Below are positions 1 to 64,000 of a stretch of 64,000 nt of DNA, one piece after another. The DNA lies in assembly GCA_014193315.1 (NCBI GenBank), contig BJHS01000002.1, positions 1 to 64,000 on the forward strand, read 5' to 3'. The position numbers and the translations under genes are program-made. The first letter of the stretch is position 1. Every line of letters begins with the position of its first letter. The notes beneath the pieces are model-generated. The model was not told where the DNA came from. It saw only the letters and a program-made list of their open reading frames with translations, and searched no databases. Source of the DNA: Verrucomicrobiota bacterium. GTDB taxonomy: Bacteria; Verrucomicrobiota; Verrucomicrobiia; Opitutales; UBA953.

Positions 1-16
1 CGAGGGAGCCAAGGAC

Positions 17-1450
17 CTAGAGGTCGCCTTCGCTGCGCAGACCAGGCGCCGGGACAGGGACGCCCCCGATTCGACCCTTCTTCAAGAAACCTTCGTAGTT
101 GCGTTGCAGCAAGTAAGTCTCGACCTGGCGCATCGTATCCAACATCACGCCGACCGTGATCAGACCGCCCGTGCCGCCGAGGAAGGTGGCGAGGCGCTGC
201 GGGAAGCTGAGCTGGAGGATGAACAAGTCCGGCATCAAGGCGATGATCAGCAGGAAGAGCGAGCCGGCCAAGGTGAGGCGGGTCATCACGAAGTCGAGGA
301 ACTCGGCGGTGTGCTGGCCGGGGCGGACACCGAGAATATAGCCGTTGTTCTTCTTCAGGTCGTCGGCGATCTGCACCGGGCGGAACATGATCGAGATCCA
401 GAAGTAGCTGAAACCGAAGATCAACACGGCGTAGACCGAGTAGTAGAGCCAGTTGTTGCGGCTGAAGAGGTCGGCCCAGCCGGCGAGGAAGGAAAGCTGC
501 GGGGAAAGTCCACTGAGGGGGCGGAGCAACATGGGCGGGAAGCTCATGATCGCACCGGCGAAGATGACCGGCATCACGCCCGCGTAGTTGACCTTGAGCG
601 GGAGGTAGTTGGTCTGCGCGGCGACCATTTTCTTGCCGACCATGCGTTGGGCATACTGGATCGGGATCTTGCGCACCGCTTGGTTGATCGCGACCATCGC
701 CGCCGTCACCAGCACAAAGAGGATGACCATACCCGCCGCCTTCTCCCAGCCATGCGAAGCGGCGGTGGCGGCGCCGACCTTACCGCCGAAGGCGATTGTC
801 ACGAAGGAGGTGACGGCGCCCGGAATGTCGGCCAAGATGCCGATGGTGATCAGCATGGAGGTGCCATTGCCGATACCGCGCTGGGTAATCTGCTCGCCCA
901 ACCAGAGCATCACGATGGCGCCCGAAGTGAGGAGGCAGACGCCGAGCAAGACGAAGAGCGTCGTATTCTCCATCACCACGATGGTGCCGGTGAAATTGCC
1001 GAGGCCGAGGGCCTGGCCGACTTGTTGCGGGTTGCAGAAGGCGCCGAGCAGCAAGGCTGACTGGATGACGGCGATGATGATCGTGAGGTAGCGCGAGTAC
1101 TGGGCGACCTTCTGGCGGCCGACATCGCCTTCCTGCTGGAGCCGGGCGATCGAGGGCACGACCGCGGAGGCCAGCTGCATGATGATCGAGGCGCTGATGT
1201 AGGGCATGATGCCCAGCGAGAAAACCGCCCCCTTGAGCAACGCGCCCCCGGTGAACATGTTGTACATCGCGACCACGCCGCCCCCGGCGTTGTCGGCCAT
1301 GGAGTGGTAGTACTCCATGATGTCCTTCGGGTCGATGCCCGGAAGGGGGATGTTCGCGCCGATACGGGCGACGAAGATAAGGGCGACCGTGGCGATCAGT
1401 CGGGCCCGGAGTTCGGGAATCCTCCAGCAGTTGGCGAAGGCCGAGAACAT
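17..1450 (-). CDS. secY: Protein translocase subunit SecY
   Basis: SecY is the channel subunit of the SecYEG translocon in the inner membrane. The product of about 477 residues shows the family's ten-helix hydrophobic pattern, the plug-region GIMPYISASIIMQL, and loop motifs such as GGALLKGAVFSLG and NYLPLKVNYAGVMPVIF. I place the start at the ATG at 1450, because MFSAFANCWRIPELR is a typical SecY N-terminus. A GTG at 1471 that overlaps the rplO stop would add seven residues and cannot be excluded. It is the last gene of the ribosomal cluster in the window. Only 16 bases follow its stop, so the usual downstream genes (adk, map, infA) cannot be seen. Confidence 0.97.
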   Translation of the reverse strand: MFSAFANCWRIPELRARLIATVALIFVARIGANIPLPGIDPKDIMEYYHSMADNAGGGVVAMYNMFTGGALLKGAVFSLGIMPYISASIIMQLASAVVPSIARLQQEGDVGRQKVAQYSRYLTIIIAVIQSALLLGAFCNPQQVGQALGLGNFTGTIVVMENTTLFVLLGVCLLTSGAIVMLWLGEQITQRGIGNGTSMLITIGILADIPGAVTSFVTIAFGGKVGAATAASHGWEKAAGMVILFVLVTAAMVAINQAVRKIPIQYAQRMVGKKMVAAQTNYLPLKVNYAGVMPVIFAGAIMSFPPMLLRPLSGLSPQLSFLAGWADLFSRNNWLYYSVYAVLIFGFSYFWISIMFRPVQIADDLKKNNGYILGVRPGQHTAEFLDFVMTRLTLAGSLFLLIIALMPDLFILQLSFPQRLATFLGGTGGLITVGVMLDTMRQVETYLLQRNYEGFLKKGRIGGVPVPAPGLRSEGDL

Positions 1451-1467
1451 CGCGGGCGAGCCGGGGT

Positions 1468-1926
1468 TCACTCGGCGGAAACCGCCGCCTTGATCAGGAT
1501 CGCCTTACCGCCAGCCTTCTCGATCTTCGCCTTGGCGGCGTCTGAGAAACGGTGGGCGGTGACGGTGACGGCGCGGGTGATTTCCCCGGTACCGAGGACC
1601 TTGAGCAAAGGGGCGTTCGTGCGAAGCACGCCGGCGGCCTTCAACTCGACGAGTCCGAAAGAGGCGCCTTTGAGGTCCTCGATCTCCGCGAGATTAACCA
1701 CGGCGTAGTCGATACGGTTGACGTTCTTGAAGCCGCGGTGCGGGAGACGACGGTAGAGAGGCATCTGACCGCCTTCGAAGCCAGGGCGATGGCCACCGCC
1801 GGAGCGGGCCTTCATGCCTTTGTGGCCGCGACCGGAAGTCTTGCCGTGGCCCGAGCCGCGACCGCGACCGAGGACCTTGTGACGATGGGTGGAGCCCTTG
1901 ATGGCGGGCAGCGAGTTGAGTTTCAT
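1468..1926 (-). CDS. rplO: 50S ribosomal protein L15 (uL15)
   Basis: This large-subunit protein binds 23S rRNA and acts late in 50S assembly. The 152-residue product begins with the basic Gly-rich tail typical of L15 (GRGRGSGHGKTSGRGHKG) and continues with GGQMPLYRRLPHRGFKN and the VVNLAEIE region. Length is normal for the family. It lies 15 nt downstream of rpsE with no rpmD (L30) between them, although rpmD occupies this position in many bacteria. The end touches the possible GTG start of secY. No Shine-Dalgarno sequence precedes its ATG. Confidence 0.98.
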   Translation of the reverse strand: MKLNSLPAIKGSTHRHKVLGRGRGSGHGKTSGRGHKGMKARSGGGHRPGFEGGQMPLYRRLPHRGFKNVNRIDYAVVNLAEIEDLKGASFGLVELKAAGVLRTNAPLLKVLGTGEITRAVTVTAHRFSDAAKAKIEKAGGKAILIKAAVSAE

Positions 1927-1941
1927 GGGCTTGGTTTCCGC

Positions 1942-2586
1942 TTAGGCGCGGAGGTTCTTGATTTGTTCGAGGGTACGGAGCTTGGAGAGACCGTCGAGGG
2001 TCGCCTTGACGATTGCCTGCGGGTTATTGGAACCCATGGACTTCGAAAGGACGTCCTTGTAACCAGCGACCTCGAGGACCGCGCGGACGCCACCGCCGGC
2101 GATGAGACCGGTACCGGGAGCGGCCGGACGGAGCATCACGACGCCACCGTCGGCGTGGCCGACGACTTCGTGCGGGATGGTGTTACCGCGGAGATTGACG
2201 CGGACGAGGGCGCGGTGGGCGCGGTCGGTACCCTTGCGGATCGCATCGGGAACTTCCTTGGCCTTGCCGTAACCGACGCCAACGCGGCCCTTGCCGTCAC
2301 CCGCCACGACGAGTGCGGCGAAATTGAAACGTCGGCCGCCTTTGACGACCTTCGAGCAGCGGTTGATGTGGACGACCTTGTCGTTGTATTCGGAGGCGGG
2401 GCCGTCGTTGCGGTTGTCGCGACGAGGACCACGGGGGCCGCCAGGGCCACCCGGGCCGGAGCGGCCAGGACCACGAGGGCCGCCGGGGCCACGACGATCA
2501 CCACCTGGGCCGGAACGGCCAGGGGCGCCGGAGGAGGGGGCGGCAGGAGCGGCGGGAGCCGCGGCTGGGTTGGTAGCTTCGCTCAT
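1942..2586 (-). CDS. rpsE: 30S ribosomal protein S5 (uS5) with long low-complexity N-terminal extension
   Basis: S5 sits at the mRNA entry side of the 30S subunit and contributes to decoding accuracy. Residues from about 66 onward are a normal S5 ([60 protein letters not shown]). Before it lies an extension of about 65 residues, first Ala/Pro-rich and then made of repeated GPGGPRGP-like units. It makes the protein 214 residues long, against roughly 165-170 in Escherichia coli. The extension is predicted to be disordered and positively charged. It is in frame and starts at the only upstream ATG, 4 nt after rplR, so it looks genuine. Confidence 0.97.
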
Positions 2587-2590
2587 GAAA

Positions 2591-2953
2591 TTAGAAGGTC
2601 AGGCCACCTTTGCGGGCGGCTTCGGCGAACGACTTGACGGTGCCGTGGTAACGGCGGCCGGCGCGGTCGAAAACGACGGCGGTGAGACCCGCGGCCTTGG
2701 CCTTGGCGCCGAAGGCTTCGCCGAAGGCGGTGGCGCCGGCGACGTTGGGGCGGAACTTCTTGCCGCGGAGGTCCTTGGAGGTGGTGGCGAGGGCGACGAG
2801 GGTGATGCCCTTGTCGTCGTCGATAGCCTGCGCGTAGAGATGGAGGTGAGTCATCTTGAGGGCGACGCGCGGACGGGTGGCGGTCCCGCGGACCGTCTTG
2901 CGGATGCGCCAGCGCCGCTTCTGCGCCAGGAGATTCTTCTTCTGCAGTTTCAT
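2591..2953 (-). CDS. rplR: 50S ribosomal protein L18 (uL18)
   Basis: L18 binds 5S rRNA together with L5 and helps anchor it in the central protuberance. The 120-residue product has the expected basic N-terminus ([22 protein letters not shown]), the middle region [20 protein letters not shown], and the end [28 protein letters not shown], shared with other L18 proteins. It lies between rplF (20 nt upstream) and rpsE (4 nt downstream). This is the classical spc operon order, so translational coupling with rpsE is likely. Confidence 0.97.
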
Positions 2954-2973
2954 GGAATGGATGCGCGGACCGG

Positions 2974-3534
2974 TTAGGCCGTCTTCTTGCCCTCCTTGCG
3001 GCGGACGTATTCGCCTTCGACGCGGACGCCCTTGCCCTTGTAAGGCTCGACGGGCTTGTAGAGCTTGATCGAGGAAGCCACCTGACCGACCATGTGGCGG
3101 TCGGCGCCCGTGATGACGAGCTTGGTGCCATCGGTGACGACGACATTCACGCCTTCCGGGATGATGTACTGAATCGGGTGGGAGTACCCCAGCGCCAGGT
3201 CGAGGACCTTGCCCTTGAGGATGGCTTTGAAGCCGACGCCTTCGATGAGGAGGGTCTTGGTGTAGCCGGTGGCGACGCCTTCGACCATGTTGCGGATGAT
3301 GGCGCGGATGGTACCGTGCAGGGCGCCGGCGGTGCCGACGTCCTTGCCATCCTTGCCCTTCTTCACCGTCAGGTCGGCGACGGTCACGACGCTGTTGGCA
3401 ACGGTGACGCCGATTTCCTTGGGGAAAGGCTTCGAGAGTTTGCCCTTGGGTCCTTCGACGGAGACGACGTTGCCGGCGACGGCGACTTTGACTCCAGCGG
3501 GAATAGTGACGGGCTGCTTACCGATTCGGCTCAT
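2974..3534 (-). CDS. rplF: 50S ribosomal protein L6 (uL6)
   Basis: L6 binds helix 97 of 23S rRNA near the factor-binding site. The 186-residue product opens with MSRIGKQPVTIPAGV, a near-invariant L6 start. It has the two related L6 folds, the GVGFKAILKGKVLDLALGYSHP segment, and the C-terminal YKGKGVRVEGEYVRRKEGKK. Length is standard. It is in the conserved position between rpsH and rplR. The spacer to rpsH is 24 nt and contains no ribosome binding motif. Confidence 0.98.
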   Translation of the reverse strand: MSRIGKQPVTIPAGVKVAVAGNVVSVEGPKGKLSKPFPKEIGVTVANSVVTVADLTVKKGKDGKDVGTAGALHGTIRAIIRNMVEGVATGYTKTLLIEGVGFKAILKGKVLDLALGYSHPIQYIIPEGVNVVVTDGTKLVITGADRHMVGQVASSIKLYKPVEPYKGKGVRVEGEYVRRKEGKKTA

Positions 3535-3558
3535 GGCTTTGCTAAGTGGGGTTGGGGG

Positions 3559-3957
3559 TTACCAGACCTTAGCGAGAAGCTCGCCGCCGACCTTCTGGCG
3601 ACGGGCCTCCGCATCGGTCATGACGCCACGCGAGGTGGTGAGGATGGAGACGCCCATGCCGCCGATGACCTTGGGCACGGAGGCGTAGCCGGCGTAAACG
3701 CGCCGTCCAGGGGTGGAGACGCGCTCGATGCTGGTGATCGAGGGGACGCCGGCCACGTACTTGAGGGTGACCTCGAGGACGGGCAGGCCATCGCGCTCGG
3801 CCTTGCGGAAGCCGACGATGTAGCCGGACTCGAGCAGGATGCGGGCGACGCCTTCGCGGAGGCGGGACCACTGGACGCTGATCGTGGGCTTGGTGGCCTG
3901 GGAAGCGTTGCGGAGGCCGGTGAGGAAATCCCCGATGGTGTCAGTAGAAGCGGACAT
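3559..3957 (-). CDS. rpsH: 30S ribosomal protein S8 (uS8)
   Basis: S8 is a primary 16S rRNA-binding protein of the 30S platform and is the autogenous regulator of the spc operon in Escherichia coli. The 132-residue product has the typical TDTIGDFLTGLRNASQA start, the STPGRRVYAGYASVPKV core, and the diagnostic ending GVSILTTSRGVMTDAEARRQKVGGELLAKVW. Whether it represses its own operon here is unknown. I did not identify the S8 target hairpin near rplE. Confidence 0.98.
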   Translation of the reverse strand: MSASTDTIGDFLTGLRNASQATKPTISVQWSRLREGVARILLESGYIVGFRKAERDGLPVLEVTLKYVAGVPSITSIERVSTPGRRVYAGYASVPKVIGGMGVSILTTSRGVMTDAEARRQKVGGELLAKVW

Positions 3958-3978
3958 AGTTGTAGGTGCTTGGGGGAT

Positions 3979-4284
3979 TTACCAAGAGGCCTTGGTGACG
4001 CCGGGAATCTGGCCGTTGAGGGCGAGTTCGCGGAAGGTGATACGAGAGAGACCGAACTTGCGGATGAAGGCGCGCGGACGGCCGGAGATCGAGCAACGGT
4101 TCTTCTTACGGACGGGGGAGGAACTCCGCGGAAGCTTGGAGAGCTTGCGCTGGGCATCGTAGAAGGCCTCCTCGGAGGTCTTCGGGTCGGCGAGGATCGC
4201 CTTGAGCTCGGTGCGCGTGGTGGCGTACTTCTTGACGAGACGATCGCGCTTGAGGGCGCGTTGGATGACGGACTTCTTGGCCAT
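3979..4284 (-). CDS. rpsN: 30S ribosomal protein S14 (uS14), long zinc-independent form
   Basis: S14 is part of the head of the 30S subunit. This 101-residue product is the long type that lacks the two CxxC zinc ligands of the short form; only one cysteine (in [20 protein letters not shown]) is present. The motifs [14 protein letters not shown] and the C-terminal [11 protein letters not shown] are standard. It lies between rplE and rpsH, as usual for the spc operon. Confidence 0.98.
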
Positions 4285-4308
4285 GCTGGTGGGTGCTTAG
4301 AGTGGAGG

Positions 4309-4899
4309 TTAGGCCTTGGCGGTCTCGGCGGCGGCGTCGGCGGTCGCAGCGGACGAGCGGCGGAACGGCATGCCGAGGAGGCGGAGCAGGTCGCGACCTT
4401 CGTCATCGGTGTGGGCGGAGGTGGCGATGCAGATGTCCATGCCGATGTTGGCGCGCTGCTGGCCGTCGGCCTGGGTTTCCGGGAAGATGGTGTGGTCGCT
4501 GATGCCCAGCGAGTAATTGCCCCGACCGTCGAGACGGTTGCCGACGCCGCGGAAGTCGCGGATCATCGGGAGGGCCACCGCGGTGAGGCGGAGGTAGAAT
4601 TCCCACATGCGGGCACCGCGCAGGGTGACCACGCAGCCGAGGGGCATGCCGGCACGGACCTTGAAACTCGCGACGGACTTGCTGGCCTTGGTGATGATCG
4701 GCTTCTGGCCGGACAGTTTGGTGATCTCCTTGACGACTTCGGCCATGTGGGCCTTGTCGGCCTCGGCCTTGAAAGCCGAGTTGAGGACGATCTTCTTCAG
4801 GTTCGGGACCTGATGGATGTTCTTATAGCCGCGGCTCTTGATGAGCTCGGGGACGACCTTCTCGAGGTAGTACTTCTTCAGGTAAGGGACAGTGGCCAT
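4309..4899 (-). CDS. rplE: 50S ribosomal protein L5 (uL5)
   Basis: L5 bridges 5S rRNA to the large subunit and contacts the P-site tRNA. The 196-residue product contains NIHQVPNLKKIVLN, GQKPIITKASKSVASFKVR, the LPRIRDFRG-equivalent ALPMIRDFRGVG, and the ending DEGRDLLRLLGMPFR. It carries an extra Ala-rich tail of about 15 residues (SSAATADAAAETAKA), so it is slightly longer than the usual 178-180. The spacer to rplX is 33 nt. Confidence 0.98.
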   Translation of the reverse strand: MATVPYLKKYYLEKVVPELIKSRGYKNIHQVPNLKKIVLNSAFKAEADKAHMAEVVKEITKLSGQKPIITKASKSVASFKVRAGMPLGCVVTLRGARMWEFYLRLTAVALPMIRDFRGVGNRLDGRGNYSLGISDHTIFPETQADGQQRANIGMDICIATSAHTDDEGRDLLRLLGMPFRRSSAATADAAAETAKA

Positions 4900-4932
4900 T
4901 TGCGTGTTAAGTCTCGGGTGGTTTCGTCGGGA

Positions 4933-5208
4933 TTACTTCTTGGCGGCCTTGGCGGCCGGCTTCTTGGCGCGACGGGCGTCCCAGAGGGAGGCCAACATCA
5001 CGTTGGAGCGGGCGATGGGGGCTTCACGCTCGGTGATGCCGCCCTGGCCGTCTTGGGTGCGCTTGAGGTGGCGCTTCACGAGGTTCAGGCCCTCGATGGT
5101 CACGCGTTCGGCGGCGCGATCGTAGATGGTGATCTTGCCGCGCTTGCCTTTGTGGCTGCCGGCTATGACGACGACTTCGTCGCCTTTCTTGATGTCGGTC
5201 TTGGACAT
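4933..5208 (-). CDS. rplX: 50S ribosomal protein L24 (uL24)
   Basis: L24 is an assembly initiator that binds the 5' end of 23S rRNA. The 91-residue product has the KOW motif near the N-terminus (DIKKGDEVVVIAGSHKGKRG), followed by EGLNLVKRHLKRTQDGQGG, a typical L24 segment. The lysine/alanine-rich tail (RRAKKPAAKAAKK) is common in this lineage-type L24. It sits only 5 nt after rplN and is surely co-transcribed with it. Confidence 0.97.
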   Translation of the reverse strand: MSKTDIKKGDEVVVIAGSHKGKRGKITIYDRAAERVTIEGLNLVKRHLKRTQDGQGGITEREAPIARSNVMLASLWDARRAKKPAAKAAKK

Positions 5209-5213
5209 GGCGT

Positions 5214-5579
5214 TCAGAGTACCTCGGGGGCGAGGGAGATGATCTTCATGAAGTTCTTGCTACGGAGTTCGCGAGCAACGGGCCCGAAGATGCGGGTGCC
5301 CTTGGGGTTGCCATTCTCGTCGAGGATCACGACGGCGTTGGTATCGAAGCGCAGGTAGCTGCCATCGGCGCGGCGGATCGGGGCGACGGTGCGCACGATC
5401 ACGGCCCGGCAGACGGAGCCCTTCTTGACCTGGGCGTCGGGGGTGGAGTCCTTGACGGAGCAGATGATGATATCGCCGATGCCGGCGGTGTCGGTCAGCT
5501 GGCCGAGGCGGCGGATCATCCGCACCTTACGGGCTCCGGTGTTGTCGGCTACGTCGAGCCGGGAAAGCATCTGAATCAT
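5214..5579 (-). CDS. rplN: 50S ribosomal protein L14 (uL14)
   Basis: L14 lies at the subunit interface, where it forms bridges with 16S rRNA. The 121-residue product is highly canonical, with [20 protein letters not shown], the [20 protein letters not shown] core, and the ending [19 protein letters not shown]. It lies in the standard position between rpsQ and rplX. Its 34-nt leader contains a run of C residues and no Shine-Dalgarno sequence. Confidence 0.98.
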
Positions 5580-5613
5580 GAGAGTGGGGGGTCGGGAGTT
5601 GGGCCGGGACTTA

Positions 5614-5895
5614 TTAGTCGATCCCCGGGGCGGCGATCTTGGCGGCTTCGACGACGCGGATCACGCGCCAGCGCTTCATCTTAGAGAGGGGGCGGGTTTC
5701 CATGATTTCGACGCGGTCGCCGGGCTTGCACTCGTTCTTCTCGTCATGGGCGTGGAGCACGGTGCGGCGCTTCACTTCCTTGCCGTAGACGGGGTGCGGG
5801 ACCGTGTACTGGAAGTTGACCTTGATCGACTTGTCCCCGGTGCGGGACACGACGAGCGCGGTGAGGGTCTTGCGGTTGGAGCGGGACTCGGACAT
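5614..5895 (-). CDS. rpsQ: 30S ribosomal protein S17 (uS17)
   Basis: S17 is a primary 16S rRNA-binding protein of the small subunit. I chose the ATG at 5895, giving 93 residues starting [18 protein letters not shown], because that matches the family. The frame stays open further upstream, but the extra residues are unlike S17 and would run into rpmC. Diagnostic segments are [43 protein letters not shown] and [12 protein letters not shown] (each part of the OB-fold). It is 26 nt from rpmC. Confidence 0.97.
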
Positions 5896-5921
5896 CGGGA
5901 AACGGGTTGTGGTGGGTAGGG

Positions 5922-6143
5922 TTACTTCTTCTGTGCCTGGCCGGAAAGGACCGTGAGGCAACGGGCGACCTCCTTGCGGAGGGCACGGAAACGGGCGGAG
6001 TTCTCCACGGCGCCGGTGGCTTGGCGGAGGCGGAGTTGGAGGAGTTCCTCGCGAGCCGCGCGGACGCGCTTCTGGAGCTCGGCCGGGGCCAACGGACGGA
6101 GGGCCGAGGCGGCGGAGGGTTTGTCTTTCTGGTACTTGGACAT
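5922..6143 (-). CDS. rpmC: 50S ribosomal protein L29 (uL29)
   Basis: L29 lies by the exit tunnel and, with L23, helps form the docking site for trigger factor and SRP. The 73-residue product is short and helical. The family core is present: RAAREELLQLRLRQATGAVENSARFRAL contains the LLxLRxQxxxGxxxNxxRxRxxR pattern. It begins with a lysine-rich stretch (MSKYQKDKPS) and lies between rplP and rpsQ, as in other S10 operons. Confidence 0.95.
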   Translation of the reverse strand: MSKYQKDKPSAASALRPLAPAELQKRVRAAREELLQLRLRQATGAVENSARFRALRKEVARCLTVLSGQAQKK

Positions 6144-6184
6144 CGGTGAAAAAGGTCAGTTATGGGTGGTCGGAGCCGGGTGCA

Positions 6185-6613
6185 TCAATACTTTTCCAGT
6201 TCTTCGCGGGCCACGAAGCGGCAGCGAACCTGGAGCTTGGTGTCGGCGAGGCGCATGGCCTCACGGGCCAAGGAGATGGTGACACCAGCGACTTCGAACA
6301 TCATGGTGCCGGGCTTGATCACAGCCACGTAGTACTCGACGGAGCCCTTGCCGGAACCCATGCGGACTTCGGCGGGCTTCCGGGTGACCGGGGTGTGAGG
6401 GAAGATGCGCATCCACATCTTACCCTTGCGCTTGAGGGCGCGGGAGATGGCGATACGGGCGGCTTCGATCTGGTTCGCGGGGATACGGGCACGATCCAGG
6501 GACTGGATGCCGAAATCACCGAAATCGAGGGTGTTGCAGGCGGTCGCGTTGCCGCGGATTTTGCCCTTGCGGTGCTTGCGCCACTTGGTGCGAGCGGGTT
6601 GGAGATTGGCCAT
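6185..6613 (-). CDS. rplP: 50S ribosomal protein L16 (uL16)
   Basis: L16 organises the A-site region of the large subunit. The 142-residue product has the segments RKHRKGKIRGNATACNTLDFG, RARIPANQIEAARIAISRALKRKG, MWMRIFPHTPVTRKPAEVRMGSGKG and YYVAVIKPGTMMFEV, all hallmarks of L16. Length is normal. It lies 38 nt after rpsC and 41 nt before rpmC. The leader has no recognisable Shine-Dalgarno motif. Confidence 0.98.
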   Translation of the reverse strand: MANLQPARTKWRKHRKGKIRGNATACNTLDFGDFGIQSLDRARIPANQIEAARIAISRALKRKGKMWMRIFPHTPVTRKPAEVRMGSGKGSVEYYVAVIKPGTMMFEVAGVTISLAREAMRLADTKLQVRCRFVAREELEKY

Positions 6614-6651
6614 GGTGAGCTAGTTTAAGGTCGGAGGTGGACGAGGGTGGC

Positions 6652-7293
6652 TTAGAACTCGGAGTCCTTGGCGCAGATCCAGCACTTGATGCCGACCTTG
6701 CCGGCGAGGGTGCGAGCTTCGGTGAAACCGTAGTCGATGTTCTCGCGGAGGGTGTGGAGCGGCACGCGACCGACGCGGGCAGACTCAACGCGGGCGATTT
6801 CGGCGCCGCCGAGGCGACCACCGAGACGGATACGGATACCGTCGGCGCCATTGGTCATGGTCGTCTGGACGGCCTTCTTCATGGCGCGGCGGAAGGAGAT
6901 GCGGCGTTCGAGCTGCAGGGCGATGTTCTCGGCAACGAGCTGGGCGACCAGGTCCGGGCGCTTCACTTCGTTGACTTCGAGGATGATATCCTCGACGCGG
7001 GCCTTGCCAGCGACCTTTTGAATCTCGACGCGGAGGTTCTTGAGGTCGTCGCCCTTGCGGCCGATGACCATGCCAGGACGGGCAGTCCAGATGCGGACGC
7101 GGACCTTCTGGCCGGCGCGTTCGATGAAGATGCGGGGCACGGCGGCTTGGCGGAGTTTCTCCTTGAGGAACGCGCGGATGCGGTAGTCCTCCAGGATGAA
7201 GGCCGGGAAGTCGCGCTTGGTGGCGTACCAGCGGGATTCCCAGTTACGACGGACGGCTAGACGGAAGCCGATAGGATTTACTTTCTGGCCCAT
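6652..7293 (-). CDS. rpsC: 30S ribosomal protein S3 (uS3)
   Basis: S3 lines the mRNA entry tunnel and has helicase-related roles. The 213-residue product starts MGQKVNPIGFRLAVRRNWES, has the KH domain (GMVIGRKGDDLKNLRVEIQK, residues about 75-95), and ends in the S3 C-terminal domain with GADGIRIRLGGRLGGAEIAR. The C-terminal tail is short, lacking the long disordered extension seen in some species. It lies 12 nt from rplV. Confidence 0.98.
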   Translation of the reverse strand: MGQKVNPIGFRLAVRRNWESRWYATKRDFPAFILEDYRIRAFLKEKLRQAAVPRIFIERAGQKVRVRIWTARPGMVIGRKGDDLKNLRVEIQKVAGKARVEDIILEVNEVKRPDLVAQLVAENIALQLERRISFRRAMKKAVQTTMTNGADGIRIRLGGRLGGAEIARVESARVGRVPLHTLRENIDYGFTEARTLAGKVGIKCWICAKDSEF

Positions 7294-7305
7294 TGGGTGC
7301 GGAGA

Positions 7306-7644
7306 TTATTTGGTGGGGGAAGCCAGGGCCACGCGGATGTGGCTCATGGACTTGTGGATAGGGTGGGCGGAACCGCGGGCGGCCGGCATCGAACGCTTGA
7401 GAACGGGGCCTTGGTTGACCGTGGCGGAGACGACGACGAGGTCGCTGCTGGAAAGGTTGTGGTTGTTCTCGGCGTTCGCGATCGCGCTCGCGAGGGTCTT
7501 CCCGAGGAGACGGGCGGACTTGCGGGGGATGAAGCGGAGTAGCTGGATGGCTTCCTCGGCCGGGAGGCCTTGGATCTGGCGAGCGACTTCGCGCACCTTC
7601 TGGGGCGACATGCGGGCGAAACGGGTGGTGGCGTGGACTTCCAT
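7306..7644 (-). CDS. rplV: 50S ribosomal protein L22 (uL22)
   Basis: L22 reaches into the exit tunnel near its constriction. I start it at the ATG at 7644 (MEVHATTRFARMSPQKVR), which gives the usual 112 residues. The frame is open further upstream only because it overlaps the neighbouring gene. Conserved features are RMSPQKVREVARQI, the AENNHNLSSSDLVV segment, and the C-terminal ending RGSAHPIHKSMSHIRVALA. Upstream, 22 nt away, is an unexpected secreted-protein gene instead of rpsS. Confidence 0.97.
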   Translation of the reverse strand: MEVHATTRFARMSPQKVREVARQIQGLPAEEAIQLLRFIPRKSARLLGKTLASAIANAENNHNLSSSDLVVVSATVNQGPVLKRSMPAARGSAHPIHKSMSHIRVALASPTK

Positions 7645-7666
7645 GACGATGATAAAGGGGAGAGGG

Positions 7667-8014
7667 TTAGATGCGGGGATTGGCGCGGGTCGAGACGACG
7701 TCGCCGGGCTGGATGCGGGGCGAGGACGAGGCGGCGAGAGGGTCGAGCGAAAGGATGAGAGCGACCGAGCGGGAGCGAACCGACTCGGCGATGACGACGG
7801 TGCCGAAAGGCTGGCCATCGCGACTGACCGTGCAGACTGCGCCGGGACGGAAGCCTCGATCATGCCCGCCGGTCACCACCACCAGGTCGGCGTCGCGGCC
7901 CACGAGGACCTGGACAACCGAGCCCTTGCCGTCCGCTTCCGCCGAGCCAAGCACGACCGCACCGGCTGCGAAGGCGGCAACGGGCAGGATGAGTATGGTG
8001 AGGGCGGCGCGCAC
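7667..8014 (-). CDS. Small predicted exported protein of unknown function, inserted in the S10 operon
   Basis: This 115-residue protein starts with GTG and has a hydrophobic N-terminal segment (ALTILILPVAAFAAGAVV) that looks like a signal peptide or membrane anchor. The rest is a small beta-rich domain: VVVTGGHDRGFRPGAVCTVS, then FGTVVIAES, then RIQPGDVVSTR. The spacing of glycines and GDVV resembles the beta-barrel domains found at the C-terminus of FlgT-like and some MreC-like proteins. That is only a fold impression. It lies 8 nt after rpsS and 22 nt before rplV, on the same strand and with similar composition, so it should be co-transcribed with ribosomal genes. I know of no standard S10-operon gene at this place. 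Confidence 0.75.
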   Translation of the reverse strand: MRAALTILILPVAAFAAGAVVLGSAEADGKGSVVQVLVGRDADLVVVTGGHDRGFRPGAVCTVSRDGQPFGTVVIAESVRSRSVALILSLDPLAASSSPRIQPGDVVSTRANPRI

Positions 8015-8022
8015 GAGGAGGG

Positions 8023-8301
8023 TTATTGGGCTTCCTTGCGAGAAGGCTGGGTGTGCTGGCGGAACGTGCGCGTCGGCGCGAATTCACCGAGCTTATGGCC
8101 GACCATATTCTCCGTCACATAGACGGCGACGAAGGCCTTGCCATTGTGGACTTCGAGGTTGAGGCCGATGAAGTCCGGGGTGACCGTCGAGCGGCGCGAC
8201 CAGGTCTTGATCGGCTTGCGGCTGTTGGCCTTCTGGGCCACGAGGATTTTATCGACCAAGTCCGGGTCGACGAAGAATCCCTTTTTGCGAGAGCGTGCCA
8301 T
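8023..8301 (-). CDS. rpsS: 30S ribosomal protein S19 (uS19)
   Basis: S19 forms a complex with S13 in the head of the 30S subunit and contacts the A-site tRNA. The 92-residue product contains the conserved [44 protein letters not shown] and the TFRQH segment. Length is normal. It lies 22 nt after rplB. It is followed by the small secreted-protein gene rather than directly by rplV. Confidence 0.98.
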
Positions 8302-8323
8302 GGTGGAAGTTCAGTGCGGGGGG

Positions 8324-9184
8324 TTAGACCTGCTTCACCTTCCGGCCGTTGCGGCGGACGATGATTTGGTTGTTGGAGGCCTTGGCCTTGGTGCGCGTCG
8401 GGAAACCCTTCGCGAGCTGACCCCAGGGGGACTTGAGGTGCTGGCGACCGCCACCACCCTTTTTCTTACCGCCGCCACCACCGTTCGGGTGGTCAACTGG
8501 GTTCATGGACATACCACGCTGACGAGGGCGACGGCCCTTCCAGCGGTTACGACCGGCCTTACCGAGGCTGGCATTGTGGTGATCGACGTTGCCGACGATC
8601 CCGACGGTGGCGCGACCGTTGGCGTTCAGGTAGCGCTGTTCGCCCGAGGGCATGCGCAGGATGACGCGGTCACCTTCAAGGCCCAGAAGCTGGGCGAAGC
8701 CACCCGCGGAGCGGGCGAGCTGACCACCCTTGCCGGGTTCGATCTCGATGCAGTGGATGAAAGTAGCCGGAGGGATCAGGCGCAGCGGCAAGGAAAGGCC
8801 GGGCGTGAGCTGTTCCTGCGCCGTGTTGGTGCTGACGACCTTGTCGCCGACCTTGAGGCCGTCCGGAGCGAGGATGTACGCATGGGACTTGTCGGCGTAT
8901 TCGATTAGGGCGAGGTGCGAGGTGCGGTTCGGGTCGTACTCCATGCGGAGGACGGTCGCGACTTCGTCGATGCGGTCGCGGCGGAAGTCGACCTTGCGGT
9001 AGAGCTTCTTATGACCTCCGCCCCGACGGCGGGAGGTAATGCGGCCGTAGCAATTACGGCCCATGGCGCGGTGGTTGCTCTCCGTGAGCGAGGGCTCGGA
9101 GCGACCGCGGTGCAGGCCCTCGGTCTTGACGCGCACTAGGAAGCGCTGACCGGGGGTGATTGGACGAGAAGTGATGAGAGGCAT
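8324..9184 (-). CDS. rplB: 50S ribosomal protein L2 (uL2)
   Basis: L2 is essential for subunit association and the peptidyl-transferase centre. The 286-residue product shows the SH3-like and OB domains: GRNCYGRITSRRRGGGHKKLYR, PGKGGQLARSAGGFAQLLG, and the C-terminal GMSMNPVDHPNGGGGGKKKG with the conserved histidine. Length is slightly above the usual 270-280. It starts 23 nt after rplW. Confidence 0.98.
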   Translation of the reverse strand: MPLITSRPITPGQRFLVRVKTEGLHRGRSEPSLTESNHRAMGRNCYGRITSRRRGGGHKKLYRKVDFRRDRIDEVATVLRMEYDPNRTSHLALIEYADKSHAYILAPDGLKVGDKVVSTNTAQEQLTPGLSLPLRLIPPATFIHCIEIEPGKGGQLARSAGGFAQLLGLEGDRVILRMPSGEQRYLNANGRATVGIVGNVDHHNASLGKAGRNRWKGRRPRQRGMSMNPVDHPNGGGGGKKKGGGGRQHLKSPWGQLAKGFPTRTKAKASNNQIIVRRNGRKVKQV

Positions 9185-9207
9185 GGGGATGCGGCTGGCT
9201 CCAGGAA

Positions 9208-9495
9208 TTAGGCGAGGGAGATGACGTCGCCCTTCTTCAGGGTGACGATCGCGCGGCGCGAGACGCTCTCCGTGTAGATGGCGCCGCCACCGAGACGGCT
9301 GCGACGGACCTTGCCCTTGCGGATGAGGATGTTGACCTTCTGGACCGTGACCTTGAAGGCGGCCTCGATGGCGGTCTTGACCTGAGCGCGGTCGGCGCCG
9401 GGCAGGATCTCGAACACGTACTTATTGGTTTCGGCCAAGCCGGAGGCCTTTTCCGTGAGGATCGGGCGGCTGATGATTTCGGAAGCGGGCTTCAT
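9208..9495 (-). CDS. rplW: 50S ribosomal protein L23 (uL23)
   Basis: L23 surrounds the exit tunnel and docks trigger factor and SRP. The 95-residue product has SRPILTEKASGLAETNKYVFE, VKTAIEAAFKVTVQKVNILI and the ending AIVTLKKGDVISLA, as expected. It is one of the few genes of this cluster with a possible Shine-Dalgarno motif (AAGGA, about 8 nt before the ATG). It is 11 nt from rplD. Confidence 0.97.
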   Translation of the reverse strand: MKPASEIISRPILTEKASGLAETNKYVFEILPGADRAQVKTAIEAAFKVTVQKVNILIRKGKVRRSRLGGGAIYTESVSRRAIVTLKKGDVISLA

Positions 9496-9506
9496 TGGAG
9501 TAATCC

Positions 9507-10133
9507 TTAGTTCTTGGTGCGCTCAAGGACCTTCTGCAGGCCAGCTTCGCTGATTAGGACGCGGGGCGTACGCACGAGGTCTAGGGCGTTTAGGTTGGAG
9601 GAATTGGAGAAGATGGCGCGTTCTAGGTTGCGGCTGGCGCGGATCACCGGCTCGGACCAGGTGCTGTCGACGACGAGCAGGCGCTTGCCCTCGGGGGAGA
9701 CGGAGGTGAGGACCTTGGCGAAGAGCTTGGTCTTCGGCTTGGCTACCTCGAACTTCTCGATGACCGAGAGACCGCCATCCTTGGCGAGTTCGAAGAGGGC
9801 GCGCTGAAGGGCGATTTTCTTGGCCTGCGTGGTGATGGTCTTGGACCAGTCGCGCGGGCGAGGACCGAAGACGACGCCACCCTTGAACATCTGGGGGGCG
9901 CGCTTGTCGCCGTGGCGGGAACCGCCGGAACCCTTCTGCGGCAGGATCTTCTTACCGGAACCGGCGACTTCGCCGTAATCCTTGGTCTTGGAAGTGCCCT
10001 GGCGCTTGTTGGCCTGGTAGGAGACGATGACCTGCTTGAGCAACGCGACGCCCTTGTCACCTTCGAAGGTGGGGATGTCGAACTCCTTCTCGGCGAAGGA
10101 GGTACCGTCGGACTTATAAACTTTGAGCTTCAT
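9507..10133 (-). CDS. rplD: 50S ribosomal protein L4 (uL4)
   Basis: L4 binds 23S rRNA, extends a loop into the exit tunnel, and in Escherichia coli is the feedback repressor of the S10 operon. The 208-residue product has the extended loop with QKGSGGSRHGDKRAPQMFKG, then VFGPRPRDWSKTI, and the C-terminal NLERAIFSNSSNLNALDLVR. Length is standard. Whether it represses the operon here is not visible; there is no recognisable S10-leader homologue. Confidence 0.97.
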   Translation of the reverse strand: MKLKVYKSDGTSFAEKEFDIPTFEGDKGVALLKQVIVSYQANKRQGTSKTKDYGEVAGSGKKILPQKGSGGSRHGDKRAPQMFKGGVVFGPRPRDWSKTITTQAKKIALQRALFELAKDGGLSVIEKFEVAKPKTKLFAKVLTSVSPEGKRLLVVDSTWSEPVIRASRNLERAIFSNSSNLNALDLVRTPRVLISEAGLQKVLERTKN

Positions 10134-10154
10134 GACAACGAGTGGGCGGGAGGG

Positions 10155-10796
10155 TTACTTGGCCTTCTTGGCGGGGCGGACGAGGACGACCTCGCCGTTG
10201 GCACCGGGGAAGCTGCCCTTGATGAGGAGAAGGTTTTTCTCAGCGAGGACCTGCACAACGCGCAGGTTCTGGACGGTACGCTGAACTTGGCCCATGTGGC
10301 CGGGCATACGCTTACCCTTGAAGACGTGACCGGGGGTCTGGCGCATGCCAATCGAGCCGATTCGGCGGTGCATCATGTGACCGTGGGAGTCCGGCTGGCC
10401 GTCCATGTTGTAGCGCTTCACGACGCCCTGGAAGCCGCGGCCCTTGACGGTGCCGATGACGTCGACCATCTGGCCGGCGGTGAACTTCTCGACGGTGATG
10501 ACGTCGCCGACCTTGGCGGCGTCGCCCTTGGCGTCGTCGGCGAGGCGGATTTCGTGAAGGTGGCGATGGGGGGCGACACCCGCCTTGCGGAGGTGGCCGA
10601 CCTCACCCGCGGAGAGGCGACTCTCCTTCTGGGTGCCGAAGGCGATCTGGACGGCGTTGTAGCCGTCCGTGGCCTTGGTCTTGACCTGCGTGACGGGGCA
10701 GGGTCCCGCTTGGACGACCGTGACAGGGACGAGGTTGTTCTCCGCGTCGTAGACCTGGGTCATTCCGATTTTTTTACCGAGTAGCTGGTGTTTCAT
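10155..10796 (-). CDS. rplC: 50S ribosomal protein L3 (uL3)
   Basis: L3 is an early assembly protein that reaches to the peptidyl-transferase centre. I start it at the ATG at 10796 (MKHQLLGKKIGMTQVYD, 213 residues), because the 18 residues possible upstream are not L3-like. Typical segments are KGRGFQGVVKRYNMDGQPDS, HGHMMHRRIGSIGM and PGHVFKGKRMPGHMG, including the glutamine that is methylated in many bacteria. A 149-nt spacer separates it from rpsJ, by far the longest gap in this run. An internal promoter or leader structure may be there, but I could not define one. Confidence 0.97.
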   Translation of the reverse strand: MKHQLLGKKIGMTQVYDAENNLVPVTVVQAGPCPVTQVKTKATDGYNAVQIAFGTQKESRLSAGEVGHLRKAGVAPHRHLHEIRLADDAKGDAAKVGDVITVEKFTAGQMVDVIGTVKGRGFQGVVKRYNMDGQPDSHGHMMHRRIGSIGMRQTPGHVFKGKRMPGHMGQVQRTVQNLRVVQVLAEKNLLLIKGSFPGANGEVVLVRPAKKAK

Positions 10797-10945
10797 TTTT
10801 CTAAGAGGCAGGTGGCCGGTGAGGGCCGTTTGGTCATTGCTGACCTGCATTAGGCTTGGGATTTCCTTGCGGAAGTCTTGGTCCTGAAGAGGGGCGCTGG
10901 CGCAGCCTGCGTTGGGTTGAGGGTTAAGGTGGAAGGGTTGAGGAG

Positions 10946-11254
10946 TTAGACGGTGATGTTAATGTCAACCCCAGAAGGTAGATTCAGCTTCTTCAGCTCG
11001 TCAACGGTCTGGGGATTGGGGTCCATGATCTCGATCAGGCGCTTATGCGTGCGGATCTCGAACTGGTCCATGGACTTCTTATCGACGTGCGGGGAGCGGT
11101 TGACCGTGAGGCGCTCGATCGAGGTCGGGAGCGGAACGGGGCCGGTGACGAGGGCGCCGGTGCGCTTGGCGGTGTCGACGATCTCGGTCGCGGACTGGTC
11201 GACCATGCGGTAGTCGAAACCTTTGAGCTTGATGCGGATTTTGGTGCGGGCCAT
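10946..11254 (-). CDS. rpsJ: 30S ribosomal protein S10 (uS10, NusE)
   Basis: S10 is a head protein of the 30S subunit and, as NusE, also takes part in transcription antitermination. The 102-residue product contains [41 protein letters not shown], the [18 protein letters not shown] segment, and the C-terminal [11 protein letters not shown]. It follows fusA directly with a 27-nt spacer. tuf, usually found between these two genes, is absent. Confidence 0.98.
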
Positions 11255-11281
11255 CGGTAAGTTTCTCGGGTGGGGTAAGGG

Positions 11282-13447
11282 TTAGGTGCGGGCCGGGGCG
11301 CGCGAGGACGTCTCGACGACCTGCTTGAGGATCTGGGCCGGGACCGGCTCGTAGGTGCCGGGCTCCATGGAGTAGGAAGCACGACCCTTGGACAGGGAGC
11401 GGACGTCGGTCGAGTAGCCGAACATCTCCGCCAGCGGGACGCGGGCGTCGATATTGCAAAGGCCGCCCTTGGTTTCCATGCCCTGGATTTGGCCACGGCG
11501 GCGGTTCAAGTCGCCCATGATGTCGCCCTGGTATTCTTCCGGGGTGACGACCTCGACCTTCATGATCGGCTCGAGGAGGATCGGCTTGGCTTCCTTCATC
11601 GCTTCCTTGAAGGCGAAGATGCCGGCCATCTTGAAGGCCATTTCATTCGAGTCCACTTCGTGGAAGGAACCGAAAACGATGCGGGCCGTGAAGTTGATGA
11701 CCGGGTAGCCAGCAACGGTGCCGTTGTTCGCGGCCTCGAGGATGCCTTCCGTGGCGGGCTTGATGAATTCCTTGGGGATGACGCCGCCAACGATCTCGTT
11801 GATGACTTGCTCCGCCTTGTACTCAGGGTCGCGACCGACGACGGGGTTGGGCTCCAACTTGATTTCAACGTGGCCGTACTGACCGCGCCCACCGGACTGG
11901 CGGATGAACTTGCCGACGCCTTCGGAGGCGAGGTTGATCGTTTCGCGGTAGGAAATCTGGGGCTTGCCGGACTTGGCCTCGACCTTGAATTCGCGCTTGA
12001 GGCGGTCGACGATGATTTCGAGGTGGAGCTCGCCCATGCCGGAGATGAGGGTCTGCCCGGTCTCCGGGTTGGAGGTCACGCGGAAAGTCGGGTCTTCCTG
12101 GGCCAGGCGCTGCAGGCCGATGGAGAGACGCTCTTGGTCGCCCTTGGAGTTGGGCTCGATGGACATCGAGATGACCGGCTCGGCGAAGGTGGTCTTCTCG
12201 AGGATCAGGTCGTCCTCGGCGGTGAGGGTGTCGCCGGTGGCGATATCCTTCGGGCCGATGATCGCGCAAATGTCACCGGAGTAGGCGACGTCGATTTCTT
12301 CGCGGTCCATCGCCCGCAGGAGCACGATGCGCGAGATGCGCTCGTTCTTGCGGGTGCGCGGGTTGTAGAGGGCTTCGCCCTTCTTCAGCTGGCCGCGGTA
12401 GACGCGGTAGAAGACGAGCTGACCGACGTGCGGGTCGGACCAAAGTTTGAAGCACAGGCCGATGACCTTGGCCTTGTCGTCCGGACCAATCGCGATCTCC
12501 GTGTCGCCGTCGTCGACGAACGCCTTCTGCGGGCGCATGTCGACGGGGGAAGGGAGGAAGTCGACGACGCAGTCGAGGAGCATCTGGACACCCTTGTTCT
12601 TGAAAGCGGAACCGGGGATGACGCCGATGAAATTGAGGGAGAGGGTGGCCTTGCGGATGCCGGTGCGCATCTCGTCGATGGTCACTTCCTGGCCGTCTAG
12701 GTACTTGGCAGCGAGCACGTCGTCGAAGTCGGCGAGTCCTTCGATGAGCTTGGTGCGCCACTCGGCGGCTTCCTTCTTCTGGCCTTCGGGAATCTCGATC
12801 GTATCGAACTTCATCCCCTTCGGGTCGGTCTCGTCGTAGAGGTAGGCGATGTTCTTGATCAGGTCGATCATACCCTTGAACTCTTCCCCTTGGCCGATCG
12901 GGATGAAGAGCGGGTGGGCGTTGCCCTTCAGCTTGGTGCGGATGTCGTCGACGGCGCCGAAGTAATCGGCACCCGTGCGGTCCATCTTGTTGACGAAGGC
13001 GACGCGCGGGACGCCGTACTTGTTCATCTGGCGCCAGACCGTCTCGGACTGGGGCTGCACGCCGGCGACGGCGCAGAAAACGGCGACGGCGCCGTCCAGG
13101 ACGCGGAGCGAGCGCTCCACCTCGGCCGTGAAGTCCACGTGACCGGGGGTGTCGATGATGTTGATGCGGTGATCGATGTCCGCGAAATAGCCTTCCTTCG
13201 TCTTCCAGCCCGCGGAGATCGCGGCGGCGGTGATGGTGATACCACGCTCGCGCTCCTGCTCCATCCAGTCGGTGGTGGCGGTGCCGTCATGCACCTCGCC
13301 CATCTTATGCACCACGCCGGTGTAGAAGAGGATGCGCTCAGTGGTGGTCGTCTTGCCGGCATCGATGTGCGCGGCGATACCGATGTTGCGCGTGTGCTCG
13401 AGAGGGAACGCGCGGGACGGGGAGTTGAGATCGGAAAGCTTGGCCAT
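11282..13447 (-). CDS. fusA: Translation elongation factor G
   Basis: EF-G is the GTPase that drives ribosomal translocation. The 721-residue protein has all GTPase motifs: G1 AHIDAGKTTT (residues about 27-36), switch I TDWMEQERERGITI, G3 DTPGHVDF, and G4 NKMD. These are followed by EF-G domains II-V, including GMGELHLEIIVDRLKREF and GGRGQYGHVEI. Length is slightly above the usual 690-705. It lies between rpsG (41 nt) and rpsJ (27 nt) in a str-type order. Only one fusA copy is seen here. Confidence 0.98.
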   Translation of the reverse strand: MAKLSDLNSPSRAFPLEHTRNIGIAAHIDAGKTTTTERILFYTGVVHKMGEVHDGTATTDWMEQERERGITITAAAISAGWKTKEGYFADIDHRINIIDTPGHVDFTAEVERSLRVLDGAVAVFCAVAGVQPQSETVWRQMNKYGVPRVAFVNKMDRTGADYFGAVDDIRTKLKGNAHPLFIPIGQGEEFKGMIDLIKNIAYLYDETDPKGMKFDTIEIPEGQKKEAAEWRTKLIEGLADFDDVLAAKYLDGQEVTIDEMRTGIRKATLSLNFIGVIPGSAFKNKGVQMLLDCVVDFLPSPVDMRPQKAFVDDGDTEIAIGPDDKAKVIGLCFKLWSDPHVGQLVFYRVYRGQLKKGEALYNPRTRKNERISRIVLLRAMDREEIDVAYSGDICAIIGPKDIATGDTLTAEDDLILEKTTFAEPVISMSIEPNSKGDQERLSIGLQRLAQEDPTFRVTSNPETGQTLISGMGELHLEIIVDRLKREFKVEAKSGKPQISYRETINLASEGVGKFIRQSGGRGQYGHVEIKLEPNPVVGRDPEYKAEQVINEIVGGVIPKEFIKPATEGILEAANNGTVAGYPVINFTARIVFGSFHEVDSNEMAFKMAGIFAFKEAMKEAKPILLEPIMKVEVVTPEEYQGDIMGDLNRRRGQIQGMETKGGLCNIDARVPLAEMFGYSTDVRSLSKGRASYSMEPGTYEPVPAQILKQVVETSSRAPART

Positions 13448-13488
13448 GGTCGGGACCGGAAATCAGGCGGGGAAAGAACGGTGACGAA

Positions 13489-13962
13489 TTACCACTTGAG
13501 GTGAGCGAAGGCACGGTTGGCCTGCGCCATCTTGTGCGTCTCTTCGCGCTTCTTCACGACGTTGCCCGTGTTGTTGTAGGCGTCGACGACTTCGGCGGCG
13601 AGCGCCTCGGACATCGTGGTGCCCTTGCGGCCGGCGGCGGCGGCGACGACCCAGCGCAGCGCGATGCTGTTCTGGCGTTCATGACTGACTTCGACTGGGA
13701 CTTGGTAGGTGGCGCCACCGACGCGGCGGCTCTTGACCTCCAGCTTCGGGCGGCAGTTTTCGAGGGCCCCGAGCAGCAGCTCGACGGGGTTGCCCTTCAT
13801 CAGCTTCTCGCTGACCTTCTCAATCGCACCGTAGACGATGCCTTGGGCGATGGACTTCTTGCCGGACTTCATCACGACGTTGATGAGCTGGCTGACAAGG
13901 GGGCTGCCGTAACGGGCATCCGGGAGGTGGGCGCGCTTGGCGGCTTTGCGACGACGAGACAT
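13489..13962 (-). CDS. rpsG: 30S ribosomal protein S7 (uS7)
   Basis: S7 nucleates assembly of the 30S head and contacts E-site tRNA; in Escherichia coli it regulates the str operon. The 157-residue product starts MSRRRKAAKRAHLPDARYGS and has KKSIAQGIVYGAIEKVSEKL, ENCRPKLEVKSRRVGGATYQ and the ending THKMAQANRAFAHLKW. Length is standard. It lies 29 nt after rpsL. Confidence 0.98.
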   Translation of the reverse strand: MSRRRKAAKRAHLPDARYGSPLVSQLINVVMKSGKKSIAQGIVYGAIEKVSEKLMKGNPVELLLGALENCRPKLEVKSRRVGGATYQVPVEVSHERQNSIALRWVVAAAAGRKGTTMSEALAAEVVDAYNNTGNVVKKREETHKMAQANRAFAHLKW

Positions 13963-13991
13963 GGTCTAAGTGATTTGGGTACGCAAACGGT

Positions 13992-14375
13992 TTAGGCCTT
14001 CTTCTCCTTCGGGCGCTTGACGCCGTACTTGGAGCGGGAGCGACGGCGCTTCTCGACGCCGGAGCAGTCGAGGGGGCCGCGGACGATGTGGTAACGGACG
14101 CCCGGGAGATCCTTCACGCGGCCACCGCGGACGAGGACGACGGAGTGCTCCTGGAGCTTGTGGCCTTCGTCGGGGATGTAGGTGATGACTTCCTGGCCGT
14201 TGGTCAGGCGCACCTTGGCGCACTTCCGCTGGGCCGAGTTCGGCTTCTTCGGCGTGCGGATCATCACCTGGACGCAGACGCCGCGGCGGAAGGGAGAGTT
14301 ATTCAAAGCCGGCGACTTGGACTTGGCTTTGGGTTGGACCCGCGGTTTGCGGACGAGCTGGTTGATGGTAGGCAT
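13992..14375 (-). CDS. rpsL: 30S ribosomal protein S12 (uS12)
   Basis: S12 sits at the decoding centre and is the target of streptomycin resistance mutations. I start it at the ATG at 14375 ([12 protein letters not shown]), giving 127 residues. A start 12 codons upstream would add residues not found in S12. The conserved loops [17 protein letters not shown] and [16 protein letters not shown] are intact, with the usual lysines in both loops and therefore a streptomycin-sensitive-type sequence. It is the first gene of the str-S10-spc run and is divergent from the next gene, so the main promoter should lie in 14376-14541. Confidence 0.98.
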
Positions 14376-14406
14376 GGACCTCGGTAAATAGGGAAAAGAG
14401 GGTTTG

Positions 14407-14434
14407 GGCATAGGGGTCGAAGCCCCCCATGCAA
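14407..14434 (-). promoter_or_regulatory. Putative promoter of the ribosomal protein cluster
   Basis: On the minus strand, TTGCAT (14434-14429) and TATGCC (14412-14407) are separated by 16 nt, in the divergent intergenic region before rpsL. Transcription would begin about 25 nt before the rpsL ATG. The spacing and the TTGC core recur upstream of other genes in the window. The -10 match is only moderate, so this is a weak call. Confidence 0.3.
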
Positions 14435-14541
14435 GCGGAAAGTGCTTTGGTTTTAAGGTTTCTTTACTGGGTCCGGCGCGGGGGGCCCTCCCCTTCTTTT
14501 ATGCGGGACATTTTCAGCCCAAGCGGCAAAGTCCGCAACCT

Positions 14542-16326
14542 ATGTCCCGTCTGCACCTGCTGCTAGCCATGGCCCTAGGTATCCCTTGTCTAAGCAGCGC
14601 GGCCGAGCCGCTCACCCCCAGCCCTACCCCGGCCGTCAAGCCGGCCCCGAGGGCCAAAGTCAACGACACGGACGCCGAAATCATCCTCCTATCGGGCCTT
14701 CCCCTCGGGAAAACTCCTGAAATGGTCGCTAGTTACGCCCGTAAAACCTATGTTCAGGCCGAACTAGTCAAGGACCCGCTCCTCCGTCAGTTCGTCCAGT
14801 TGGCCCTGGCTAAAATCGAAGATCAACCGGACAAAGCCCTCCAAATCCGGCAGGAACACCTGTCCAAACTTGCGGACTTTTTCCTCAATCGGGCGATGGA
14901 AGCCCAGGCGGCCGACATGGCCACCGAGACCCTTCGGCTGGCCGAAATCGCGGTACGCTGTAATCCGGCTAATTCTAAGGCTAAGTTGTTTTATGCCAAC
15001 TTCTTACACAGCAAAATGGGCCGTACGGATGACGCCATCCAGACCCTGAAGCACGGGATGGAGTTTCTCGATGTGAACGACAAGCTCGGCCGAGATTATC
15101 TGGAGCGCTACTTCCAATTACTCCAATCAAGGGAACGGGACTCCGAGGTCATCGACCAAGGCCTGAAGTTGCTGCGCGTGGGGAAAGATCTTCCGACCGC
15201 AACCCGGGAAGCCATCGCCCTAGCCACAGCAACCTCGCAATACTGGTCAGGGAAGTACCAAGACTGCGTCAAAACTGTCTCAGTCAATAACTTAGACAAC
15301 TTCCCTAACGGGCTTCTGCTTAAATCTAAGGCCCTCTTTGATGGGGGCAAAACCCAAGAAGGGCTGAGCTTGCTTGAGACCAAGGGTGCGGCAATCAAGG
15401 AAGCCACCCCCCGGGACGCCATCCTCTCCCAGCAGGCTCGCTTCCATGTTCTCCTTGGCCAGACGCGCATGGCCCTTTCGGTCAACGACGACCGTGTCTC
15501 GCTCGACCCCAAGGCACCCTTCCCGCACATCCAGCGCCTGCAGTTGCTGGATAAACTCGGGCTCAAGGATGAGTACGAGAAGGAGCTACGTCTAGTCATC
15601 GACCGCTTTGCCACCAACTCCTCGGCCATGATCGCTTTGGCGAATTTCGCCGCCGAAAAGGGCTACGAAGGCCTGACCGCCGCGCTCTCGAGCGTGGCGG
15701 CCTCCCGTGGTTTCGAAAGCGCGACCTTCGCCGCCCTCCACCTCGAGGCTTTGCTCAACGCAGGCCAGCCCGACCAGGTGATCGCCCAGCACCAGCAAGT
15801 GTCCGCCGCCGATCCCGCCTTCTTCCACTCCAATCGCCCCCTCGTGCAGGCCATCCTCGGCATCGCCCACTACGCCCGCAACAAGCCCGATGAAGCCACC
15901 GCCAAGCGTGAGCGCGACATCGGCGACCGCTACCTGGCGGAGTTCCTCAAAGCCAAGGACCTCGGCCCGGAAGCCTACCGCTCGGTCGGCCGACACTTGC
16001 GCAACGTGCGCGCCGCGGAAGCGGCGGTCCGCATCCTGGAAGCTGGCGTCAAGGCCCACCCGACGCATTCCCAGCTGCGCGCGGATTATGTCCGGGCTCG
16101 TCTCCTGGCCGGCGTGACGGAGGCCTACGGCACGCGTAAGTCGATGGTGGATGAACTGGAATACCTCCTGACCTTGCGGCGGTCCTCCCCGCTGGTCTGG
16201 CAGGAAGCCCTCTCTTGGTTGCAGACCGAAGCGAAGTTACCGCCCGAAAAGTCCCGTCAGCTCGTGACCGCCCTCCAGCCCCTGATCCGCCCGGGTCTTG
16301 ACCTGGCCGCCCTCGAGGGCCGTTGA
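14542..16326 (+). CDS. Predicted exported helical-repeat (TPR-like) protein of unknown function
   Basis: The 594-residue product starts at the ATG at 14542 with a signal peptide (MSRLHLLLAMALG..., cleavage likely near SSAAEP), followed by a short Pro-rich linker. The remainder looks like alpha-helical repeats of TPR type, with pairs of amphipathic helices such as LRLAEIAVRCNPANSKAKLF and MALSVNDDRVSLDPKAPFP. There is no catalytic motif. It probably acts as a periplasmic or outer-membrane-associated scaffold, but that is inference. The first half is visibly less GC-rich than the second half and the neighbours, with more A/T in third positions. sufE follows after 6 nt. Confidence 0.8.
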   Translation: MSRLHLLLAMALGIPCLSSAAEPLTPSPTPAVKPAPRAKVNDTDAEIILLSGLPLGKTPEMVASYARKTYVQAELVKDPLLRQFVQLALAKIEDQPDKALQIRQEHLSKLADFFLNRAMEAQAADMATETLRLAEIAVRCNPANSKAKLFYANFLHSKMGRTDDAIQTLKHGMEFLDVNDKLGRDYLERYFQLLQSRERDSEVIDQGLKLLRVGKDLPTATREAIALATATSQYWSGKYQDCVKTVSVNNLDNFPNGLLLKSKALFDGGKTQEGLSLLETKGAAIKEATPRDAILSQQARFHVLLGQTRMALSVNDDRVSLDPKAPFPHIQRLQLLDKLGLKDEYEKELRLVIDRFATNSSAMIALANFAAEKGYEGLTAALSSVAASRGFESATFAALHLEALLNAGQPDQVIAQHQQVSAADPAFFHSNRPLVQAILGIAHYARNKPDEATAKRERDIGDRYLAEFLKAKDLGPEAYRSVGRHLRNVRAAEAAVRILEAGVKAHPTHSQLRADYVRARLLAGVTEAYGTRKSMVDELEYLLTLRRSSPLVWQEALSWLQTEAKLPPEKSRQLVTALQPLIRPGLDLAALEGR

Positions 16327-16332
16327 TCGCCG

Positions 16333-16746
16333 ATGGACCTCGCCGCGCGCCGCGCCGCCTTAATCGCCGAGCTCGAACCTTTCGGTGATCACCACGAGCG
16401 CTTCCAATACGTCATCGACCGGGCCAAATCAGCCCCCAGCCTGCCGGCCGAACTAAAGCTGGAGGCGTTCCTCATCGAGGGATGCACGTCCAACCTCTGG
16501 CTGGTGCCTTCCTTAGAAGCGGGGGCCTGCCATTTCCGCTGCGACGCAGATTCGCTCATTACCAAGGGGGTGGCCGCGCTCGTCTGCGAATTCTACGACG
16601 GTGCCGGGCCGAGCGAGGTCGCCGCCACCGACGCCGATTTCCTCGGTGCGGTCGGCATTACGCAGCACCTTTCGCCCAACCGGCGCAACGGCCTCTCCAA
16701 CCTTGTTGGCAAGATCCGGGCCTTCGGGCGGGCGGCGGCCCGCTGA
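16333..16746 (+). CDS. sufE: SufE family iron-sulfur cluster assembly protein
   Basis: SufE accepts persulfide sulfur from the cysteine desulfurase SufS and passes it to the SUF scaffold. The 137-residue protein has the active-site loop EGCTSNLWLV with the conserved cysteine (about residue 51), the DSLITKGVAALV helix, and the family signature HLSPNRRNGLSNLV near the C-terminus. Length fits SufE. No other suf gene lies nearby. It starts 6 nt after the repeat protein and precedes the heme A genes by about 80 nt. Confidence 0.88.
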   Translation: MDLAARRAALIAELEPFGDHHERFQYVIDRAKSAPSLPAELKLEAFLIEGCTSNLWLVPSLEAGACHFRCDADSLITKGVAALVCEFYDGAGPSEVAATDADFLGAVGITQHLSPNRRNGLSNLVGKIRAFGRAAAR

Positions 16747-16830
16747 TAGGCCTCATCGCCCCTCCTTTTAAGAAAGCGGGCCGGGGAGAAACGGGTTTAC
16801 GCCCTTGGCCTGGGGCCGTCTGATGTCCTC

Positions 16831-17766
16831 ATGACCGAAGCCCGACCGCCTGACCGACGCCTGTTCGGCCTGTGCCTCGCGGCGCTCCTCTGGGCGATCC
16901 TCGTCCTCCAGGCCGGGGGCTTCACCACCAGCATCCACGCCGGGATGGCCTTCCTCGATTGGCCCCTGTCCAACGGCTCGATCAACCCCCCGGGCTGGCT
17001 CACCGAAATCGACAAGTTCGCGGAGCACTCCCACCGCCTCGCGGCGACCGGACTCGGCCTGCTCATCATCGCCTTGGTGGTCGCGCACGCCCGGCTCGAG
17101 CCGAGGAAGCTCATCCGCCGCGCGACCTATGGGCTCCTTGGTCTCATCTTGCTGCAGGGGGCGCTCGGCGGGCTTCGCGTCCTGCTCGACAAACTGAACG
17201 TCGGCGGCGAAGGCAACTTCCAGGCGGTCGCCTTCGCGGTCGCCCATGCGGTCAACGCCCAACTCACCATCGCGCTGCTCGCGTCGGTCGCGCTCAGCCA
17301 CACCGCGGGCTGGATCTCGACGCCGGCCAGCGCCGGGGCGAGCACGCGCCGGCTCGGTCGCTGGTCCACGGGCGCGGTGCTCGGCGTGATCCTCGCCGGG
17401 GCGCTCATGCGCCAGAACCGCGTCACGACCTGGGTGAGCGGCGGTTCGCCGGTGGACTGGTTCGTGCCCACGCAAGGCGAAGGCACGCTCTGGTGGTTTA
17501 ACTTCCTGCACCGGTCCGGCGCCGTGGCCGCCGCCCTGGTGGTGATCGCCTTCGCGGTCGCCTTGCTCCGCCAAGGCTGGCGCACGGGCGGCGCGATCCT
17601 CGCCCTGCTCGCCCTCCAACTCACCCTAGGCATCCTCGCGATCCAGCTCCCGCAGAACCCGCATGCTCGCACGATCCACCTCGTCAGCGGCGCCGCCTTG
17701 TTCTCGCTGATCGTCGTGGGTACGCTCCGCGCCCACCGTCGCGAAGGCGCCTTGGCCAGCCTTTGA
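16831..17766 (+). CDS. ctaA: Heme A synthase (CtaA/COX15 family)
   Basis: This membrane enzyme oxidises the C8 methyl group of heme O to make heme A for aa3-type cytochrome oxidases. The 311-residue product has about eight hydrophobic segments arranged as two four-helix halves. The four heme-ligand histidines lie in recognisable contexts: EHSHR (first half), FAVAHAVNAQ, FLHRSGAVAA and IHLVSGAALF. Other marks are AGGFTTSIHAGMAFLDWPL and GALMRQNRVTTWVSG. The next gene is heme O synthase, the preceding step, which supports the call. Confidence 0.92.
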   Translation: MTEARPPDRRLFGLCLAALLWAILVLQAGGFTTSIHAGMAFLDWPLSNGSINPPGWLTEIDKFAEHSHRLAATGLGLLIIALVVAHARLEPRKLIRRATYGLLGLILLQGALGGLRVLLDKLNVGGEGNFQAVAFAVAHAVNAQLTIALLASVALSHTAGWISTPASAGASTRRLGRWSTGAVLGVILAGALMRQNRVTTWVSGGSPVDWFVPTQGEGTLWWFNFLHRSGAVAAALVVIAFAVALLRQGWRTGGAILALLALQLTLGILAIQLPQNPHARTIHLVSGAALFSLIVVGTLRAHRREGALASL

Positions 17767-17833
17767 CCGGCCTTTCCAGGCACCGGGTCGCTTTAACCTT
17801 TAACCTTTCGGCGAAAACCGCCACCACCACTGC

Positions 17834-18763
17834 ATGCACGCACGCGCCGGATCCATTCCCGCCGCCTACCTGGAGCTGACCAAGCCCAGGTTGTCGTTTC
17901 TTTCCGTGCTGTCGGCCCTCGCCGGTTACTTCTGCAGCCAGCCTGAAGGCCCAACGGATGCCAAGGTCCTCGTCTCGCTGACCGTCGGCACGGCGCTCGC
18001 CGCCGGCGGTTGCGGCGCCTTGAACATGTGGTGGGAAAGCGAGGCCGACGCGCGCATGGAACGTACCCGGCACCGCCCGATCCCGGCGAAACTGATTCAC
18101 CCCGGGGCCGTCCTGCTCTTCGGCGGCACGCTCGCCGCGACCGGCGTGACGCTGGTCTGGCTGGGAGCCAACGCGCTCGCCGGCTTTCTGACGCTCGCGA
18201 CCATCGTCAGCTACCTGCTGCTCTACACGCCGCTCAAATCCCTGACTTCCTGGTGCACCCTCGTCGGCTCGCTCCCTGGCGCCATCCCGCCGATCATCGG
18301 CACGGCGGCGAAGCTTGGCCAAGGCCGACCCAACGGCGACATCGACGCCATGGGCTGGCTGCTGTTCGCCCTACTCTTCTGCTGGCAAATCCCGCACTTC
18401 ATGGCGCTCGCCGTGATGTGCCGCGAGGACTACGCCCGCGGCGGCTTCAAGGTCGCTACCGTGACGGACCCGTCGGGCCGGACCGCTTCGCTCTGGGCGA
18501 TGGCGTTCATCACCACCATGCTCTTCGTCGCCGGGCAACTCGCGATGACCTTCTTCGACCCGGTGGCCGCCCGCGGGTCGCTCCAGGGGTGGGCCAGCCC
18601 GTTCCTCTGGGTCTCGCTCGCCGCGGGCATCTGGTTCTTTAAATTGTGCCTCGATTTCGCCGTACCGCAACGACGCCAAGCCGTCGCCAAACCTCTCTTC
18701 TTGGCGTCGATCCTGTACCTGCCGCTGGTCCTGTTGACTCTGACCTTGAACCGGCTTTTCTAA
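17834..18763 (+). CDS. ctaB: Protoheme IX farnesyltransferase (heme O synthase)
   Basis: This UbiA-family membrane prenyltransferase adds farnesyl to heme B, giving heme O. The 309-residue product has the Asp-rich motif NMWWESEADARMERTRHRPI (the NxxxDxxxD-type site), the second-loop YTPLKSLTSW, and GSLPGAIPPIIG, all diagnostic for CtaB. It also shows about nine membrane segments. It lies 67 nt after ctaA and 4 nt before the next gene. The oxidase structural genes are not in the window. Confidence 0.94.
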   Translation: MHARAGSIPAAYLELTKPRLSFLSVLSALAGYFCSQPEGPTDAKVLVSLTVGTALAAGGCGALNMWWESEADARMERTRHRPIPAKLIHPGAVLLFGGTLAATGVTLVWLGANALAGFLTLATIVSYLLLYTPLKSLTSWCTLVGSLPGAIPPIIGTAAKLGQGRPNGDIDAMGWLLFALLFCWQIPHFMALAVMCREDYARGGFKVATVTDPSGRTASLWAMAFITTMLFVAGQLAMTFFDPVAARGSLQGWASPFLWVSLAAGIWFFKLCLDFAVPQRRQAVAKPLFLASILYLPLVLLTLTLNRLF

Positions 18764-18767
18764 AGCC

Positions 18768-19349
18768 ATGGATGCGCGCGCCGACAAGGACCGCCTGCGC
18801 GCGGAACTCAAGGCCAGCCGCGCGAAACTGACGCCCGGGGACTTGCAAGCCGCGGGCGACGCCGCCGCCCGCCTGATCACGCAGCTGCCGGAATGGAAGC
18901 AGGCCCGGACGGTCTGCCTCTACGCTTCCTTCGGCGGCGAACCGCCGACCGATGCGCTGCTGATGCTCGCCCTGCTCGAAGGTAAGCGCCTGCGCCTCCC
19001 CCGCGTGACGAACAAGACGACGCTGGTCCTGCATGCGGTCACCGACCTCGCCTCGCTCCAACCCTCGCGCCTCGGCATCCGCGAACCCAAGCCGACCGCG
19101 CCCGTCGCGACGCTGGCCGACGTCGACTTGGTCCTCGTGCCCGGCCTGGGCTTCGACGGCGAGGGCCGCCGGCTCGGGTTCGGCGGCGGGTTCTACGACC
19201 GCCTGCTAGCCCAACCGCCCCGCTCCGCCTTCCTCCTCGGGCACGCCCACGCTTTCCAACTGGTCCCGCAACTCCCGGACGAGCCGCATGATATCAAAGT
19301 TCAGGCCGTCGGCACCCCGGACGGAGTGATTCGCTGCCGAGTTGGTTAG
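18768..19349 (+). CDS. 5-formyltetrahydrofolate cyclo-ligase family protein
   Basis: The enzyme converts 5-formyl-THF to 5,10-methenyl-THF using ATP, recycling a storage folate. The 193-residue protein has the N-terminal basic helix (KDRLRAELKASRAKL), the substrate loop CLYASFGGEPPTD, and the family signature PGLGFDGEGRRLGFGGGFYD near residues 125-145. The ending GVIRCRVG follows. It starts 4 nt after ctaB, so it is co-transcribed, although it has no metabolic link to heme A. Confidence 0.93.
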   Translation: MDARADKDRLRAELKASRAKLTPGDLQAAGDAAARLITQLPEWKQARTVCLYASFGGEPPTDALLMLALLEGKRLRLPRVTNKTTLVLHAVTDLASLQPSRLGIREPKPTAPVATLADVDLVLVPGLGFDGEGRRLGFGGGFYDRLLAQPPRSAFLLGHAHAFQLVPQLPDEPHDIKVQAVGTPDGVIRCRVG

Positions 19350-19354
19350 CAGGT

Positions 19355-19382
19355 TTGCCAAGCGGGCGGATTCGTGTCCGAT
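19355..19382 (+). promoter_or_regulatory. Putative promoter of uvrA
   Basis: TTGCCA (19355-19360) and TCCGAT (19377-19382) are separated by 16 nt, just upstream of the uvrA ATG at 19393. The hexamers fit the TTGC(C/A)-N16-TNNG(A/C)T pattern seen at other genes in this window. The -10 element is poor by the Escherichia coli standard. No LexA-like box was recognised. Confidence 0.3.
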
Positions 19383-19392
19383 GGAGGGTCCG

Positions 19393-22300
19393 ATGTCCGC
19401 CTCCCGTCCCGACGCCATCCGACTCCGCGGAGTCCGCCAAAACAACCTGAAGGGCTTCGACGTGGACATCCCCGTGGGCCAGTTGGTCGTGGTCACCGGG
19501 CTCAGCGGGGCGGGCAAGTCGTCCTTGGTCTTCGACACCCTGCACGCCGAAGGTCAGCGCCGCTACGTCGAGACCTTCAGCCCGTATGTCCGCCAGTTCC
19601 TCGAACTGCTGCCGTCGCCCGCCCTTGATTCGGCCGAGAACGTCCGGCCCTCCGTCGCGATCAAGCAAGGCAACGCGGTCCGCACCTCGCGCTCGACGGT
19701 AGGCACGATGACCGAGTTGTGTGATTGGTTCAAGGTGTGGTTCGCCCATCGGGCCCAGCTAATCGACCCGGCGTCAGGCCATCCCTTGCTCCCGCGCGGC
19801 CCGGCGGCCGCCTGGGAGGATTGCCTCGCCCGCCAGACCGGACGCGCCGTGACGCTCGCCTTCGCGGTCGCCAAGCCGACGAGCCTGACGTGGCCGACGG
19901 TCGCGGACGAATTCGTCAAGGCCGGCTTCAATCGCGGCTACGCGGCCGGTCGACGGCTCCGGCTGGGCGAGGAGCCCATCCCCGCCGACGCCCCCGAACT
20001 ACTCGTGGTGCAGGACCGCATCACCATCGCCGCAGGCGAAGCGGCTCGCTTCCATGAAGCGGCGCTCGCGGCGTTCCGCCTCGGCGGCGGCCGACTCCGC
20101 CTGCTCGATGAGCAGGGGGCGGAGATCGCGCGCTACAGCGAGCTGCTCGAATCTCCGGTGGATGGGCGTAAGTTCCGACCCGCCTCGGCCGCCCTGTTTT
20201 CCTTCAACTCGCCCGTCGGCGCCTGCCCCGCCTGTCGCGGTTTCGGCCGCGTCATCGGGTTGGACTGGAAAAAAATCATCCCCGACCCGAGCCTGACTTT
20301 GGCCGAGGGGGCGATCGCCCCATTCCAAGGCACGGTCTACGGCGAGAGCCAGCGCGACCTGGCCAAAGCGTGCCGCAAGGCGGGCATCCCGATGGACGTC
20401 CCGTGGCGGAAACTGACCGCCGCGCAGCGCCGCTTGATCGAGGATGGCGACCCCACCTACGTCAGCGGCGAGTGGGAGACCAAGTGGTACGGTGTCCGCG
20501 GCTTCTTCCGCTGGCTCGAGTCGAGCACCTACAAGATGCACGTCCGCGTGTTCCTCTCGCGGTGGCGCGCCTACGAGGAATGCCCGACGTGCCACGGTCG
20601 TCGCTTCCGCGAAGAATCGCTTTGCTGGCGCTGGGAAGGCCGGACGTTACCCGAACTCTACGCGCAGCCCGTCACGGCTCTGCGCACCTTGCTGGCGCCG
20701 CTCGCACCCAAGGACTCGCGCCACCCGGCGGACCACGCCCTCGAGGCCATCCTCGCCCGGCTCGGTTACCTCGAGGCGGTCGGCCTCGGCTACCTCGCCC
20801 TCGACCGGCTCTCGCGCACGCTCTCCGGCGGCGAAGTCCAACGGGTCAACCTGACCTCCTGTCTCGGCGCCTGCTTGGCGGACACCGTGTTCGTCCTCGA
20901 CGAGCCGAGCGTGGGCATGCACGCCCGCGACCTCTCGCGCATGGTGGGTATCATCCGCAGCCTCGTCGAACAGGGCAACACGGTGGTGGTCGTCGAACAC
21001 GACGAATCCGTGATGCGCGCGGCCGATTGGCTCATCGAGATCGGGCCGCGCCCCGGCGCCGAGGGTGGTCACCTCCTCTACCAAGGCGTCCCGAAGGGAA
21101 TCCTGAAGGTCAAAGATTCCGCGACGGGGAACTGGCTCTCCGGTCGCCGGGTGCCGGCGACGCGCGCCCCGCGCCCGATCGGCGACACCACGCCGCGTTT
21201 GCGCGTCACCGGTGCGACGGTCAACAACCTCGACGACTTCGCCTGCTCGATCCCGCTCGGCCGCCTGGTCGGACTCTGCGGCGTCTCGGGCTCCGGCAAA
21301 TCGACCCTGCTCCACCAGGTCATCGGCCGCCGTGACCCGGAGTCGGGCGACGAAGCCCGGGAGTTGAAATGGGTCAAGTTCGACAAGGAGCCCGCCGAGG
21401 TCGCGCTCGTCGACCAATCGCCCGCGACCCGCACGCCGCGCTCCAACCCCGCGCTCTACGTCGGGGCCTGGGACGCGATCCGCACGCTGCTCGGCAACTC
21501 GCCCGAGGCGAAGGCCGCCGGCCTCACCCCCTCGCACTTCTCCTTCAACGCCGGCGAAGGCCGCTGCGAACGCTGCGGCGGCGCAGGCTGGGAGACGGTC
21601 GAGATGCAGTTTGTCTCCGACGTCGCGCTCCCCTGCCCGTCCTGCAACGGCAAGCGTTTCCGGGATGAGGTGCTGAGTTTCCATTATGACGGCAAATCCG
21701 TGGGCGACCTGCTCGCGATGTCCGTCACCGAGGCCCGCCAGTTCCTCGGCGAACGCACGCCCGCCTCCACCCAGCTCGCCTGCCTCGAGGAAGTCGGGCT
21801 CGGCTACCTTTCGATGGGTCAGCCGCTGACGACGCTTTCCGGTGGCGAAGCCCAGCGGCTCAAACTGGTCCGTTACCTAGCCAAGATCGACGCGCGCAAG
21901 CCCGGCGCGCTGCTCTTGCTCGACGAGCCGACGACGGGCCTACACCGCGAAGACGTGTCGCGCCTGATCGGCCTGCTGCATCGCCTCACGGAAGCCGGCC
22001 ACTCGTTGATCGTGGTGGAACATCACCTCGACGTCCTGAAAGCCTGTGACTGGTTGCTGGAGTTGGGCCCCGAAGCCGGACCGGCGGGTGGCCGCCTCGT
22101 CGCCGAAGGCACGCCCGCGGAGGTCGCCCAAGTCGGCACGGTCACCGGTCACTTCCTCGCCCAAGGCGACGACGCCTTCGCCCCGGTCTCGGCCGCCGCC
22201 GGCAAACCCCGCCCGACCGCCATTTCCCTCCGCGGCGCGCGCGAACATAACCTCAAGGACGTCTCCCTGGAGATCCCCCACGGCTCGCTCACGGTGATGA

Positions 22301-24909
22301 CCGGCGTCTCGGGGTCGGGCAAATCGTCCTTGGCGTTCGACATCCTTTTCGCCGAAGGCCAGCGCCGCTTCCTCGAGTGCGTCTCGGCCTACGCGCGCCA
22401 GTTCGTCGAGCAACTCCCCAAGCCCGACATCGATTCGCTCACGGGCCTACCCCCGACGGTCGCAATCGAGCAACGCGTGACGCGCGGCTCCGCCAAATCC
22501 ACCGTCGCGACGGTCACCGAAGTCGCCCAGTACCTCCGCGTGCTCTTCGCCCGGGCCGGCGTGCTGCACAGCCCGACGAGCGGCGAACCGCTCGAGGAGA
22601 TGACCGAGGACGCGGTCGTCCGCCTCGTCGCCAAGCAGGCGAAGTCGCTAAAGAAAGGCTCGTTGCTCCTCGCCGCCCCGCTCGTGCGCGCCCGTAAGGG
22701 CCACCACCGCCCGCTGGCCGAATGGGCCGAGACCAAGGGCCTCCGGCTCCTCCGCTGCGACGGTAAGCTGCTCAAGGTCGATAACTTCGCGGGCCTCGAC
22801 CGTTATTCCGAACACGACGTCGACGCGGTCTTCGGCGAGCTCCGCGCCGACGGGCTGATCCGCCTGCCCGACGAGACCGAGGCGTCGGGGGAGAAAGCCC
22901 TCCGCGCGCTCGTGCGCCAGGCCCTTGCCGCCGGCAAGAACGCGTGCGTGCTCCTCGGCCCCGACGGCCGACAGGTCGCCTACCTCTCGACGTCGCGGAG
23001 CGACCCCGCCACCGGCGAATCATTCCCCGAGGTCGACCCGAAGCACCTCTCGTGGAACTCGCCGCGCGGCTGGTGCCCCGCTTGCCGCGGGCACGGGCTG
23101 GAAGTCACGACCTTCTCCGCCGACGAGGAGGAATCCATCAACGAGAACGCCATCGCGGACCGGGTCGGCGACGAGGTCTGCCCCACCTGCCAGGGTGAAC
23201 GGCTTGGTCCGATCGGCCGCGCGGTGAAACTCGCCGGCCCCAAGGGCCGCACGCTCTCGCTCCCTGGCCTGCTGCGCCTCCAGCCCGATGAGTCGTTGGC
23301 GTTCCTTTCCGGGCTCAAACTGGCCGCCCGCGAGAAAGCCATCGTGGGCGCCCTGCTGCCTGAGATCGCCGCGCGCCTACGCTTCCTGGATTCCGTCGGC
23401 CTGGGCTACCTCGCGCTGGATCGCGGCGCCGATACCCTGTCCGGCGGCGAAGCCCAGCGCATCCGCCTCGCGGCGCAACTGGGCTCGACGCTCTCGGGCG
23501 CGCTGTACGTCCTCGACGAGCCGAGCATCGGCCTGCACCCGCGCGACAACGACCGGCTCATCGACTCGCTCCGCGGGCTGCGCGACCGGGGCAACACGGT
23601 CCTAGTGGTCGAACACGATGAGGACACCATACGCGCCGCCGACCTGGTGATCGACATGGGCCCCGGCGCAGGCGTGCACGGGGGAGAAATCGTCGCCCAA
23701 GGCACCGCCGCCGAGTTGGAGAAACGACCCGACTCGGTGACCGGCCGCTTCCTCAAATCCGCCATCCCCCACCCCCTGCGCGGGATGCGCCGCCCGCTCG
23801 CGGGCAAATGCGCCCCCACCGAATGGGTCCGCTTGAAGAAAGCCTCGCTCCGCAACCTCCAGGGTTTCGATGTCGAGTTTCCGGTCGGCCGCCTGACCGT
23901 CGTCTGCGGCGTCTCGGGCGCGGGCAAGTCCACGCTGGTCACCGACCTCCTCGCGCCGGCGATCCGCGCGGCCCTCGCGAAGAAGAAGGATGGCCTCGCC
24001 GGCAAGGACGCGCTTACCGTGGTCTCGGACCACGGTAAGCCGGCGTTCGCCTCGCTCTCCGGCCTCAAGGGCTTCCGCCAGCTCGTGGTCGTCGACCAGG
24101 AACCCATCGGCAAGACGCCCCGTTCCACCCCCGCGACTTATGTGGGCGCCTGGGACCTCATCCGCGAACGGCTGGCCTCGCTGCCCGAGGCCGCGTTCCG
24201 GGGCCATGGCGCGGGCTTCTTCTCCTTCAACACTTCCGGCGGGCGGTGCGAGGCCTGCTCGGGCGCGGGGCGGATCAAATTGGAGATGAGTTTCCTGCCC
24301 GACACCTACGTGCCCTGCGAGGAATGCGCCGGGACGCGCTACGGACCCGCCGCCAAGGCGATCCGCTGGAACGGCAAGTCCGCCGCCGACCTCTTGGCGA
24401 TGACCTTCGAGGAGGCCGCCGCCTTCCTTGCCTTCGACGCTAAACTGGGCGACCTCTGCGGGTTGATGGTGAAGACGGGCCTCGGGTACCTGACGCTCGG
24501 CCAGAGCAGCCCGACGCTATCCGGCGGCGAGGCCCAGCGCCTCAAGCTCGTCAGCGAACTCGCCCAGGGCCTGCCCACCTTCCGCGAGCGCTCCCGAGGC
24601 GAGATCCGCCCCAACCTCTACATCCTGGAAGAACCGACCATCGGGCTGCACCAGTCCGACTGCCGTCGCCTGATCGAGCTGCTCCATGCCCTCGTCGACC
24701 AAGGGCACACGGTGGTCGTGATCGAACACCACCCCGATGTCATCGCCGAAGCGGATTGGGTCCTCGAGATCGGACCCGAAGGCGGCAACGCCGGCGGCGA
24801 ACTCGTCCACGCCGGCGACCCGGAATCGCTGGCGGCCAACCGCCGCTCCCCGACCGCGCCCGCGCTGGCACTCACCCTGAAACGGGGCCTCATTAAGCCT
24901 TTGTCTTAA
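19393..24909 (+). CDS. uvrA: Double-length excinuclease ABC subunit A (dual UvrA)
   Basis: UvrA is the damage-recognition ATPase of nucleotide excision repair. This protein is about 1838 residues, twice the usual 940, and contains two complete UvrA units in tandem. I see four Walker A motifs (GLSGAGKSS near 36, GVSGSGKST near 630, GVSGSGKSS near 970, GVSGAGKST near 1505) and four LSGGExQR signatures. Paired CxxC zinc-finger clusters are also present (CERCGGAGW...CPSC, CPTCHGRRF, CPACRGHG...CPTC, CEACSGAG...CEEC). One polypeptide would therefore replace the UvrA homodimer. Chlamydiae have a similar dual UvrA. The ATG at 19393 is preceded by a good ribosome site, GGAGGG (19383-19388), which is rare in this window; a TTG upstream is less likely. 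Confidence 0.97.
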   Translation: MSASRPDAIRLRGVRQNNLKGFDVDIPVGQLVVVTGLSGAGKSSLVFDTLHAEGQRRYVETFSPYVRQFLELLPSPALDSAENVRPSVAIKQGNAVRTSRSTVGTMTELCDWFKVWFAHRAQLIDPASGHPLLPRGPAAAWEDCLARQTGRAVTLAFAVAKPTSLTWPTVADEFVKAGFNRGYAAGRRLRLGEEPIPADAPELLVVQDRITIAAGEAARFHEAALAAFRLGGGRLRLLDEQGAEIARYSELLESPVDGRKFRPASAALFSFNSPVGACPACRGFGRVIGLDWKKIIPDPSLTLAEGAIAPFQGTVYGESQRDLAKACRKAGIPMDVPWRKLTAAQRRLIEDGDPTYVSGEWETKWYGVRGFFRWLESSTYKMHVRVFLSRWRAYEECPTCHGRRFREESLCWRWEGRTLPELYAQPVTALRTLLAPLAPKDSRHPADHALEAILARLGYLEAVGLGYLALDRLSRTLSGGEVQRVNLTSCLGACLADTVFVLDEPSVGMHARDLSRMVGIIRSLVEQGNTVVVVEHDESVMRAADWLIEIGPRPGAEGGHLLYQGVPKGILKVKDSATGNWLSGRRVPATRAPRPIGDTTPRLRVTGATVNNLDDFACSIPLGRLVGLCGVSGSGKSTLLHQVIGRRDPESGDEARELKWVKFDKEPAEVALVDQSPATRTPRSNPALYVGAWDAIRTLLGNSPEAKAAGLTPSHFSFNAGEGRCERCGGAGWETVEMQFVSDVALPCPSCNGKRFRDEVLSFHYDGKSVGDLLAMSVTEARQFLGERTPASTQLACLEEVGLGYLSMGQPLTTLSGGEAQRLKLVRYLAKIDARKPGALLLLDEPTTGLHREDVSRLIGLLHRLTEAGHSLIVVEHHLDVLKACDWLLELGPEAGPAGGRLVAEGTPAEVAQVGTVTGHFLAQGDDAFAPVSAAAGKPRPTAISLRGAREHNLKDVSLEIPHGSLTVMTGVSGSGKSSLAFDILFAEGQRRFLECVSAYARQFVEQLPKPDIDSLTGLPPTVAIEQRVTRGSAKSTVATVTEVAQYLRVLFARAGVLHSPTSGEPLEEMTEDAVVRLVAKQAKSLKKGSLLLAAPLVRARKGHHRPLAEWAETKGLRLLRCDGKLLKVDNFAGLDRYSEHDVDAVFGELRADGLIRLPDETEASGEKALRALVRQALAAGKNACVLLGPDGRQVAYLSTSRSDPATGESFPEVDPKHLSWNSPRGWCPACRGHGLEVTTFSADEEESINENAIADRVGDEVCPTCQGERLGPIGRAVKLAGPKGRTLSLPGLLRLQPDESLAFLSGLKLAAREKAIVGALLPEIAARLRFLDSVGLGYLALDRGADTLSGGEAQRIRLAAQLGSTLSGALYVLDEPSIGLHPRDNDRLIDSLRGLRDRGNTVLVVEHDEDTIRAADLVIDMGPGAGVHGGEIVAQGTAAELEKRPDSVTGRFLKSAIPHPLRGMRRPLAGKCAPTEWVRLKKASLRNLQGFDVEFPVGRLTVVCGVSGAGKSTLVTDLLAPAIRAALAKKKDGLAGKDALTVVSDHGKPAFASLSGLKGFRQLVVVDQEPIGKTPRSTPATYVGAWDLIRERLASLPEAAFRGHGAGFFSFNTSGGRCEACSGAGRIKLEMSFLPDTYVPCEECAGTRYGPAAKAIRWNGKSAADLLAMTFEEAAAFLAFDAKLGDLCGLMVKTGLGYLTLGQSSPTLSGGEAQRLKLVSELAQGLPTFRERSRGEIRPNLYILEEPTIGLHQSDCRRLIELLHALVDQGHTVVVIEHHPDVIAEADWVLEIGPEGGNAGGELVHAGDPESLAANRRSPTAPALALTLKRGLIKPLS

Positions 24910-24940
24910 GCGACCTGGGCGCCATGCTCGGGACGTGGCC

Positions 24941-27175
24941 ATGCCGGACCCCGCGCCAACCCCCGACCGACCGCGGACCCCCGTCCGACGGTGGACGCTG
25001 GTCGGCGCCGGGCTCTTCGCGACGATCGCGATCTTCCTGGTGACGCGCCCGGGGCGCGACCAACCCGCCGCCCCGGACATCGCCCGCACCGGCGCCGCGC
25101 AGGCTCCGCGATCCGCCGCCGAGACCGTGACGACACCGACCGACCCGGAGGAAGTCGGCTTCTTCGCCGACTTCTTCCGCCCGCGCGGGGAAACGCCGGC
25201 CGCCGAAGGCGCGATCGGGGGCGTCGACGGGGGCACCGGGCCGCGCAAGGCCGTCCCCGCCGCCGCCACCGCCGCGTCGGGTCCGCCCCCGCTCGACCTG
25301 ACGCCTTATGATTTCGGACCGACCGCGCGCCGCAATCCGGCGAAACTAGCGACCCTGCTGGCCGACACCCACGCGCGCGTGCTCGACGGGCGCTGGGAGG
25401 AACACCTCGCGAGGCTTCGCCCCGGGCTGAAGGACGCGTTGGCGGCGATCAAGGCCGACCCGGCGGGCAAGGCGCCCGAGGCGCTGGCGCGCGACCCGCT
25501 CTTCGCCGTCGGCGCCGCTCAGGCGATGCTGATCGCGCAGTCCGGCTCGACCGCGGGCTTCACGACCCGGACCGGACCGGAATCGCTCCGACTGCTCGCG
25601 CAAGGCGAGGGCCTGACCGCGTTCCTCGACGAACTGTTGCGTCATGCCGACTGGATGGAGACCTTCCTCGCGCAGGTGAAACCCGAGGACGAGGTCCCGG
25701 CCGCCCTCAAGGTCTGGGCGGCCTGCTGGAACTCGGACCCTTTCCCTTTACCGCTCCGGGGGAAATACCTGCGGCTGCAGGTCGCGTTCGCCTTGGTCTT
25801 CGACCGGGAGCTGAACATCGCGAACGAACCCGAGACCGCGATCGACCCGCTGATCCGCTACGCGTTCTTCCGGTCCGCGGGCGAGGAGGGGAAACTGAAG
25901 AGCGACGTGACGAAGCTGCCGGTCGACGCCCTGATCTGGGTCGCCGGCGCCGAGGTCGGCGAGCCCGACCTGCATTGGGCGCAACAGGAGACGAAGCTCC
26001 GCCATCTGCCCGTCGAGGACTGGGCGAAGGCGTTCGGCATCGTCCAGTCGGGCGGGACGCTGGGCCGGTTGCTCGTGCCCAAGAACAAGCCTTCGGGCAA
26101 AAACAGCTCGGCGAAACTCCCCCGGTCGGCCCAGGCGAAGATCGACGAGGTCGACGAGGGCTCGCTCGAGTACGCTTTCAAGTTCGGGGGCGACGCGACG
26201 GCTTTCGCCACGGAGAGCGCGCGGGCGTTCGGCATCCCCGCCGCGACCCTCGCGAGCCCGAAGGTCGGGGCGAACCAGCCCGCGACCTGGTTCTCATTCC
26301 GGCGCGACGCGCGCCACTGGGACACCGGCGTCGGCCGGCCGGAAAAGGGCGCCGCAAGCGGAACCGCGACCGACCCGCAGACCCGGTTGCCGGTGCGCGA
26401 ATTCGAGCTGACGGCCTTGGTCGACCGGAAACATCAGGGACCCGAGGCCGAGCGGTGCGCGCGCCTGCGGCTGCTGGCGAGGCTGGCGGGCCAGCTGGGC
26501 GAACCGGCCCGTCGACAAGCCTGCCTCGCGGCGGCGTGCCAAGCCGATGAACGTTCGATCGTCGCCTGGCGCGAAAGGCTGGCGGCGCTCGCGACGGATG
26601 ACTCAGCGACCACCGCCCCTTGGGGTGCGACCCTGCAAGAACTCCGGCACGCCTTCGATGATTCGGCCGACCTGCGCGCCCTGGCCGACGAGTATGAGGC
26701 GCGCTTCATCCTCGGGCACGTCACCGCAGGTGAAGCCGTCCGCACCATCCAAGGGCACCTCCAGAAATTGCTCCGCGAATTCCCGGCGCGGCGGGACCTC
26801 TACCTCGCAGGTATCAGCCGGGCCGGCCGGATCCTCGCCCGGAATCGGGCGACGAACGCCACCGCCATCTCCTCGCTCTATCGGGAGGCCCTCGCCGAAT
26901 GCGCGGGCGACATGACCGAGTTCCGCGGGGTGCTAGCCGACTACTACGCGACGGTGAAGGGCGACGAAAAGCTGGAGCAGCGCTTCCTTGAGGATTCGGA
27001 GCGCGCCTTTCGGCGTAAGGTCGAACTCGATGCCTTGGCCTTCTTTGACATGACCGAGGAGCTTTACGTCTATTTCCGTAAATGCGGGCAGGGCCAACAG
27101 GGCCTCCGGCTACGCAAGGAAGGCGAGAAGGCGAAGGAAGACGCGCTGAAAGCGGCGTTGAAAGCCGCCAAATAA
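24941..27175 (+). CDS. Membrane-anchored transglutaminase-fold paralogue lacking catalytic residues
   Basis: The 744-residue product has one N-terminal membrane helix (about residues 17-35) and a Pro/Ala/Gly-rich linker. A large domain then follows, homologous to the product of the next gene (NPAKLATLLADTHARVLDGRW against PKCLATLLADAKARVYDGKW). Where that paralogue has a transglutaminase-type Cys and His, this one has Gly416 (FGGDATAF) and Ala448 (PATWFSF), so it is probably not an enzyme. The C-terminal third is helical and ends in a Lys/Ala-rich stretch. I start it at the ATG at 24941; a GTG 6 nt upstream is also possible. A partner or scaffold role for the next protein is inference. Confidence 0.8.
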   Translation: MPDPAPTPDRPRTPVRRWTLVGAGLFATIAIFLVTRPGRDQPAAPDIARTGAAQAPRSAAETVTTPTDPEEVGFFADFFRPRGETPAAEGAIGGVDGGTGPRKAVPAAATAASGPPPLDLTPYDFGPTARRNPAKLATLLADTHARVLDGRWEEHLARLRPGLKDALAAIKADPAGKAPEALARDPLFAVGAAQAMLIAQSGSTAGFTTRTGPESLRLLAQGEGLTAFLDELLRHADWMETFLAQVKPEDEVPAALKVWAACWNSDPFPLPLRGKYLRLQVAFALVFDRELNIANEPETAIDPLIRYAFFRSAGEEGKLKSDVTKLPVDALIWVAGAEVGEPDLHWAQQETKLRHLPVEDWAKAFGIVQSGGTLGRLLVPKNKPSGKNSSAKLPRSAQAKIDEVDEGSLEYAFKFGGDATAFATESARAFGIPAATLASPKVGANQPATWFSFRRDARHWDTGVGRPEKGAASGTATDPQTRLPVREFELTALVDRKHQGPEAERCARLRLLARLAGQLGEPARRQACLAAACQADERSIVAWRERLAALATDDSATTAPWGATLQELRHAFDDSADLRALADEYEARFILGHVTAGEAVRTIQGHLQKLLREFPARRDLYLAGISRAGRILARNRATNATAISSLYREALAECAGDMTEFRGVLADYYATVKGDEKLEQRFLEDSERAFRRKVELDALAFFDMTEELYVYFRKCGQGQQGLRLRKEGEKAKEDALKAALKAAK

Positions 27176-27236
27176 GTCGGAGTCGCCTCAAAGCGACGTT
27201 TCGCCGCGGTTTTTCGGGGATAGGCGGATGTTGTTT

Positions 27237-27264
27237 TTGACCCGGCGAGCCGAAGGCCTAACTT
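27237..27264 (+). promoter_or_regulatory. Putative promoter before the second transglutaminase-like gene
   Basis: TTGACC (27237-27242) and TAACTT (27259-27264) are spaced by 16 nt in the 102-nt gap between the two paralogues. The start would lie only a few bases before the ATG at 27278, giving a near-leaderless message. A weak hairpin (GTCGC/GCGAC, 27182-27197) follows the upstream gene. Confidence 0.35.
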
Positions 27265-27277
27265 AACAACCCCAGCC

Positions 27278-29602
27278 ATGCGCGCACCGCTCGAACCCAA
27301 ACCGCTCCCCACGAGGGAGCCCAAGTCCGGAAGCAGGCACGGGGAGGCCATCCTCATCGGCATCCTGTTGCCCGTGCTCCTGGCGGCCGCGTGGTTCGGC
27401 TACGCCGTCTTTGACCGCACCTTGCACCCGCGTACGCTAGCCTCGCAAGACGACACCCCGTCCGTCATCGATAATGTGGCGAGCTTCTTCGGCCAAAAGC
27501 CGACCGTGGCCGTGACCGAACCCGTGCCAGTCACGACGGCCGGCACCGGACCAGCCATCGAGCCGCCGATCAAGCCGACCGGGCCCGCGGTCGCCGTGAC
27601 GCCGACGGTCAAGGAGGAGCTCCCGGCGTTGGCCCCCCGCCCCTACCCCTTCGACTCCATCTCCCGCCGCGACCCCAAGTGCCTGGCGACCTTGCTGGCC
27701 GACGCCAAGGCCCGCGTCTACGATGGGAAGTGGGAAAGTCATTACAACCGCCTCCGTTACGGCCTCTACCCGGCGCTGACCGCCACCTCGGCCACCGACG
27801 AGGCCCGCCGCTACGACGAACTCTGGGAGAGCCGTTACTTCGCCCTCGGGATGACGCAGGCCGAGTTCGTGCGTCAGGTGACGCCGGTGGCGTTGCGACA
27901 GTTCATGACGGACGAGCAGGTACAACCGTTCCTGATCGCGCTGCTCGCCGACGCCGAGCGCATGGAGCTCTTCCTGGCCAACCTCAAGCCCGAGGACAAC
28001 CTAGGCAACGCCCTGCGCGTGTGGGCCCGGCTCGCCAACGATGACGCCACGGAACTCAAGGACAAGTACGTCAACCTGCAGGTCGCCACCGCCCTGGTTT
28101 TCGACCAGCGCTTCAGCTTCAGCCGGGCCCGCGACCCGAAACACGAGCGCTTCACGGTCGACGCCCTCGAACGCTACCGCTACTTCCGCGACAACGCCGA
28201 GCGCCAGCGCCTCGAGACGGACCTCAAGAAATTGGCCCCGTATGAGCTCGTCTGGGTGGTCAGCGCCGAGTCGACCACGGCCGAGATGGAATGGGCCCTC
28301 AAGGAGAACGACCTGAAGCGGCTCAAGTTGGTGACCGCGGACCAGAAGAACGACTGGAGCGAAGCCTACCCGATGATCAATTACCGCATGGACTTCGTGA
28401 CGGGCAGCCGGCCACCGAAGGCCCCGCCGGGTAAGCCCGCCTACAAGCCGCTCGCGGAAAGCTTCACCCGCGGCACCCTTGAGGAAATCTACGACGTCGG
28501 CGGTATCTGCATGGACCAGTCGCACTTCGGCACGACCACGGCGCGCGCCTACGGCATCCCCGCCGCCTCCGTCGGCGGCGACGGCAACCGCGGCGGCCAC
28601 GCCTGGTTCGCCTTCCTGATGCCCAGCCATCAATGGAACATGGGCAACGGCTTCCACCCCTTCAACGAACCCCGCAACCTCCCCGGCACCGGCCGCTACT
28701 CCGACGGCTACGCCAACGGCCACACGCGCGACCCCCAGACGGGCAAGAGCATCGGAGAGTTCGAGGTGCAGCTGACCGGCGACCCCAAGCGCCGGATGAA
28801 GTCGCACTACGAGAAGGCCTTCCGCCTGCGGCTCGCGGCCCGGGTGTACCAAGCGAACACCGACCCGGAAGGGCGCTACGCTTGCCTGCGCTTCGCGACG
28901 CATGCCGCGGAGCTTTCCATCGACACGTGGAAGGAAGCCGCGACCTGCCTGGAGGACCAGGGCGATAAAATCACCTTCGCCCGCTGGCGCGAGTTCCTCC
29001 GCGACATGCGCGTGGCCTTCAACATCGCCGACGAGGACAAGCGCTGGCCGGACATGCTGGCCATCGCCGACGGCTACGCCGAGAAGCACGTCTGGACGGA
29101 CCCCAAGATGACGCCCGAGCAGATCTTCAAGGAGTGCCGGCAGTCCTACGAGGTCTTCCTCCGCGAGAAGAAGCGCCTGCAAGGCAACACCATGGACAAG
29201 ACCCGCTACGACCTAATCGTGGTCGCCGCCGAACGCACCGCCCGCCAGCTGGTGAAGGACCCGACCCCGAAGGGTCAGGAGAACCTTTTCTTCTTCCTGC
29301 GCCACGCGCTCGAGGACAACAAGGAGCACCTGCCCACCTTCCGCGGCCTGCTGGATAACTTCTACGCCGCCGTGAAGGGCAACAAGAAGCTCGAGCGCTT
29401 CTTCCTCGAGGAGATGCGCCGGGTGTACGTCCGCGAGATGGAGGACACCGGCAACGACGTCTTCCGCATGAAGGCCGTGCTGGCCCTAATCGACGTGATG
29501 CTGCCATACTTCGGCAAGTGCGACGAGCCGGAGCTGGGCCGCAAGCTCGGGCACGACAAGGAGAAGATCCAGAAAGAACTCGATAAGCTGAAGAAACAAT
29601 GA
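27278..29602 (+). CDS. Membrane-anchored transglutaminase-like domain protein
   Basis: The 774-residue protein has a positively charged start, one membrane helix (about residues 26-45), a Pro/Thr-rich linker, and then a large extracytoplasmic part. The transglutaminase-like core reads GGICMDQSHF (Cys411), ARAYGIPAASVGG, and GGHAWFAF (His441). This is the usual order of catalytic Cys and His, with a nearby Asn/Asp context (QWNMGNG) for the third residue. The C-terminal half is helical. Substrate is unknown; cell-envelope protein or peptide modification is the most likely role. It is a paralogue of the preceding gene, and its stop overlaps the pdxJ start (ATGA). Confidence 0.8.
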   Translation: MRAPLEPKPLPTREPKSGSRHGEAILIGILLPVLLAAAWFGYAVFDRTLHPRTLASQDDTPSVIDNVASFFGQKPTVAVTEPVPVTTAGTGPAIEPPIKPTGPAVAVTPTVKEELPALAPRPYPFDSISRRDPKCLATLLADAKARVYDGKWESHYNRLRYGLYPALTATSATDEARRYDELWESRYFALGMTQAEFVRQVTPVALRQFMTDEQVQPFLIALLADAERMELFLANLKPEDNLGNALRVWARLANDDATELKDKYVNLQVATALVFDQRFSFSRARDPKHERFTVDALERYRYFRDNAERQRLETDLKKLAPYELVWVVSAESTTAEMEWALKENDLKRLKLVTADQKNDWSEAYPMINYRMDFVTGSRPPKAPPGKPAYKPLAESFTRGTLEEIYDVGGICMDQSHFGTTTARAYGIPAASVGGDGNRGGHAWFAFLMPSHQWNMGNGFHPFNEPRNLPGTGRYSDGYANGHTRDPQTGKSIGEFEVQLTGDPKRRMKSHYEKAFRLRLAARVYQANTDPEGRYACLRFATHAAELSIDTWKEAATCLEDQGDKITFARWREFLRDMRVAFNIADEDKRWPDMLAIADGYAEKHVWTDPKMTPEQIFKECRQSYEVFLREKKRLQGNTMDKTRYDLIVVAAERTARQLVKDPTPKGQENLFFFLRHALEDNKEHLPTFRGLLDNFYAAVKGNKKLERFFLEEMRRVYVREMEDTGNDVFRMKAVLALIDVMLPYFGKCDEPELGRKLGHDKEKIQKELDKLKKQ

Positions 29603-30348
29603 CCCGCCCCTTGCTGCTCGGGGTCAATATCGACCATGCCGCGACGTTGCGGCAAGCCCGCTACCGCGGCGTTCATGCCGGGCCCCACGCCGAACCCGAC
29701 CCGGTCGCCTTCGCCCGCGAGGCGCTCGCCGCCGGCGCTGACGGCATCACCGTCCACCTCCGCGAAGACCGCCGCCACATCCAGGAAGAGGATGTCCTCG
29801 CGCTCGCTCGGTTGCCGGGCGTCCGGCTCAACCTCGAGATGGCCTGCATGCCATGGATGACGGACTTCGCCCGCCGCCTGCGCCCGGCCGCCATCTGCCT
29901 GGTACCGGAGTCCCGCGAGGAGGTCACCACGGAAGGCGGGCTGGACGTGCTCGGCCAGGCCGACCGCGTGCGCGCCACCGTCGCCGCCCTGCGCGAGGTC
30001 GGCAGCGAAGTCTCCCTCTTCATCGGCGCCGACGCCCCGACCATCGCCGCGGCCCACGCCACGGGGGCGCCGGTCGTCGAGCTCCACACGGGCGCGTTCG
30101 CCAACGCCAGCGGGCCCGCCGCCGCGGCCGAGCTCGCGCGACTGCACGCGGGCTGCGTGCAAGCCCACGGACTCGGGCTCGTGGTGAACGCCGGACACGG
30201 CATCAACTACGACAATCTCCCGGCGATCCTCACCCTACCCCACCTGCACGAGCTCAACATCGGCCACGCCATCGTCTCGCGGGCGCTCTTCACCGGGGCG
30301 CGGGCGGCGGTGGCCGAGATGAAGCGCCTGATGGGGAACCGCGCATGA
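29599..30348 (+). CDS. pdxJ: Pyridoxine 5'-phosphate synthase
   Basis: PdxJ condenses 1-deoxyxylulose 5-phosphate with 3-amino-2-oxopropyl phosphate to give pyridoxine 5'-phosphate. The 249-residue TIM-barrel protein has LGVNIDHAATLRQAR, GITVHLREDRRHIQEEDV, NLEMACMPWM and CLVPESREEVTTEGGLDV, all family hallmarks. Near the C-terminus are AGHGINYDN and LNIGHAIVSRALFTG. Its start overlaps the previous stop by 4 nt, and its own stop overlaps the acpS start. This is the usual pdxJ-acpS arrangement. Confidence 0.97.
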   Translation: MTRPLLLGVNIDHAATLRQARYRGVHAGPHAEPDPVAFAREALAAGADGITVHLREDRRHIQEEDVLALARLPGVRLNLEMACMPWMTDFARRLRPAAICLVPESREEVTTEGGLDVLGQADRVRATVAALREVGSEVSLFIGADAPTIAAAHATGAPVVELHTGAFANASGPAAAAELARLHAGCVQAHGLGLVVNAGHGINYDNLPAILTLPHLHELNIGHAIVSRALFTGARAAVAEMKRLMGNRA

Positions 30349-30740
30349 AGCTCGCGGGCGGCAACGTCATCGGGGTCGGCGTGGACCTGACGGAGGTCGC
30401 CCGCATCCGTTCGGCCTACGCCCGCCATGGCGCGCATTTTCTCGCGAAGGTCTTCACGCCGGCCGAGCAGGCGCTCTGCTTGGCCAAGGCCGACCCGCTA
30501 CCGTCGCTCGCTGCGCGCTTCGCGGCGAAGGAAGCGGTAAGCAAGGCGTTCGGCACTGGCTTCGGGGCGGAGCTGTCGCTGACGAGCGTCGGCGTCCTCC
30601 ACGGCCCGGAGGGCGAGCCCGTGGTCGAGCTCGACGACCGCGCGCGCGCCTTGCTGGCGAAGCGCGGCGCCTCCCGGATCCTCGTCTCACTCACGCACAC
30701 CGATGAGCTGGCCCAGGCGTTCGCCGTGCTGGTCCGTTGA
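30345..30740 (+). CDS. acpS: Holo-[acyl-carrier-protein] synthase
   Basis: AcpS transfers 4'-phosphopantetheine from CoA to the acyl carrier protein. The 131-residue product starts at the ATG overlapping pdxJ. The two family motifs are present: GVGVDLTEVARI (Mg-binding Asp) near residue 10, and RFAAKEAVSKAFGTG (conserved Glu and Lys) near residue 60. SLTHTDELAQAFAVL follows near the end. Length is normal. The next gene begins 1 nt after its stop. Confidence 0.96.
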   Translation: MKLAGGNVIGVGVDLTEVARIRSAYARHGAHFLAKVFTPAEQALCLAKADPLPSLAARFAAKEAVSKAFGTGFGAELSLTSVGVLHGPEGEPVVELDDRARALLAKRGASRILVSLTHTDELAQAFAVLVR

Positions 30741-30741
30741 G

Positions 30742-32229
30742 ATGGAACCTTCCGCTCGGCTTCCCGTCCTTTCCTGCGCCGAAGCCGCGACTGCCGAGGC
30801 CGCTTGGATCGCGGGCGACGCCCGCAAGTCCGGCGAACTGATGACGCTGGCGGCGGCTCACCTCGCGGTGCGGGCGGCCGGAGTCCTCCGGCAACCGGCC
30901 CGCCGCGTGCTCGTGCTGGCCGGCAAAGGCAACAACGGGGCGGATGCCATCCTGGCGGCGAGCTTCTTCGTCGACGCGGGGGCGGAAGTCAGCGTGGTCT
31001 TCCCCCAGGGGGCGCCGAAGCCCGGCCAACCGACCAAGGTCTGGAAACGCTTCGGCCGGGGGATGACGGTCGTGCCCGCCGGCGACCTGCCGCGCCTCGC
31101 GCGGCGCTCGTTCTGCTTGATCCTGGATGGCATCCTCGGCCAAGGCTTTCGCGGCAAACTGCCCGCCGAGCTCGCGCGCTTCCTGCGCTCCACCCAGGCG
31201 TTGCGCGGCCTGCGCGTGGCGGTCGACCTACCCAGCGGCCTCGGCGACGACTCGACTGGTCCGGCTTTCCGCGCCGACCACACCTTCTCGCTCGGGTGCC
31301 TCAAAAGTCCTTTGCTCGCGCCGCGCGCCCAGCGCTTCGTCGGCCGAGTCCGCGTGATCGACCTCGGGCTGCCGTACCCGCCCGCCGCCGAGACTTGCGC
31401 GACCCTGGAAGCGCTGGCGTCCTTGCGCGGACCCCGCGACGCCCGGACCGACAAGCGCCACCAAGGCCGCCTGCTCATCGTCGGGGGGTCCGACGACTTT
31501 CCCGGCGCCGTGTTGATGAACACGTTGGCCGCGTTGCGCTCAGGCGCAGGCTTGGTCACCACCGCTTTGCCCCGCCCACTCGTGCCACGGGCGGCTCCGG
31601 CGATCCCGGAGGCGATGTGGCGCGGGCTGGCCACCGACCGCCACGGGACGCTCACCCTGGCTTCGCTCCGTAAACTCGGGCCGACGCTGAGGAATAAGGA
31701 TGCGCTGCTGGCCGGGTCGGGCATGGGGCCGACTTCCGAGAGCTTGCTTCGCCGGCTGGTCAAGGCGTTCCCGGGAGCGCTGGTCCTCGATGCCGATGCG
31801 CTGCGCCCAGGCGTGGTGGCCGCGGCCCGCCGGGCAGCGCCGTTGGTCCTCCTGCCGCATGCCGGGGAATTCCGGCGGCTGTCCGGCCACGCGATGACTC
31901 CCGCGACCGGCCGGGCTTATGCCCGGAAGCACGGCGCCATCGTCGTGCTCAAAGGCCCGCTGACTTGTGTCACGGACGGCACGCGGGTGGTGCACATTCC
32001 TTTGGGTGGACCCGTGCTCGCCCGGGGCGGCTCCGGTGACCTGCTCGCGGGTATCGTCGCCTCGGTCCTGGCTCGCCACGCGACGCTTGGGCTCACGCCA
32101 TTCGACGCCGTGGTGACCGCCGTGACTTGGCATGGACGGGCCGCCGATCTCCTAGGTAACTCCCTCGGGGAGGAAGCCGTGCGAACCACCGACCTGCTTG
32201 CTGAGTTATCCCCGGCGTTGCTCGGCTAA
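30742..32229 (+). CDS. nnr: Bifunctional NAD(P)HX epimerase / ADP-dependent NAD(P)HX dehydratase
   Basis: The enzyme repairs hydrated NADH and NADPH. The 495-residue product begins at the ATG at 30742, just after acpS. The N-terminal YjeF_N domain (about 1-215) has the loop GKGNNGADA. The C-terminal ribokinase-like domain has HQGRLLIVGGSDDFPGA, GSGMGPTSESL, LPHAGEFRRLSG and the final active-site motif ARGGSGDLLAGIVAS. Linkage with pdxJ and acpS is a common gene order. Confidence 0.94.
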   Translation: MEPSARLPVLSCAEAATAEAAWIAGDARKSGELMTLAAAHLAVRAAGVLRQPARRVLVLAGKGNNGADAILAASFFVDAGAEVSVVFPQGAPKPGQPTKVWKRFGRGMTVVPAGDLPRLARRSFCLILDGILGQGFRGKLPAELARFLRSTQALRGLRVAVDLPSGLGDDSTGPAFRADHTFSLGCLKSPLLAPRAQRFVGRVRVIDLGLPYPPAAETCATLEALASLRGPRDARTDKRHQGRLLIVGGSDDFPGAVLMNTLAALRSGAGLVTTALPRPLVPRAAPAIPEAMWRGLATDRHGTLTLASLRKLGPTLRNKDALLAGSGMGPTSESLLRRLVKAFPGALVLDADALRPGVVAAARRAAPLVLLPHAGEFRRLSGHAMTPATGRAYARKHGAIVVLKGPLTCVTDGTRVVHIPLGGPVLARGGSGDLLAGIVASVLARHATLGLTPFDAVVTAVTWHGRAADLLGNSLGEEAVRTTDLLAELSPALLG

Positions 32230-32250
32230 GGGGACCGCTAGGCTGGCGGG

Positions 32251-33345
32251 ATGTTTCCGATCCCTTCGGACCCACTCGCCCAACGTCTCCTGCTCAACGC
32301 CCTACCGGGCGTGGGGCCGGTCACGGTGCGCCGCTTGCGCGATGCTTATGATGGGGATCTGGCCGCCGCGCTCCGGGCGCGCCCGGCGGAACTGGCCCGG
32401 GTTAAAGGGATCGGCACCAAACTGGCCGCGACCATCGCGGCGCGCGACTTCGACTGGGCGGGCGAACTGACCCGCTCCCAGGAACTCGGGTTCCGGATCG
32501 TGACGGAAGGCGACCCCGGCTGGCCACTGGCCTTCGCCCCGCTCTGGGATCCGCCACTGGTCTTGTATGCGGAAGGCGCGGCCTTACCGGGCGAGCGAGC
32601 GGTCGCGATCATCGGCTCGCGGCATTGCACCGCCTATGGGGCGGGTCTGGCTCGGCGCTTCGCGCGCGAACTCGCGACGGCCGGCTGGTGGATCATCAGC
32701 GGGCTGGCGCGCGGCATCGACACCGCCGCGCATGAAGGGGCCCTCGACGCGGCGGGCCAAACCATCGCCGTCCTCGGCCATGGGCTCGACCTGACCTACC
32801 CGCCGGAAGGCCGGGCGCTGCGAGCGCGGATGCGCGAGCGGGGGGGCGTGTTGAGCGAGTTCGCGCTCGGTCGCCCGGCGGACCGCCAGAGTTTCCCGCA
32901 ACGCAACCGCATCGTCGCCGCGTTGGCCCGGGCCGTCGTGGTCATCGAGACCGACGTCGATGGCGGCAGCCTCATCACGGCGCGGTTCGCGGGCGACCTC
33001 GGCAAGACGTTGTGCGCGGTGCCGGGGCGGGTCGATAGCCCCGCGAGCCGAGGTTGCCACGCCCTCCTCCGCGACGGGGCGACGTTGGTGACCAGCGCGG
33101 AGGATATCCTCCGCGAGCTGGGCGAGACCCGCGATTTGACGTCGCTCCCTCTACCGACGGAGGCAGCGCCAGCCCCAGAACACGCGCGGTGGTTACGCCC
33201 CTTCGCGGGCGGGACCCCGCATGATGCTGAATCACTCGCGGCGGCGGTGCATTGCGCCCCGGCGGAGGCGGCGGCGATGCTGGCCTTGCTGGAAATCCGG
33301 GGGCGACTGCTGCGGCGCCCCGATGGACGGCACGAAGCCGGCTAA
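32251..33345 (+). CDS. dprA: DNA processing protein DprA
   Basis: DprA loads RecA onto incoming single-stranded DNA during natural transformation. The 364-residue protein has an N-terminal HhH/SAM-like region (LPGVGPVTVRRLRDAYDG) and the Rossmann-like DprA core. Motifs are IIGSRHCTAYG, ISGLARGIDTAAHEGAL, LGHGLDLTYPPEG, SEFALG and FPQRNRIVAALARAVVV. A C-terminal winged-helix domain (HCAPAEAAAMLALLEIRGRL) is present. It lies 21 nt after nnr, and its stop is 1 nt from the stop of the convergent gene. Natural competence is possible, but other com genes are not visible. Confidence 0.95.
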   Translation: MFPIPSDPLAQRLLLNALPGVGPVTVRRLRDAYDGDLAAALRARPAELARVKGIGTKLAATIAARDFDWAGELTRSQELGFRIVTEGDPGWPLAFAPLWDPPLVLYAEGAALPGERAVAIIGSRHCTAYGAGLARRFARELATAGWWIISGLARGIDTAAHEGALDAAGQTIAVLGHGLDLTYPPEGRALRARMRERGGVLSEFALGRPADRQSFPQRNRIVAALARAVVVIETDVDGGSLITARFAGDLGKTLCAVPGRVDSPASRGCHALLRDGATLVTSAEDILRELGETRDLTSLPLPTEAAPAPEHARWLRPFAGGTPHDAESLAAAVHCAPAEAAAMLALLEIRGRLLRRPDGRHEAG

Positions 33346-33346
33346 A

Positions 33347-33979
33347 TCAGCGGTGCGGTACGTTGCCTTGGTCCGCCGGCATCGGGGTCGCCAGCGGCTG
33401 CCCCCCCCACCAATCGAGGAGCGCCTTGGGCTTCGCGAGGACGTCGCGTCCGGCCGACCACCATGCCCGCCAACCCTGACCAAAGTCCGCCGCGTAAGCG
33501 GTGGCGGCTAGCCCGACCCGATTGGCGATCCACAAGGCGCGCACATCATGCCAGCCTTGGGAGACGAAGACGACGTGCGCCCCCGGGAACTGCGCGCGCG
33601 CGCGAACCACGGAGTCCAACGTCCGCCAACCATAGGGGTCCTCGATGATCGGGGTCCGGACGCCGGCCTCGACCAGGTGGCGCGCCATGTAGACCGCTTG
33701 ATCGGCCGTGCCGGAGGCGACGACCAGCCGGATGCGGCCTCCCGCGCAGAGCCGGGCGGCCGCTTCGATGCGGGCACGATAGGTTTGAGAGGGAGTCCGG
33801 TGGTCCGGTAAAAACTCGTTCGTCCCGAGGAGCACCAGCACGCTCCCGGGCGGCGCCTCCTCCGGCTGGTCGTGAATCCGGCCCCAGCCGGCGGACCAGA
33901 CCCAAAGGTTGGCTAGCACCCCAAAGCTCAACACACCCGCGAGCAGGACTAAAACGAGCCGGAAGAGCCTTTTGGCCAT
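33347..33979 (-). CDS. SanA/YdcF-like DUF218 membrane protein
   Basis: The 210-residue product has one N-terminal membrane helix (LFRLVLVLLAGVLSFGVLA) and a DUF218 domain facing the periplasm. Recognisable motifs are VLLGTNEFLPDHR, YRARIEAAARLCAGGRI, the acidic/Tyr region DPYGWRTLDSVVRAR and VSQGWHDVRALWIANRVG. This pattern is closest to SanA, which in enterobacteria affects envelope permeability. The biochemical function is unknown. Its end meets dprA tail to tail. A TTGCCAAG element lies about 26 nt upstream of its start. Confidence 0.82.
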   Translation of the reverse strand: MAKRLFRLVLVLLAGVLSFGVLANLWVWSAGWGRIHDQPEEAPPGSVLVLLGTNEFLPDHRTPSQTYRARIEAAARLCAGGRIRLVVASGTADQAVYMARHLVEAGVRTPIIEDPYGWRTLDSVVRARAQFPGAHVVFVSQGWHDVRALWIANRVGLAATAYAADFGQGWRAWWSAGRDVLAKPKALLDWWGGQPLATPMPADQGNVPHR

Positions 33980-34038
33980 AAACGAGATTTTGACGGATAA
34001 ACGGGCTTGGCAAGGGGTCTATTCGCCCGATTTGCCCA

Positions 34039-34084
34039 AAAATGAGCACGGTCGAGTTGCGCAAAGCTTGTTACTGCTCATTTT
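34039..34084. repeat. Nested inverted repeats upstream of the sigma-54 activator gene
   Basis: A perfect 10-nt inverted repeat, AAAATGAGCA (34039-34048) and TGCTCATTTT (34075-34084), encloses a central 8-nt palindrome, TTGCGCAA (34057-34064). The centre is about 47 bp upstream of the -12 element of the candidate sigma-54 promoter. I read it as a likely regulator binding site, perhaps for the activator itself. It could also serve the divergent SanA-like gene. Confidence 0.5.
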
Positions 34085-34101
34085 AGATGGAGCCAAGCAA
34101 C

Positions 34102-34116
34102 TGGCACGAAATCTGC
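34102..34116 (+). promoter_or_regulatory. Candidate sigma-54 (RpoN) -24/-12 promoter
   Basis: TGGCAC (34102-34107), then 5 nt, then CTGC (34113-34116) matches the TGGCAC-N5-TTGC consensus except for one T to C change. The invariant GG and GC are at the right spacing. It lies directly upstream of a gene for a sigma-54 activator, which suggests autoregulation. The predicted start at about 34127 leaves only about 5 nt before the ATG at 34132. Confidence 0.6.
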
Positions 34117-34131
34117 CTACTTTTACTCACC

Positions 34132-35622
<1,491 letters not shown>

Positions 35623-35624
35623 CC

Positions 35625-35654
35625 TTGCCAGCCCGCGGGGGGCCGCCTTGTTAT
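35625..35654 (+). promoter_or_regulatory. Putative promoter of the DUF1080 gene
   Basis: TTGCCA (35625-35630) and TGTTAT (35649-35654) are separated by 18 nt, immediately after the regulator's stop codon and before the ATG at 35664. The predicted leader is very short. The -35 has the TTGCC core common in this window. Confidence 0.35.
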
Positions 35655-35663
35655 ATCGTCACT

Positions 35664-36314
35664 ATGAGTACCCCCTCGTCCCTCCGCGCCTCCCTGCGCG
35701 TCGTCATCGCCCTCGGCTTCGGCGCCGTGGCCGCCCTCGCCGGCGAAGCCGTCTCGCTGTTCGACGGCAAGTCCCTCGCGGGCTGGAAGCCCTCGAAGAA
35801 CTCGCCCGAAGGCACCTACAAGGTCGCCGACGGCGTCCTCCAGGTCCGCGGCGGCCAAGGCCACCTCTACTTCGTCGGCGCCGACGGCAAGGCGGAGTTC
35901 AAGAACTTCGACTTCAAGGCCAAGGTAAAGACCTACAAGGGCGCCAACTCCGGCCTCTACTTCCACACCGCCTACCAGGACGCCGGCTGGCCGGCGGCTG
36001 GCTACGAGTGCCAGGTCAACGCCACCCATGGCGACAAAAAGAAGACCGGCGGCCTCTACGCCGTGAAGGACGTCATGGACGTCGCCCCCGCCCCCGATGA
36101 CGTCTGGTTCGACTACCACATCCGAGTCGAAGGCAAGCGCATCCAGATTTGGATCAATGACAAGCAGACCGTCGACTTCACCCAACCGGAAGACTGGACC
36201 CCGCCGAAGGGCATGGCTGGCCGCAAACTCGGCACGGGCACCTTCGCGATCCAAGCCCACGACCCCGGCTGCAAGGTCGACTACAAGGACCTCGTCGTCG
36301 AGAAACTGCCCTGA
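35664..36314 (+). CDS. Exported DUF1080 (3-keto-disaccharide hydrolase-like) protein
   Basis: The 216-residue product has a signal peptide ending near ALAGEAV and a single DUF1080 domain. This is a concanavalin-like beta-sandwich abundant in Verrucomicrobiota and Planctomycetota and linked to cleavage of 3-keto-glycosides. Family marks are SLFDGKSLAGWKPS near the start, NFDFKAKVKTYKGANSGLYF, AGYECQVNA (the E/Q-rich active-site strand), GGLYAV, and WFDYHIRVEGKRIQIWINDK. It is a one-gene unit with its own promoter and a strong terminator. The actual substrate is unknown. Confidence 0.88.
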   Translation: MSTPSSLRASLRVVIALGFGAVAALAGEAVSLFDGKSLAGWKPSKNSPEGTYKVADGVLQVRGGQGHLYFVGADGKAEFKNFDFKAKVKTYKGANSGLYFHTAYQDAGWPAAGYECQVNATHGDKKKTGGLYAVKDVMDVAPAPDDVWFDYHIRVEGKRIQIWINDKQTVDFTQPEDWTPPKGMAGRKLGTGTFAIQAHDPGCKVDYKDLVVEKLP

Positions 36315-36334
36315 GCCCGCCCCGGCGGGAAACC

Positions 36335-36364
36335 AAAAGGCGGACCGCCGGGTCCGCCTTTTTT
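36335..36364. terminator. Bidirectional rho-independent terminator
   Basis: An 8-bp GC-rich stem, GGCGGACC (36339-36346) and GGTCCGCC (36351-36358), has a GCCG loop. It is preceded by AAAA and followed by TTTTTT, so it can end transcription from both the DUF1080 gene and the convergent minus-strand gene. Confidence 0.85.
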
Positions 36365-36375
36365 GTGCCCACCGC

Positions 36376-37248
36376 TCAGGCGAGCGCGCGGCTGAGCTCG
36401 GCGATGAGCCGGCCGCGCACCGGTTCAGCCAGAGCGGAGAGCCGACGTTGCTCGGCTTCATAGTCGCTCCGACCTGCGGCGGTCTCGATCGCGATGGGCG
36501 GCAGGCCGATGGCCGAGAAGTCGTAGGGACTCGCCCGCATGTCGACCGAACGCGCGACCTGCGCGAGTTCAAAAGCGTCCGCGGCGAGCCCTGCCGAGAC
36601 CCAGGGCTGCGCCTTCATCGCCCACTTGAAGAGGTCCATGGTGACGTGCACGCACCCAGGCTGCTCATTCTCGAGGCGGGCGTCGAGCGTGGGCGCGAGC
36701 TTGTTAAGCGGCCGCGCCTCTGGCGTGAAGAATCTAAAGGCGTCGTAATGCGTGCACCGCACGGGCATCGCGCGCACGACGGCGTCGGTCCCCTCGGCAC
36801 CGAGGCGGAGCGGCCACGCGCCATGCCGGCGTTGGTCCGCCTGCCCGTAGACCATCGCCCATTCATGCAGACCGAAGCAGCCGTGAAAAGCCGGGCGAGC
36901 CGCGACGGCCTGGCTCAACCGCAGCGCAAAGGTGAGCCGTTCGCGCTGGGCGGGCGTGGGCGGCGCCACCCGCGCGACTCCGGCGGCATCGATTTGGAAA
37001 CGGCGATCCGCCGACAACTCTGCGGCGTCGGCCAGGGCCACGCCCGCCCCGGGACCCCAACGCCGCAAGGCCGAGTGGCGAAAGGGGTAATACGTGAAGA
37101 GGAAGTCCTGCACCGGGTTCGGCTCTCCCCGCCGGGCCCGGTCGCGCCGATCGGCGGACAAGCGATCCGCCCGCGCCTCGTGGGCGGTCCGGAGCGCGCG
37201 CCACGCGTCGCGGGCCAGCGGGGCGTCGTTGGGGGCAGGGAGATTCAC
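36376..37248 (-). CDS. Conserved protein of the family labelled '3-methyladenine DNA glycosylase' in actinobacteria; function uncertain
   Basis: The 290-residue product starts with GTG at 37248, overlapping the TGA of the carbonic anhydrase gene. Motifs are NPVQDFLFTYYPFRHSALRR, HGCFGLHEWAMVYG, PLRLGAEGTDAVV, THYDAFRFFTPEARPLNKL, EQPGCVHVTMDLFKWAMK and DMRASPYDFSAIG, with IET and GR.DYE near the end. I recognise this pattern from proteins annotated as 3-methyladenine DNA glycosylase in Streptomyces and relatives, but I know of no good biochemical support for that label. Many conserved His, Cys, Glu and Tyr residues suggest an enzyme. The frame stays open upstream, but there it overlaps the carbonic anhydrase and is not protein-like. 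Confidence 0.75.
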   Translation of the reverse strand: MNLPAPNDAPLARDAWRALRTAHEARADRLSADRRDRARRGEPNPVQDFLFTYYPFRHSALRRWGPGAGVALADAAELSADRRFQIDAAGVARVAPPTPAQRERLTFALRLSQAVAARPAFHGCFGLHEWAMVYGQADQRRHGAWPLRLGAEGTDAVVRAMPVRCTHYDAFRFFTPEARPLNKLAPTLDARLENEQPGCVHVTMDLFKWAMKAQPWVSAGLAADAFELAQVARSVDMRASPYDFSAIGLPPIAIETAAGRSDYEAEQRRLSALAEPVRGRLIAELSRALA

Positions 37249-37814
37249 TCGCCGCAACGCCGATGATGCGCGGCTACCTTGATATACTTCTCGGCCCAAC
37301 CCGGCAGGGCGGCCTGCTCCGCCTCGGTCAGGGGACGCACGACCTTGGCCGGCGAACCGAGCACCAGCGAACCGGGCGGCACCACCATGCCCTTGGTGAC
37401 CAAGGCGTGCGCACCGATGATGCTCCGGGCGCCGATGACCGCGCCGTCGAGGATCGTGGCGTGCATCCCGATCAGGCACTCGTCCCCGATCGTGCAAGCG
37501 TGGATCATCGCGAGGTGGCCCACCGTCACGTACCGGCCGACCAAGGCGGGGAGACCGTCCGCCACGTGCACGACCGCGCCGTCCTGGATGTTGGTACCTT
37601 CGCCGACCTCGATGGGGGCGATGTCGCCCCGCAGCACTGCGCAAGGCCAGATACTGGCGGAGGCGCCGACCTTGACGTTGCCGATGACGACGGCCCGGGG
37701 GTGGATAAATGCCGAGGTATGGACCTTGGGGCCTTGGAGTAGGTTGCGGTTGAGCTGCTGCGACCAAGCCTGCTCGGGGTCCGGGGGGCTCTCGGCGTTA
37801 TGGAAAGGGTTCAT
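37245..37814 (-). CDS. Gamma-carbonic anhydrase family hexapeptide-repeat protein
   Basis: The 189-residue protein is a left-handed beta-helix of the gamma-carbonic anhydrase/YrdA type. Hexapeptide repeats run through [20 protein letters not shown] to [15 protein letters not shown]. Three histidines that normally bind the metal are present: His83 (GAVVHVAD), His100 and His105 ([10 protein letters not shown]). The start at [11 protein letters not shown] is at 37814; an upstream extension is not family-like. Whether it hydrates CO2 or does something else is open, because many members are inactive as anhydrases. It shares a 4-nt overlap with the next gene. Confidence 0.9.
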
Positions 37815-37951
37815 GCAGGGAAGATGGAGCGAGCCGGGGCCGACGGAAAAGAAATAAGCGGGGTAAATCGTCAAAAAGGGCGGCTTACCCCCTCCCCAAG
37901 CTAGGAAAGCCCCCCGCGGGACCTCATTTCAAGCTAGCCCCTAAAATCCCC

Positions 37952-37979
37952 TTGCAAAGCACCCTTCCCTCCGTTTGCT
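37952..37979 (+). promoter_or_regulatory. Putative promoter of rplU-rpmA
   Basis: TTGCAA (37952-37957) and TTTGCT (37974-37979) are 16 nt apart and end 17 nt before the rplU ATG. The hexamers fit the local TTGC(C/A)-N16-TNNG(A/C)T pattern but are weak by the Escherichia coli standard. Confidence 0.35.
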
Positions 37980-37996
37980 CCGACCTTCCGACAGCC

Positions 37997-38311
37997 ATGA
38001 AGGCCACATTTATCACCTCCGGTCGCCAGTTCACCGTCAAGCAAGGCGACATCCTCATCGTTAACCAGTACCCTGGTAAGAACGAGGGGGACAAACTCAC
38101 CTTTGACCAGGTCCTCCTCGTGGGCGAAGGCGCCAACGCGAAGATCGGCACGCCCACCGTGGCCGGCGCCACCGTGACCGCCACGATCCTTGAGAACAAG
38201 CGCGGCGAGAAAATCCGCATCTTCAAGCACCGCCGCCGCAAGGGTTACTACCGCCGTCGCGGCCATCGCCAAGAGCTGTCCGTGATCAAGGTCGACGCCA
38301 TCTCCGGTTAA
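37997..38311 (+). CDS. rplU: 50S ribosomal protein L21 (bL21)
   Basis: L21 binds 23S rRNA in the large subunit. The 104-residue product begins [20 protein letters not shown]. It has the family segments [20 protein letters not shown] and [20 protein letters not shown], followed by [19 protein letters not shown] start it at 37997; an upstream in-frame extension is not L21-like. It is followed by rpmA after 24 nt, the standard pairing, but the usual third gene (obg) is absent. Confidence 0.97.
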
Positions 38312-38335
38312 TTAACCCCTTAACGCACCACCACC

Positions 38336-38602
38336 ATGGCAACTAAGAAAGGCGGCGGGACTTCGTCCAACGGCCGCGATTCCACCTCCAAGCGCCTCGG
38401 CGTGAAGCTTTACGGCGGCGAATTCGCCCCCGCTGGCTCGATCATCATCCGCCAGCGCGGTACCGTGATGCGCGCGGGTCGCAATGTCGGTATGGGCCGC
38501 GACCACACCCTCTTCGCCAAGGCCGATGGCCTCGTCAAGTGGGACGCTGAGCACCGCAAGGTGGAGATCGTCCCGACGACCTCCTCCTCCTGCTCGCTCT
38601 AA
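38336..38602 (+). CDS. rpmA: 50S ribosomal protein L27 (bL27)
   Basis: L27 reaches into the peptidyl-transferase centre with its N-terminus. The 88-residue product starts [20 protein letters not shown], with the conserved [20 protein letters not shown] and [14 protein letters not shown]. The mature-type short N-terminus means no protease processing is expected. The C-terminal tail ends in an unusual Thr/Ser-rich stretch with a Cys (PTTSSSCSL). A strong terminator follows. Confidence 0.97.
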
Positions 38603-38621
38603 GTTCCGCGACCAGCCGCCG

Positions 38622-38649
38622 AAAAGCCGACCGTAAGGTCGGTTTTTTT
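38622..38649. terminator. Bidirectional rho-independent terminator after rpmA
   Basis: The stem CCGACC (38627-38632) and GGTCGG (38637-38642) has a GTAA loop. It is flanked by AAAA on the left and seven T residues on the right. It serves rplU-rpmA and the convergent minus-strand operon that ends with the MATE gene. Confidence 0.85.
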
Positions 38650-38670
38650 GTGCCCAGAAAACCCGCCCCT

Positions 38671-40038
38671 TCAGGCGTCGTCAACGCCGGTCTGGGCGGC
38701 CTGCCGGAACTTCCACGCCATGGCTAGGGACACGAGGACAAGCCCGGTCGCCAGCGAGATCCAGATACCCACCGCCCCTAGCCCGAAATAACCAACCGGC
38801 AGCCCGAAGACCCGGAAGCCCACCGGGAACGCCAAAGCGAGCGCCAAGGGCAGACAGAACAGCCAGTAGACGATGAAGACACTCCAAGAGGCCCAGGCGG
38901 CCCGATTGACCGACCGGAGGAGGTAGGCCGCCACGACCTGCACGCCATCGAAGGGCGCCCACACCGCGGCGAAGATCAGCAAGGTCGAGGCGAGCGCCGC
39001 GGTCTCGGTGCCGGCGACGCCGTACGTCGCCATGAGTACCGGCCTTAAGAGAATCATGCCTAGCCCGTAGATGGCCATGATGAACCCGCCCATGACCAAG
39101 GCGCCGAGACCGATGGCCTGCACCTTGCGCGGGTCTTTGGCGCCATACGCCTCGCCGACGCGGATGCCGGCGGCGATGCCGAGCCCCAGCGGCAACATGA
39201 ACGCGGCCGACGCCGTGCTGATGGCGACTTGGTGCGCGGCCTGCGCGGTGGCGTTGATCCAGCCGGCCATGACGGGAACGATCGCGAAGATGCCGACTTC
39301 GCTGAGGCTGTGCAACCCCGCCGGCCAGCCCGTCTTCAGGAGGCGCTGGAAGACGGCCAGCTGCAGCCCGTCCGCCCAGCGCACCTCGCCGCGGCCGGGC
39401 GTGAACCAAAGACCGATGAGCATGACCAAGCGGGCGACGAGCGTGGCCCAACCAGCGCCCGCGAGACCCAGCGCGGGAAAGCCCCAGTGGCCGAACATCC
39501 AGAGCCAGTTAAAGAAGATATTGGCGAGGATGCCGGCGCTCAGCCAGGCCAGCGAGACCCACGGCTGGTGCTGGGAATCGCGGTGCCCGCGGAGCGCGTG
39601 AAACGCCAGGCCGGGCACCATCGCCCAGGACATGAGGATGAAGAACTCCCGGGCCTCGGCGCTGACCGCGGCGGAGGAGCCGAGCAAGGGGATGAAGTCC
39701 GCGGCCGCGTGCGAGCCGATCGCGGCGACGGCGCTGATGGCGACCGCCAGGACCATGCCATGCCGCAGGATCGCCGGCGCCGACTCCCCGACCCCGGCCC
39801 CGTTGTCCTGCGACTGGTAGACCGCGATCGCGCCGACGACCCCGATGCCGAAGACATACGGGATGTAGTTGAGGTTCGAGGCCAGCGCCGAGGCCGCCAA
39901 GGCCGTCTCGCCGAGGTGACCGGCCATCGCCACGTCGACGACGAACATCAGGCCGTAACCGAGCATACCCAGCATGATCGGCACCGCCAGTTTGAGCGTC
40001 GGGCCGAGTTCGGAGCGGATGGTCGGGGCGGCGGTCAA
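38671..40038 (-). CDS. MATE family efflux transporter
   Basis: The 455-residue product has about twelve hydrophobic segments in two similar halves, typical of the NorM/DinF (MatE) cation/drug antiporters. Characteristic stretches are LAVPIMLGMLGYGLMFVVDV at the start of the first half, AGWATLVARLVMLIGLWF, and KTGWPAGLHSLSEVGIFAIV at the start of the second half. The start codon appears to be TTG at 40038; no nearby ATG gives a complete first helix. It lies 36 nt after the beta-propeller gene on the same strand and is probably the last gene of that operon. A substrate cannot be deduced. Confidence 0.9.
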   Translation of the reverse strand: MTAAPTIRSELGPTLKLAVPIMLGMLGYGLMFVVDVAMAGHLGETALAASALASNLNYIPYVFGIGVVGAIAVYQSQDNGAGVGESAPAILRHGMVLAVAISAVAAIGSHAAADFIPLLGSSAAVSAEAREFFILMSWAMVPGLAFHALRGHRDSQHQPWVSLAWLSAGILANIFFNWLWMFGHWGFPALGLAGAGWATLVARLVMLIGLWFTPGRGEVRWADGLQLAVFQRLLKTGWPAGLHSLSEVGIFAIVPVMAGWINATAQAAHQVAISTASAAFMLPLGLGIAAGIRVGEAYGAKDPRKVQAIGLGALVMGGFIMAIYGLGMILLRPVLMATYGVAGTETAALASTLLIFAAVWAPFDGVQVVAAYLLRSVNRAAWASWSVFIVYWLFCLPLALALAFPVGFRVFGLPVGYFGLGAVGIWISLATGLVLVSLAMAWKFRQAAQTGVDDA

Positions 40039-40074
40039 GCCCCCAAGAGGAAAGGATTACCTTCCCGTGGCGAG

Positions 40075-41559
40075 TCAGTTCTTCGGCAAGCGGTTCAAGG
40101 TGTAATAGGCGTCCGCATGGTCCAGCGCCTCACCACCGGCCGAACGGAGACCGTCGGCATGCAACTCATGGACATGATGCTCGCGGAGGCCGTCCACCTT
40201 GAGGCGGACGCCGAGGCCGTCCGCGGCGACCTGGGCGGAGACGATGGCGTTCGGCGCGACCTGGATTTCCTCGCTGCCATAGGCGCCCGAATAGAGATAG
40301 GTGTGGCTGGTCATGCGGTAAGAGGCGACGTCCGCCGCCCGGACCTTATCGACAGGCTTGGTAAAGGTGAGCTCGAACCCGTCGGGTCGGGCTTTCATCT
40401 CCTTGATGGCGAACGGCACGACACCGGTGTAACGCAGGCGCTGCAGGCCGTAGGCCTTGGTGCCGAGCGAGGACCATCCTCGGCTGGTCATCCCGACCAT
40501 CAGCGAGCCATCCGGGGCAAAACTGAGGCGCACGATGCCGGCGGCGAAACCGCCGACGAACGGGAAGCAGGCTCCCTGATACTCGCCCTCGACCTTCTCA
40601 AGGAAGACCCGGCTGACCTTGGCGTCCGTGAACTCGGCCACGAACATCTGCCCGTCGAACGGACCGAACCGACCGCCGGCGGCGCAGACGGCGAGGTCGG
40701 TGCCGCTGCGACCCATCTTGTTGTAGGGCATCCAGACGGCGGGGGCGCGCATCTCGGGCAAGGCCTTCAAGGCCTCCGGGTAGGGCCGCTTCTCCGGGAG
40801 CTTGGCGGACAGCCTGACGGGCGACGCGGGCAGCTTCTCGGAGGCGATGCCTTCCGGATTCAGGAAGAACGCACCCGCACGGAGGTGGTAGATGGGCGTG
40901 GTCGGGATCCAGGTGCCTTGCTGATCGACGCAGAACATGTCGCCGGCGAGATTCGCCCCGAGCCCGCACGGCGAACGCAGGCCGGCCACCATGGGAATGA
41001 ACCGGCCACCCTCGCCCAGGACGCCACCCCACCCGCGCCACGGCGCCCGGTTGTCCGAGTGGTCGCCCATGTCGACATTAAGCGTGACCCAGAGCTGCCC
41101 GAGCCCGTCGCGCTTCGGACCGTAGGCATAGCCGTGGTAGGAGCCGGAAACGTTCCAGCCCGCGCCGGCGGTAAGATACTCGTCGGCGACACCGTCGCCG
41201 TTCGTGTCGCGCAGGCGGGTCGTCTCGGTCCGCTGGGTGACGAGGAGATCCTTGCCGTCCCGTAACAGGCCGAGCGGTTCGTGCAGTCCCGAGGCGAAGA
41301 GCTGGTACGTCACCCGGTCGGGCTTGGGCGCGAGGACGCCATCGAGGAGCCAGACCTCGCCCTTACGGATCGAGAGCGCGAGTTTGCCGTCGGCGGTCCA
41401 GTCCATGCCGCTGACCTCGAGCGCGAGGCCGTCGCCCGGCTTCCAATCCTTGGCGCGCGTATCCGCCACGGTGCTCGCGGTCAGGATATCGACGATTTCG
41501 TAGGACGGCGCGCCGGCGAGGGCGGCCGCGGACAGGAACGTGGCGGCGACGGCTTTCAT
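40075..41559 (-). CDS. Exported beta-propeller protein (sorbosone/glucose dehydrogenase-like), copy 1
   Basis: The 494-residue product has a short signal peptide (MKAVAATFLSAAALAG). Its propeller-type repeats resemble the membrane-bound glucose/sorbosone dehydrogenase-like domains common in PVC bacteria. Features are FASGLHEPLGLLRDG, the calcium-type loop DTNGDGVADEY, APWRGWGGVLGEGGRFIPM, AGLRSPCGLG and FVAEFTDAKVSRV. Such proteins are presumed to oxidise sugars or alcohols and to pass electrons to cytochrome c. No cofactor site can be proven here. The ATG overlaps the stop of the five-heme cytochrome gene (ATGA), indicating coupled translation. A paralogue lies at 59377-60882. Confidence 0.82.
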   Translation of the reverse strand: MKAVAATFLSAAALAGAPSYEIVDILTASTVADTRAKDWKPGDGLALEVSGMDWTADGKLALSIRKGEVWLLDGVLAPKPDRVTYQLFASGLHEPLGLLRDGKDLLVTQRTETTRLRDTNGDGVADEYLTAGAGWNVSGSYHGYAYGPKRDGLGQLWVTLNVDMGDHSDNRAPWRGWGGVLGEGGRFIPMVAGLRSPCGLGANLAGDMFCVDQQGTWIPTTPIYHLRAGAFFLNPEGIASEKLPASPVRLSAKLPEKRPYPEALKALPEMRAPAVWMPYNKMGRSGTDLAVCAAGGRFGPFDGQMFVAEFTDAKVSRVFLEKVEGEYQGACFPFVGGFAAGIVRLSFAPDGSLMVGMTSRGWSSLGTKAYGLQRLRYTGVVPFAIKEMKARPDGFELTFTKPVDKVRAADVASYRMTSHTYLYSGAYGSEEIQVAPNAIVSAQVAADGLGVRLKVDGLREHHVHELHADGLRSAGGEALDHADAYYTLNRLPKN

Positions 41560-43613
41560 TTCCAAAGGTAGGTGAAGACGCGCCGACCGGCGGCGGCGGG
41601 GCCTTCCGTCGGCGCGAGCTCCGGAGGATGGTGGATGGCCGGGGTGAAGCCGGGCACGGGGGTCCAGGTGACGATGCGCCGCAGACCGCCGGCGACGCCT
41701 TCGAAGGTCTCCTCGACCTTCACGCCGCCCTGTTCGTTGAGGAACGTGGGGTTGCCATCGGCGTCGAGGCGGTAGCCGAGGAAACGGCCAACGGGCTTAG
41801 GCCAGGCGACGACCCGTTCGCCGAGGGGCTTCTCGAAGGTGGGGAAGCGCGAGAACCACGTCAGGTAGGCGTCGAAAAACCGTCCTTTCCAGGCGAGGCC
41901 GGGCCCGCCCTGATCGCCATCATAGGCGAGATGCACGCCGGTCGGGAAACCGACCAGGATGGCGCGGACGCCCACGCCGTCCAGAAAAGCGCGCTGCACG
42001 ACCGGACGATCCTTGGGGACGATCTCAAACTCTCCGTGGCGGTTCCGCGGGAAGCCTTCGGGTTCGCCGTTGGCGCTTTCGGCGAACTTGTAGATGGCCG
42101 CGATCTGCTTGTCGGTGTCGCCCCCCAGGATCGACGGATTGAAGGATTTGCCACCGGGCCAGAACGAGGGCATCAACGTGCCTGGACGATAGCCAGCCGG
42201 GTTGATGAGGTATTCCTTGAGCCAGCCTTCCTGCAGGCGCGAGGCGATGTTGCTGATGTCGGGCCCTTGGATGCCCAGGGACGGACGGTCTCCCCAACGG
42301 TGGCAGGTGATGCAGCCCGCCCCACCCTGCGTACCCAGGAGCTTGCGGCCGGCGGTGTCGTCGCCGCCTGCGAACTTCAGGACGGCACGCGCATCGGCGA
42401 CACCTAGGAGCTTGGCGAGCTCCGCGGTGGACGCGCCATACTGCGGCATCCTGGTCTTCAGGTACGGACGCACGCGGTTCCCGCCGGCCATCACCTTAGC
42501 CAGCCATTCGGGGCGGAGCTTGCCACCGACACCGGTCAGGGGCGGCGGATACCGGCCGGTGTCGCCGAGGTTGTGGTCGCCTTGGAAGTAGGGCTTGCGG
42601 GCGGCGTCGGGGCCGCCCTGGCCGTCGCGCTCATGACAAGCGACGCAGTTGAGCGCATGCAAGGTCAGCTCGGCGGCGAGTTTCGGCGCGGCGGCCTCGC
42701 CCTTCCTCGCGAGGAATAGTTTCAGCGCGGCGCGCTGGGGCTCCGCAAGCGCGTAGCGCGGACCCCTGACGTGATCGGCGTCCAGACAGCCGCCATCGAT
42801 CCTACCCAACGCCACCGGCTTCGCGGCGACATCCTCGGGCAGGTCGTGACAGGCGGCGCACCGGGCCGCGAGGACGGCCTGGCGCCCGGCGAGGGCGAGC
42901 GTCTTATCCGCGACGACGGGGACGACCGGTTCGTCCAGACGTCCGTCGCTGCCGCGGAACGCGAGCAGATAGCCGGCGATGTCGATGGCGTCCTGGCGCT
43001 CCATCGCGACCTTCGGCATGCGTCCGTCGGTCCGCACCTTGAGCGGGTCGAGGATGAAGGCGCCAAGGCTATCGAGGCTGTGCTTGGCCTTGAGGTCGCC
43101 TAAGCCGACGCTGCGATGCGTGAACTCGGCGGCCTTGGGCGCGCCTTCGGGCGGGACGAAGTCCTGGCCGGGAGCATGACAGGCGACGCAGCCCATGGTA
43201 TTGAACAACTCGCCGCCCCGGCCGCCGTTGACGTGCATGATCTTCGCCGGGCCTTTCGGCTCGGCCTTGGGCCCCAAGGAAGCGAGATAGTGCTCGACCG
43301 CGTCGAGCGTCCGGGCGTCCGACCTGGCGAGGACCTGCGGCATGACCGCGCCAGGATGGACGGCCGCAGGGTCGGCGACGAACCGACGAAGCCATTCGGA
43401 GCGGACGCGCTGGGTGACCGTCGCGAGCGCCGGACCGCGCGGCGCGGGCAGACCGGTCACGCCGCCGTGACAGTTCACGCAACCGAGTTCGTTATAAAGG
43501 AGACGACCGCCTTCGGCCGTCGGCGTCGCGGCGTGGAAACGCTCGAAGCCCGTGACGAGCGGTTCGGCGACCAGCGCGGCGCCGGCGAGCAGGATGGCGG
43601 CCCGGAGGATCAT
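41556..43613 (-). CDS. Exported five-heme cytochrome c
   Basis: The 685-residue product starts at 43613, overlapping the stop of the upstream gene, and has an N-terminal signal sequence (MILRAAILLAGAALVAE). Five CxxCH heme-binding motifs are present, at residues 45-49 (CVNCH), 142-146 (CVACH), 252-256 (CAACH), 323-327 (CVACH) and 434-438 (CITCH). Each lies in a cytochrome c-like module with downstream Met contexts such as MPKVAMER and RMPQYGAS. The last 200 residues carry no heme and resemble the C-terminal domain of the cytochrome at 60906-62474 (HLAYDGDQGG, GYRLDADGNPTF). It is likely the electron acceptor for the following propeller protein. Confidence 0.9.
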   Translation of the reverse strand: MILRAAILLAGAALVAEPLVTGFERFHAATPTAEGGRLLYNELGCVNCHGGVTGLPAPRGPALATVTQRVRSEWLRRFVADPAAVHPGAVMPQVLARSDARTLDAVEHYLASLGPKAEPKGPAKIMHVNGGRGGELFNTMGCVACHAPGQDFVPPEGAPKAAEFTHRSVGLGDLKAKHSLDSLGAFILDPLKVRTDGRMPKVAMERQDAIDIAGYLLAFRGSDGRLDEPVVPVVADKTLALAGRQAVLAARCAACHDLPEDVAAKPVALGRIDGGCLDADHVRGPRYALAEPQRAALKLFLARKGEAAAPKLAAELTLHALNCVACHERDGQGGPDAARKPYFQGDHNLGDTGRYPPPLTGVGGKLRPEWLAKVMAGGNRVRPYLKTRMPQYGASTAELAKLLGVADARAVLKFAGGDDTAGRKLLGTQGGAGCITCHRWGDRPSLGIQGPDISNIASRLQEGWLKEYLINPAGYRPGTLMPSFWPGGKSFNPSILGGDTDKQIAAIYKFAESANGEPEGFPRNRHGEFEIVPKDRPVVQRAFLDGVGVRAILVGFPTGVHLAYDGDQGGPGLAWKGRFFDAYLTWFSRFPTFEKPLGERVVAWPKPVGRFLGYRLDADGNPTFLNEQGGVKVEETFEGVAGGLRRIVTWTPVPGFTPAIHHPPELAPTEGPAAAGRRVFTYLWK

Positions 43614-44536
43614 GCCGTCTCGCGGACGCACTTCTCGACGTAGGCGCGCGACTCGTTGATGAGCGCGGTGACCTCGGCGGTGGTCGGCATCACGGGGATG
43701 CCACGGGGCGTGGGGTGCATGAAGAGTTCGACCTGGCCGTCGAAACGGATGTCCCGCAAAGTCCTCATGATCGGGCGGTAGTCCAGCTTGCCGCGACCGG
43801 CCATCTGGCGGAGCTCCTCTTCCTTCGAGGCCTTCTTGAAGATACCCTCGGAGTGCTCCTGGAAATACATGAAGGGGAGGTTCTGGGCGCCGAGGTCGCG
43901 CAGGAGCGCCGGGATCTGGTCGGACCACTCATGCAGGTGGTGCGGCGCGAAGGCCACGCCGAGCGCGGGGGACTTGTTCAGCTCGGCGAAGGCGCGGAGG
44001 GAGTCCGGATGGTGCAGCGCCTGGTTGGAGTGGTTCTCGATCGCGATGCGTACGCCGAGCTCCCCGGCCCTGGCGGCGTGGGGCTTCATCTCCTCGAGGA
44101 ACTTCGCGATGGCCGCCTTGGCGGCCGCGCCGGAGGGATTCTTCGGGCCGGTGCTGCCGCAGACGACCGTCGTGCCACCGTGCTGCTTCACCCAGGCCAT
44201 CTCGTCCTGAAGCTTGAACGGTCCGAGCGGATAACGCGTGCTCACGCCGACCTTGACGCCGTGCTTCTTCAGCAGCGCCGCGAAGGCCTCGTCGCCCAGC
44301 GCGGCCGCCTGCTCGCGCTGGTCGCCGTGCACCTTGCACCAGAGGTCGATCGACTCGCTGCCGGTCTTGGCGACCTCGGGCAGGACCTCGGCGAGCGGGG
44401 CGTAGCCGTACATAGCGGACGACAGCACGTAGCGGAGGCGGAAGGGATCCGCGGCCTGGGCCCGCAGGGCGGGCGCGGCGACGGCCGCGGCGGCGGCGAG
44501 GCCGGCGGAACGCAGGAATTCGCGACGGGAGAGCAT
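43610..44536 (-). CDS. Tat-exported TIM-barrel protein of the sugar phosphate isomerase/epimerase superfamily
   Basis: The 308-residue product opens with a twin-arginine signal (LSRREFLRSAGLAAAAAV) and continues as an AP endonuclease 2-like TIM barrel. Likely metal-site residues occur in RIAIENHSNQA (Glu), FAPHHLHEW (His) and GQVELFMHPTPRG (Glu). Family members in PVC bacteria are often found in sugar pathways with 3-keto or inosose-type substrates, but this one cannot be assigned. The Tat signal suggests it folds with its metal before export. It lies 4 nt after the DJ-1-like gene and overlaps the cytochrome gene by 4 nt. Confidence 0.87.
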   Translation of the reverse strand: MLSRREFLRSAGLAAAAAVAAPALRAQAADPFRLRYVLSSAMYGYAPLAEVLPEVAKTGSESIDLWCKVHGDQREQAAALGDEAFAALLKKHGVKVGVSTRYPLGPFKLQDEMAWVKQHGGTTVVCGSTGPKNPSGAAAKAAIAKFLEEMKPHAARAGELGVRIAIENHSNQALHHPDSLRAFAELNKSPALGVAFAPHHLHEWSDQIPALLRDLGAQNLPFMYFQEHSEGIFKKASKEEELRQMAGRGKLDYRPIMRTLRDIRFDGQVELFMHPTPRGIPVMPTTAEVTALINESRAYVEKCVRETA

Positions 44537-44540
44537 GGCC

Positions 44541-45227
44541 TTACTTCTTGGCGACTTCGGCCTCGAGCATCTTGATCCACGGGCCGACGAAGGCGCCGTT
44601 GTCGTGGAAGGTGCGGCCGCTGACCATGTTCCGGTCGATGACGACGGGGGCGTTGACGAAGACGCCGCCGCAGACCTCGAGGTCGAACCTGCACTTCGGC
44701 ACGGTGGCCATGCGCAGGCCCTTCACGATACCGGCGCGGGCGGGGATCTCGACGCCGTGGCAGACGCTCATCATCGGCTTCTTGTTCTCCCAGAACCAGC
44801 GCGTCGCGGCCAGCAGGGTCTCGTCCTCGCGGAGATACTCCGGGGCGCGGCCGCCGCTGAAGAAGATGCCGACGTATTCCTCGGGTCTGATATCCTTGAA
44901 GGCCAGGTCGACGTTGATCGTGTAGCCCTCCCACTCCTTGGTGATCGTCCAGCCCGGCTTCACCTCGTGGAGCACCGTCTGGTGGGGCCGCTTCTCCGGG
45001 GCCGCGAAGACCGGCTGGAAGCCGGCTTCCTGCAGGCGGTAGACCGGGTACATCGTGTCGAGCAGTTCGGTGGCGTCGCCGATGATGATGAGCACCTTCG
45101 GCTTCCGGGCGTTCTCGGGCCGGTCCGCCCCCGAGGAGATCGCGGACTGGTTGCGGTTGTCGACGAGGGCGGCGGAGGCGACGGCGCCGAAGGCGAGGAG
45201 GCCGGCGAGCAGGAGACGGGGTTTCAT
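44541..45227 (-). CDS. Exported DJ-1/PfpI family protein
   Basis: The 228-residue product has a signal peptide (MKPRLLLAGLLAFGAVASA) and a DJ-1/PfpI flavodoxin-like domain. Hallmarks are KVLIIIGDATELLDTMYPV, FFSGGRAPEYLRED (glycine-rich loop) and the nucleophile elbow MMSVCHGVEIPARAG with the reactive cysteine. The domain occurs in glyoxalases, amidases and proteases; export from the cytoplasm is unusual for the family. The function here is unknown. It is the first gene of the minus-strand operon and lies opposite the XylR-type regulator. The frame remains open far upstream but overlaps that regulator, so I reject the longer form. Confidence 0.87.
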   Translation of the reverse strand: MKPRLLLAGLLAFGAVASAALVDNRNQSAISSGADRPENARKPKVLIIIGDATELLDTMYPVYRLQEAGFQPVFAAPEKRPHQTVLHEVKPGWTITKEWEGYTINVDLAFKDIRPEEYVGIFFSGGRAPEYLREDETLLAATRWFWENKKPMMSVCHGVEIPARAGIVKGLRMATVPKCRFDLEVCGGVFVNAPVVIDRNMVSGRTFHDNGAFVGPWIKMLEAEVAKK

Positions 45228-45237
45228 GGGGTCGCCC

Positions 45238-45266
45238 AGTATATCCTTTCTTGCCCGGGATGTCAT
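45238..45266 (-). promoter_or_regulatory. Promoter of the DJ-1/isomerase/cytochrome/propeller operon
   Basis: On the minus strand, ATGACA (45266-45261) and TATACT (45243-45238) are separated by 17 nt, a good sigma-70-type match. It overlaps the divergent promoter of the regulator gene almost completely. Confidence 0.5.
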
Positions 45267-45278
45267 TACGGCTATGAT
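45251..45278 (+). promoter_or_regulatory. Promoter of the XylR-type regulator gene
   Basis: TTGCCC (45251-45256) and TATGAT (45273-45278) are separated by 16 nt, about 30 nt before the ATG at 45309. It is the best example of the TTGC-N16-TATG pattern in this window. It interleaves with the divergent operon promoter, so polymerases on the two promoters should exclude each other. Confidence 0.5.
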
Positions 45279-45308
45279 GCACCAAAAGTAAGGTTTTTGG
45301 TCAAAGCC

Positions 45309-46472
45309 ATGCCCGCCCTCCCCCTTCGCCGCGCCCCGCGGGTCGCCCTGCTCATCGAGACCACGCGGACCTACACCCGCGAGCTGCTCGCGGGCGTCCG
45401 CCGTTATGTGGCGGCCCACGGCCCCTGGTCGACCTACCTGGAGCTGCGCGCGCTGGATTCCTCCCCGCCCACCTGGCTCAAGGATTGGGACGGCGACGGC
45501 ATCCTGACGCGGACCTTCGGCGCGGAGACCTCCCGGCTGATCGCGGCCACGGGGTTGCCGGCCGTCGAGCTGCGCTCCACCCACTTCACCGGCGGGCGGC
45601 CGTTCGTCGGCTGCGACAACGCGGACATCGGCCGCATGGTGGCCGAACATTTCCATGAGCGGGGTTTCCGGCACTTCGCGGCCTACAGCCAGCGCAATGA
45701 GCGCTTTTTCGTCGAACGCGTCGCCAACTTCCGGAAGGTGGTCCGCGCCTACGGACATCGTTGCCATGAGCTCCCCGAGGATCACCCGGAGCGCGTGCCG
45801 GACTGGGAGCAGAGCCAGCGCCGCCTGATCCGCTGGATCGCCCGGTTACCCAAACCGGTCGGCATCTTCGCCGCGACCGACCAGCTCGGGGTGCGCTTGC
45901 TCGAGGCCTGCCAGACGGCGGGCGTGCCGGTCCCGGAGGAAGTGGCGGTCGTGGGCGCCGAGAACGAGGAGACGCTGTGCAGCTTCACGACGCCGCCCCT
46001 GTCCTCGGTCCGCTTCGACGGACACGGGGTCGGCTACGCCGCCGCCGAGTTGCTCGACCGCCTGATGCGCGGCAAGGCCGCCCGCGCCAAGCCCGTGCTG
46101 CTCGCGCCGAAGGGCATCGTCGTGCGGGGCTCCTCCGGCGAGGTGGTGATCCGCGACCGGCTCGTCGCCCGGGCCGTCGCGCTCATCCGCGCGGAGGCGG
46201 TCCGCGGACTCGACGTCAACGCGCTGACCACCCGGCTGGGCGCGTCCCGCAGCACCCTCGACCGACGCATGAAGTCCGCGCTCAAGCGCTCGCCCAAGGA
46301 CGAGATTCGGCGCGTCCGCTTCCGCGAGGTGGAGCGCCTGCTGCGCGAGACCAACCTCACCATCGACTTGATCGCGGAGCAGACGGGCTTCACCCACAGC
46401 CACTACCTCCAGACCGCGTTCAAGGCGCGCTATCGCCAGACCCCTGGCAGGTTCCGACGTTCGCCGACCTGA
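45309..46472 (+). CDS. XylR-type AraC-family transcriptional regulator
   Basis: The 387-residue protein joins a periplasmic-binding-protein-like sensor domain (about 10-275) to a C-terminal AraC helix-turn-helix pair (about 285-385). The sensor domain has RVALLIETTRTYTRELLAGV, FVGCDNADIGRMVAEHF, GIFAATDQLGVRLLEAC and VAVVGAENEETLCSF. The DNA-binding part has LTTRLGASRSTLDRRMKSAL and DLIAEQTGFTHSHYLQTAFK. The architecture equals that of Escherichia coli XylR, so a sugar or sugar-like ligand is likely. It is divergent from the DJ-1/isomerase/cytochrome operon, which is its obvious target. The true start is 45309; the open frame before it runs through the neighbouring gene. Confidence 0.93.
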   Translation: MPALPLRRAPRVALLIETTRTYTRELLAGVRRYVAAHGPWSTYLELRALDSSPPTWLKDWDGDGILTRTFGAETSRLIAATGLPAVELRSTHFTGGRPFVGCDNADIGRMVAEHFHERGFRHFAAYSQRNERFFVERVANFRKVVRAYGHRCHELPEDHPERVPDWEQSQRRLIRWIARLPKPVGIFAATDQLGVRLLEACQTAGVPVPEEVAVVGAENEETLCSFTTPPLSSVRFDGHGVGYAAAELLDRLMRGKAARAKPVLLAPKGIVVRGSSGEVVIRDRLVARAVALIRAEAVRGLDVNALTTRLGASRSTLDRRMKSALKRSPKDEIRRVRFREVERLLRETNLTIDLIAEQTGFTHSHYLQTAFKARYRQTPGRFRRSPT

Positions 46473-46480
46473 GCCCGACG

Positions 46481-46513
46481 AAAAAGGGCGGGACCCCGGG
46501 AGGTCCCGCCCTT
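46481..46513 (-). terminator. Rho-independent terminator of the giant pseudopilin-like gene
   Basis: A 12-bp stem lies at 46484-46495 and 46502-46513 with a 6-nt loop. On the minus strand it is followed by TTTTT (the AAAAA at 46481-46485). On the plus strand there is no T-run, so it mainly serves the minus-strand gene, though it may slow plus-strand transcription. Confidence 0.75.
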
Positions 46514-46537
46514 CGGCAGTAGAGAAATCTTTCTACC

Positions 46538-49500
46538 TTACAACTCGTCGGGGCGCAACCAACGGAACGACACCAGCTTCATCCGGCGGCCGAACACGGC
46601 ATTCGCCATGTAGGGGTTGGAGTTGACCGCAAGGAAGTCGCCCTGCGGGGGCTTCCACGCGTCGATGCGCGGGTCGACGTATTCGGGTACGCGCTGGAAG
46701 ATGGCCTCGCACCAGGCCCGGGAAGTGCCTTCGGGCGTGGCCACTTCGCCGAGGGAGCGGACCAGGAAGGTCTCGTCGCGCACCGACATGATCGGGGCGA
46801 GGCGGCGGAGCAGGTCCGCTTGGCGGGGCCAGCCCGGCAGGCCTTCGGAGGAATTACCGACGGCGGCCTGAGGGTTGATGTAGTCGGCGGAGAAGCCCGC
46901 CGGGTTTAGTTTCAAGTCGGTCACCGGGGTGGTCGGCTTACCATGGAACGCCGCGTTCAAGCAGAAGGCCTTCTTCGTGGAGTCCGTCGTCGTCAGGCTC
47001 GCGGTGGTCTGCTGCAGGACCTCGAGCGCCGACTGGAGGGCGCCACGCAAGCAGGGATCGATGGCGGTGCCGTCGAAAGACGTCAGCTGACGGTTCACGA
47101 ACTCGGAGAGCGAAAGGAACGGACCGCGGATTTTCACCTGTTTCACGATCTCGATGGCGAGGGTATCGAGTTGGAAGTCGGTCAAGGCGGCGTAGCCGGT
47201 GAGCGCGGCCATGCGCGAGGTACCGGAGGTCTCGGGCGAGGGCAGCATGCGGACCAAGGCCGTCTTGCCGGTGCCAATGGTATCCATGCTCATGGCCGTG
47301 GCAGTCTTCAGCACGGGGATCCGCTGGTCGCGCAGGCTACCGAGGACGGCGCGCCAAGCGGGGACGGAAGTGCTGTTGACGTTGAACTGGCCATTGACCG
47401 TGAGGAAGGCCCCGAGTTTCAGCCAAGCGTCCGGCACCGACGTGCCGCCGGTGGTCGCACTCGTCCACGAAACCGGCCCCGTGCTGTCGATGGCGAGGCT
47501 CGCGGCCTTCACCGAGGGCTTGTAGGCGCGGTTGGCCAGCGGGGCGGTGCCATCGATGACCTTGGACCAGGCGGTCTTCAGTTCCGTCATCACTTCGGCT
47601 CCCTTGCTGTCGTCGTTCAGCCCGGACCACTTGGCGTAGTCGGGGGTCAGCGAGGAGACGAACCAATCGTCGAATAAGACGTGGTTGAGGCAATAGCGGT
47701 CGTCGTGCTGTAGGAACGAGGCCGGGACCTGGTCGCGCGTCTTGTAAACGCCCTTGTTGTCGAACCAGCGACCCACCACGTCGTTGGACGGGAGGACGGG
47801 GCTGGCGTCGGAATTACCGATCAAGCCATAGATGAACGGGGGCGCCGGGTTGAAGCCGCGGGCATCCCAGTTCTGAAGGTCGGCCAGGGACTGCAGGGGA
47901 GTGACGGGCTGCTCGGCCACGACCGCGGTGTTCAGGCCGGTGGCGGCGTCGAGGCCCGAGACGACGTAGCCCTGGGCGCTCGTGTTGGCCTGCGGGGCGT
48001 AGCTATCGCTCCAGCCGGACAGCGGGCGCCACCAGAGGTCGAAGGGCGCGTTGATCGGGTGCATGCAACCGTAGTAGCGGATGCCATTCTGTTTTTGGGG
48101 TTCGAAATACCCCCCCGGAATGGTGCCAACCTGGTCGGCGTTATTAAACACCAGAACCTCGGCGGACTTGTCGCCGAGTTCAGTGTAACCGGTGAACGGG
48201 CTGGACTGCAGCGTGCCGCGGGAGACGATGCCCGGGTCGGTCTTGAGGAAGCCAAGCGAATTAGCGACCGAGTTATTAAGCGTGTAGGAGTTGAGCGTCG
48301 AGCCATCATTGGCCAGACGCATGCCAAAGGCGAAAGTGCCGAACGGGCGCGAGGTGCCAATGACGCTGTCGTAGGTATAACCCAGCGGCACATTAGGGTC
48401 ATCGGGACCGTAGAGGTGGCTGAAGAGCCACATCGCCGAATCGGTCCAGATGTCGTTGCCGAAACTGAAACGCACCGGGGTGGACCGCGCCCAGTTGAGG
48501 GCGGCGCCCAGATTGATATCGATCCCGATGGCGTCACGACCGGTGTTCAGTTTGCGCATGGCGAAACCCATGCTGCCACGGGCCGGCTGCGCGACGGTGT
48601 CATCGCGCCAGGTCAGCCAGAGGCCCGAGCCACCATTGTAGCCGGCGATGTAACCTGGGCGAAGGTTGAACGTTGCCGTCTGCCCCGTGGTGTTGGGGTA
48701 GGACCAAGGATAACCACCCGAGGACGGCACGCGCTGACCCGCGTCGGTGATGGAATAGACCCGGGTCTCACCGGGGCCGAGGTCCATGGTGCCGCTCGGG
48801 GAGTTCATGACGAGCTGCAGGGAGTTCCAGCTACCCCGCTGGAACCAATAACCAATCGGCACGATGATCGGGTCGATCGACGTGCTCGTGAGGCCGAGGC
48901 TGAAACCGACAGGCAGCTGGTCGGCCTTGATGCTCAAGGTCACGTCGGGCACCTTGATCCGGACGTTGTAAGGGTTCCAGAAGGTGATCACCGGCTGCAG
49001 GATGATGTGGCGCTGGTAGAGGCCGGCGCCATTGGAGGTGGCCGTCGCCGAGAAGACGAACTGCATGCGGGCCACGACCGGGTGGCGGTAGATCGTCTCG
49101 TGGTAGTTATACATCGGGTTGCTCCCACTGGTGCTGCCCGTCGCCGAAGGCGGGCGCATCTCCACGACCTGCGCGGGCGTACCCGCGACCACCGCTTTGC
49201 GGTACTGCAGCATGTAGTCGACCATCGTGTTCCAGCTCCGGATCGGCGGGATGAAGCTCAACCCGCGGTAGGTGCCGGGGTCCGTGTAGGAGATATTGCT
49301 GCCACCGATACTGCTGTAGTCGGACCAGTAGTACATCAGGGTCTTGCGGCCCTTGTTGCCGTTGGCCTGGGCTTGGCTGTCAAGGTACGGACGCCCGAAC
49401 ATCAGGTCGGCGGTGTTGGCCGCGGCGTTGACCTTCGGTTTGAAACGGAAGAAAGGCAACGTCACCGACCGTCCGGGATCGAGGGTGTTGATGTAGTCCC

Positions 49501-50719
49501 AGGACTCCGAGAGCAGGGAGAGGTCGCGCCGGAAGCCGCCGGTGGCCACATTGATCAAGAGCCCCGGCGAGTAAACGGTGTAGTCATGGAAGCCTGCTTT
49601 ATTGACGACGCTGACCGACGTCGGCGGCGTGGCCTGGGCCATGGCTCCAGCCAGAGAACTGCGCGAAGGCAGAATCATCTCCACCGTCGGCTGGGTCAGG
49701 CCCAACGCGGCAAAATCGACGCGTCCGAAAGTGCGCGAGCGGCGCGACGCCTCAACCACGTCGGGGGCGGTGCTCCCGCCGATGGCCGGCAGCGGTGCCT
49801 CCACACTCACCAAGGCCTTCTGATTCTCACCCGAAACCCACCACGCGAAGGTGCTGTCGTTGGCCTGGTTGGTAACGGTGTCCGGGAAGGCCTGCGGGGT
49901 GAGCGTCACGCGGTCCGTCACGTTCACCGGCGCGGTGGTGATCCCGACCATGGGCGAGGAGTAGGCCAAGGCAGGCGAAAGGAAGGCCGCAAGGTGGCCT
50001 GCGTTGGTCCACAAGGGAAGCGAGGCGGGGGCGGCGCCGACCACGGGCGGCTTGCCGGGCGACGGCTTGGGTGGGCGCGGCCTCACCTCTGTGATCGGCG
50101 GCATGGGGGGGGGCTTTGCGATGCTCGGGGTAGCGTTGAAGGTACCGTTGAAGATACCACCTAAGGGCTTGGCTGGCTGGAAGCGGACGGCGGGCGGCGC
50201 CGGCGGGGGCGGCGGCGTCGGGGGGACCAAGGGGTCCAACGGAATGTAGGCGTTGGAGGTCAACCAACCCAAAAAGCGACCTTTGGTGTTGATCGCCCCG
50301 GTCGTCGAGTTAAAGTTGTCGGTCGCCTTGAGGTTGTAATCAGGGTACGGCAACGGACGGCCGAGGAAGTTGGTGTTGCTCCGCTCGTGGTCGAGCCCTT
50401 CCCAGCTGCGCCAGACCCCGAGCACCGGGAAGTCGAAGGTGTCCAAGGCCGAACCGTCGTCGAAAATGTTGGACGGCGCGGTGATGCGGGTATCGGGCCC
50501 GAGCAGCTGCTGCATGTTGCCCTGGGCAAGCCGCAGGGAGGCGATGGTGTTGAGGCGGGCGCGGGTCAGCAGGACGCTGTTCATCGCGAGGCGCGATTCG
50601 ACCTTCAGGAAGGCGGCCAGGACGATGATGACGATCACCAAGGCGGCGGCCATGACGAGGGAGAGCACTAGGGAAAACCCCGAGCGCTTCGACTTAAGGG
50701 TAGATGGCTTCTTAACCAT
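46538..50719 (-). CDS. Verru_Chthon cassette protein A-like giant pseudopilin-related protein
   Basis: The 1393-residue product starts with a prepilin-like segment. A basic leader is followed by RSGFSLVLSLVMAAALVIVI, a type IV pilin N-terminus whose Glu at +5 is missing, as in GspK-type minor pseudopilins. Residues about 160-230 are very Pro-rich. The long remainder is a Trp/Tyr/Asn/Ser-rich extracellular-looking sequence, with a segment PFLSLSEFVNRQLTS near residue 1190 that recalls GspK/PilX hairpins. The layout fits the Verru_Chthon cassette A family of Verrucomicrobiota (function unknown). The companion proteins B, C and D normally encoded next to A are not found on either side. Base composition is a little less GC-rich than its neighbours. 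Confidence 0.8.
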   Translation of the reverse strand: MVKKPSTLKSKRSGFSLVLSLVMAAALVIVIIVLAAFLKVESRLAMNSVLLTRARLNTIASLRLAQGNMQQLLGPDTRITAPSNIFDDGSALDTFDFPVLGVWRSWEGLDHERSNTNFLGRPLPYPDYNLKATDNFNSTTGAINTKGRFLGWLTSNAYIPLDPLVPPTPPPPPAPPAVRFQPAKPLGGIFNGTFNATPSIAKPPPMPPITEVRPRPPKPSPGKPPVVGAAPASLPLWTNAGHLAAFLSPALAYSSPMVGITTAPVNVTDRVTLTPQAFPDTVTNQANDSTFAWWVSGENQKALVSVEAPLPAIGGSTAPDVVEASRRSRTFGRVDFAALGLTQPTVEMILPSRSSLAGAMAQATPPTSVSVVNKAGFHDYTVYSPGLLINVATGGFRRDLSLLSESWDYINTLDPGRSVTLPFFRFKPKVNAAANTADLMFGRPYLDSQAQANGNKGRKTLMYYWSDYSSIGGSNISYTDPGTYRGLSFIPPIRSWNTMVDYMLQYRKAVVAGTPAQVVEMRPPSATGSTSGSNPMYNYHETIYRHPVVARMQFVFSATATSNGAGLYQRHIILQPVITFWNPYNVRIKVPDVTLSIKADQLPVGFSLGLTSTSIDPIIVPIGYWFQRGSWNSLQLVMNSPSGTMDLGPGETRVYSITDAGQRVPSSGGYPWSYPNTTGQTATFNLRPGYIAGYNGGSGLWLTWRDDTVAQPARGSMGFAMRKLNTGRDAIGIDINLGAALNWARSTPVRFSFGNDIWTDSAMWLFSHLYGPDDPNVPLGYTYDSVIGTSRPFGTFAFGMRLANDGSTLNSYTLNNSVANSLGFLKTDPGIVSRGTLQSSPFTGYTELGDKSAEVLVFNNADQVGTIPGGYFEPQKQNGIRYYGCMHPINAPFDLWWRPLSGWSDSYAPQANTSAQGYVVSGLDAATGLNTAVVAEQPVTPLQSLADLQNWDARGFNPAPPFIYGLIGNSDASPVLPSNDVVGRWFDNKGVYKTRDQVPASFLQHDDRYCLNHVLFDDWFVSSLTPDYAKWSGLNDDSKGAEVMTELKTAWSKVIDGTAPLANRAYKPSVKAASLAIDSTGPVSWTSATTGGTSVPDAWLKLGAFLTVNGQFNVNSTSVPAWRAVLGSLRDQRIPVLKTATAMSMDTIGTGKTALVRMLPSPETSGTSRMAALTGYAALTDFQLDTLAIEIVKQVKIRGPFLSLSEFVNRQLTSFDGTAIDPCLRGALQSALEVLQQTTASLTTTDSTKKAFCLNAAFHGKPTTPVTDLKLNPAGFSADYINPQAAVGNSSEGLPGWPRQADLLRRLAPIMSVRDETFLVRSLGEVATPEGTSRAWCEAIFQRVPEYVDPRIDAWKPPQGDFLAVNSNPYMANAVFGRRMKLVSFRWLRPDEL

Positions 50720-50790
50720 ACCGAGATTAAAGAGATTTTACCTAGGGATAACAACCTAAGATTATTCCCAGAAAGAACCTTAACCTTAGA

Positions 50791-51870
50791 TTAAGAGACC
50801 AGCCCGACGACGTCCTCGGGCTCGGCCCAAGCGTAAACCACGGCCTTCGAACCCACCCTCTGGCGGGGGTTGAATTCGGCCACTTTCAAGACGACCCCCG
50901 AGGGGGTGGCGAAATCATGCAGGGCATGGTCGCCCTGGAAGAGAGAATCGACGACTTTACCCTTAAAAGCGTTCTCTTCGGGGGGCATGGCATCCAGATG
51001 GAGGCATTCAGGCCGGATACAAACGGTGATCGGGGACCCGGGGGTCGGCGCGGTGGCCGGGGTGGCTAAGGCGCCCCGGACTTCCCCGAGGGGGGTCTCC
51101 GCCAGAAACTCCCCGGCTCCTACGCTTAAAACTTTGCCTGTAAATAGGTTAGCACTACCAAGGAAGGTGGCCGTCCAACTGTCGGCCGGACGGCGATAGA
51201 CGTCGATCGGGAGGCCAGCCTGGACCACCCGCCCGGCCCGCATGACCGCCAGCCGGTCCGCCATGGCGAGGGCATCTTTCTGGTCGTGCAGGACACACAG
51301 GACGGTGATGCCCTTCTCCCGGACGAGCCGGCGGAGTTCCGTCCGGAGCTCGAGGCGGGAAGTCACATCCAGGTTGCTCAAAGGCTCATCGAGCAGGAGG
51401 AGCCGCGGCTCATGCGCCAGCGCCCGGGCGAGGGCGACCCGCTGCTGCTGGCCCCCGGAAAGTTCCTGCGGCCGGCGGGCCGCCCAGGCGTCGGCACGCA
51501 CCCACCGCAACGCTTCCCGTGCCCGCTGGCGGGCCGCGGCGGCCGGCACGCCGAGTTCCTCGAGGCCGAAGGCGGTGTTCTCCAGCACGCTGAGGTGCGG
51601 AAACAAAGCGTAGTTCTGCATCACCATGGCGATGCCACGCTGAGCCGGCGGCGTGAAAGACCAGTCGCGGCCATCGAGCGTGACCTTGCCGCCCTCGGCA
51701 TCGAGTTTACCAGCGAGGATCTTGAGCAGAGTCGTCTTGCCGCTACCGGACGGGCCGACGAGGCAGCAGAGCGATCCCTCCGGCACCGTCAGGTCGACGC
51801 CGGCGAGGACCTCGGCAGAACCGAGGCGACGGCGAAGACCGGTAACGGCGAGCGTGGGCACGGCTCCCAC
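50791..51870 (-). CDS. ABC transporter ATP-binding protein (FbpC/PotA type)
   Basis: The 359-residue product is an importer-type ATPase. It has Walker A GPSGSGKTTLLKIL (residues about 39-46), the Q-loop region MVMQNYALFPHL, signature LSGGQQQRVALARAL, Walker B LLLLDEPLSNLD and the switch His in CVLHDQKDALAMADR. A C-terminal TOBE domain (about 280-355) is present. The subfamily serves ferric iron, polyamine, sulfate or molybdate importers. No permease or binding-protein gene is adjacent, so the substrate is unknown. The start is GTG at 51870; a second GTG three codons later is equally plausible. Confidence 0.92.
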   Translation of the reverse strand: MGAVPTLAVTGLRRRLGSAEVLAGVDLTVPEGSLCCLVGPSGSGKTTLLKILAGKLDAEGGKVTLDGRDWSFTPPAQRGIAMVMQNYALFPHLSVLENTAFGLEELGVPAAAARQRAREALRWVRADAWAARRPQELSGGQQQRVALARALAHEPRLLLLDEPLSNLDVTSRLELRTELRRLVREKGITVLCVLHDQKDALAMADRLAVMRAGRVVQAGLPIDVYRRPADSWTATFLGSANLFTGKVLSVGAGEFLAETPLGEVRGALATPATAPTPGSPITVCIRPECLHLDAMPPEENAFKGKVVDSLFQGDHALHDFATPSGVVLKVAEFNPRQRVGSKAVVYAWAEPEDVVGLVS

Positions 51871-51995
51871 CTAGGGAGAAGGACGGGGGCGGCGCAAGGA
51901 TACGCGGGCGGGCGCGACGCTTTGTGAACATTTCCCAGGCTTCCGGCGTCGCCACGCTTGCTTCGGCCGAGGTTTCGGGCAAGTTTCGTCGTCCC

Positions 51996-52604
51996 ATGGC
52001 CCACGACGACGAAGACGAGGACGAGAAGACCCCGGAAGCCACGAAGGAGGCGGCCCCGAGCGCGCTGATCATCCAGAAGAAGTTCCTCGAACAGCGGAAG
52101 ATCTTCCTCTGGGGCGCCGTGGATGACGCCTCCGCCAAGGACATCGTCGAGAAGCTCCTCTACCTCGAGACGACCGAGCCGGGGAAGGACATCTTCTTCT
52201 ACATCAACACCCCGGGCGGCTCCATCACCGCCGGCATGGCCGTCTACGACACCATCCGCCTGATCTCCTCGCCCGTGAAAGTCATCGTCACCGGCATGGC
52301 CGCCTCGATGGGCTCGATCCTCCTGCAGGCCCCCAAGCAAAAGGGGGGCCGCCTCGTCTTCCCGCACGCCCGGGTGATGATCCACCAACCCTTGATCATG
52401 GGCCGCATCCAGGCCCCGGCCGTGGATATCCACATCCAGGCCCAGGAAATGGAACGCCTCCGCACCGAGCTCAACGAGATACTCGCCAAAGCCTCCAAGC
52501 AGAAACTGGAAAAGGTCATCAAGGACACCGACCGCGACTTCTACATGACCGCCGAGGAGGCCATCGAGTATGGCCTGGCCGACGCGATCGTGACGAAGTT
52601 CTGA
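51996..52604 (+). CDS. clpP: ATP-dependent Clp protease proteolytic subunit
   Basis: ClpP forms the barrel peptidase that works with ClpX or ClpA. I start it at the ATG at 51996, giving 202 residues with an acidic N-terminus (MAHDDEDEDEK). A GTG at 51924 would add 24 residues. The catalytic triad is intact: Ser104 in TGMAASMGS, His130 in RVMIHQP and Asp181 in DTDRDFYM. The oxyanion loop reads NTPGGSITAG, a small change from the common NSPGG. It is followed after 13 nt by a rhomboid protease gene and then by a CtpA-type protease. clpX and tig are not adjacent. Confidence 0.95.
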   Translation: MAHDDEDEDEKTPEATKEAAPSALIIQKKFLEQRKIFLWGAVDDASAKDIVEKLLYLETTEPGKDIFFYINTPGGSITAGMAVYDTIRLISSPVKVIVTGMAASMGSILLQAPKQKGGRLVFPHARVMIHQPLIMGRIQAPAVDIHIQAQEMERLRTELNEILAKASKQKLEKVIKDTDRDFYMTAEEAIEYGLADAIVTKF

Positions 52605-52617
52605 ACCGCCGCGCGCG

Positions 52618-53520
52618 ATGGGCATCGCCGACCGGTCCTACATGCGGGGACGCCCCCCGGTCGGCGATCGCCTCTCGGCCACCGTCTGGACGCTCGGCGT
52701 CCTGATCGGCATTTTCGTACTCGGCCTGATCGGGACCGCGGCCCGGGTGAACTTCTTCGACGGCTGGGGGCTTTCGGAGACGCAACCGCGCTTCTGGCAG
52801 CCGCTTTCCTACGCGTGCCTGCACGGGGGCTTCTGGCACTTACTCGGCAACGGCCTCCTGATCTGGTGGACGGGCGACATCGTCGAGCGGACCTACGGTC
52901 GCCGGGTCTTCTGGCTGACGCTCGCGCTCGGCGCGCTCGCCGGCGCCGCGTCCTGGTGGCTGAGCGGGCTAGGCGGCCCCCGCGATGGCGGCGAACTCAT
53001 CGGCGCCTCTGCGGCGGTGTATGCCCTGATGCTGGTGGCGCTACTCGACAAACTGGAGCACCAAATCTCCTTGCTGCTCTTCTTTGTCATCCCCGTGACG
53101 CTGCGCGTGGGCTGGATGCTGCTCATCGCGGCCGGTCTCACCCTCTGCGGTTGGGCCTTCGCCGAACTCCCGAGCCGGCACGCCTGGTCGCTTTGGCACC
53201 CGGCGTGGTCGGATAGCCTCGCCCACTCGGCCCACCTCGGCGGCCTGCTCGTCGGCTGGTTCACCTTCCGCTGGCTCAATCAGACAAATCTCTCGGTCCA
53301 GACCGCTCAGGAAGAGATGGCCCCGCCTCCGCCCCCCGCACCAGCACCCGACCTCGTCCGCTACGACGACGAGGAGACGGCGGCGGTTGCCCCGCTCACC
53401 CGCCAGCAGGCCCGGCTGGAGCTTGATGCCTTGCTGGACAAGATCTCCGCCGGGGGATTCGGCTCGCTCACCCCGACCGAGAAACGCAGGCTGGAAGACC
53501 TCAGCGCCCGCCTCCGCTGA
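52618..53520 (+). CDS. Rhomboid family intramembrane serine protease with C-terminal DUF6576-like tail
   Basis: The 300-residue product has about six membrane segments and the rhomboid signatures. These are the HGGFWHLLGN motif with its conserved His and Asn, the catalytic Ser131 in IGASAAVYAL (the usual GxSG has Ala in the last position), and catalytic His206 in AHSAHLGGLLVGW. A linker leads to a short helical C-terminal domain, DALLDKISAGGFGSLTPTEK, of the DUF6576/SHOCT-like type common in bacterial rhomboids. It should cleave membrane proteins, but the substrate is unknown. It lies 13 nt after clpP and 29 nt before ctp. Confidence 0.92.
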   Translation: MGIADRSYMRGRPPVGDRLSATVWTLGVLIGIFVLGLIGTAARVNFFDGWGLSETQPRFWQPLSYACLHGGFWHLLGNGLLIWWTGDIVERTYGRRVFWLTLALGALAGAASWWLSGLGGPRDGGELIGASAAVYALMLVALLDKLEHQISLLLFFVIPVTLRVGWMLLIAAGLTLCGWAFAELPSRHAWSLWHPAWSDSLAHSAHLGGLLVGWFTFRWLNQTNLSVQTAQEEMAPPPPPAPAPDLVRYDDEETAAVAPLTRQQARLELDALLDKISAGGFGSLTPTEKRRLEDLSARLR

Positions 53521-53549
53521 CCCCCTCCCCTTTTTTGCGCCCCCTCCCC

Positions 53550-55757
53550 ATGCGACCCCTCCTAACCTCCCTCTTGGTGCTCCTGACCGCCTTGGCCCAA
53601 GGCCAAGGTTCCGCCTTCACCACCACGGAGGGGATGCAAAAGGAAGCCAAGGCGACCGTCGTGCTCCTCGAGCGCCTGCACATCAGCAAGCGCGAGATGA
53701 CCAGCATCGACATGAGCGAGGTCATCCGCACGTATTGCGAGAACCTGGATGGCGCCAAGATGTACTTCACCGAGCCCGAGGTGGAGGAGTTCGTCAACCG
53801 CTACGCCAAGACCCTCGACCTCTACCTACAGCGCGGAAACCTGACGCCGGGCTTCGAGATCTACGCCTCTTTCAAGCACAAGGTACAGCTACGCACCGAA
53901 GTCGCCTTGGCGGCACTCGACCAGCCGATCGACCTCGCCAAGGAGGACCAGTTCCCCCTCGAGCGCCGCAAGGCGAAGTGGCCGGCCGATGCGGCGGAAG
54001 CCGACGCTCTCTGGGCCAAGCGCCTGCGCCTTGACATGCTGGGCGAAGTGCTCGGCGAGGACCGCACCACCGCCGGCGCCCGCAAGGCCAACGGCAAGGC
54101 AGCCGAACTCGTCGTGACCCCGGAGAAACTCAAGGCCGCCGCCGCCCGCCTCAAGAAACGTTACGACAAGGTCCGCACCTACCTCAATTTCGACCAAGCC
54201 GAGGTCGAGGAGCTTTTCCTCAACTCCTACTCCACGCAGTACGACCCGCACTCGATCTTCTTCTCCCAGCAGTCGCTCGAGGAATTCGAGATCGCGATGC
54301 GCAACTCCCTCGTGGGCATCGGCGCCACGCTGGCCGACGAGGATGGCTACTGCACCATCAAGGACCTCCTGCCGGGCGGCCCCCTCGACCTCTCGGGGCA
54401 GGTCAAGCCGGGCGATAAGATTATCTCGGTCGGTCAGGATGAAGCCGGCGAGATGGAAGACATCGTTGGCATGCGCCTCAACAAGGCCATCGGCAAGATC
54501 CGCGGCAAGCAGGGCACCACCGTCCGCTTGCTGGTCGACCCCGCCGCCGGCGGCGGTCGCAAGACGGTCGCCCTCAAGCGCGACCAGATCAAGCTGGTCG
54601 GGCAGATGGCTTCCGCCCGCGCCTTCGAATTAGCCGACGGCAAAGGCGTCGTCGGGGTCGTCGACCTCCCGGCCTTCTACGGCAAGAACCCCGACGGTTC
54701 CGGCTCCAGCCCGACCAAGGATGTCGAGCAGCTCCTCGAGAAGCTCAAGGCCCTCGGCGCCAAGGCGATCATCATGGACCTGCGCAAGAACGGCGGCGGC
54801 CTGCTGACGGAGGCCGTCGACCTCGCCGGCCTCTTCATCCCCAAGGGCTCGGTACTGCAGGTGCGCGACAGCTCCGGCCGCATCCAGGATTACCGTGACG
54901 AGGATGCCAAGGTCGTCTGGGACGGGCCGCTCATCGTGCTGACCTCCAAACTTTCCGCCTCGGCCTCGGAGATCTTCGCCGGCGCGATGCACGACCACCG
55001 CCGCGCCCTGATCGTGGGCGACGTCACCACGCACGGCAAAGGCTCGGTCCAGAACATCCTCGAACTGAGCCGCTTCGACCGCAACCTGAAGTCCGCCGTC
55101 AAGGTGACGATCCAGAAGTGGTACGCCCCGAGCGGCTCCTCGATCCAGCTCAAGGGCGTCGGCGCCGATGTCGTGGTCCCGTCTGTCTTCTCCGTCCTGC
55201 CGGTGGCGGAGTCCGACCTCAACCGCCCGCTGGCCTGGGATTCAGTCGCCCCCTCGTTGACCCAGCCCGACGAGGGCGACTGGCTCAAGGCCAAGCTGTC
55301 CGAGGGCCTGATCGGCAACCTGACCGCGGCTTCCGCTCGCCGCCAGGCCGAGATGCCCGAGTTCGTCACCCTGACCCGCTCCATCGAATGGACGAAGAGC
55401 CGCCAAGCCCGCCAGGAGATCTCGCTCTCGCTGACGACCCGCCTGCAGGAGCGCAAGGATGACATCGTCTTCCGCAACCAAGTCCGCAAGGACCTCGCCA
55501 CCTACGCGCTCAAGGACTTCAAGATCGCCGACGTGAAACTCGACGCGGCGCTCGAGCAGGAAAAGAAGGAAGGCCCAGACTACGCCAGCAAGAGCAAGAA
55601 GATGAGCCGAATCCGCGACCCGCTGGAGGACGAGGACTGGCCGGAATACGACATCCAGCTGCGCGAGGCGGTCCGCATCGCCGGGGACTGGGTCAAGGCG
55701 CTGCCGGCCACCGCCGTCGCGACCAAGCCCACCGAAACCGCGACGAAGTCGCGTTGA
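53550..55757 (+). CDS. Carboxy-terminal processing (tail-specific) protease, Prc/CtpA family S41
   Basis: The 735-residue exported protease has a signal peptide (PLLTSLLVLLTALAQG) and an N-terminal helical domain. A PDZ domain follows (about 235-330, GIGATLADEDGYCTIKDLLP ... GDKIISVGQ), then the S41 protease core. The Ser cluster SASASE (469-474, likely nucleophile Ser471) and the general base Lys497 in HGKGSVQ match the Ser/Lys dyad of Escherichia coli Prc. The long C-terminal region is of the DUF3340 type, as in Prc. It likely trims or degrades periplasmic proteins. The ATG at 53550 is preferred to a TTG 15 nt upstream. A terminator follows. Confidence 0.94.
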   Translation: MRPLLTSLLVLLTALAQGQGSAFTTTEGMQKEAKATVVLLERLHISKREMTSIDMSEVIRTYCENLDGAKMYFTEPEVEEFVNRYAKTLDLYLQRGNLTPGFEIYASFKHKVQLRTEVALAALDQPIDLAKEDQFPLERRKAKWPADAAEADALWAKRLRLDMLGEVLGEDRTTAGARKANGKAAELVVTPEKLKAAAARLKKRYDKVRTYLNFDQAEVEELFLNSYSTQYDPHSIFFSQQSLEEFEIAMRNSLVGIGATLADEDGYCTIKDLLPGGPLDLSGQVKPGDKIISVGQDEAGEMEDIVGMRLNKAIGKIRGKQGTTVRLLVDPAAGGGRKTVALKRDQIKLVGQMASARAFELADGKGVVGVVDLPAFYGKNPDGSGSSPTKDVEQLLEKLKALGAKAIIMDLRKNGGGLLTEAVDLAGLFIPKGSVLQVRDSSGRIQDYRDEDAKVVWDGPLIVLTSKLSASASEIFAGAMHDHRRALIVGDVTTHGKGSVQNILELSRFDRNLKSAVKVTIQKWYAPSGSSIQLKGVGADVVVPSVFSVLPVAESDLNRPLAWDSVAPSLTQPDEGDWLKAKLSEGLIGNLTAASARRQAEMPEFVTLTRSIEWTKSRQARQEISLSLTTRLQERKDDIVFRNQVRKDLATYALKDFKIADVKLDAALEQEKKEGPDYASKSKKMSRIRDPLEDEDWPEYDIQLREAVRIAGDWVKALPATAVATKPTETATKSR

Positions 55758-55778
55758 ACGGCCCCGCGCCCGCCCGAT

Positions 55779-55804
55779 AACCCGCCGCCCCCGGCGGGTT
55801 TTTT
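55779..55804 (+). terminator. Rho-independent terminator after the protease operon
   Basis: The stem AACCCGCC (55779-55786) and GGCGGGTT (55793-55800) has a 6-nt C-rich loop and is followed by further T residues. It ends the clpP-rhomboid-ctp unit. Confidence 0.85.
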
Positions 55805-55864
55805 GTGGGCGGTGGCCCGTCGCTTTGGCTTGGCGAAAAGGCCGGCTCTGGCACCTTCGGCCCT

Positions 55865-57016
55865 ATGGACCCCGTCATCGCCCCTCTCCTCCTGGTCACG
55901 TTCGTCCTCTTGGGCGGGCTAGTGGCCTGCGTCGGGCACCGGCCGAGCCCGGCACGGGCACTGAGCCGCCGCCACGGCGAGCATGCCGGACGCCCCGTAG
56001 CGCTGCACACGTTGAGCAATGCGCTGGGCCTGACGGCGCAGGTCAGTGAGTTCGGGGCGACGCTCGTCTCCGTCCGCGTGCCCGATCGCCGCGGGCAGAT
56101 CGCGGAAGTGACCTTGGGCCACGACGACTTCCGCGGCTACGTGGAGCAAAACCCGTACCTCGGCAGCACCGTCGGGCGCTACGCCAACCGCATCGCGGGT
56201 GGCAACTTCACCATCGACGGGCAGACCTTCCAGGTCGCGCGTAATAATAACGGGCAACACCTGCACGGTGGCGTGGCCGGCCTCGACCGGCGCGTGTGGT
56301 CCAGCCAGCCGACCCGCGAAGGCGACGCCGCGGGCGTGCGCCTCACCTACGTCAGCCCCGCGGGTGAGGAGGACTACCCCGGCACGCTCACCATCCACGT
56401 CACATACCTCGTCCCCGCCGACCGCAATGAAGTGCGGATCCGCTTCGAAGCCACGACGGACGCCCCCACGCTCTGCAACCTGACGAACCATGCGTTCTTC
56501 AACCTGGACGGCGGCGGCGAGATCCTCCGCCACCGGCTCGAGTTGTTCGCCGACCGCTTCATCCCGATCTCGGAAAGCCTCATCGCCACCGGCGAACGCG
56601 CGCCCGTCGAAGGCACGCCCTTCGACTTCCGCCGTGCGCACACCATCGGCGAGCGCATCGACGCGGCCCACCCGCAGCTCGGCCGGGCCCGTGGTTACGA
56701 CCACGCCTACGACCTCGGGCTTGGCGGGGCGACGCGGCTCGCCGCGCGCATGACGGAGCCGGGCAGCGGCCGCACCCTCGAGGTGCTCACGGACGCGCCC
56801 GGCCTCCAGTTCTATTCCGGCAACTTCCTCGACGGCACGATCAAGGCCCGCTGGCCCAAGCCCTACGGCTTCCGCCAAGGCTTCTGCCTCGAGCCCGGCC
56901 TCTTCCCCGATTCGCCGAACCAGCCGGCCTTCCACCGCGCCGGCTACCCCAGCGGCGTGCTGCGCCCCGGCGAGAAATACGCGATGGAGATGGTCTACCG
57001 CTTCGGGGTGGGTTGA
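55865..57016 (+). CDS. galM: Aldose 1-epimerase (galactose mutarotase)
   Basis: The enzyme interconverts alpha and beta anomers of aldohexoses. The 383-residue product has an N-terminal hydrophobic segment with a possible lipobox (GGLVAC), so it may be membrane-attached or exported, unlike the usual cytosolic GalM. The positively charged n-region is missing, so this is uncertain. The catalytic domain has GSTVGRYANRIAGG, QHLHGGVAGLDRRVW, LTNHAFFNLDG (catalytic His) and the C-terminal CLEPGLFPDSPNQPAF (catalytic Glu). The start is at 55865. It is convergent with the sodium:solute symporter gene, a possible sugar importer. Confidence 0.92.
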   Translation: MDPVIAPLLLVTFVLLGGLVACVGHRPSPARALSRRHGEHAGRPVALHTLSNALGLTAQVSEFGATLVSVRVPDRRGQIAEVTLGHDDFRGYVEQNPYLGSTVGRYANRIAGGNFTIDGQTFQVARNNNGQHLHGGVAGLDRRVWSSQPTREGDAAGVRLTYVSPAGEEDYPGTLTIHVTYLVPADRNEVRIRFEATTDAPTLCNLTNHAFFNLDGGGEILRHRLELFADRFIPISESLIATGERAPVEGTPFDFRRAHTIGERIDAAHPQLGRARGYDHAYDLGLGGATRLAARMTEPGSGRTLEVLTDAPGLQFYSGNFLDGTIKARWPKPYGFRQGFCLEPGLFPDSPNQPAFHRAGYPSGVLRPGEKYAMEMVYRFGVG

Positions 57017-57094
57017 GCGAATCGGCTCAGGCTACGCGCCCACCTGAACCGAGGATGGGATTTGAACCAGGTCTCCGGTTTCTTCAGCCAACAA

Positions 57095-57125
57095 AAGGGG
57101 CCCGCTTTCGCGGGCCCTTTCGTTT
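57095..57125. terminator. Bidirectional terminator between galM and the symporter gene
   Basis: An 8-bp GC stem, GGGCCCGC (57098-57105) and GCGGGCCC (57110-57117), has a TTTC loop with an extra G-T and A-T pairs. It has A residues on the left and TTTCGTTT on the right, so it can serve both convergent genes. Confidence 0.8.
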
Positions 57126-57140
57126 GGCGGGCGGGGAGGT

Positions 57141-59051
57141 TCAGCCGCCCGCGGGGCGGGCTTCCTCGCGGGCCTGGGAGGCCGTACTGTCCGCCCAGAG
57201 CTGCTGGGTGACCTTGAGGAGGACGTAGCCGCTCACGAGCGTGACGGCGGTGAGAATCCACGCCATGGTCAGGCGCTTGGGGTCGCCGGCGGCATAGAGG
57301 AAGTTGCCGATCGCGAAGAGCGAACCCCAGATGAGCGCGCAGCCAGCGATCCAGCCGACAAAGGCCGAGCCAATCCGGTTTTCCGAGGCGATTTCGGCGT
57401 CGGTGATACCGGCTTCGGCACGGATGTCCGTCCAGCCCGGGCCAGCCGGCTTCACCTTCTGGCAGAAGGCGATGAGCGTCGCGCGGTCCGTCTGCGGGCC
57501 GACATAGGCGGTGATGAGCCACGACAGAGTCGTCAGCCCGACCTGGATGATGGTCGTGGTCGCGAAGTCCGCCGTGGGCATGAAGTGAGGCACGGCCACC
57601 GAGGTCACGAGCGACATGACCATGGCGACGACTTCGCACCAGGCGGAGACGCGCCACCAGAACCAGCGGGCGATGTAGAGCAGGCCGGTGCCGGCCCCGA
57701 TGGAGAGCAGCACTTGGAAGGCCTGCTGGGCCGAGGTCATGTAGAGGCTGAGGATCGCGGCGATGACGTAGAGGAAGACGGTCGAGAGGCGGCCGACGTT
57801 GACGTAGTGGGACTCGCTGCCGTTCTTCACCATGAAGCGACGGTAGAAGTCGTGGACGAGGTAGGAGGAGCCCCAGTTGAGGTGGGTCAAAATCGTCGAG
57901 GAATTGGCGGCGATGAGGCCACCGATCATCAGGCCGACGAACCCGACGGGCAGGAACATGAGCATGGCCGGGAAGGCGGAGTCATGGCCGATGAGCTTGG
58001 GGTCGGCATTGGGGAAGGCCTTGATGATGGCCGCGAGGTCCGGGTAGATGATGATCGAGCAGAGGGCGGTGATGATCCACGGCCAAGGACGCAGCACGTA
58101 GTGGGCGATGTTGAAGAAGAGCGTGCCGCCCAGGGAGTCCTTCTCGGACTTCGACGCCAGCATGCGCTGCGCGATGTAAGAGCCGCCACCGGGTTCGGCG
58201 CCCGGGTACCAGTTGGCCCACCAGCTGATGGCGATGGGGAGGATGAAGATCATGAGCGCGAGCTCGCTCATCGTGAAGTTCGGCAGCATGTCGAGGATCG
58301 GCTGACCTTTACCGTCCGACACCGACATCACCGGCACACCCTGGGTCGTCACGACCTGCTGGGTGGAGAGCTTGGCGATGAGGGCCTTGAGGCCGGCCCA
58401 ACCGCTGGCTTCGCCAGTCAGACGCCGACCCACCTCGACCAGCGAGAACCACGCGGCGGCGAAGACGGCGGTCATCTTGATGAAGAACTGCACCATATCG
58501 ATGACCAGCACGCCCCAGAGGCCGGAGTGCGCGGCGAAGACGACATTGAGGACGCCGCAGATGACGATGGTCTGCCAGGCGGGCATGCCGAAGAGGATGT
58601 TGGCGATCTTGCAGGCGGCCAAGGTCACCATGCCCATGATGAAGCAGTTGAAGAAGAGCCCGAGGTAGATGGCGCGGAAACCACGCACCACCGACGCGGC
58701 GGTACCGGAATAGCGATGCTCGTAGAACTCGAGGTCGGTCATGACGCCCGAGCGGCGCCACAGGCGGGCGAAGAAGAAGACGGTGGCGACGCCCGTGAGG
58801 ACGAAGGCCCACCACTGCCAGTTACCGGCGACGCCGTACTTGCGCACCTGCTCCGTCACCCAGTTGGGGGTGTCGGACGAGAACGTGGTCGCGACCATCG
58901 AGAGGCCGGCGAGCCACCAGGGCACCGAGCGACCGGAGGCGAAGAACTCGGCGGTGCTACCGCTGGAGCGCTTGGCGAGGAAGAGCGCGGGGACGAAGCA
59001 GACGAGAATTGAGGCTGCGACGATGACCCAATCAATCCAGGTGATGTTCAT
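57141..59051 (-). CDS. Sodium:solute symporter (SSS family)
   Basis: The 636-residue product has about 13-14 membrane segments with the SSS/LeuT-like pattern. It starts with MNITWIDWVIVAASILVC and then has SSGSTAEFFASGRSVPWWLAG, the classic SSS region, followed by STFSSD-like ATTFSSDTPNWVTEQV and EFYEHRYSG. Its size and the VGLMIGGLIAANSSTILTHLNWG helix (helix with Ser/Thr sodium ligands) fit sugar or organic-acid symporters of PVC bacteria. The substrate cannot be read from sequence. I start at 59051; the open frame upstream is not helix-like. A TTGCCAAG element lies about 40 nt upstream. Confidence 0.93.
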   Translation of the reverse strand: MNITWIDWVIVAASILVCFVPALFLAKRSSGSTAEFFASGRSVPWWLAGLSMVATTFSSDTPNWVTEQVRKYGVAGNWQWWAFVLTGVATVFFFARLWRRSGVMTDLEFYEHRYSGTAASVVRGFRAIYLGLFFNCFIMGMVTLAACKIANILFGMPAWQTIVICGVLNVVFAAHSGLWGVLVIDMVQFFIKMTAVFAAAWFSLVEVGRRLTGEASGWAGLKALIAKLSTQQVVTTQGVPVMSVSDGKGQPILDMLPNFTMSELALMIFILPIAISWWANWYPGAEPGGGSYIAQRMLASKSEKDSLGGTLFFNIAHYVLRPWPWIITALCSIIIYPDLAAIIKAFPNADPKLIGHDSAFPAMLMFLPVGFVGLMIGGLIAANSSTILTHLNWGSSYLVHDFYRRFMVKNGSESHYVNVGRLSTVFLYVIAAILSLYMTSAQQAFQVLLSIGAGTGLLYIARWFWWRVSAWCEVVAMVMSLVTSVAVPHFMPTADFATTTIIQVGLTTLSWLITAYVGPQTDRATLIAFCQKVKPAGPGWTDIRAEAGITDAEIASENRIGSAFVGWIAGCALIWGSLFAIGNFLYAAGDPKRLTMAWILTAVTLVSGYVLLKVTQQLWADSTASQAREEARPAGG

Positions 59052-59160
59052 AAGCGGGAGGGGTGACCTTGGTCTCCCAAAATCGCCCACCCTTGGCAAC
59101 CGTGTTCACCTAGGGCGAAAGGCCGTTATTTGCTCGGTTGGGTGCATGAGGGAGTTTCGG

Positions 59161-59188
59161 GGTTAGCGGTTGGCGGTTAGCGGTTGGC
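59161..59188 (+). repeat. Two perfect 14-nt tandem repeats with a distal inverted partial copy
   Basis: GGTTAGCGGTTGGC occurs twice in a row (59161-59174 and 59175-59188). The core TTAGCGGTT recurs in inverted orientation as AACCGCTAA at 59294-59302, about 105 nt away. A long imperfect hairpin could form. It may be part of a dispersed REP-like family, which one window cannot show. Confidence 0.6.
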
Positions 59189-59304
59189 GGACAGAGAGCG
59201 TCCGCTTCTCCCTTCTCGGAAATGGGTCCGACAGGCGGAGCCGTCACCTCACCCCACATAACGGAGAATTCGCCATCCCCTCTCCCCTTCCCTAACCGCT
59301 AAAC

Positions 59305-59326
59305 AAAAAAGGCGCTTTGCGGCGCC
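59305..59326 (-). terminator. Rho-independent terminator of the second cytochrome/propeller operon
   Basis: On the minus strand, a GGCGC/GCGCC hairpin (59311-59326) is followed by TTTTTT (59310-59305). It lies about 50 nt beyond the stop of the propeller gene. Confidence 0.7.
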
Positions 59327-59376
59327 CCTCTCACTGACCTCCGTCCCTCAGGCCCTCGTGTCCTCGCGTCCTCGCG

Positions 59377-60882
59377 TTATTTAGCCGCCGGGATCTCGTT
59401 GAGCGTGTACCAGCCTTCGTTATGCCAGAGGGCATCGCCGGCCTTGTTGCGGACGCCGTCCGCGACGAGGTGGTGAATCTGGCCGCGCACCAAGCCATCG
59501 ATGACGAGCTTCACCTTGAGGCCGTCGGCCGAGACGGTGGCCGACTTGACGGTCGGCTTGGTCTGGTCGACCTCGGGGCTGCCGTAGGCGGACTGATAGA
59601 TGTAGGTGAAGGTATCCAAAGCGTAACTGGCGACGTCGCCAGCGGAAGCGGCGTCGACCGGGTGCGTGAAGGTCACCTCGAAGCCGTCGGGGCGGGCGGA
59701 GATGTCATGCATCTCGAAGGGCACCTTGCCCTTGAAGCGCACGCGCTCGAAGGTGAACGGCTGCGAGCCGCGGGAACCCCAGCCGCGGTTGGTCCCGCCG
59801 ACGAAGAGCGTACCGTCCTCCTGGTCCATGCGGACCGGGACGAGGCCGGCCTCGAAGCCCTGCAGGAAGTGGAAGACCGCGCCCTGATAGAGGCCGTTGA
59901 CGACCTCGAGGTTGACGCGCTGGACCTGCGAGGCGGTCTGCTCGCCGACGAAGAGCTGGTGGGCCCAGGGACCCCACTTGCCCTTGGTCATGTCGCACGC
60001 GATGCCGGAGGGCGAGTTGCCGACCTTGCCGTGGGGCAGGACCACCGCCGGCGGGACGAACTCGGGGAACTTGATGCGCTCGGTCAGGATGCGCGAGCCG
60101 CTCTTGGGTTCGGGCGGGTCCGGGAAGCCGAGGAGGGCGGCCGACTTGTTGCCGGTCGGGTTGCCCTGGAAGGAGCCGGGGCGCAGCCACTTGAGCGAGG
60201 AAGAGCCGTTCCACACGCCCTGATTGTCGGTGTAGAAGACGTCGCCCTTCTCGTTCATGCCGATGCCGCCCGGGGAGCGGATACCGGAGGTGGTCGGGAT
60301 CATCTTGCCCTCGGGCGTGACGCGCACGCACCAGCCGCGCCACGGCGAGTAGGCGTGGAAGGAACCGGTGAGGCAGAGCACGACCCAGACGTTGCCGTCC
60401 TTGTCGGGATCGGTGCCGAAGGCGTACTCGTGGTAGTCGCCGTTGATGCCCCACTTCGCGCAGATCGTGTCGAAGACGTCGGCTTTGCCGTCGCCGTCGG
60501 TGTCCGTCAGGCGGGTGTGCTCCGGACGCTGGGTCAGGAAGAGCGACTTGTCCTTATAGAACATGCCCAAGGGCTCGTGCAGGTTGGAGGCAAACTTAGT
60601 CCACTTGACCTTGGACAAGTCGGCCTCGTAAGCACCCTCGCAGACCCAGACATCACCACGGCGGGTCGCGATCGCGACCTTCTTGCCGGGCATGAGGGCG
60701 ATGGACGAGACCTCGACGACTTCGCCGGGCGGGGTCGGGATCTGGACGCGCTCATAATACTGATCTTGGAGCGCGAGCGCTTCCGTCCCGGCCGGGGGCT
60801 TTCCGGCCTTCTTCTTGGCCTGCGCGGACGCGAAGGGAGCCAGGACGAGCAAGGCCAGGAGCGTGACGGTGAACTTTTTCAT
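59377..60882 (-). CDS. Exported beta-propeller protein (sorbosone/glucose dehydrogenase-like), copy 2
   Basis: The 501-residue product has a clear signal peptide (MKKFTVTLLALLVLAPFASA), a Lys-rich spacer, and propeller-type repeats. It is homologous to the protein at 40075-41559 over its whole length: FASNLHEPLGMFYKDKS, DTDGDGKADVFDTI (calcium-type loop), SPWRGWCVRVTPEGKMIPTT and SGIRSPGGIGMNEKGDVFY. The C-terminal part (PFEMHDISARPDGFEVTF) matches PFAIKEMKARPDGFELTF in the other copy. It is presumably an oxidoreductase or binding partner of the cytochrome c encoded 23 nt upstream, but the substrate and cofactor are unknown. Confidence 0.82.
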   Translation of the reverse strand: MKKFTVTLLALLVLAPFASAQAKKKAGKPPAGTEALALQDQYYERVQIPTPPGEVVEVSSIALMPGKKVAIATRRGDVWVCEGAYEADLSKVKWTKFASNLHEPLGMFYKDKSLFLTQRPEHTRLTDTDGDGKADVFDTICAKWGINGDYHEYAFGTDPDKDGNVWVVLCLTGSFHAYSPWRGWCVRVTPEGKMIPTTSGIRSPGGIGMNEKGDVFYTDNQGVWNGSSSLKWLRPGSFQGNPTGNKSAALLGFPDPPEPKSGSRILTERIKFPEFVPPAVVLPHGKVGNSPSGIACDMTKGKWGPWAHQLFVGEQTASQVQRVNLEVVNGLYQGAVFHFLQGFEAGLVPVRMDQEDGTLFVGGTNRGWGSRGSQPFTFERVRFKGKVPFEMHDISARPDGFEVTFTHPVDAASAGDVASYALDTFTYIYQSAYGSPEVDQTKPTVKSATVSADGLKVKLVIDGLVRGQIHHLVADGVRNKAGDALWHNEGWYTLNEIPAAK

Positions 60883-60905
60883 GGTAAGGTGGGAGGTGAG
60901 GGGTT

Positions 60906-62474
60906 TCAGCGGAAGGAGTAACCCAGCACGGCGGATTCGCCGGGCTTGAGCGTGAGGGTGAGCTCCGCGGCGGCCGCGGTCGGAGCGACGCCCGAAAGCG
61001 AGCGGACCACGAGGCGCGGGCCGACTTCCAGGGCCCCGTCCTTGGCCGCGACGGCGAGGCCGCGCGCAAGCACGATAGTCACCGGCTTGTCGCCCGAGGC
61101 CACGATCTTACGGGCGAGACCAGCGGCACCGCGCGTGTCCGCGGGCGTCCAGGCATCGGTGAAACTGAAGTCTTCGCCCGCGACCTTGAAAGTCGGGTTG
61201 CCGGCCTTGTCGAGCTGGTAGCCCTTGAATTCGGCGGAGACGGGGACGGACTTGAACTCGGTGGCCTTGGCTCCCTGAAAAGCGACGATGGCCCCGCTCG
61301 GGGTGGACGGACCCGTGACCGCGAACCCGTCGGAAAGCTTCACCACGCCGTCGCCGGCGGGCGGTTCGTTGCCCGCACCGCGGTCGATCCAGTGGTGGGC
61401 ACCATCCATGAACTTGCCGGTCCAGAGAAGCTCGACCGTGCAGTTATCACCGCTGTAAGCCAGGTTGGTGCCATTGGAGAAACCGAACCCGAGGGCGCGC
61501 GGCGAGGTGCCGGCGATGAAATTACGGTAGCTGGCGGTGTAGCCATCCTTGGCCTCGATCGGGATCGGGGTGCGGGCCTTGGCCGCAGCCTTGGCGCCGC
61601 CACCGAGCTTGGTGTCGGACAGCCACTGGTATTCATTATGCTTCGGGCCCTTGTAACCGAGGATGATCACCTCCTGGCCGGCGACTTCCACGTACTCGAG
61701 ACGGAACGGCACGGCCCCCTTCTTAAGGAGGATGGGGACTTCCTTGCGGCGGCCGCCGATCGGGGCGATGCCTTTGATCTCGGCGATACGCTCGCCGTTC
61801 ACGTAGAGCGCGCCAAAGTCATCGCAATCGAAGACGAAGGTGTACTTGCCGTCTTCCGGCACCTGGAGCTTGGCTTCCCAGACCATCGCGAACCCATCCT
61901 TCAGGCTGGCCTGCGCCGGGCTGACGATGCCGGTGTTCTCGTCCTCGATCTGGGCGGGCTTGAGCTTGGAGAAGTCCGGCATCTCATTCCACTCCCCCTT
62001 GTACATGGTACCGACGAGATTCACGAGGGCCGTACGGGGCGCCGGGAAGGGATGCGCCTTGAGCAGCTCGGCGGCGGTCCAGGGCGTGGTGCGGGCGGCG
62101 GTGGCGGCACGCACAGACTTCACGAGGTCGGGCGTGACGGCCCCGGCGCCGCCGGCGAAGGTCTTCCGGACGTAGGTGAGCGCAGCGGCGATCTTCTCGT
62201 CGCTGAGCACGGCGCCTTGGGGCGGCATATCGATGTTATAGGACTTGCCGGCGACCTCGACCGGGCCGGTCAGGCCGTTGAGCACGATCTTGATCGAGCG
62301 CTCGGCCGGCCCCTTGGGCCAGTCGCTGCCGACCAGAGGAGGCAGGCCGTTGAGCCCCTTGCCGTCCGGGCCGTGGCAGGCCACGCAAAGGGTATTGTAG
62401 ACCTGGGCGCCATCTTCGGCGGCAAAGGACACGGAGGTAGCGGCCAGCAAGGCCAGAAGCGTCGGGGTGCGCAT
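60906..62474 (-). CDS. Exported cytochrome c with PA14-like domain
   Basis: The 522-residue protein has a signal peptide ending near SFAAED. A class I cytochrome c domain follows, with its heme motif at residues 30-34 (CVACH) and a likely axial Met in DMPPQGAVLSDE. A PA14-like beta-sandwich comes next (about 170-270, EAKLQVPEDGKYTFVFDCDD, GALYVNGERIAEI), which usually binds carbohydrate. The last 200 residues match the heme-free C-terminal domain of the five-heme cytochrome at 41556-43613 (NLAYSGDN, GYQLDKAGNPTF). It is the first gene of a two-gene operon with the propeller protein. Together they form a second version of the 40-44 kb cassette. Confidence 0.88.
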   Translation of the reverse strand: MRTPTLLALLAATSVSFAAEDGAQVYNTLCVACHGPDGKGLNGLPPLVGSDWPKGPAERSIKIVLNGLTGPVEVAGKSYNIDMPPQGAVLSDEKIAAALTYVRKTFAGGAGAVTPDLVKSVRAATAARTTPWTAAELLKAHPFPAPRTALVNLVGTMYKGEWNEMPDFSKLKPAQIEDENTGIVSPAQASLKDGFAMVWEAKLQVPEDGKYTFVFDCDDFGALYVNGERIAEIKGIAPIGGRRKEVPILLKKGAVPFRLEYVEVAGQEVIILGYKGPKHNEYQWLSDTKLGGGAKAAAKARTPIPIEAKDGYTASYRNFIAGTSPRALGFGFSNGTNLAYSGDNCTVELLWTGKFMDGAHHWIDRGAGNEPPAGDGVVKLSDGFAVTGPSTPSGAIVAFQGAKATEFKSVPVSAEFKGYQLDKAGNPTFKVAGEDFSFTDAWTPADTRGAAGLARKIVASGDKPVTIVLARGLAVAAKDGALEVGPRLVVRSLSGVAPTAAAAELTLTLKPGESAVLGYSFR

Positions 62475-62518
62475 GGGGATGAAGGACAGTCAGATAGCCC
62501 GGGTCTTCTGAGCAAATG

Positions 62519-62554
62519 AAAAAAGGGGGGGCGCCCAGGGGGCACGACCCCTTT
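62519..62554 (-). terminator. Possible rho-independent terminator
   Basis: On the minus strand, AAAGGGG (62554-62548) can pair with CCCCTTT (62528-62522) around a GC-rich loop, and the second arm runs into TTTTTT (62524-62519). It would end the upstream protease gene before the cytochrome operon. The long loop makes this uncertain. Confidence 0.4.
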
Positions 62555-62578
62555 CCGGGGGCAAAACCGCCGATTAGC

Positions 62579-63958
62579 TCAGCGGGCGCGGAAGAGACCC
62601 TGCGGGTCGTAGATCCACCAGGCGTCAAACGGGTTCGAAAGCGCCGGGAGCTCGAAATAAGGCCGGCCCTTGTCATCGACCTTGGCGGTGACGCCGGAGA
62701 TTTCGGACTGGGGCGGGCGGACGGTGACGGTGGTGGTCTGGGCGGGGGGCAGCAGGTCGAGGATCGCGGTCTCCTCGATGCGCTCCACGACGTTGTCGAC
62801 CCACTTCAGTTCCTTGGCCTTCTCGCCGAAGGCCTGCCAATCGCCGGTCGAATCATTGGCGTACATCTGCTTCACGAAGTCCGGCAAGGTCAGGCCCATC
62901 TTCTTGGCGACCGGCGTGCCGAGCCGCTCGAACCAGCGGTTGGTGAACTCGATCTGCTCCTTCAGCACGGTCATATTACCGCGCATCGTGTTGGAGACCT
63001 GGTGGTGCAGGATGATGGTGTTGGGGTAACAGAACGAACGCTCCGCGAGGGTCGCGATGACGGCGGTCATCGAGGCGGCGAAGCCCTTCACGACCACGTA
63101 CACCGGGGACTTCGAGGCGGCCATTGCCTTCTGGATTTGGTAGCCAGCGGCGACGGAGCCGCCGGGGCTGTTATCCACCACGATGAAGATCGGGAACTCG
63201 GCGGACTGGTTGTTGTAGAAGTTGATGCGCTGGCAGACGTAGTCGGCGAGCGGCTCGGTGACGGCGCCGTTGAAGGCGATGCGGCGGTCGCTGATGTACA
63301 AGGTGCCGTCGACGAGCGGGTCCTTGAGGTACTTCGGCTTGGCCTTGCTGGCGACCTTGCGGGCCTCGTCTTCCTTCTGGTAACGAGCGATCTCGTTGGA
63401 CAGGCGGGCCACGGTATTGGCCGACTCGAGTTGGAGCTGCTTGGCCTCGGCTTCGAGCTCGCGGATCTTGTTGTTGCGCTCGGTGAGTCGGGCGGCGGAA
63501 CGGGCGGCCTCGAGGCCGGCCTGACGCTCGAGTTTGGCGCGCTCATCCTCGAGGGCGGCGGCCTCGGCATTGGCCTTGGCGAGGCGCAGGGCGCGCTCGG
63601 CGATGAGTTTGGAAGCCTCGGCGTTGAGGGGCGCGAGCTCCTCGGTCCGCTTGGCGTCAGCGAGGGCTAGTTCGGCGTCGATGCGGGCCTTCTCGGCGCG
63701 CATGCGGTCGACCTCCTTCATCGCGGCCTTCTGTTCGGGAGTGAGTTCCTCACGGCTGATGCCGGGGCCGGGCGCGACGGTCGTCGGACCGGGCTGGGGG
63801 GTCGGCAGGCCGCCGCCGGTGGCGGAGCCGCCGGTGGCCGGCGCGGCGCTCGGCGCGGTGCCGCCAGTCACGACGACCCGACGGGTCGACTGGGCGAGGA
63901 CGGGCGCGGCGACCAGGAAAGCCAGGGCGAGCGCGCGAAGGAGAGGACGAGGATGCAT
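62579..63958 (-). CDS. Exported ClpP-like serine protease with coiled-coil domain
   Basis: The 459-residue product has a signal peptide (PLLRALALAFLVAAPVLA) and a low-complexity Gly/Pro/Thr linker. A long charged coiled coil (about 70-205) follows, then a ClpP-like domain (about 215-390). The oxyanion-type loop is NSPGGSVAAGYQIQ. The nucleophile is Ser296 in GFAASMTAV, the histidine lies in IILHHQVS (318 or 319), and the acidic residue is probably Asp373 in TGDWQAFGEK. It is thus a periplasmic or envelope relative of ClpP rather than part of the Clp machine. The substrate is unknown. The coiled coil could drive oligomer formation. Confidence 0.85.
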   Translation of the reverse strand: MHPRPLLRALALAFLVAAPVLAQSTRRVVVTGGTAPSAAPATGGSATGGGLPTPQPGPTTVAPGPGISREELTPEQKAAMKEVDRMRAEKARIDAELALADAKRTEELAPLNAEASKLIAERALRLAKANAEAAALEDERAKLERQAGLEAARSAARLTERNNKIRELEAEAKQLQLESANTVARLSNEIARYQKEDEARKVASKAKPKYLKDPLVDGTLYISDRRIAFNGAVTEPLADYVCQRINFYNNQSAEFPIFIVVDNSPGGSVAAGYQIQKAMAASKSPVYVVVKGFAASMTAVIATLAERSFCYPNTIILHHQVSNTMRGNMTVLKEQIEFTNRWFERLGTPVAKKMGLTLPDFVKQMYANDSTGDWQAFGEKAKELKWVDNVVERIEETAILDLLPPAQTTTVTVRPPQSEISGVTAKVDDKGRPYFELPALSNPFDAWWIYDPQGLFRAR

Positions 63959-63978
63959 GAGGTCGGTTGGTAAAGGGT

Positions 63979-64000
63979 TTAGCGGACGATGTACTCGACG
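63979..64000 (-). CDS. C-terminal end of an unidentified gene, cut by the window edge
   Basis: Read on the minus strand, the last bases of the window give VEYIVR followed by TAA. The stop lies 20 nt upstream of the ClpP-like gene, a spacing typical of an operon. Seven codons are too few to assign a family, and a chance open frame cannot be excluded. Confidence 0.35.

Follow-up and report, generated by a model that had tools for sequence, protein, structure and literature searches.

The stretch of DNA analyzed here, referred to as the window, comprises positions 1 to 64,000 of the forward strand of contig BJHS01000002.1 (assembly GCA_014193315.1) from a Verrucomicrobiota bacterium (Opitutales; UBA953). 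The genome is 2.36 Mb in size and 97% complete, and its closest named relatives are Opitutae MAGs and isolates. Within the window, five genes on the minus strand (DJ1, TIM, CYT, PROP and MATE) extend from 45227 to 38671, and a divergent regulator gene, REG, faces away from them. The locus contains the following features:

45309..46472, plus strand: REG, divergent XylR-like regulator (periplasmic-binding-protein sensor and AraC-type HTH)
45262..45303, minus strand: predicted REG operator, TGACCAAAAACCTTA-N22-ATGAC, its second half overlapping the -35 box
45238..45266, minus strand: sigma-70-like promoter of the operon, ATGACA-17 nt-TATACT, 10/12 consensus positions
44541..45227, minus strand: DJ1, DJ-1/PfpI protein with a predicted Sec signal peptide
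43610..44536, minus strand: TIM, AP_endonuc_2 TIM barrel with a Tat signal
41556..43613, minus strand: CYT, exported cytochrome (five CXXCH motifs, C-terminal beta domain)
40075..41559, minus strand: PROP, exported six-bladed propeller
38671..40038, minus strand: MATE efflux transporter
38629..38651, plus strand: hairpin with a T-run that terminates convergent rpmA and is bidirectional in part at most

All six genes lie where the original prediction had placed them, and Pfam and profile scores agree with the families it had named; an alternative TTG start is possible for REG at 45297. The tight packing described there was also found at the four junctions. TIM/CYT and CYT/PROP each share a 4-nt ATGA overlap, while gaps of 4 nt and 36 nt separate DJ1 from TIM and PROP from MATE. 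Scanning for promoters returned 2 promoter-like sites versus 0.5 in shuffled sequences, one of them upstream of DJ1. The strong terminator that had been proposed for the end of the operon serves the other strand: the T-run of the hairpin at 38629-38651 is on the plus strand, which makes it the terminator of the convergent rpmA, and the hairpin on the minus strand (38677-38664) is weak. The terminator scan showed no excess over shuffled sequences (6 versus 4.0 ± 2.0).

Two neighbouring genes were noted in passing. Adjoining REG, 46538-50719 on the minus strand encodes a 1393-residue protein with a prepilin-like N-terminus and no Pfam or NCBIfam match. On the plus strand, 35625-36314 encodes an exported-looking 3-keto-disaccharide hydrolase (PF06439, 134 bits) that hints at keto-sugar handling in the cell. 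This DUF1080 gene was rejected as a member of the operon as it is on the opposite strand, is separated from the operon by other genes and shows no more than general synteny.

Conservation of the gene cluster

A scan with PROP as the query yielded 67 loci, numbered here with the prefix L; the closest PROP, that of L032, is 99% identical. The core consists of the regulator and, on the opposite strand, DJ1-TIM-CYT-PROP, and it occurs in three orders. Loci with this gene arrangement come from Opitutales, Chthoniobacterales (Chthoniobacter flavus, L082) and Akkermansiaceae (L088-L090) and have PROP identities of 53-77%. A divergent REG is usual beside it, and a REG orthologue adjoins the operon in all 7 genomes (of 286 sampled) whose PROP identity is at least 53%; REG was not seen at the Akkermansiaceae loci L088-L090. 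Further families of the class carry the genes as TIM-DJ1-CYT-PROP (L109, L111, L112) or have all four proteins together (L113, L114, L122), and CYT-PROP pairs of lower identity occur without TIM and DJ1 (L115-L121, L123-L126). The clustering is far beyond chance, and genes that are rearranged yet retained together are good evidence of joint function. Rather than being scattered in relatives, the genes keep their synteny across three orders, as expected from the original prediction. The set of five genes listed there needs to be narrowed, as DJ1-TIM-CYT-PROP is conserved while MATE (MatE, 124 bits), about 36-40 nt behind PROP, is an addition confined to the window's lineage, and we dropped it from the core. 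No account of this gene set turned up in the literature searches.

Within the window's family TIM occurs as two alleles (43610-44536; L034-L057) that are about 70% identical; the neighbouring genes are 76-89% identical. L057, although within the type A clade, has a type B TIM, probably through replacement of the gene at its original position.

The regulator and its predicted site

REG contains a Peripla_BP_3 sensor (126 bits) and an HTH_18 domain (62 bits), the domain make-up of XylR-type regulators, supporting the sugar-type regulator proposed originally; its score against the PBP1_XylR profile is below the cut-off of that profile. Between REG and DJ1 there is a 15-bp element, TGACSAAAAACCTKA, that in its bipartite form, TGACSAAAAACCTKA-N22-RTGAC, covers the -35 box with its second half. 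The exact element has a single copy in the genome. With up to 2 mismatches it is present in 25/25 DJ1 upstream regions with REG versus 1/16 without (Fisher p 2.5e-10, a value that ignores the relatedness of the loci and comes from the same loci in which the site was first noticed).

A more independent test is provided by the set obtained with REG instead of PROP as the query, in which some genomes overlap in species. Of the 13 orthologues in this set (57-89% identity), 12 are opposite a DJ1 gene. The bipartite site, allowing up to 4 mismatches, accompanies 11 of the 13, compared with one match in 323 kb of shuffled DNA. Among six REG paralogues (46-49% identity), a single 3-mismatch match and no DJ1 neighbour were found. 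A class-wide pattern search located the site in 6 of 384 genomes, at REG in four. The same site, with the same spacing, is also positioned upstream of a neighbouring TonB-receptor gene in L065, L069 and L071 (family checked for L069). We conclude that REG very probably regulates the operon via the predicted site. Architecture, conservation and the co-occurrence of site and regulator agree with the single regulated unit that had been postulated.

Promoter alleles with and without REG are interspersed in the window's family. The form with regulator and site alternates with the regulator-less form among close relatives (45227-45309; L037, L038, L041, L042, L052-L055, L083) and the structural genes stay in place, a pattern that suggests repeated switching, possibly by recombination.

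The encoded proteins and the exchange of the oxidising module

Our assignments are confined to the DJ-1/PfpI, AP_endonuc_2, cytochrome c and MATE families. DJ1 matches the DJ-1/PfpI profile with 101.7 bits, and E54, C156 and H157, corresponding to the Glu/Cys-His nucleophile site, are invariant in relatives. The closest solved structures are those of plant DJ-1 homologue D, a glyoxalase III. As DJ1 is the sole PF01965 match in the window's genome, the cell seems to be without a cytoplasmic DJ-1. Signal peptides were judged by eye; that of DJ1 was seen only in the window's close lineage. In L048, L055 and all other families there is none, and the protein begins close to the domain. The exported form is thus derived from an ancestral DJ1 without a signal peptide, and in most relatives the substrate of DJ1 may be met in the cytoplasm. 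The original description of an exported DJ-1 protein therefore fits the predicted Sec signal in the window's lineage, although export is not a defining feature of the protein, and the statement that four of the five products are exported holds locally but not generally.

The twin-arginine start of TIM (AP_endonuc_2, 64 bits) is kept in all aligned relatives, and E167-x-H169, H200, H274 and R278 are invariant in the alignment. TIM aligns weakly with IolI, TM0416 and tagatose epimerase. Sequence and profile alignments did not recover the Glu-Asp-His-Glu metal site of the superfamily in TIM: Glu167 is kept, Ala197 and Phe225 replace the Asp and the His, and diverged members do not retain the last Glu. 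An alternative, c64-type TIM keeps the metal Asp, His and Glu. Isomerization of the product, the role first suggested for TIM, is weakened by the missing canonical ligands, although the E-x-H motif is kept.

In 27 relatives, CYT retains all five CXXCH motifs without exception. Its Pfam matches are to Cytochrom_C, CBB3 and other general cytochrome families, with no PSCyt/PSD domain among them. The predicted model contains cytochrome domains, SoxX-like at residues 409-514, and a C-terminal beta domain (residues 531-685) with a weak resemblance (Z 7-9) to supersandwich domains of YidC and carbohydrate enzymes. The fold search gave no strong match for CYT.

PROP is a DUF7133/TIGR02604-like propeller that scores below the curated cut-offs, with 26.7 bits against the 122.2 required for TIGR02604 (PVC-type heme-binding CxxCH). 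Its predicted model (pLDDT 80, pTM 0.85) has the six-bladed fold of PQQ aldose sugar dehydrogenases, with Z-scores of 26-28 to these enzymes versus about 23 to other propellers. H142, R195, K281 and R317 are invariant in relatives, and the aldose dehydrogenase motif RNPQG reads RSPCG. At the sequence level there was no PF07995-type Pfam match, a profile search of PDB sequences found nothing, and hhalign returned a probability of 0.5% for PROP against E. coli YliI. The window's genome has no PqqE match. Of the 286 genomes sampled, 17 have PqqE above the cut-off and 73 carry PROP, and the two groups do not overlap; a PqqC search recognized none of the control genomes and is therefore uninformative. 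Carriers lacking PqqE would need to scavenge PQQ or use another cofactor, and PROP might serve in binding and not in catalysis. E. coli has YliI without making PQQ, which makes scavenging possible.

Other cytochrome-propeller pairs are present in the same genome. A second pair in the window (57141-62474, minus strand) comprises a PA14-domain cytochrome (60906-62474) and a propeller (59377-60882), followed by a sodium:solute symporter, and has the same gene order in L124 and L125. A further pair, L123 (G000:C11:41500-55500), is situated between two sulfatase genes.

The CYT-PROP pair is exchanged for a different module at two loci. In L134 and L138, REG, the site and DJ1 are followed by a c64-type AP_endonuc_2 TIM, a GMC oxidoreductase and a Gluconate_2-dh3 protein; the best solved relatives of the GMC protein are fructose and glucose dehydrogenases. 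The c64-type TIM (51-68% identical) also accompanies CYT-PROP in L077 and L079, so the CYT-PROP and GMC modules look interchangeable. Since the type of TIM and the oxidising module vary independently under one regulator, this exchange, the strongest functional evidence of the analysis and drawn from two loci, suggests that CYT-PROP holds the place of a sugar dehydrogenase. Together with the fold of the PROP model it supports the earlier proposal that the cytochrome and the propeller form an oxidising pair.

Proposed function and comparison with known systems

We favor an inducible catabolic operon for the extracytoplasmic oxidation of a sugar-like or glycoside-like compound, an interpretation to which we give roughly even odds. 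REG would respond to a small sugar-like ligand. The position and co-occurrence of the bipartite site suggest that REG binds there, just upstream of and overlapping the -35 box of DJ1, probably to activate transcription. PROP and the five-heme CYT would form a periplasmic dehydrogenase in which the substrate is oxidised by PROP and the electrons travel through CYT to the respiratory chain; the C-terminal domain of CYT may also bind carbohydrate. The keto product would be the substrate of the Tat-exported TIM, most likely in a lyase or eliminase reaction. Reactive dicarbonyl by-products would be removed by DJ1, whose predicted location is cytoplasmic in most relatives but periplasmic in the window's lineage. 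Without a signal peptide in most relatives, DJ1 may not act beside the exported enzymes. The window's lineage would have added MATE as an efflux pump.

The genes around the operon in relatives bear on this interpretation. No glycoside hydrolase was recognized inside the operon. A TonB-Xanth-Caul receptor gene is located between DJ1 and TIM in L092, and in L059, L064 and L079 the genes behind PROP are of esterase, deacetylase and FAD-oxidase type. In one Opitutaceae group, genes for a family III CoA-transferase and an enoyl-CoA hydratase are directly behind PROP (L066, L067, L069, L070, L092); a CoA-transferase alone was called there in L065, and CoA-transferase genes recur nearby in L073 and L075. 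Acyltransferase genes were also observed behind PROP, with the CoA-transferase and the hydratase, in this group (L065-L070, L092). The two CoA enzymes suit a carboxylic acid rather than a sugar and keep an acid-forming pathway under consideration, in which CYT-PROP, serving carboxylic-acid or aromatic/terpenoid catabolism, would oxidise an alcohol or aldehyde to an acid that would then become a CoA ester. We regard such a pathway as unlikely, as neither the window's lineage nor the loci of Chthoniobacter and Akkermansiaceae have the CoA genes, and the sulfatases, esterases, TonB-Xanth-Caul receptor and exchange for a GMC sugar dehydrogenase point to carbohydrates.

Another candidate role is the use of sulfated sugars, with the exported enzymes acting downstream of sulfatases. 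A sulfatase gene is inserted between TIM and CYT in L040, genes of sulfatase clusters flank the locus in L060, L076, L079 and L085, and sulfatases flank other CYT-PROP pairs, including L123. Sulfatases near PSCyt (cytochrome) genes have likewise been described in freshwater Verrucomicrobia (He et al. 2017, PMC5615132). Most orthologous operons, however, have no sulfatase within about 9 kb, and the abundance of sulfatases in the phylum means that some adjacency is expected by chance; we consider a role in sulfated-sugar use improbable. We consider a stress or detoxification locus equally improbable. Here DJ-1 and MATE would protect against reactive carbonyls or a toxicant, and the cytochrome and propeller would be a periplasmic sensor or detoxifying oxidase. 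The presence of both a DJ-1 protein and a MATE exporter in the window is consistent with this idea, as is DJ1 being the gene most constantly linked to REG (12/13 orthologues), but MATE is lineage-specific, and the TonB receptors under the same site, like the exchange for a sugar dehydrogenase, speak for uptake and catabolism.

In the boldest reading, CYT-PROP could be a new class of periplasmic sugar dehydrogenase, pairing a PQQ-less propeller of the PQQ type (heme-only or with another cofactor) with a carbohydrate-binding five-heme cytochrome, within a new keto-sugar pathway of Verrucomicrobiota that uses an exported TIM with a metal-free or rearranged site. This extension is tentative, and we hold it to be possible at best. 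Verrucomicrobiota have many exported cytochrome/propeller pairs, and the locus offers a handle on their role: its regulator is dedicated and has a predicted site, the partners are few and fixed, and a recognizable sugar dehydrogenase naturally takes the place of the pair in two genomes. The role of such cytochromes becomes a testable question about extracytoplasmic carbohydrate oxidation.

The GMC and Gluconate_2-dh3 module of L134 and L138 resembles the LacABC type in its subunit make-up. In Caulobacter crescentus, a LacABC-type periplasmic lactose 3-dehydrogenase acts with a DUF1080 3-ketolactose hydrolase (PMC9007349). The operon as proposed would be analogous in having a membrane-bound, multi-component extracytoplasmic sugar dehydrogenase followed by an exported enzyme for the keto product. 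It differs in that the dehydrogenase would be a propeller with a five-heme cytochrome, TIM and DJ-1 stand in place of DUF1080, and a dedicated XylR-like regulator is present. The O- and C-glycoside beta-eliminases AtOGE and PuCGE, which act on 3-keto-glycosides, are TIM barrels whose E/H-x-H motif, in PuCGE a metal ligand and the catalytic His (PMC10628242), is matched by E167 and H169 of TIM. Their Mn2+ site includes an Asp and a His (PMC10628242), where TIM, as judged through superfamily relatives, has Ala and Phe; unlike these enzymes TIM is exported. PROP shares its modelled propeller fold (Z 22-28) with AA12 and the PQQ aldose sugar dehydrogenases (E. coli YliI/Asd, 2ism, 3a9g, 3das), and the positions of a His and of an RxPxG motif are comparable. 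It departs from them in lacking profile-level sequence homology, in having RSPCG for RNPQG, in occurring in sampled carriers without PqqE, and in its fixed five-heme cytochrome partner. The PSCyt/PSD and TIGR02604 proteins are likewise exported cytochrome/propeller proteins of PVC bacteria encoded near sulfatases (PMC5615132), and PROP has a weak TIGR02604 match; in the present locus, by contrast, heme and propeller are on separate proteins, encoded in an operon with DJ-1, TIM and a regulator.
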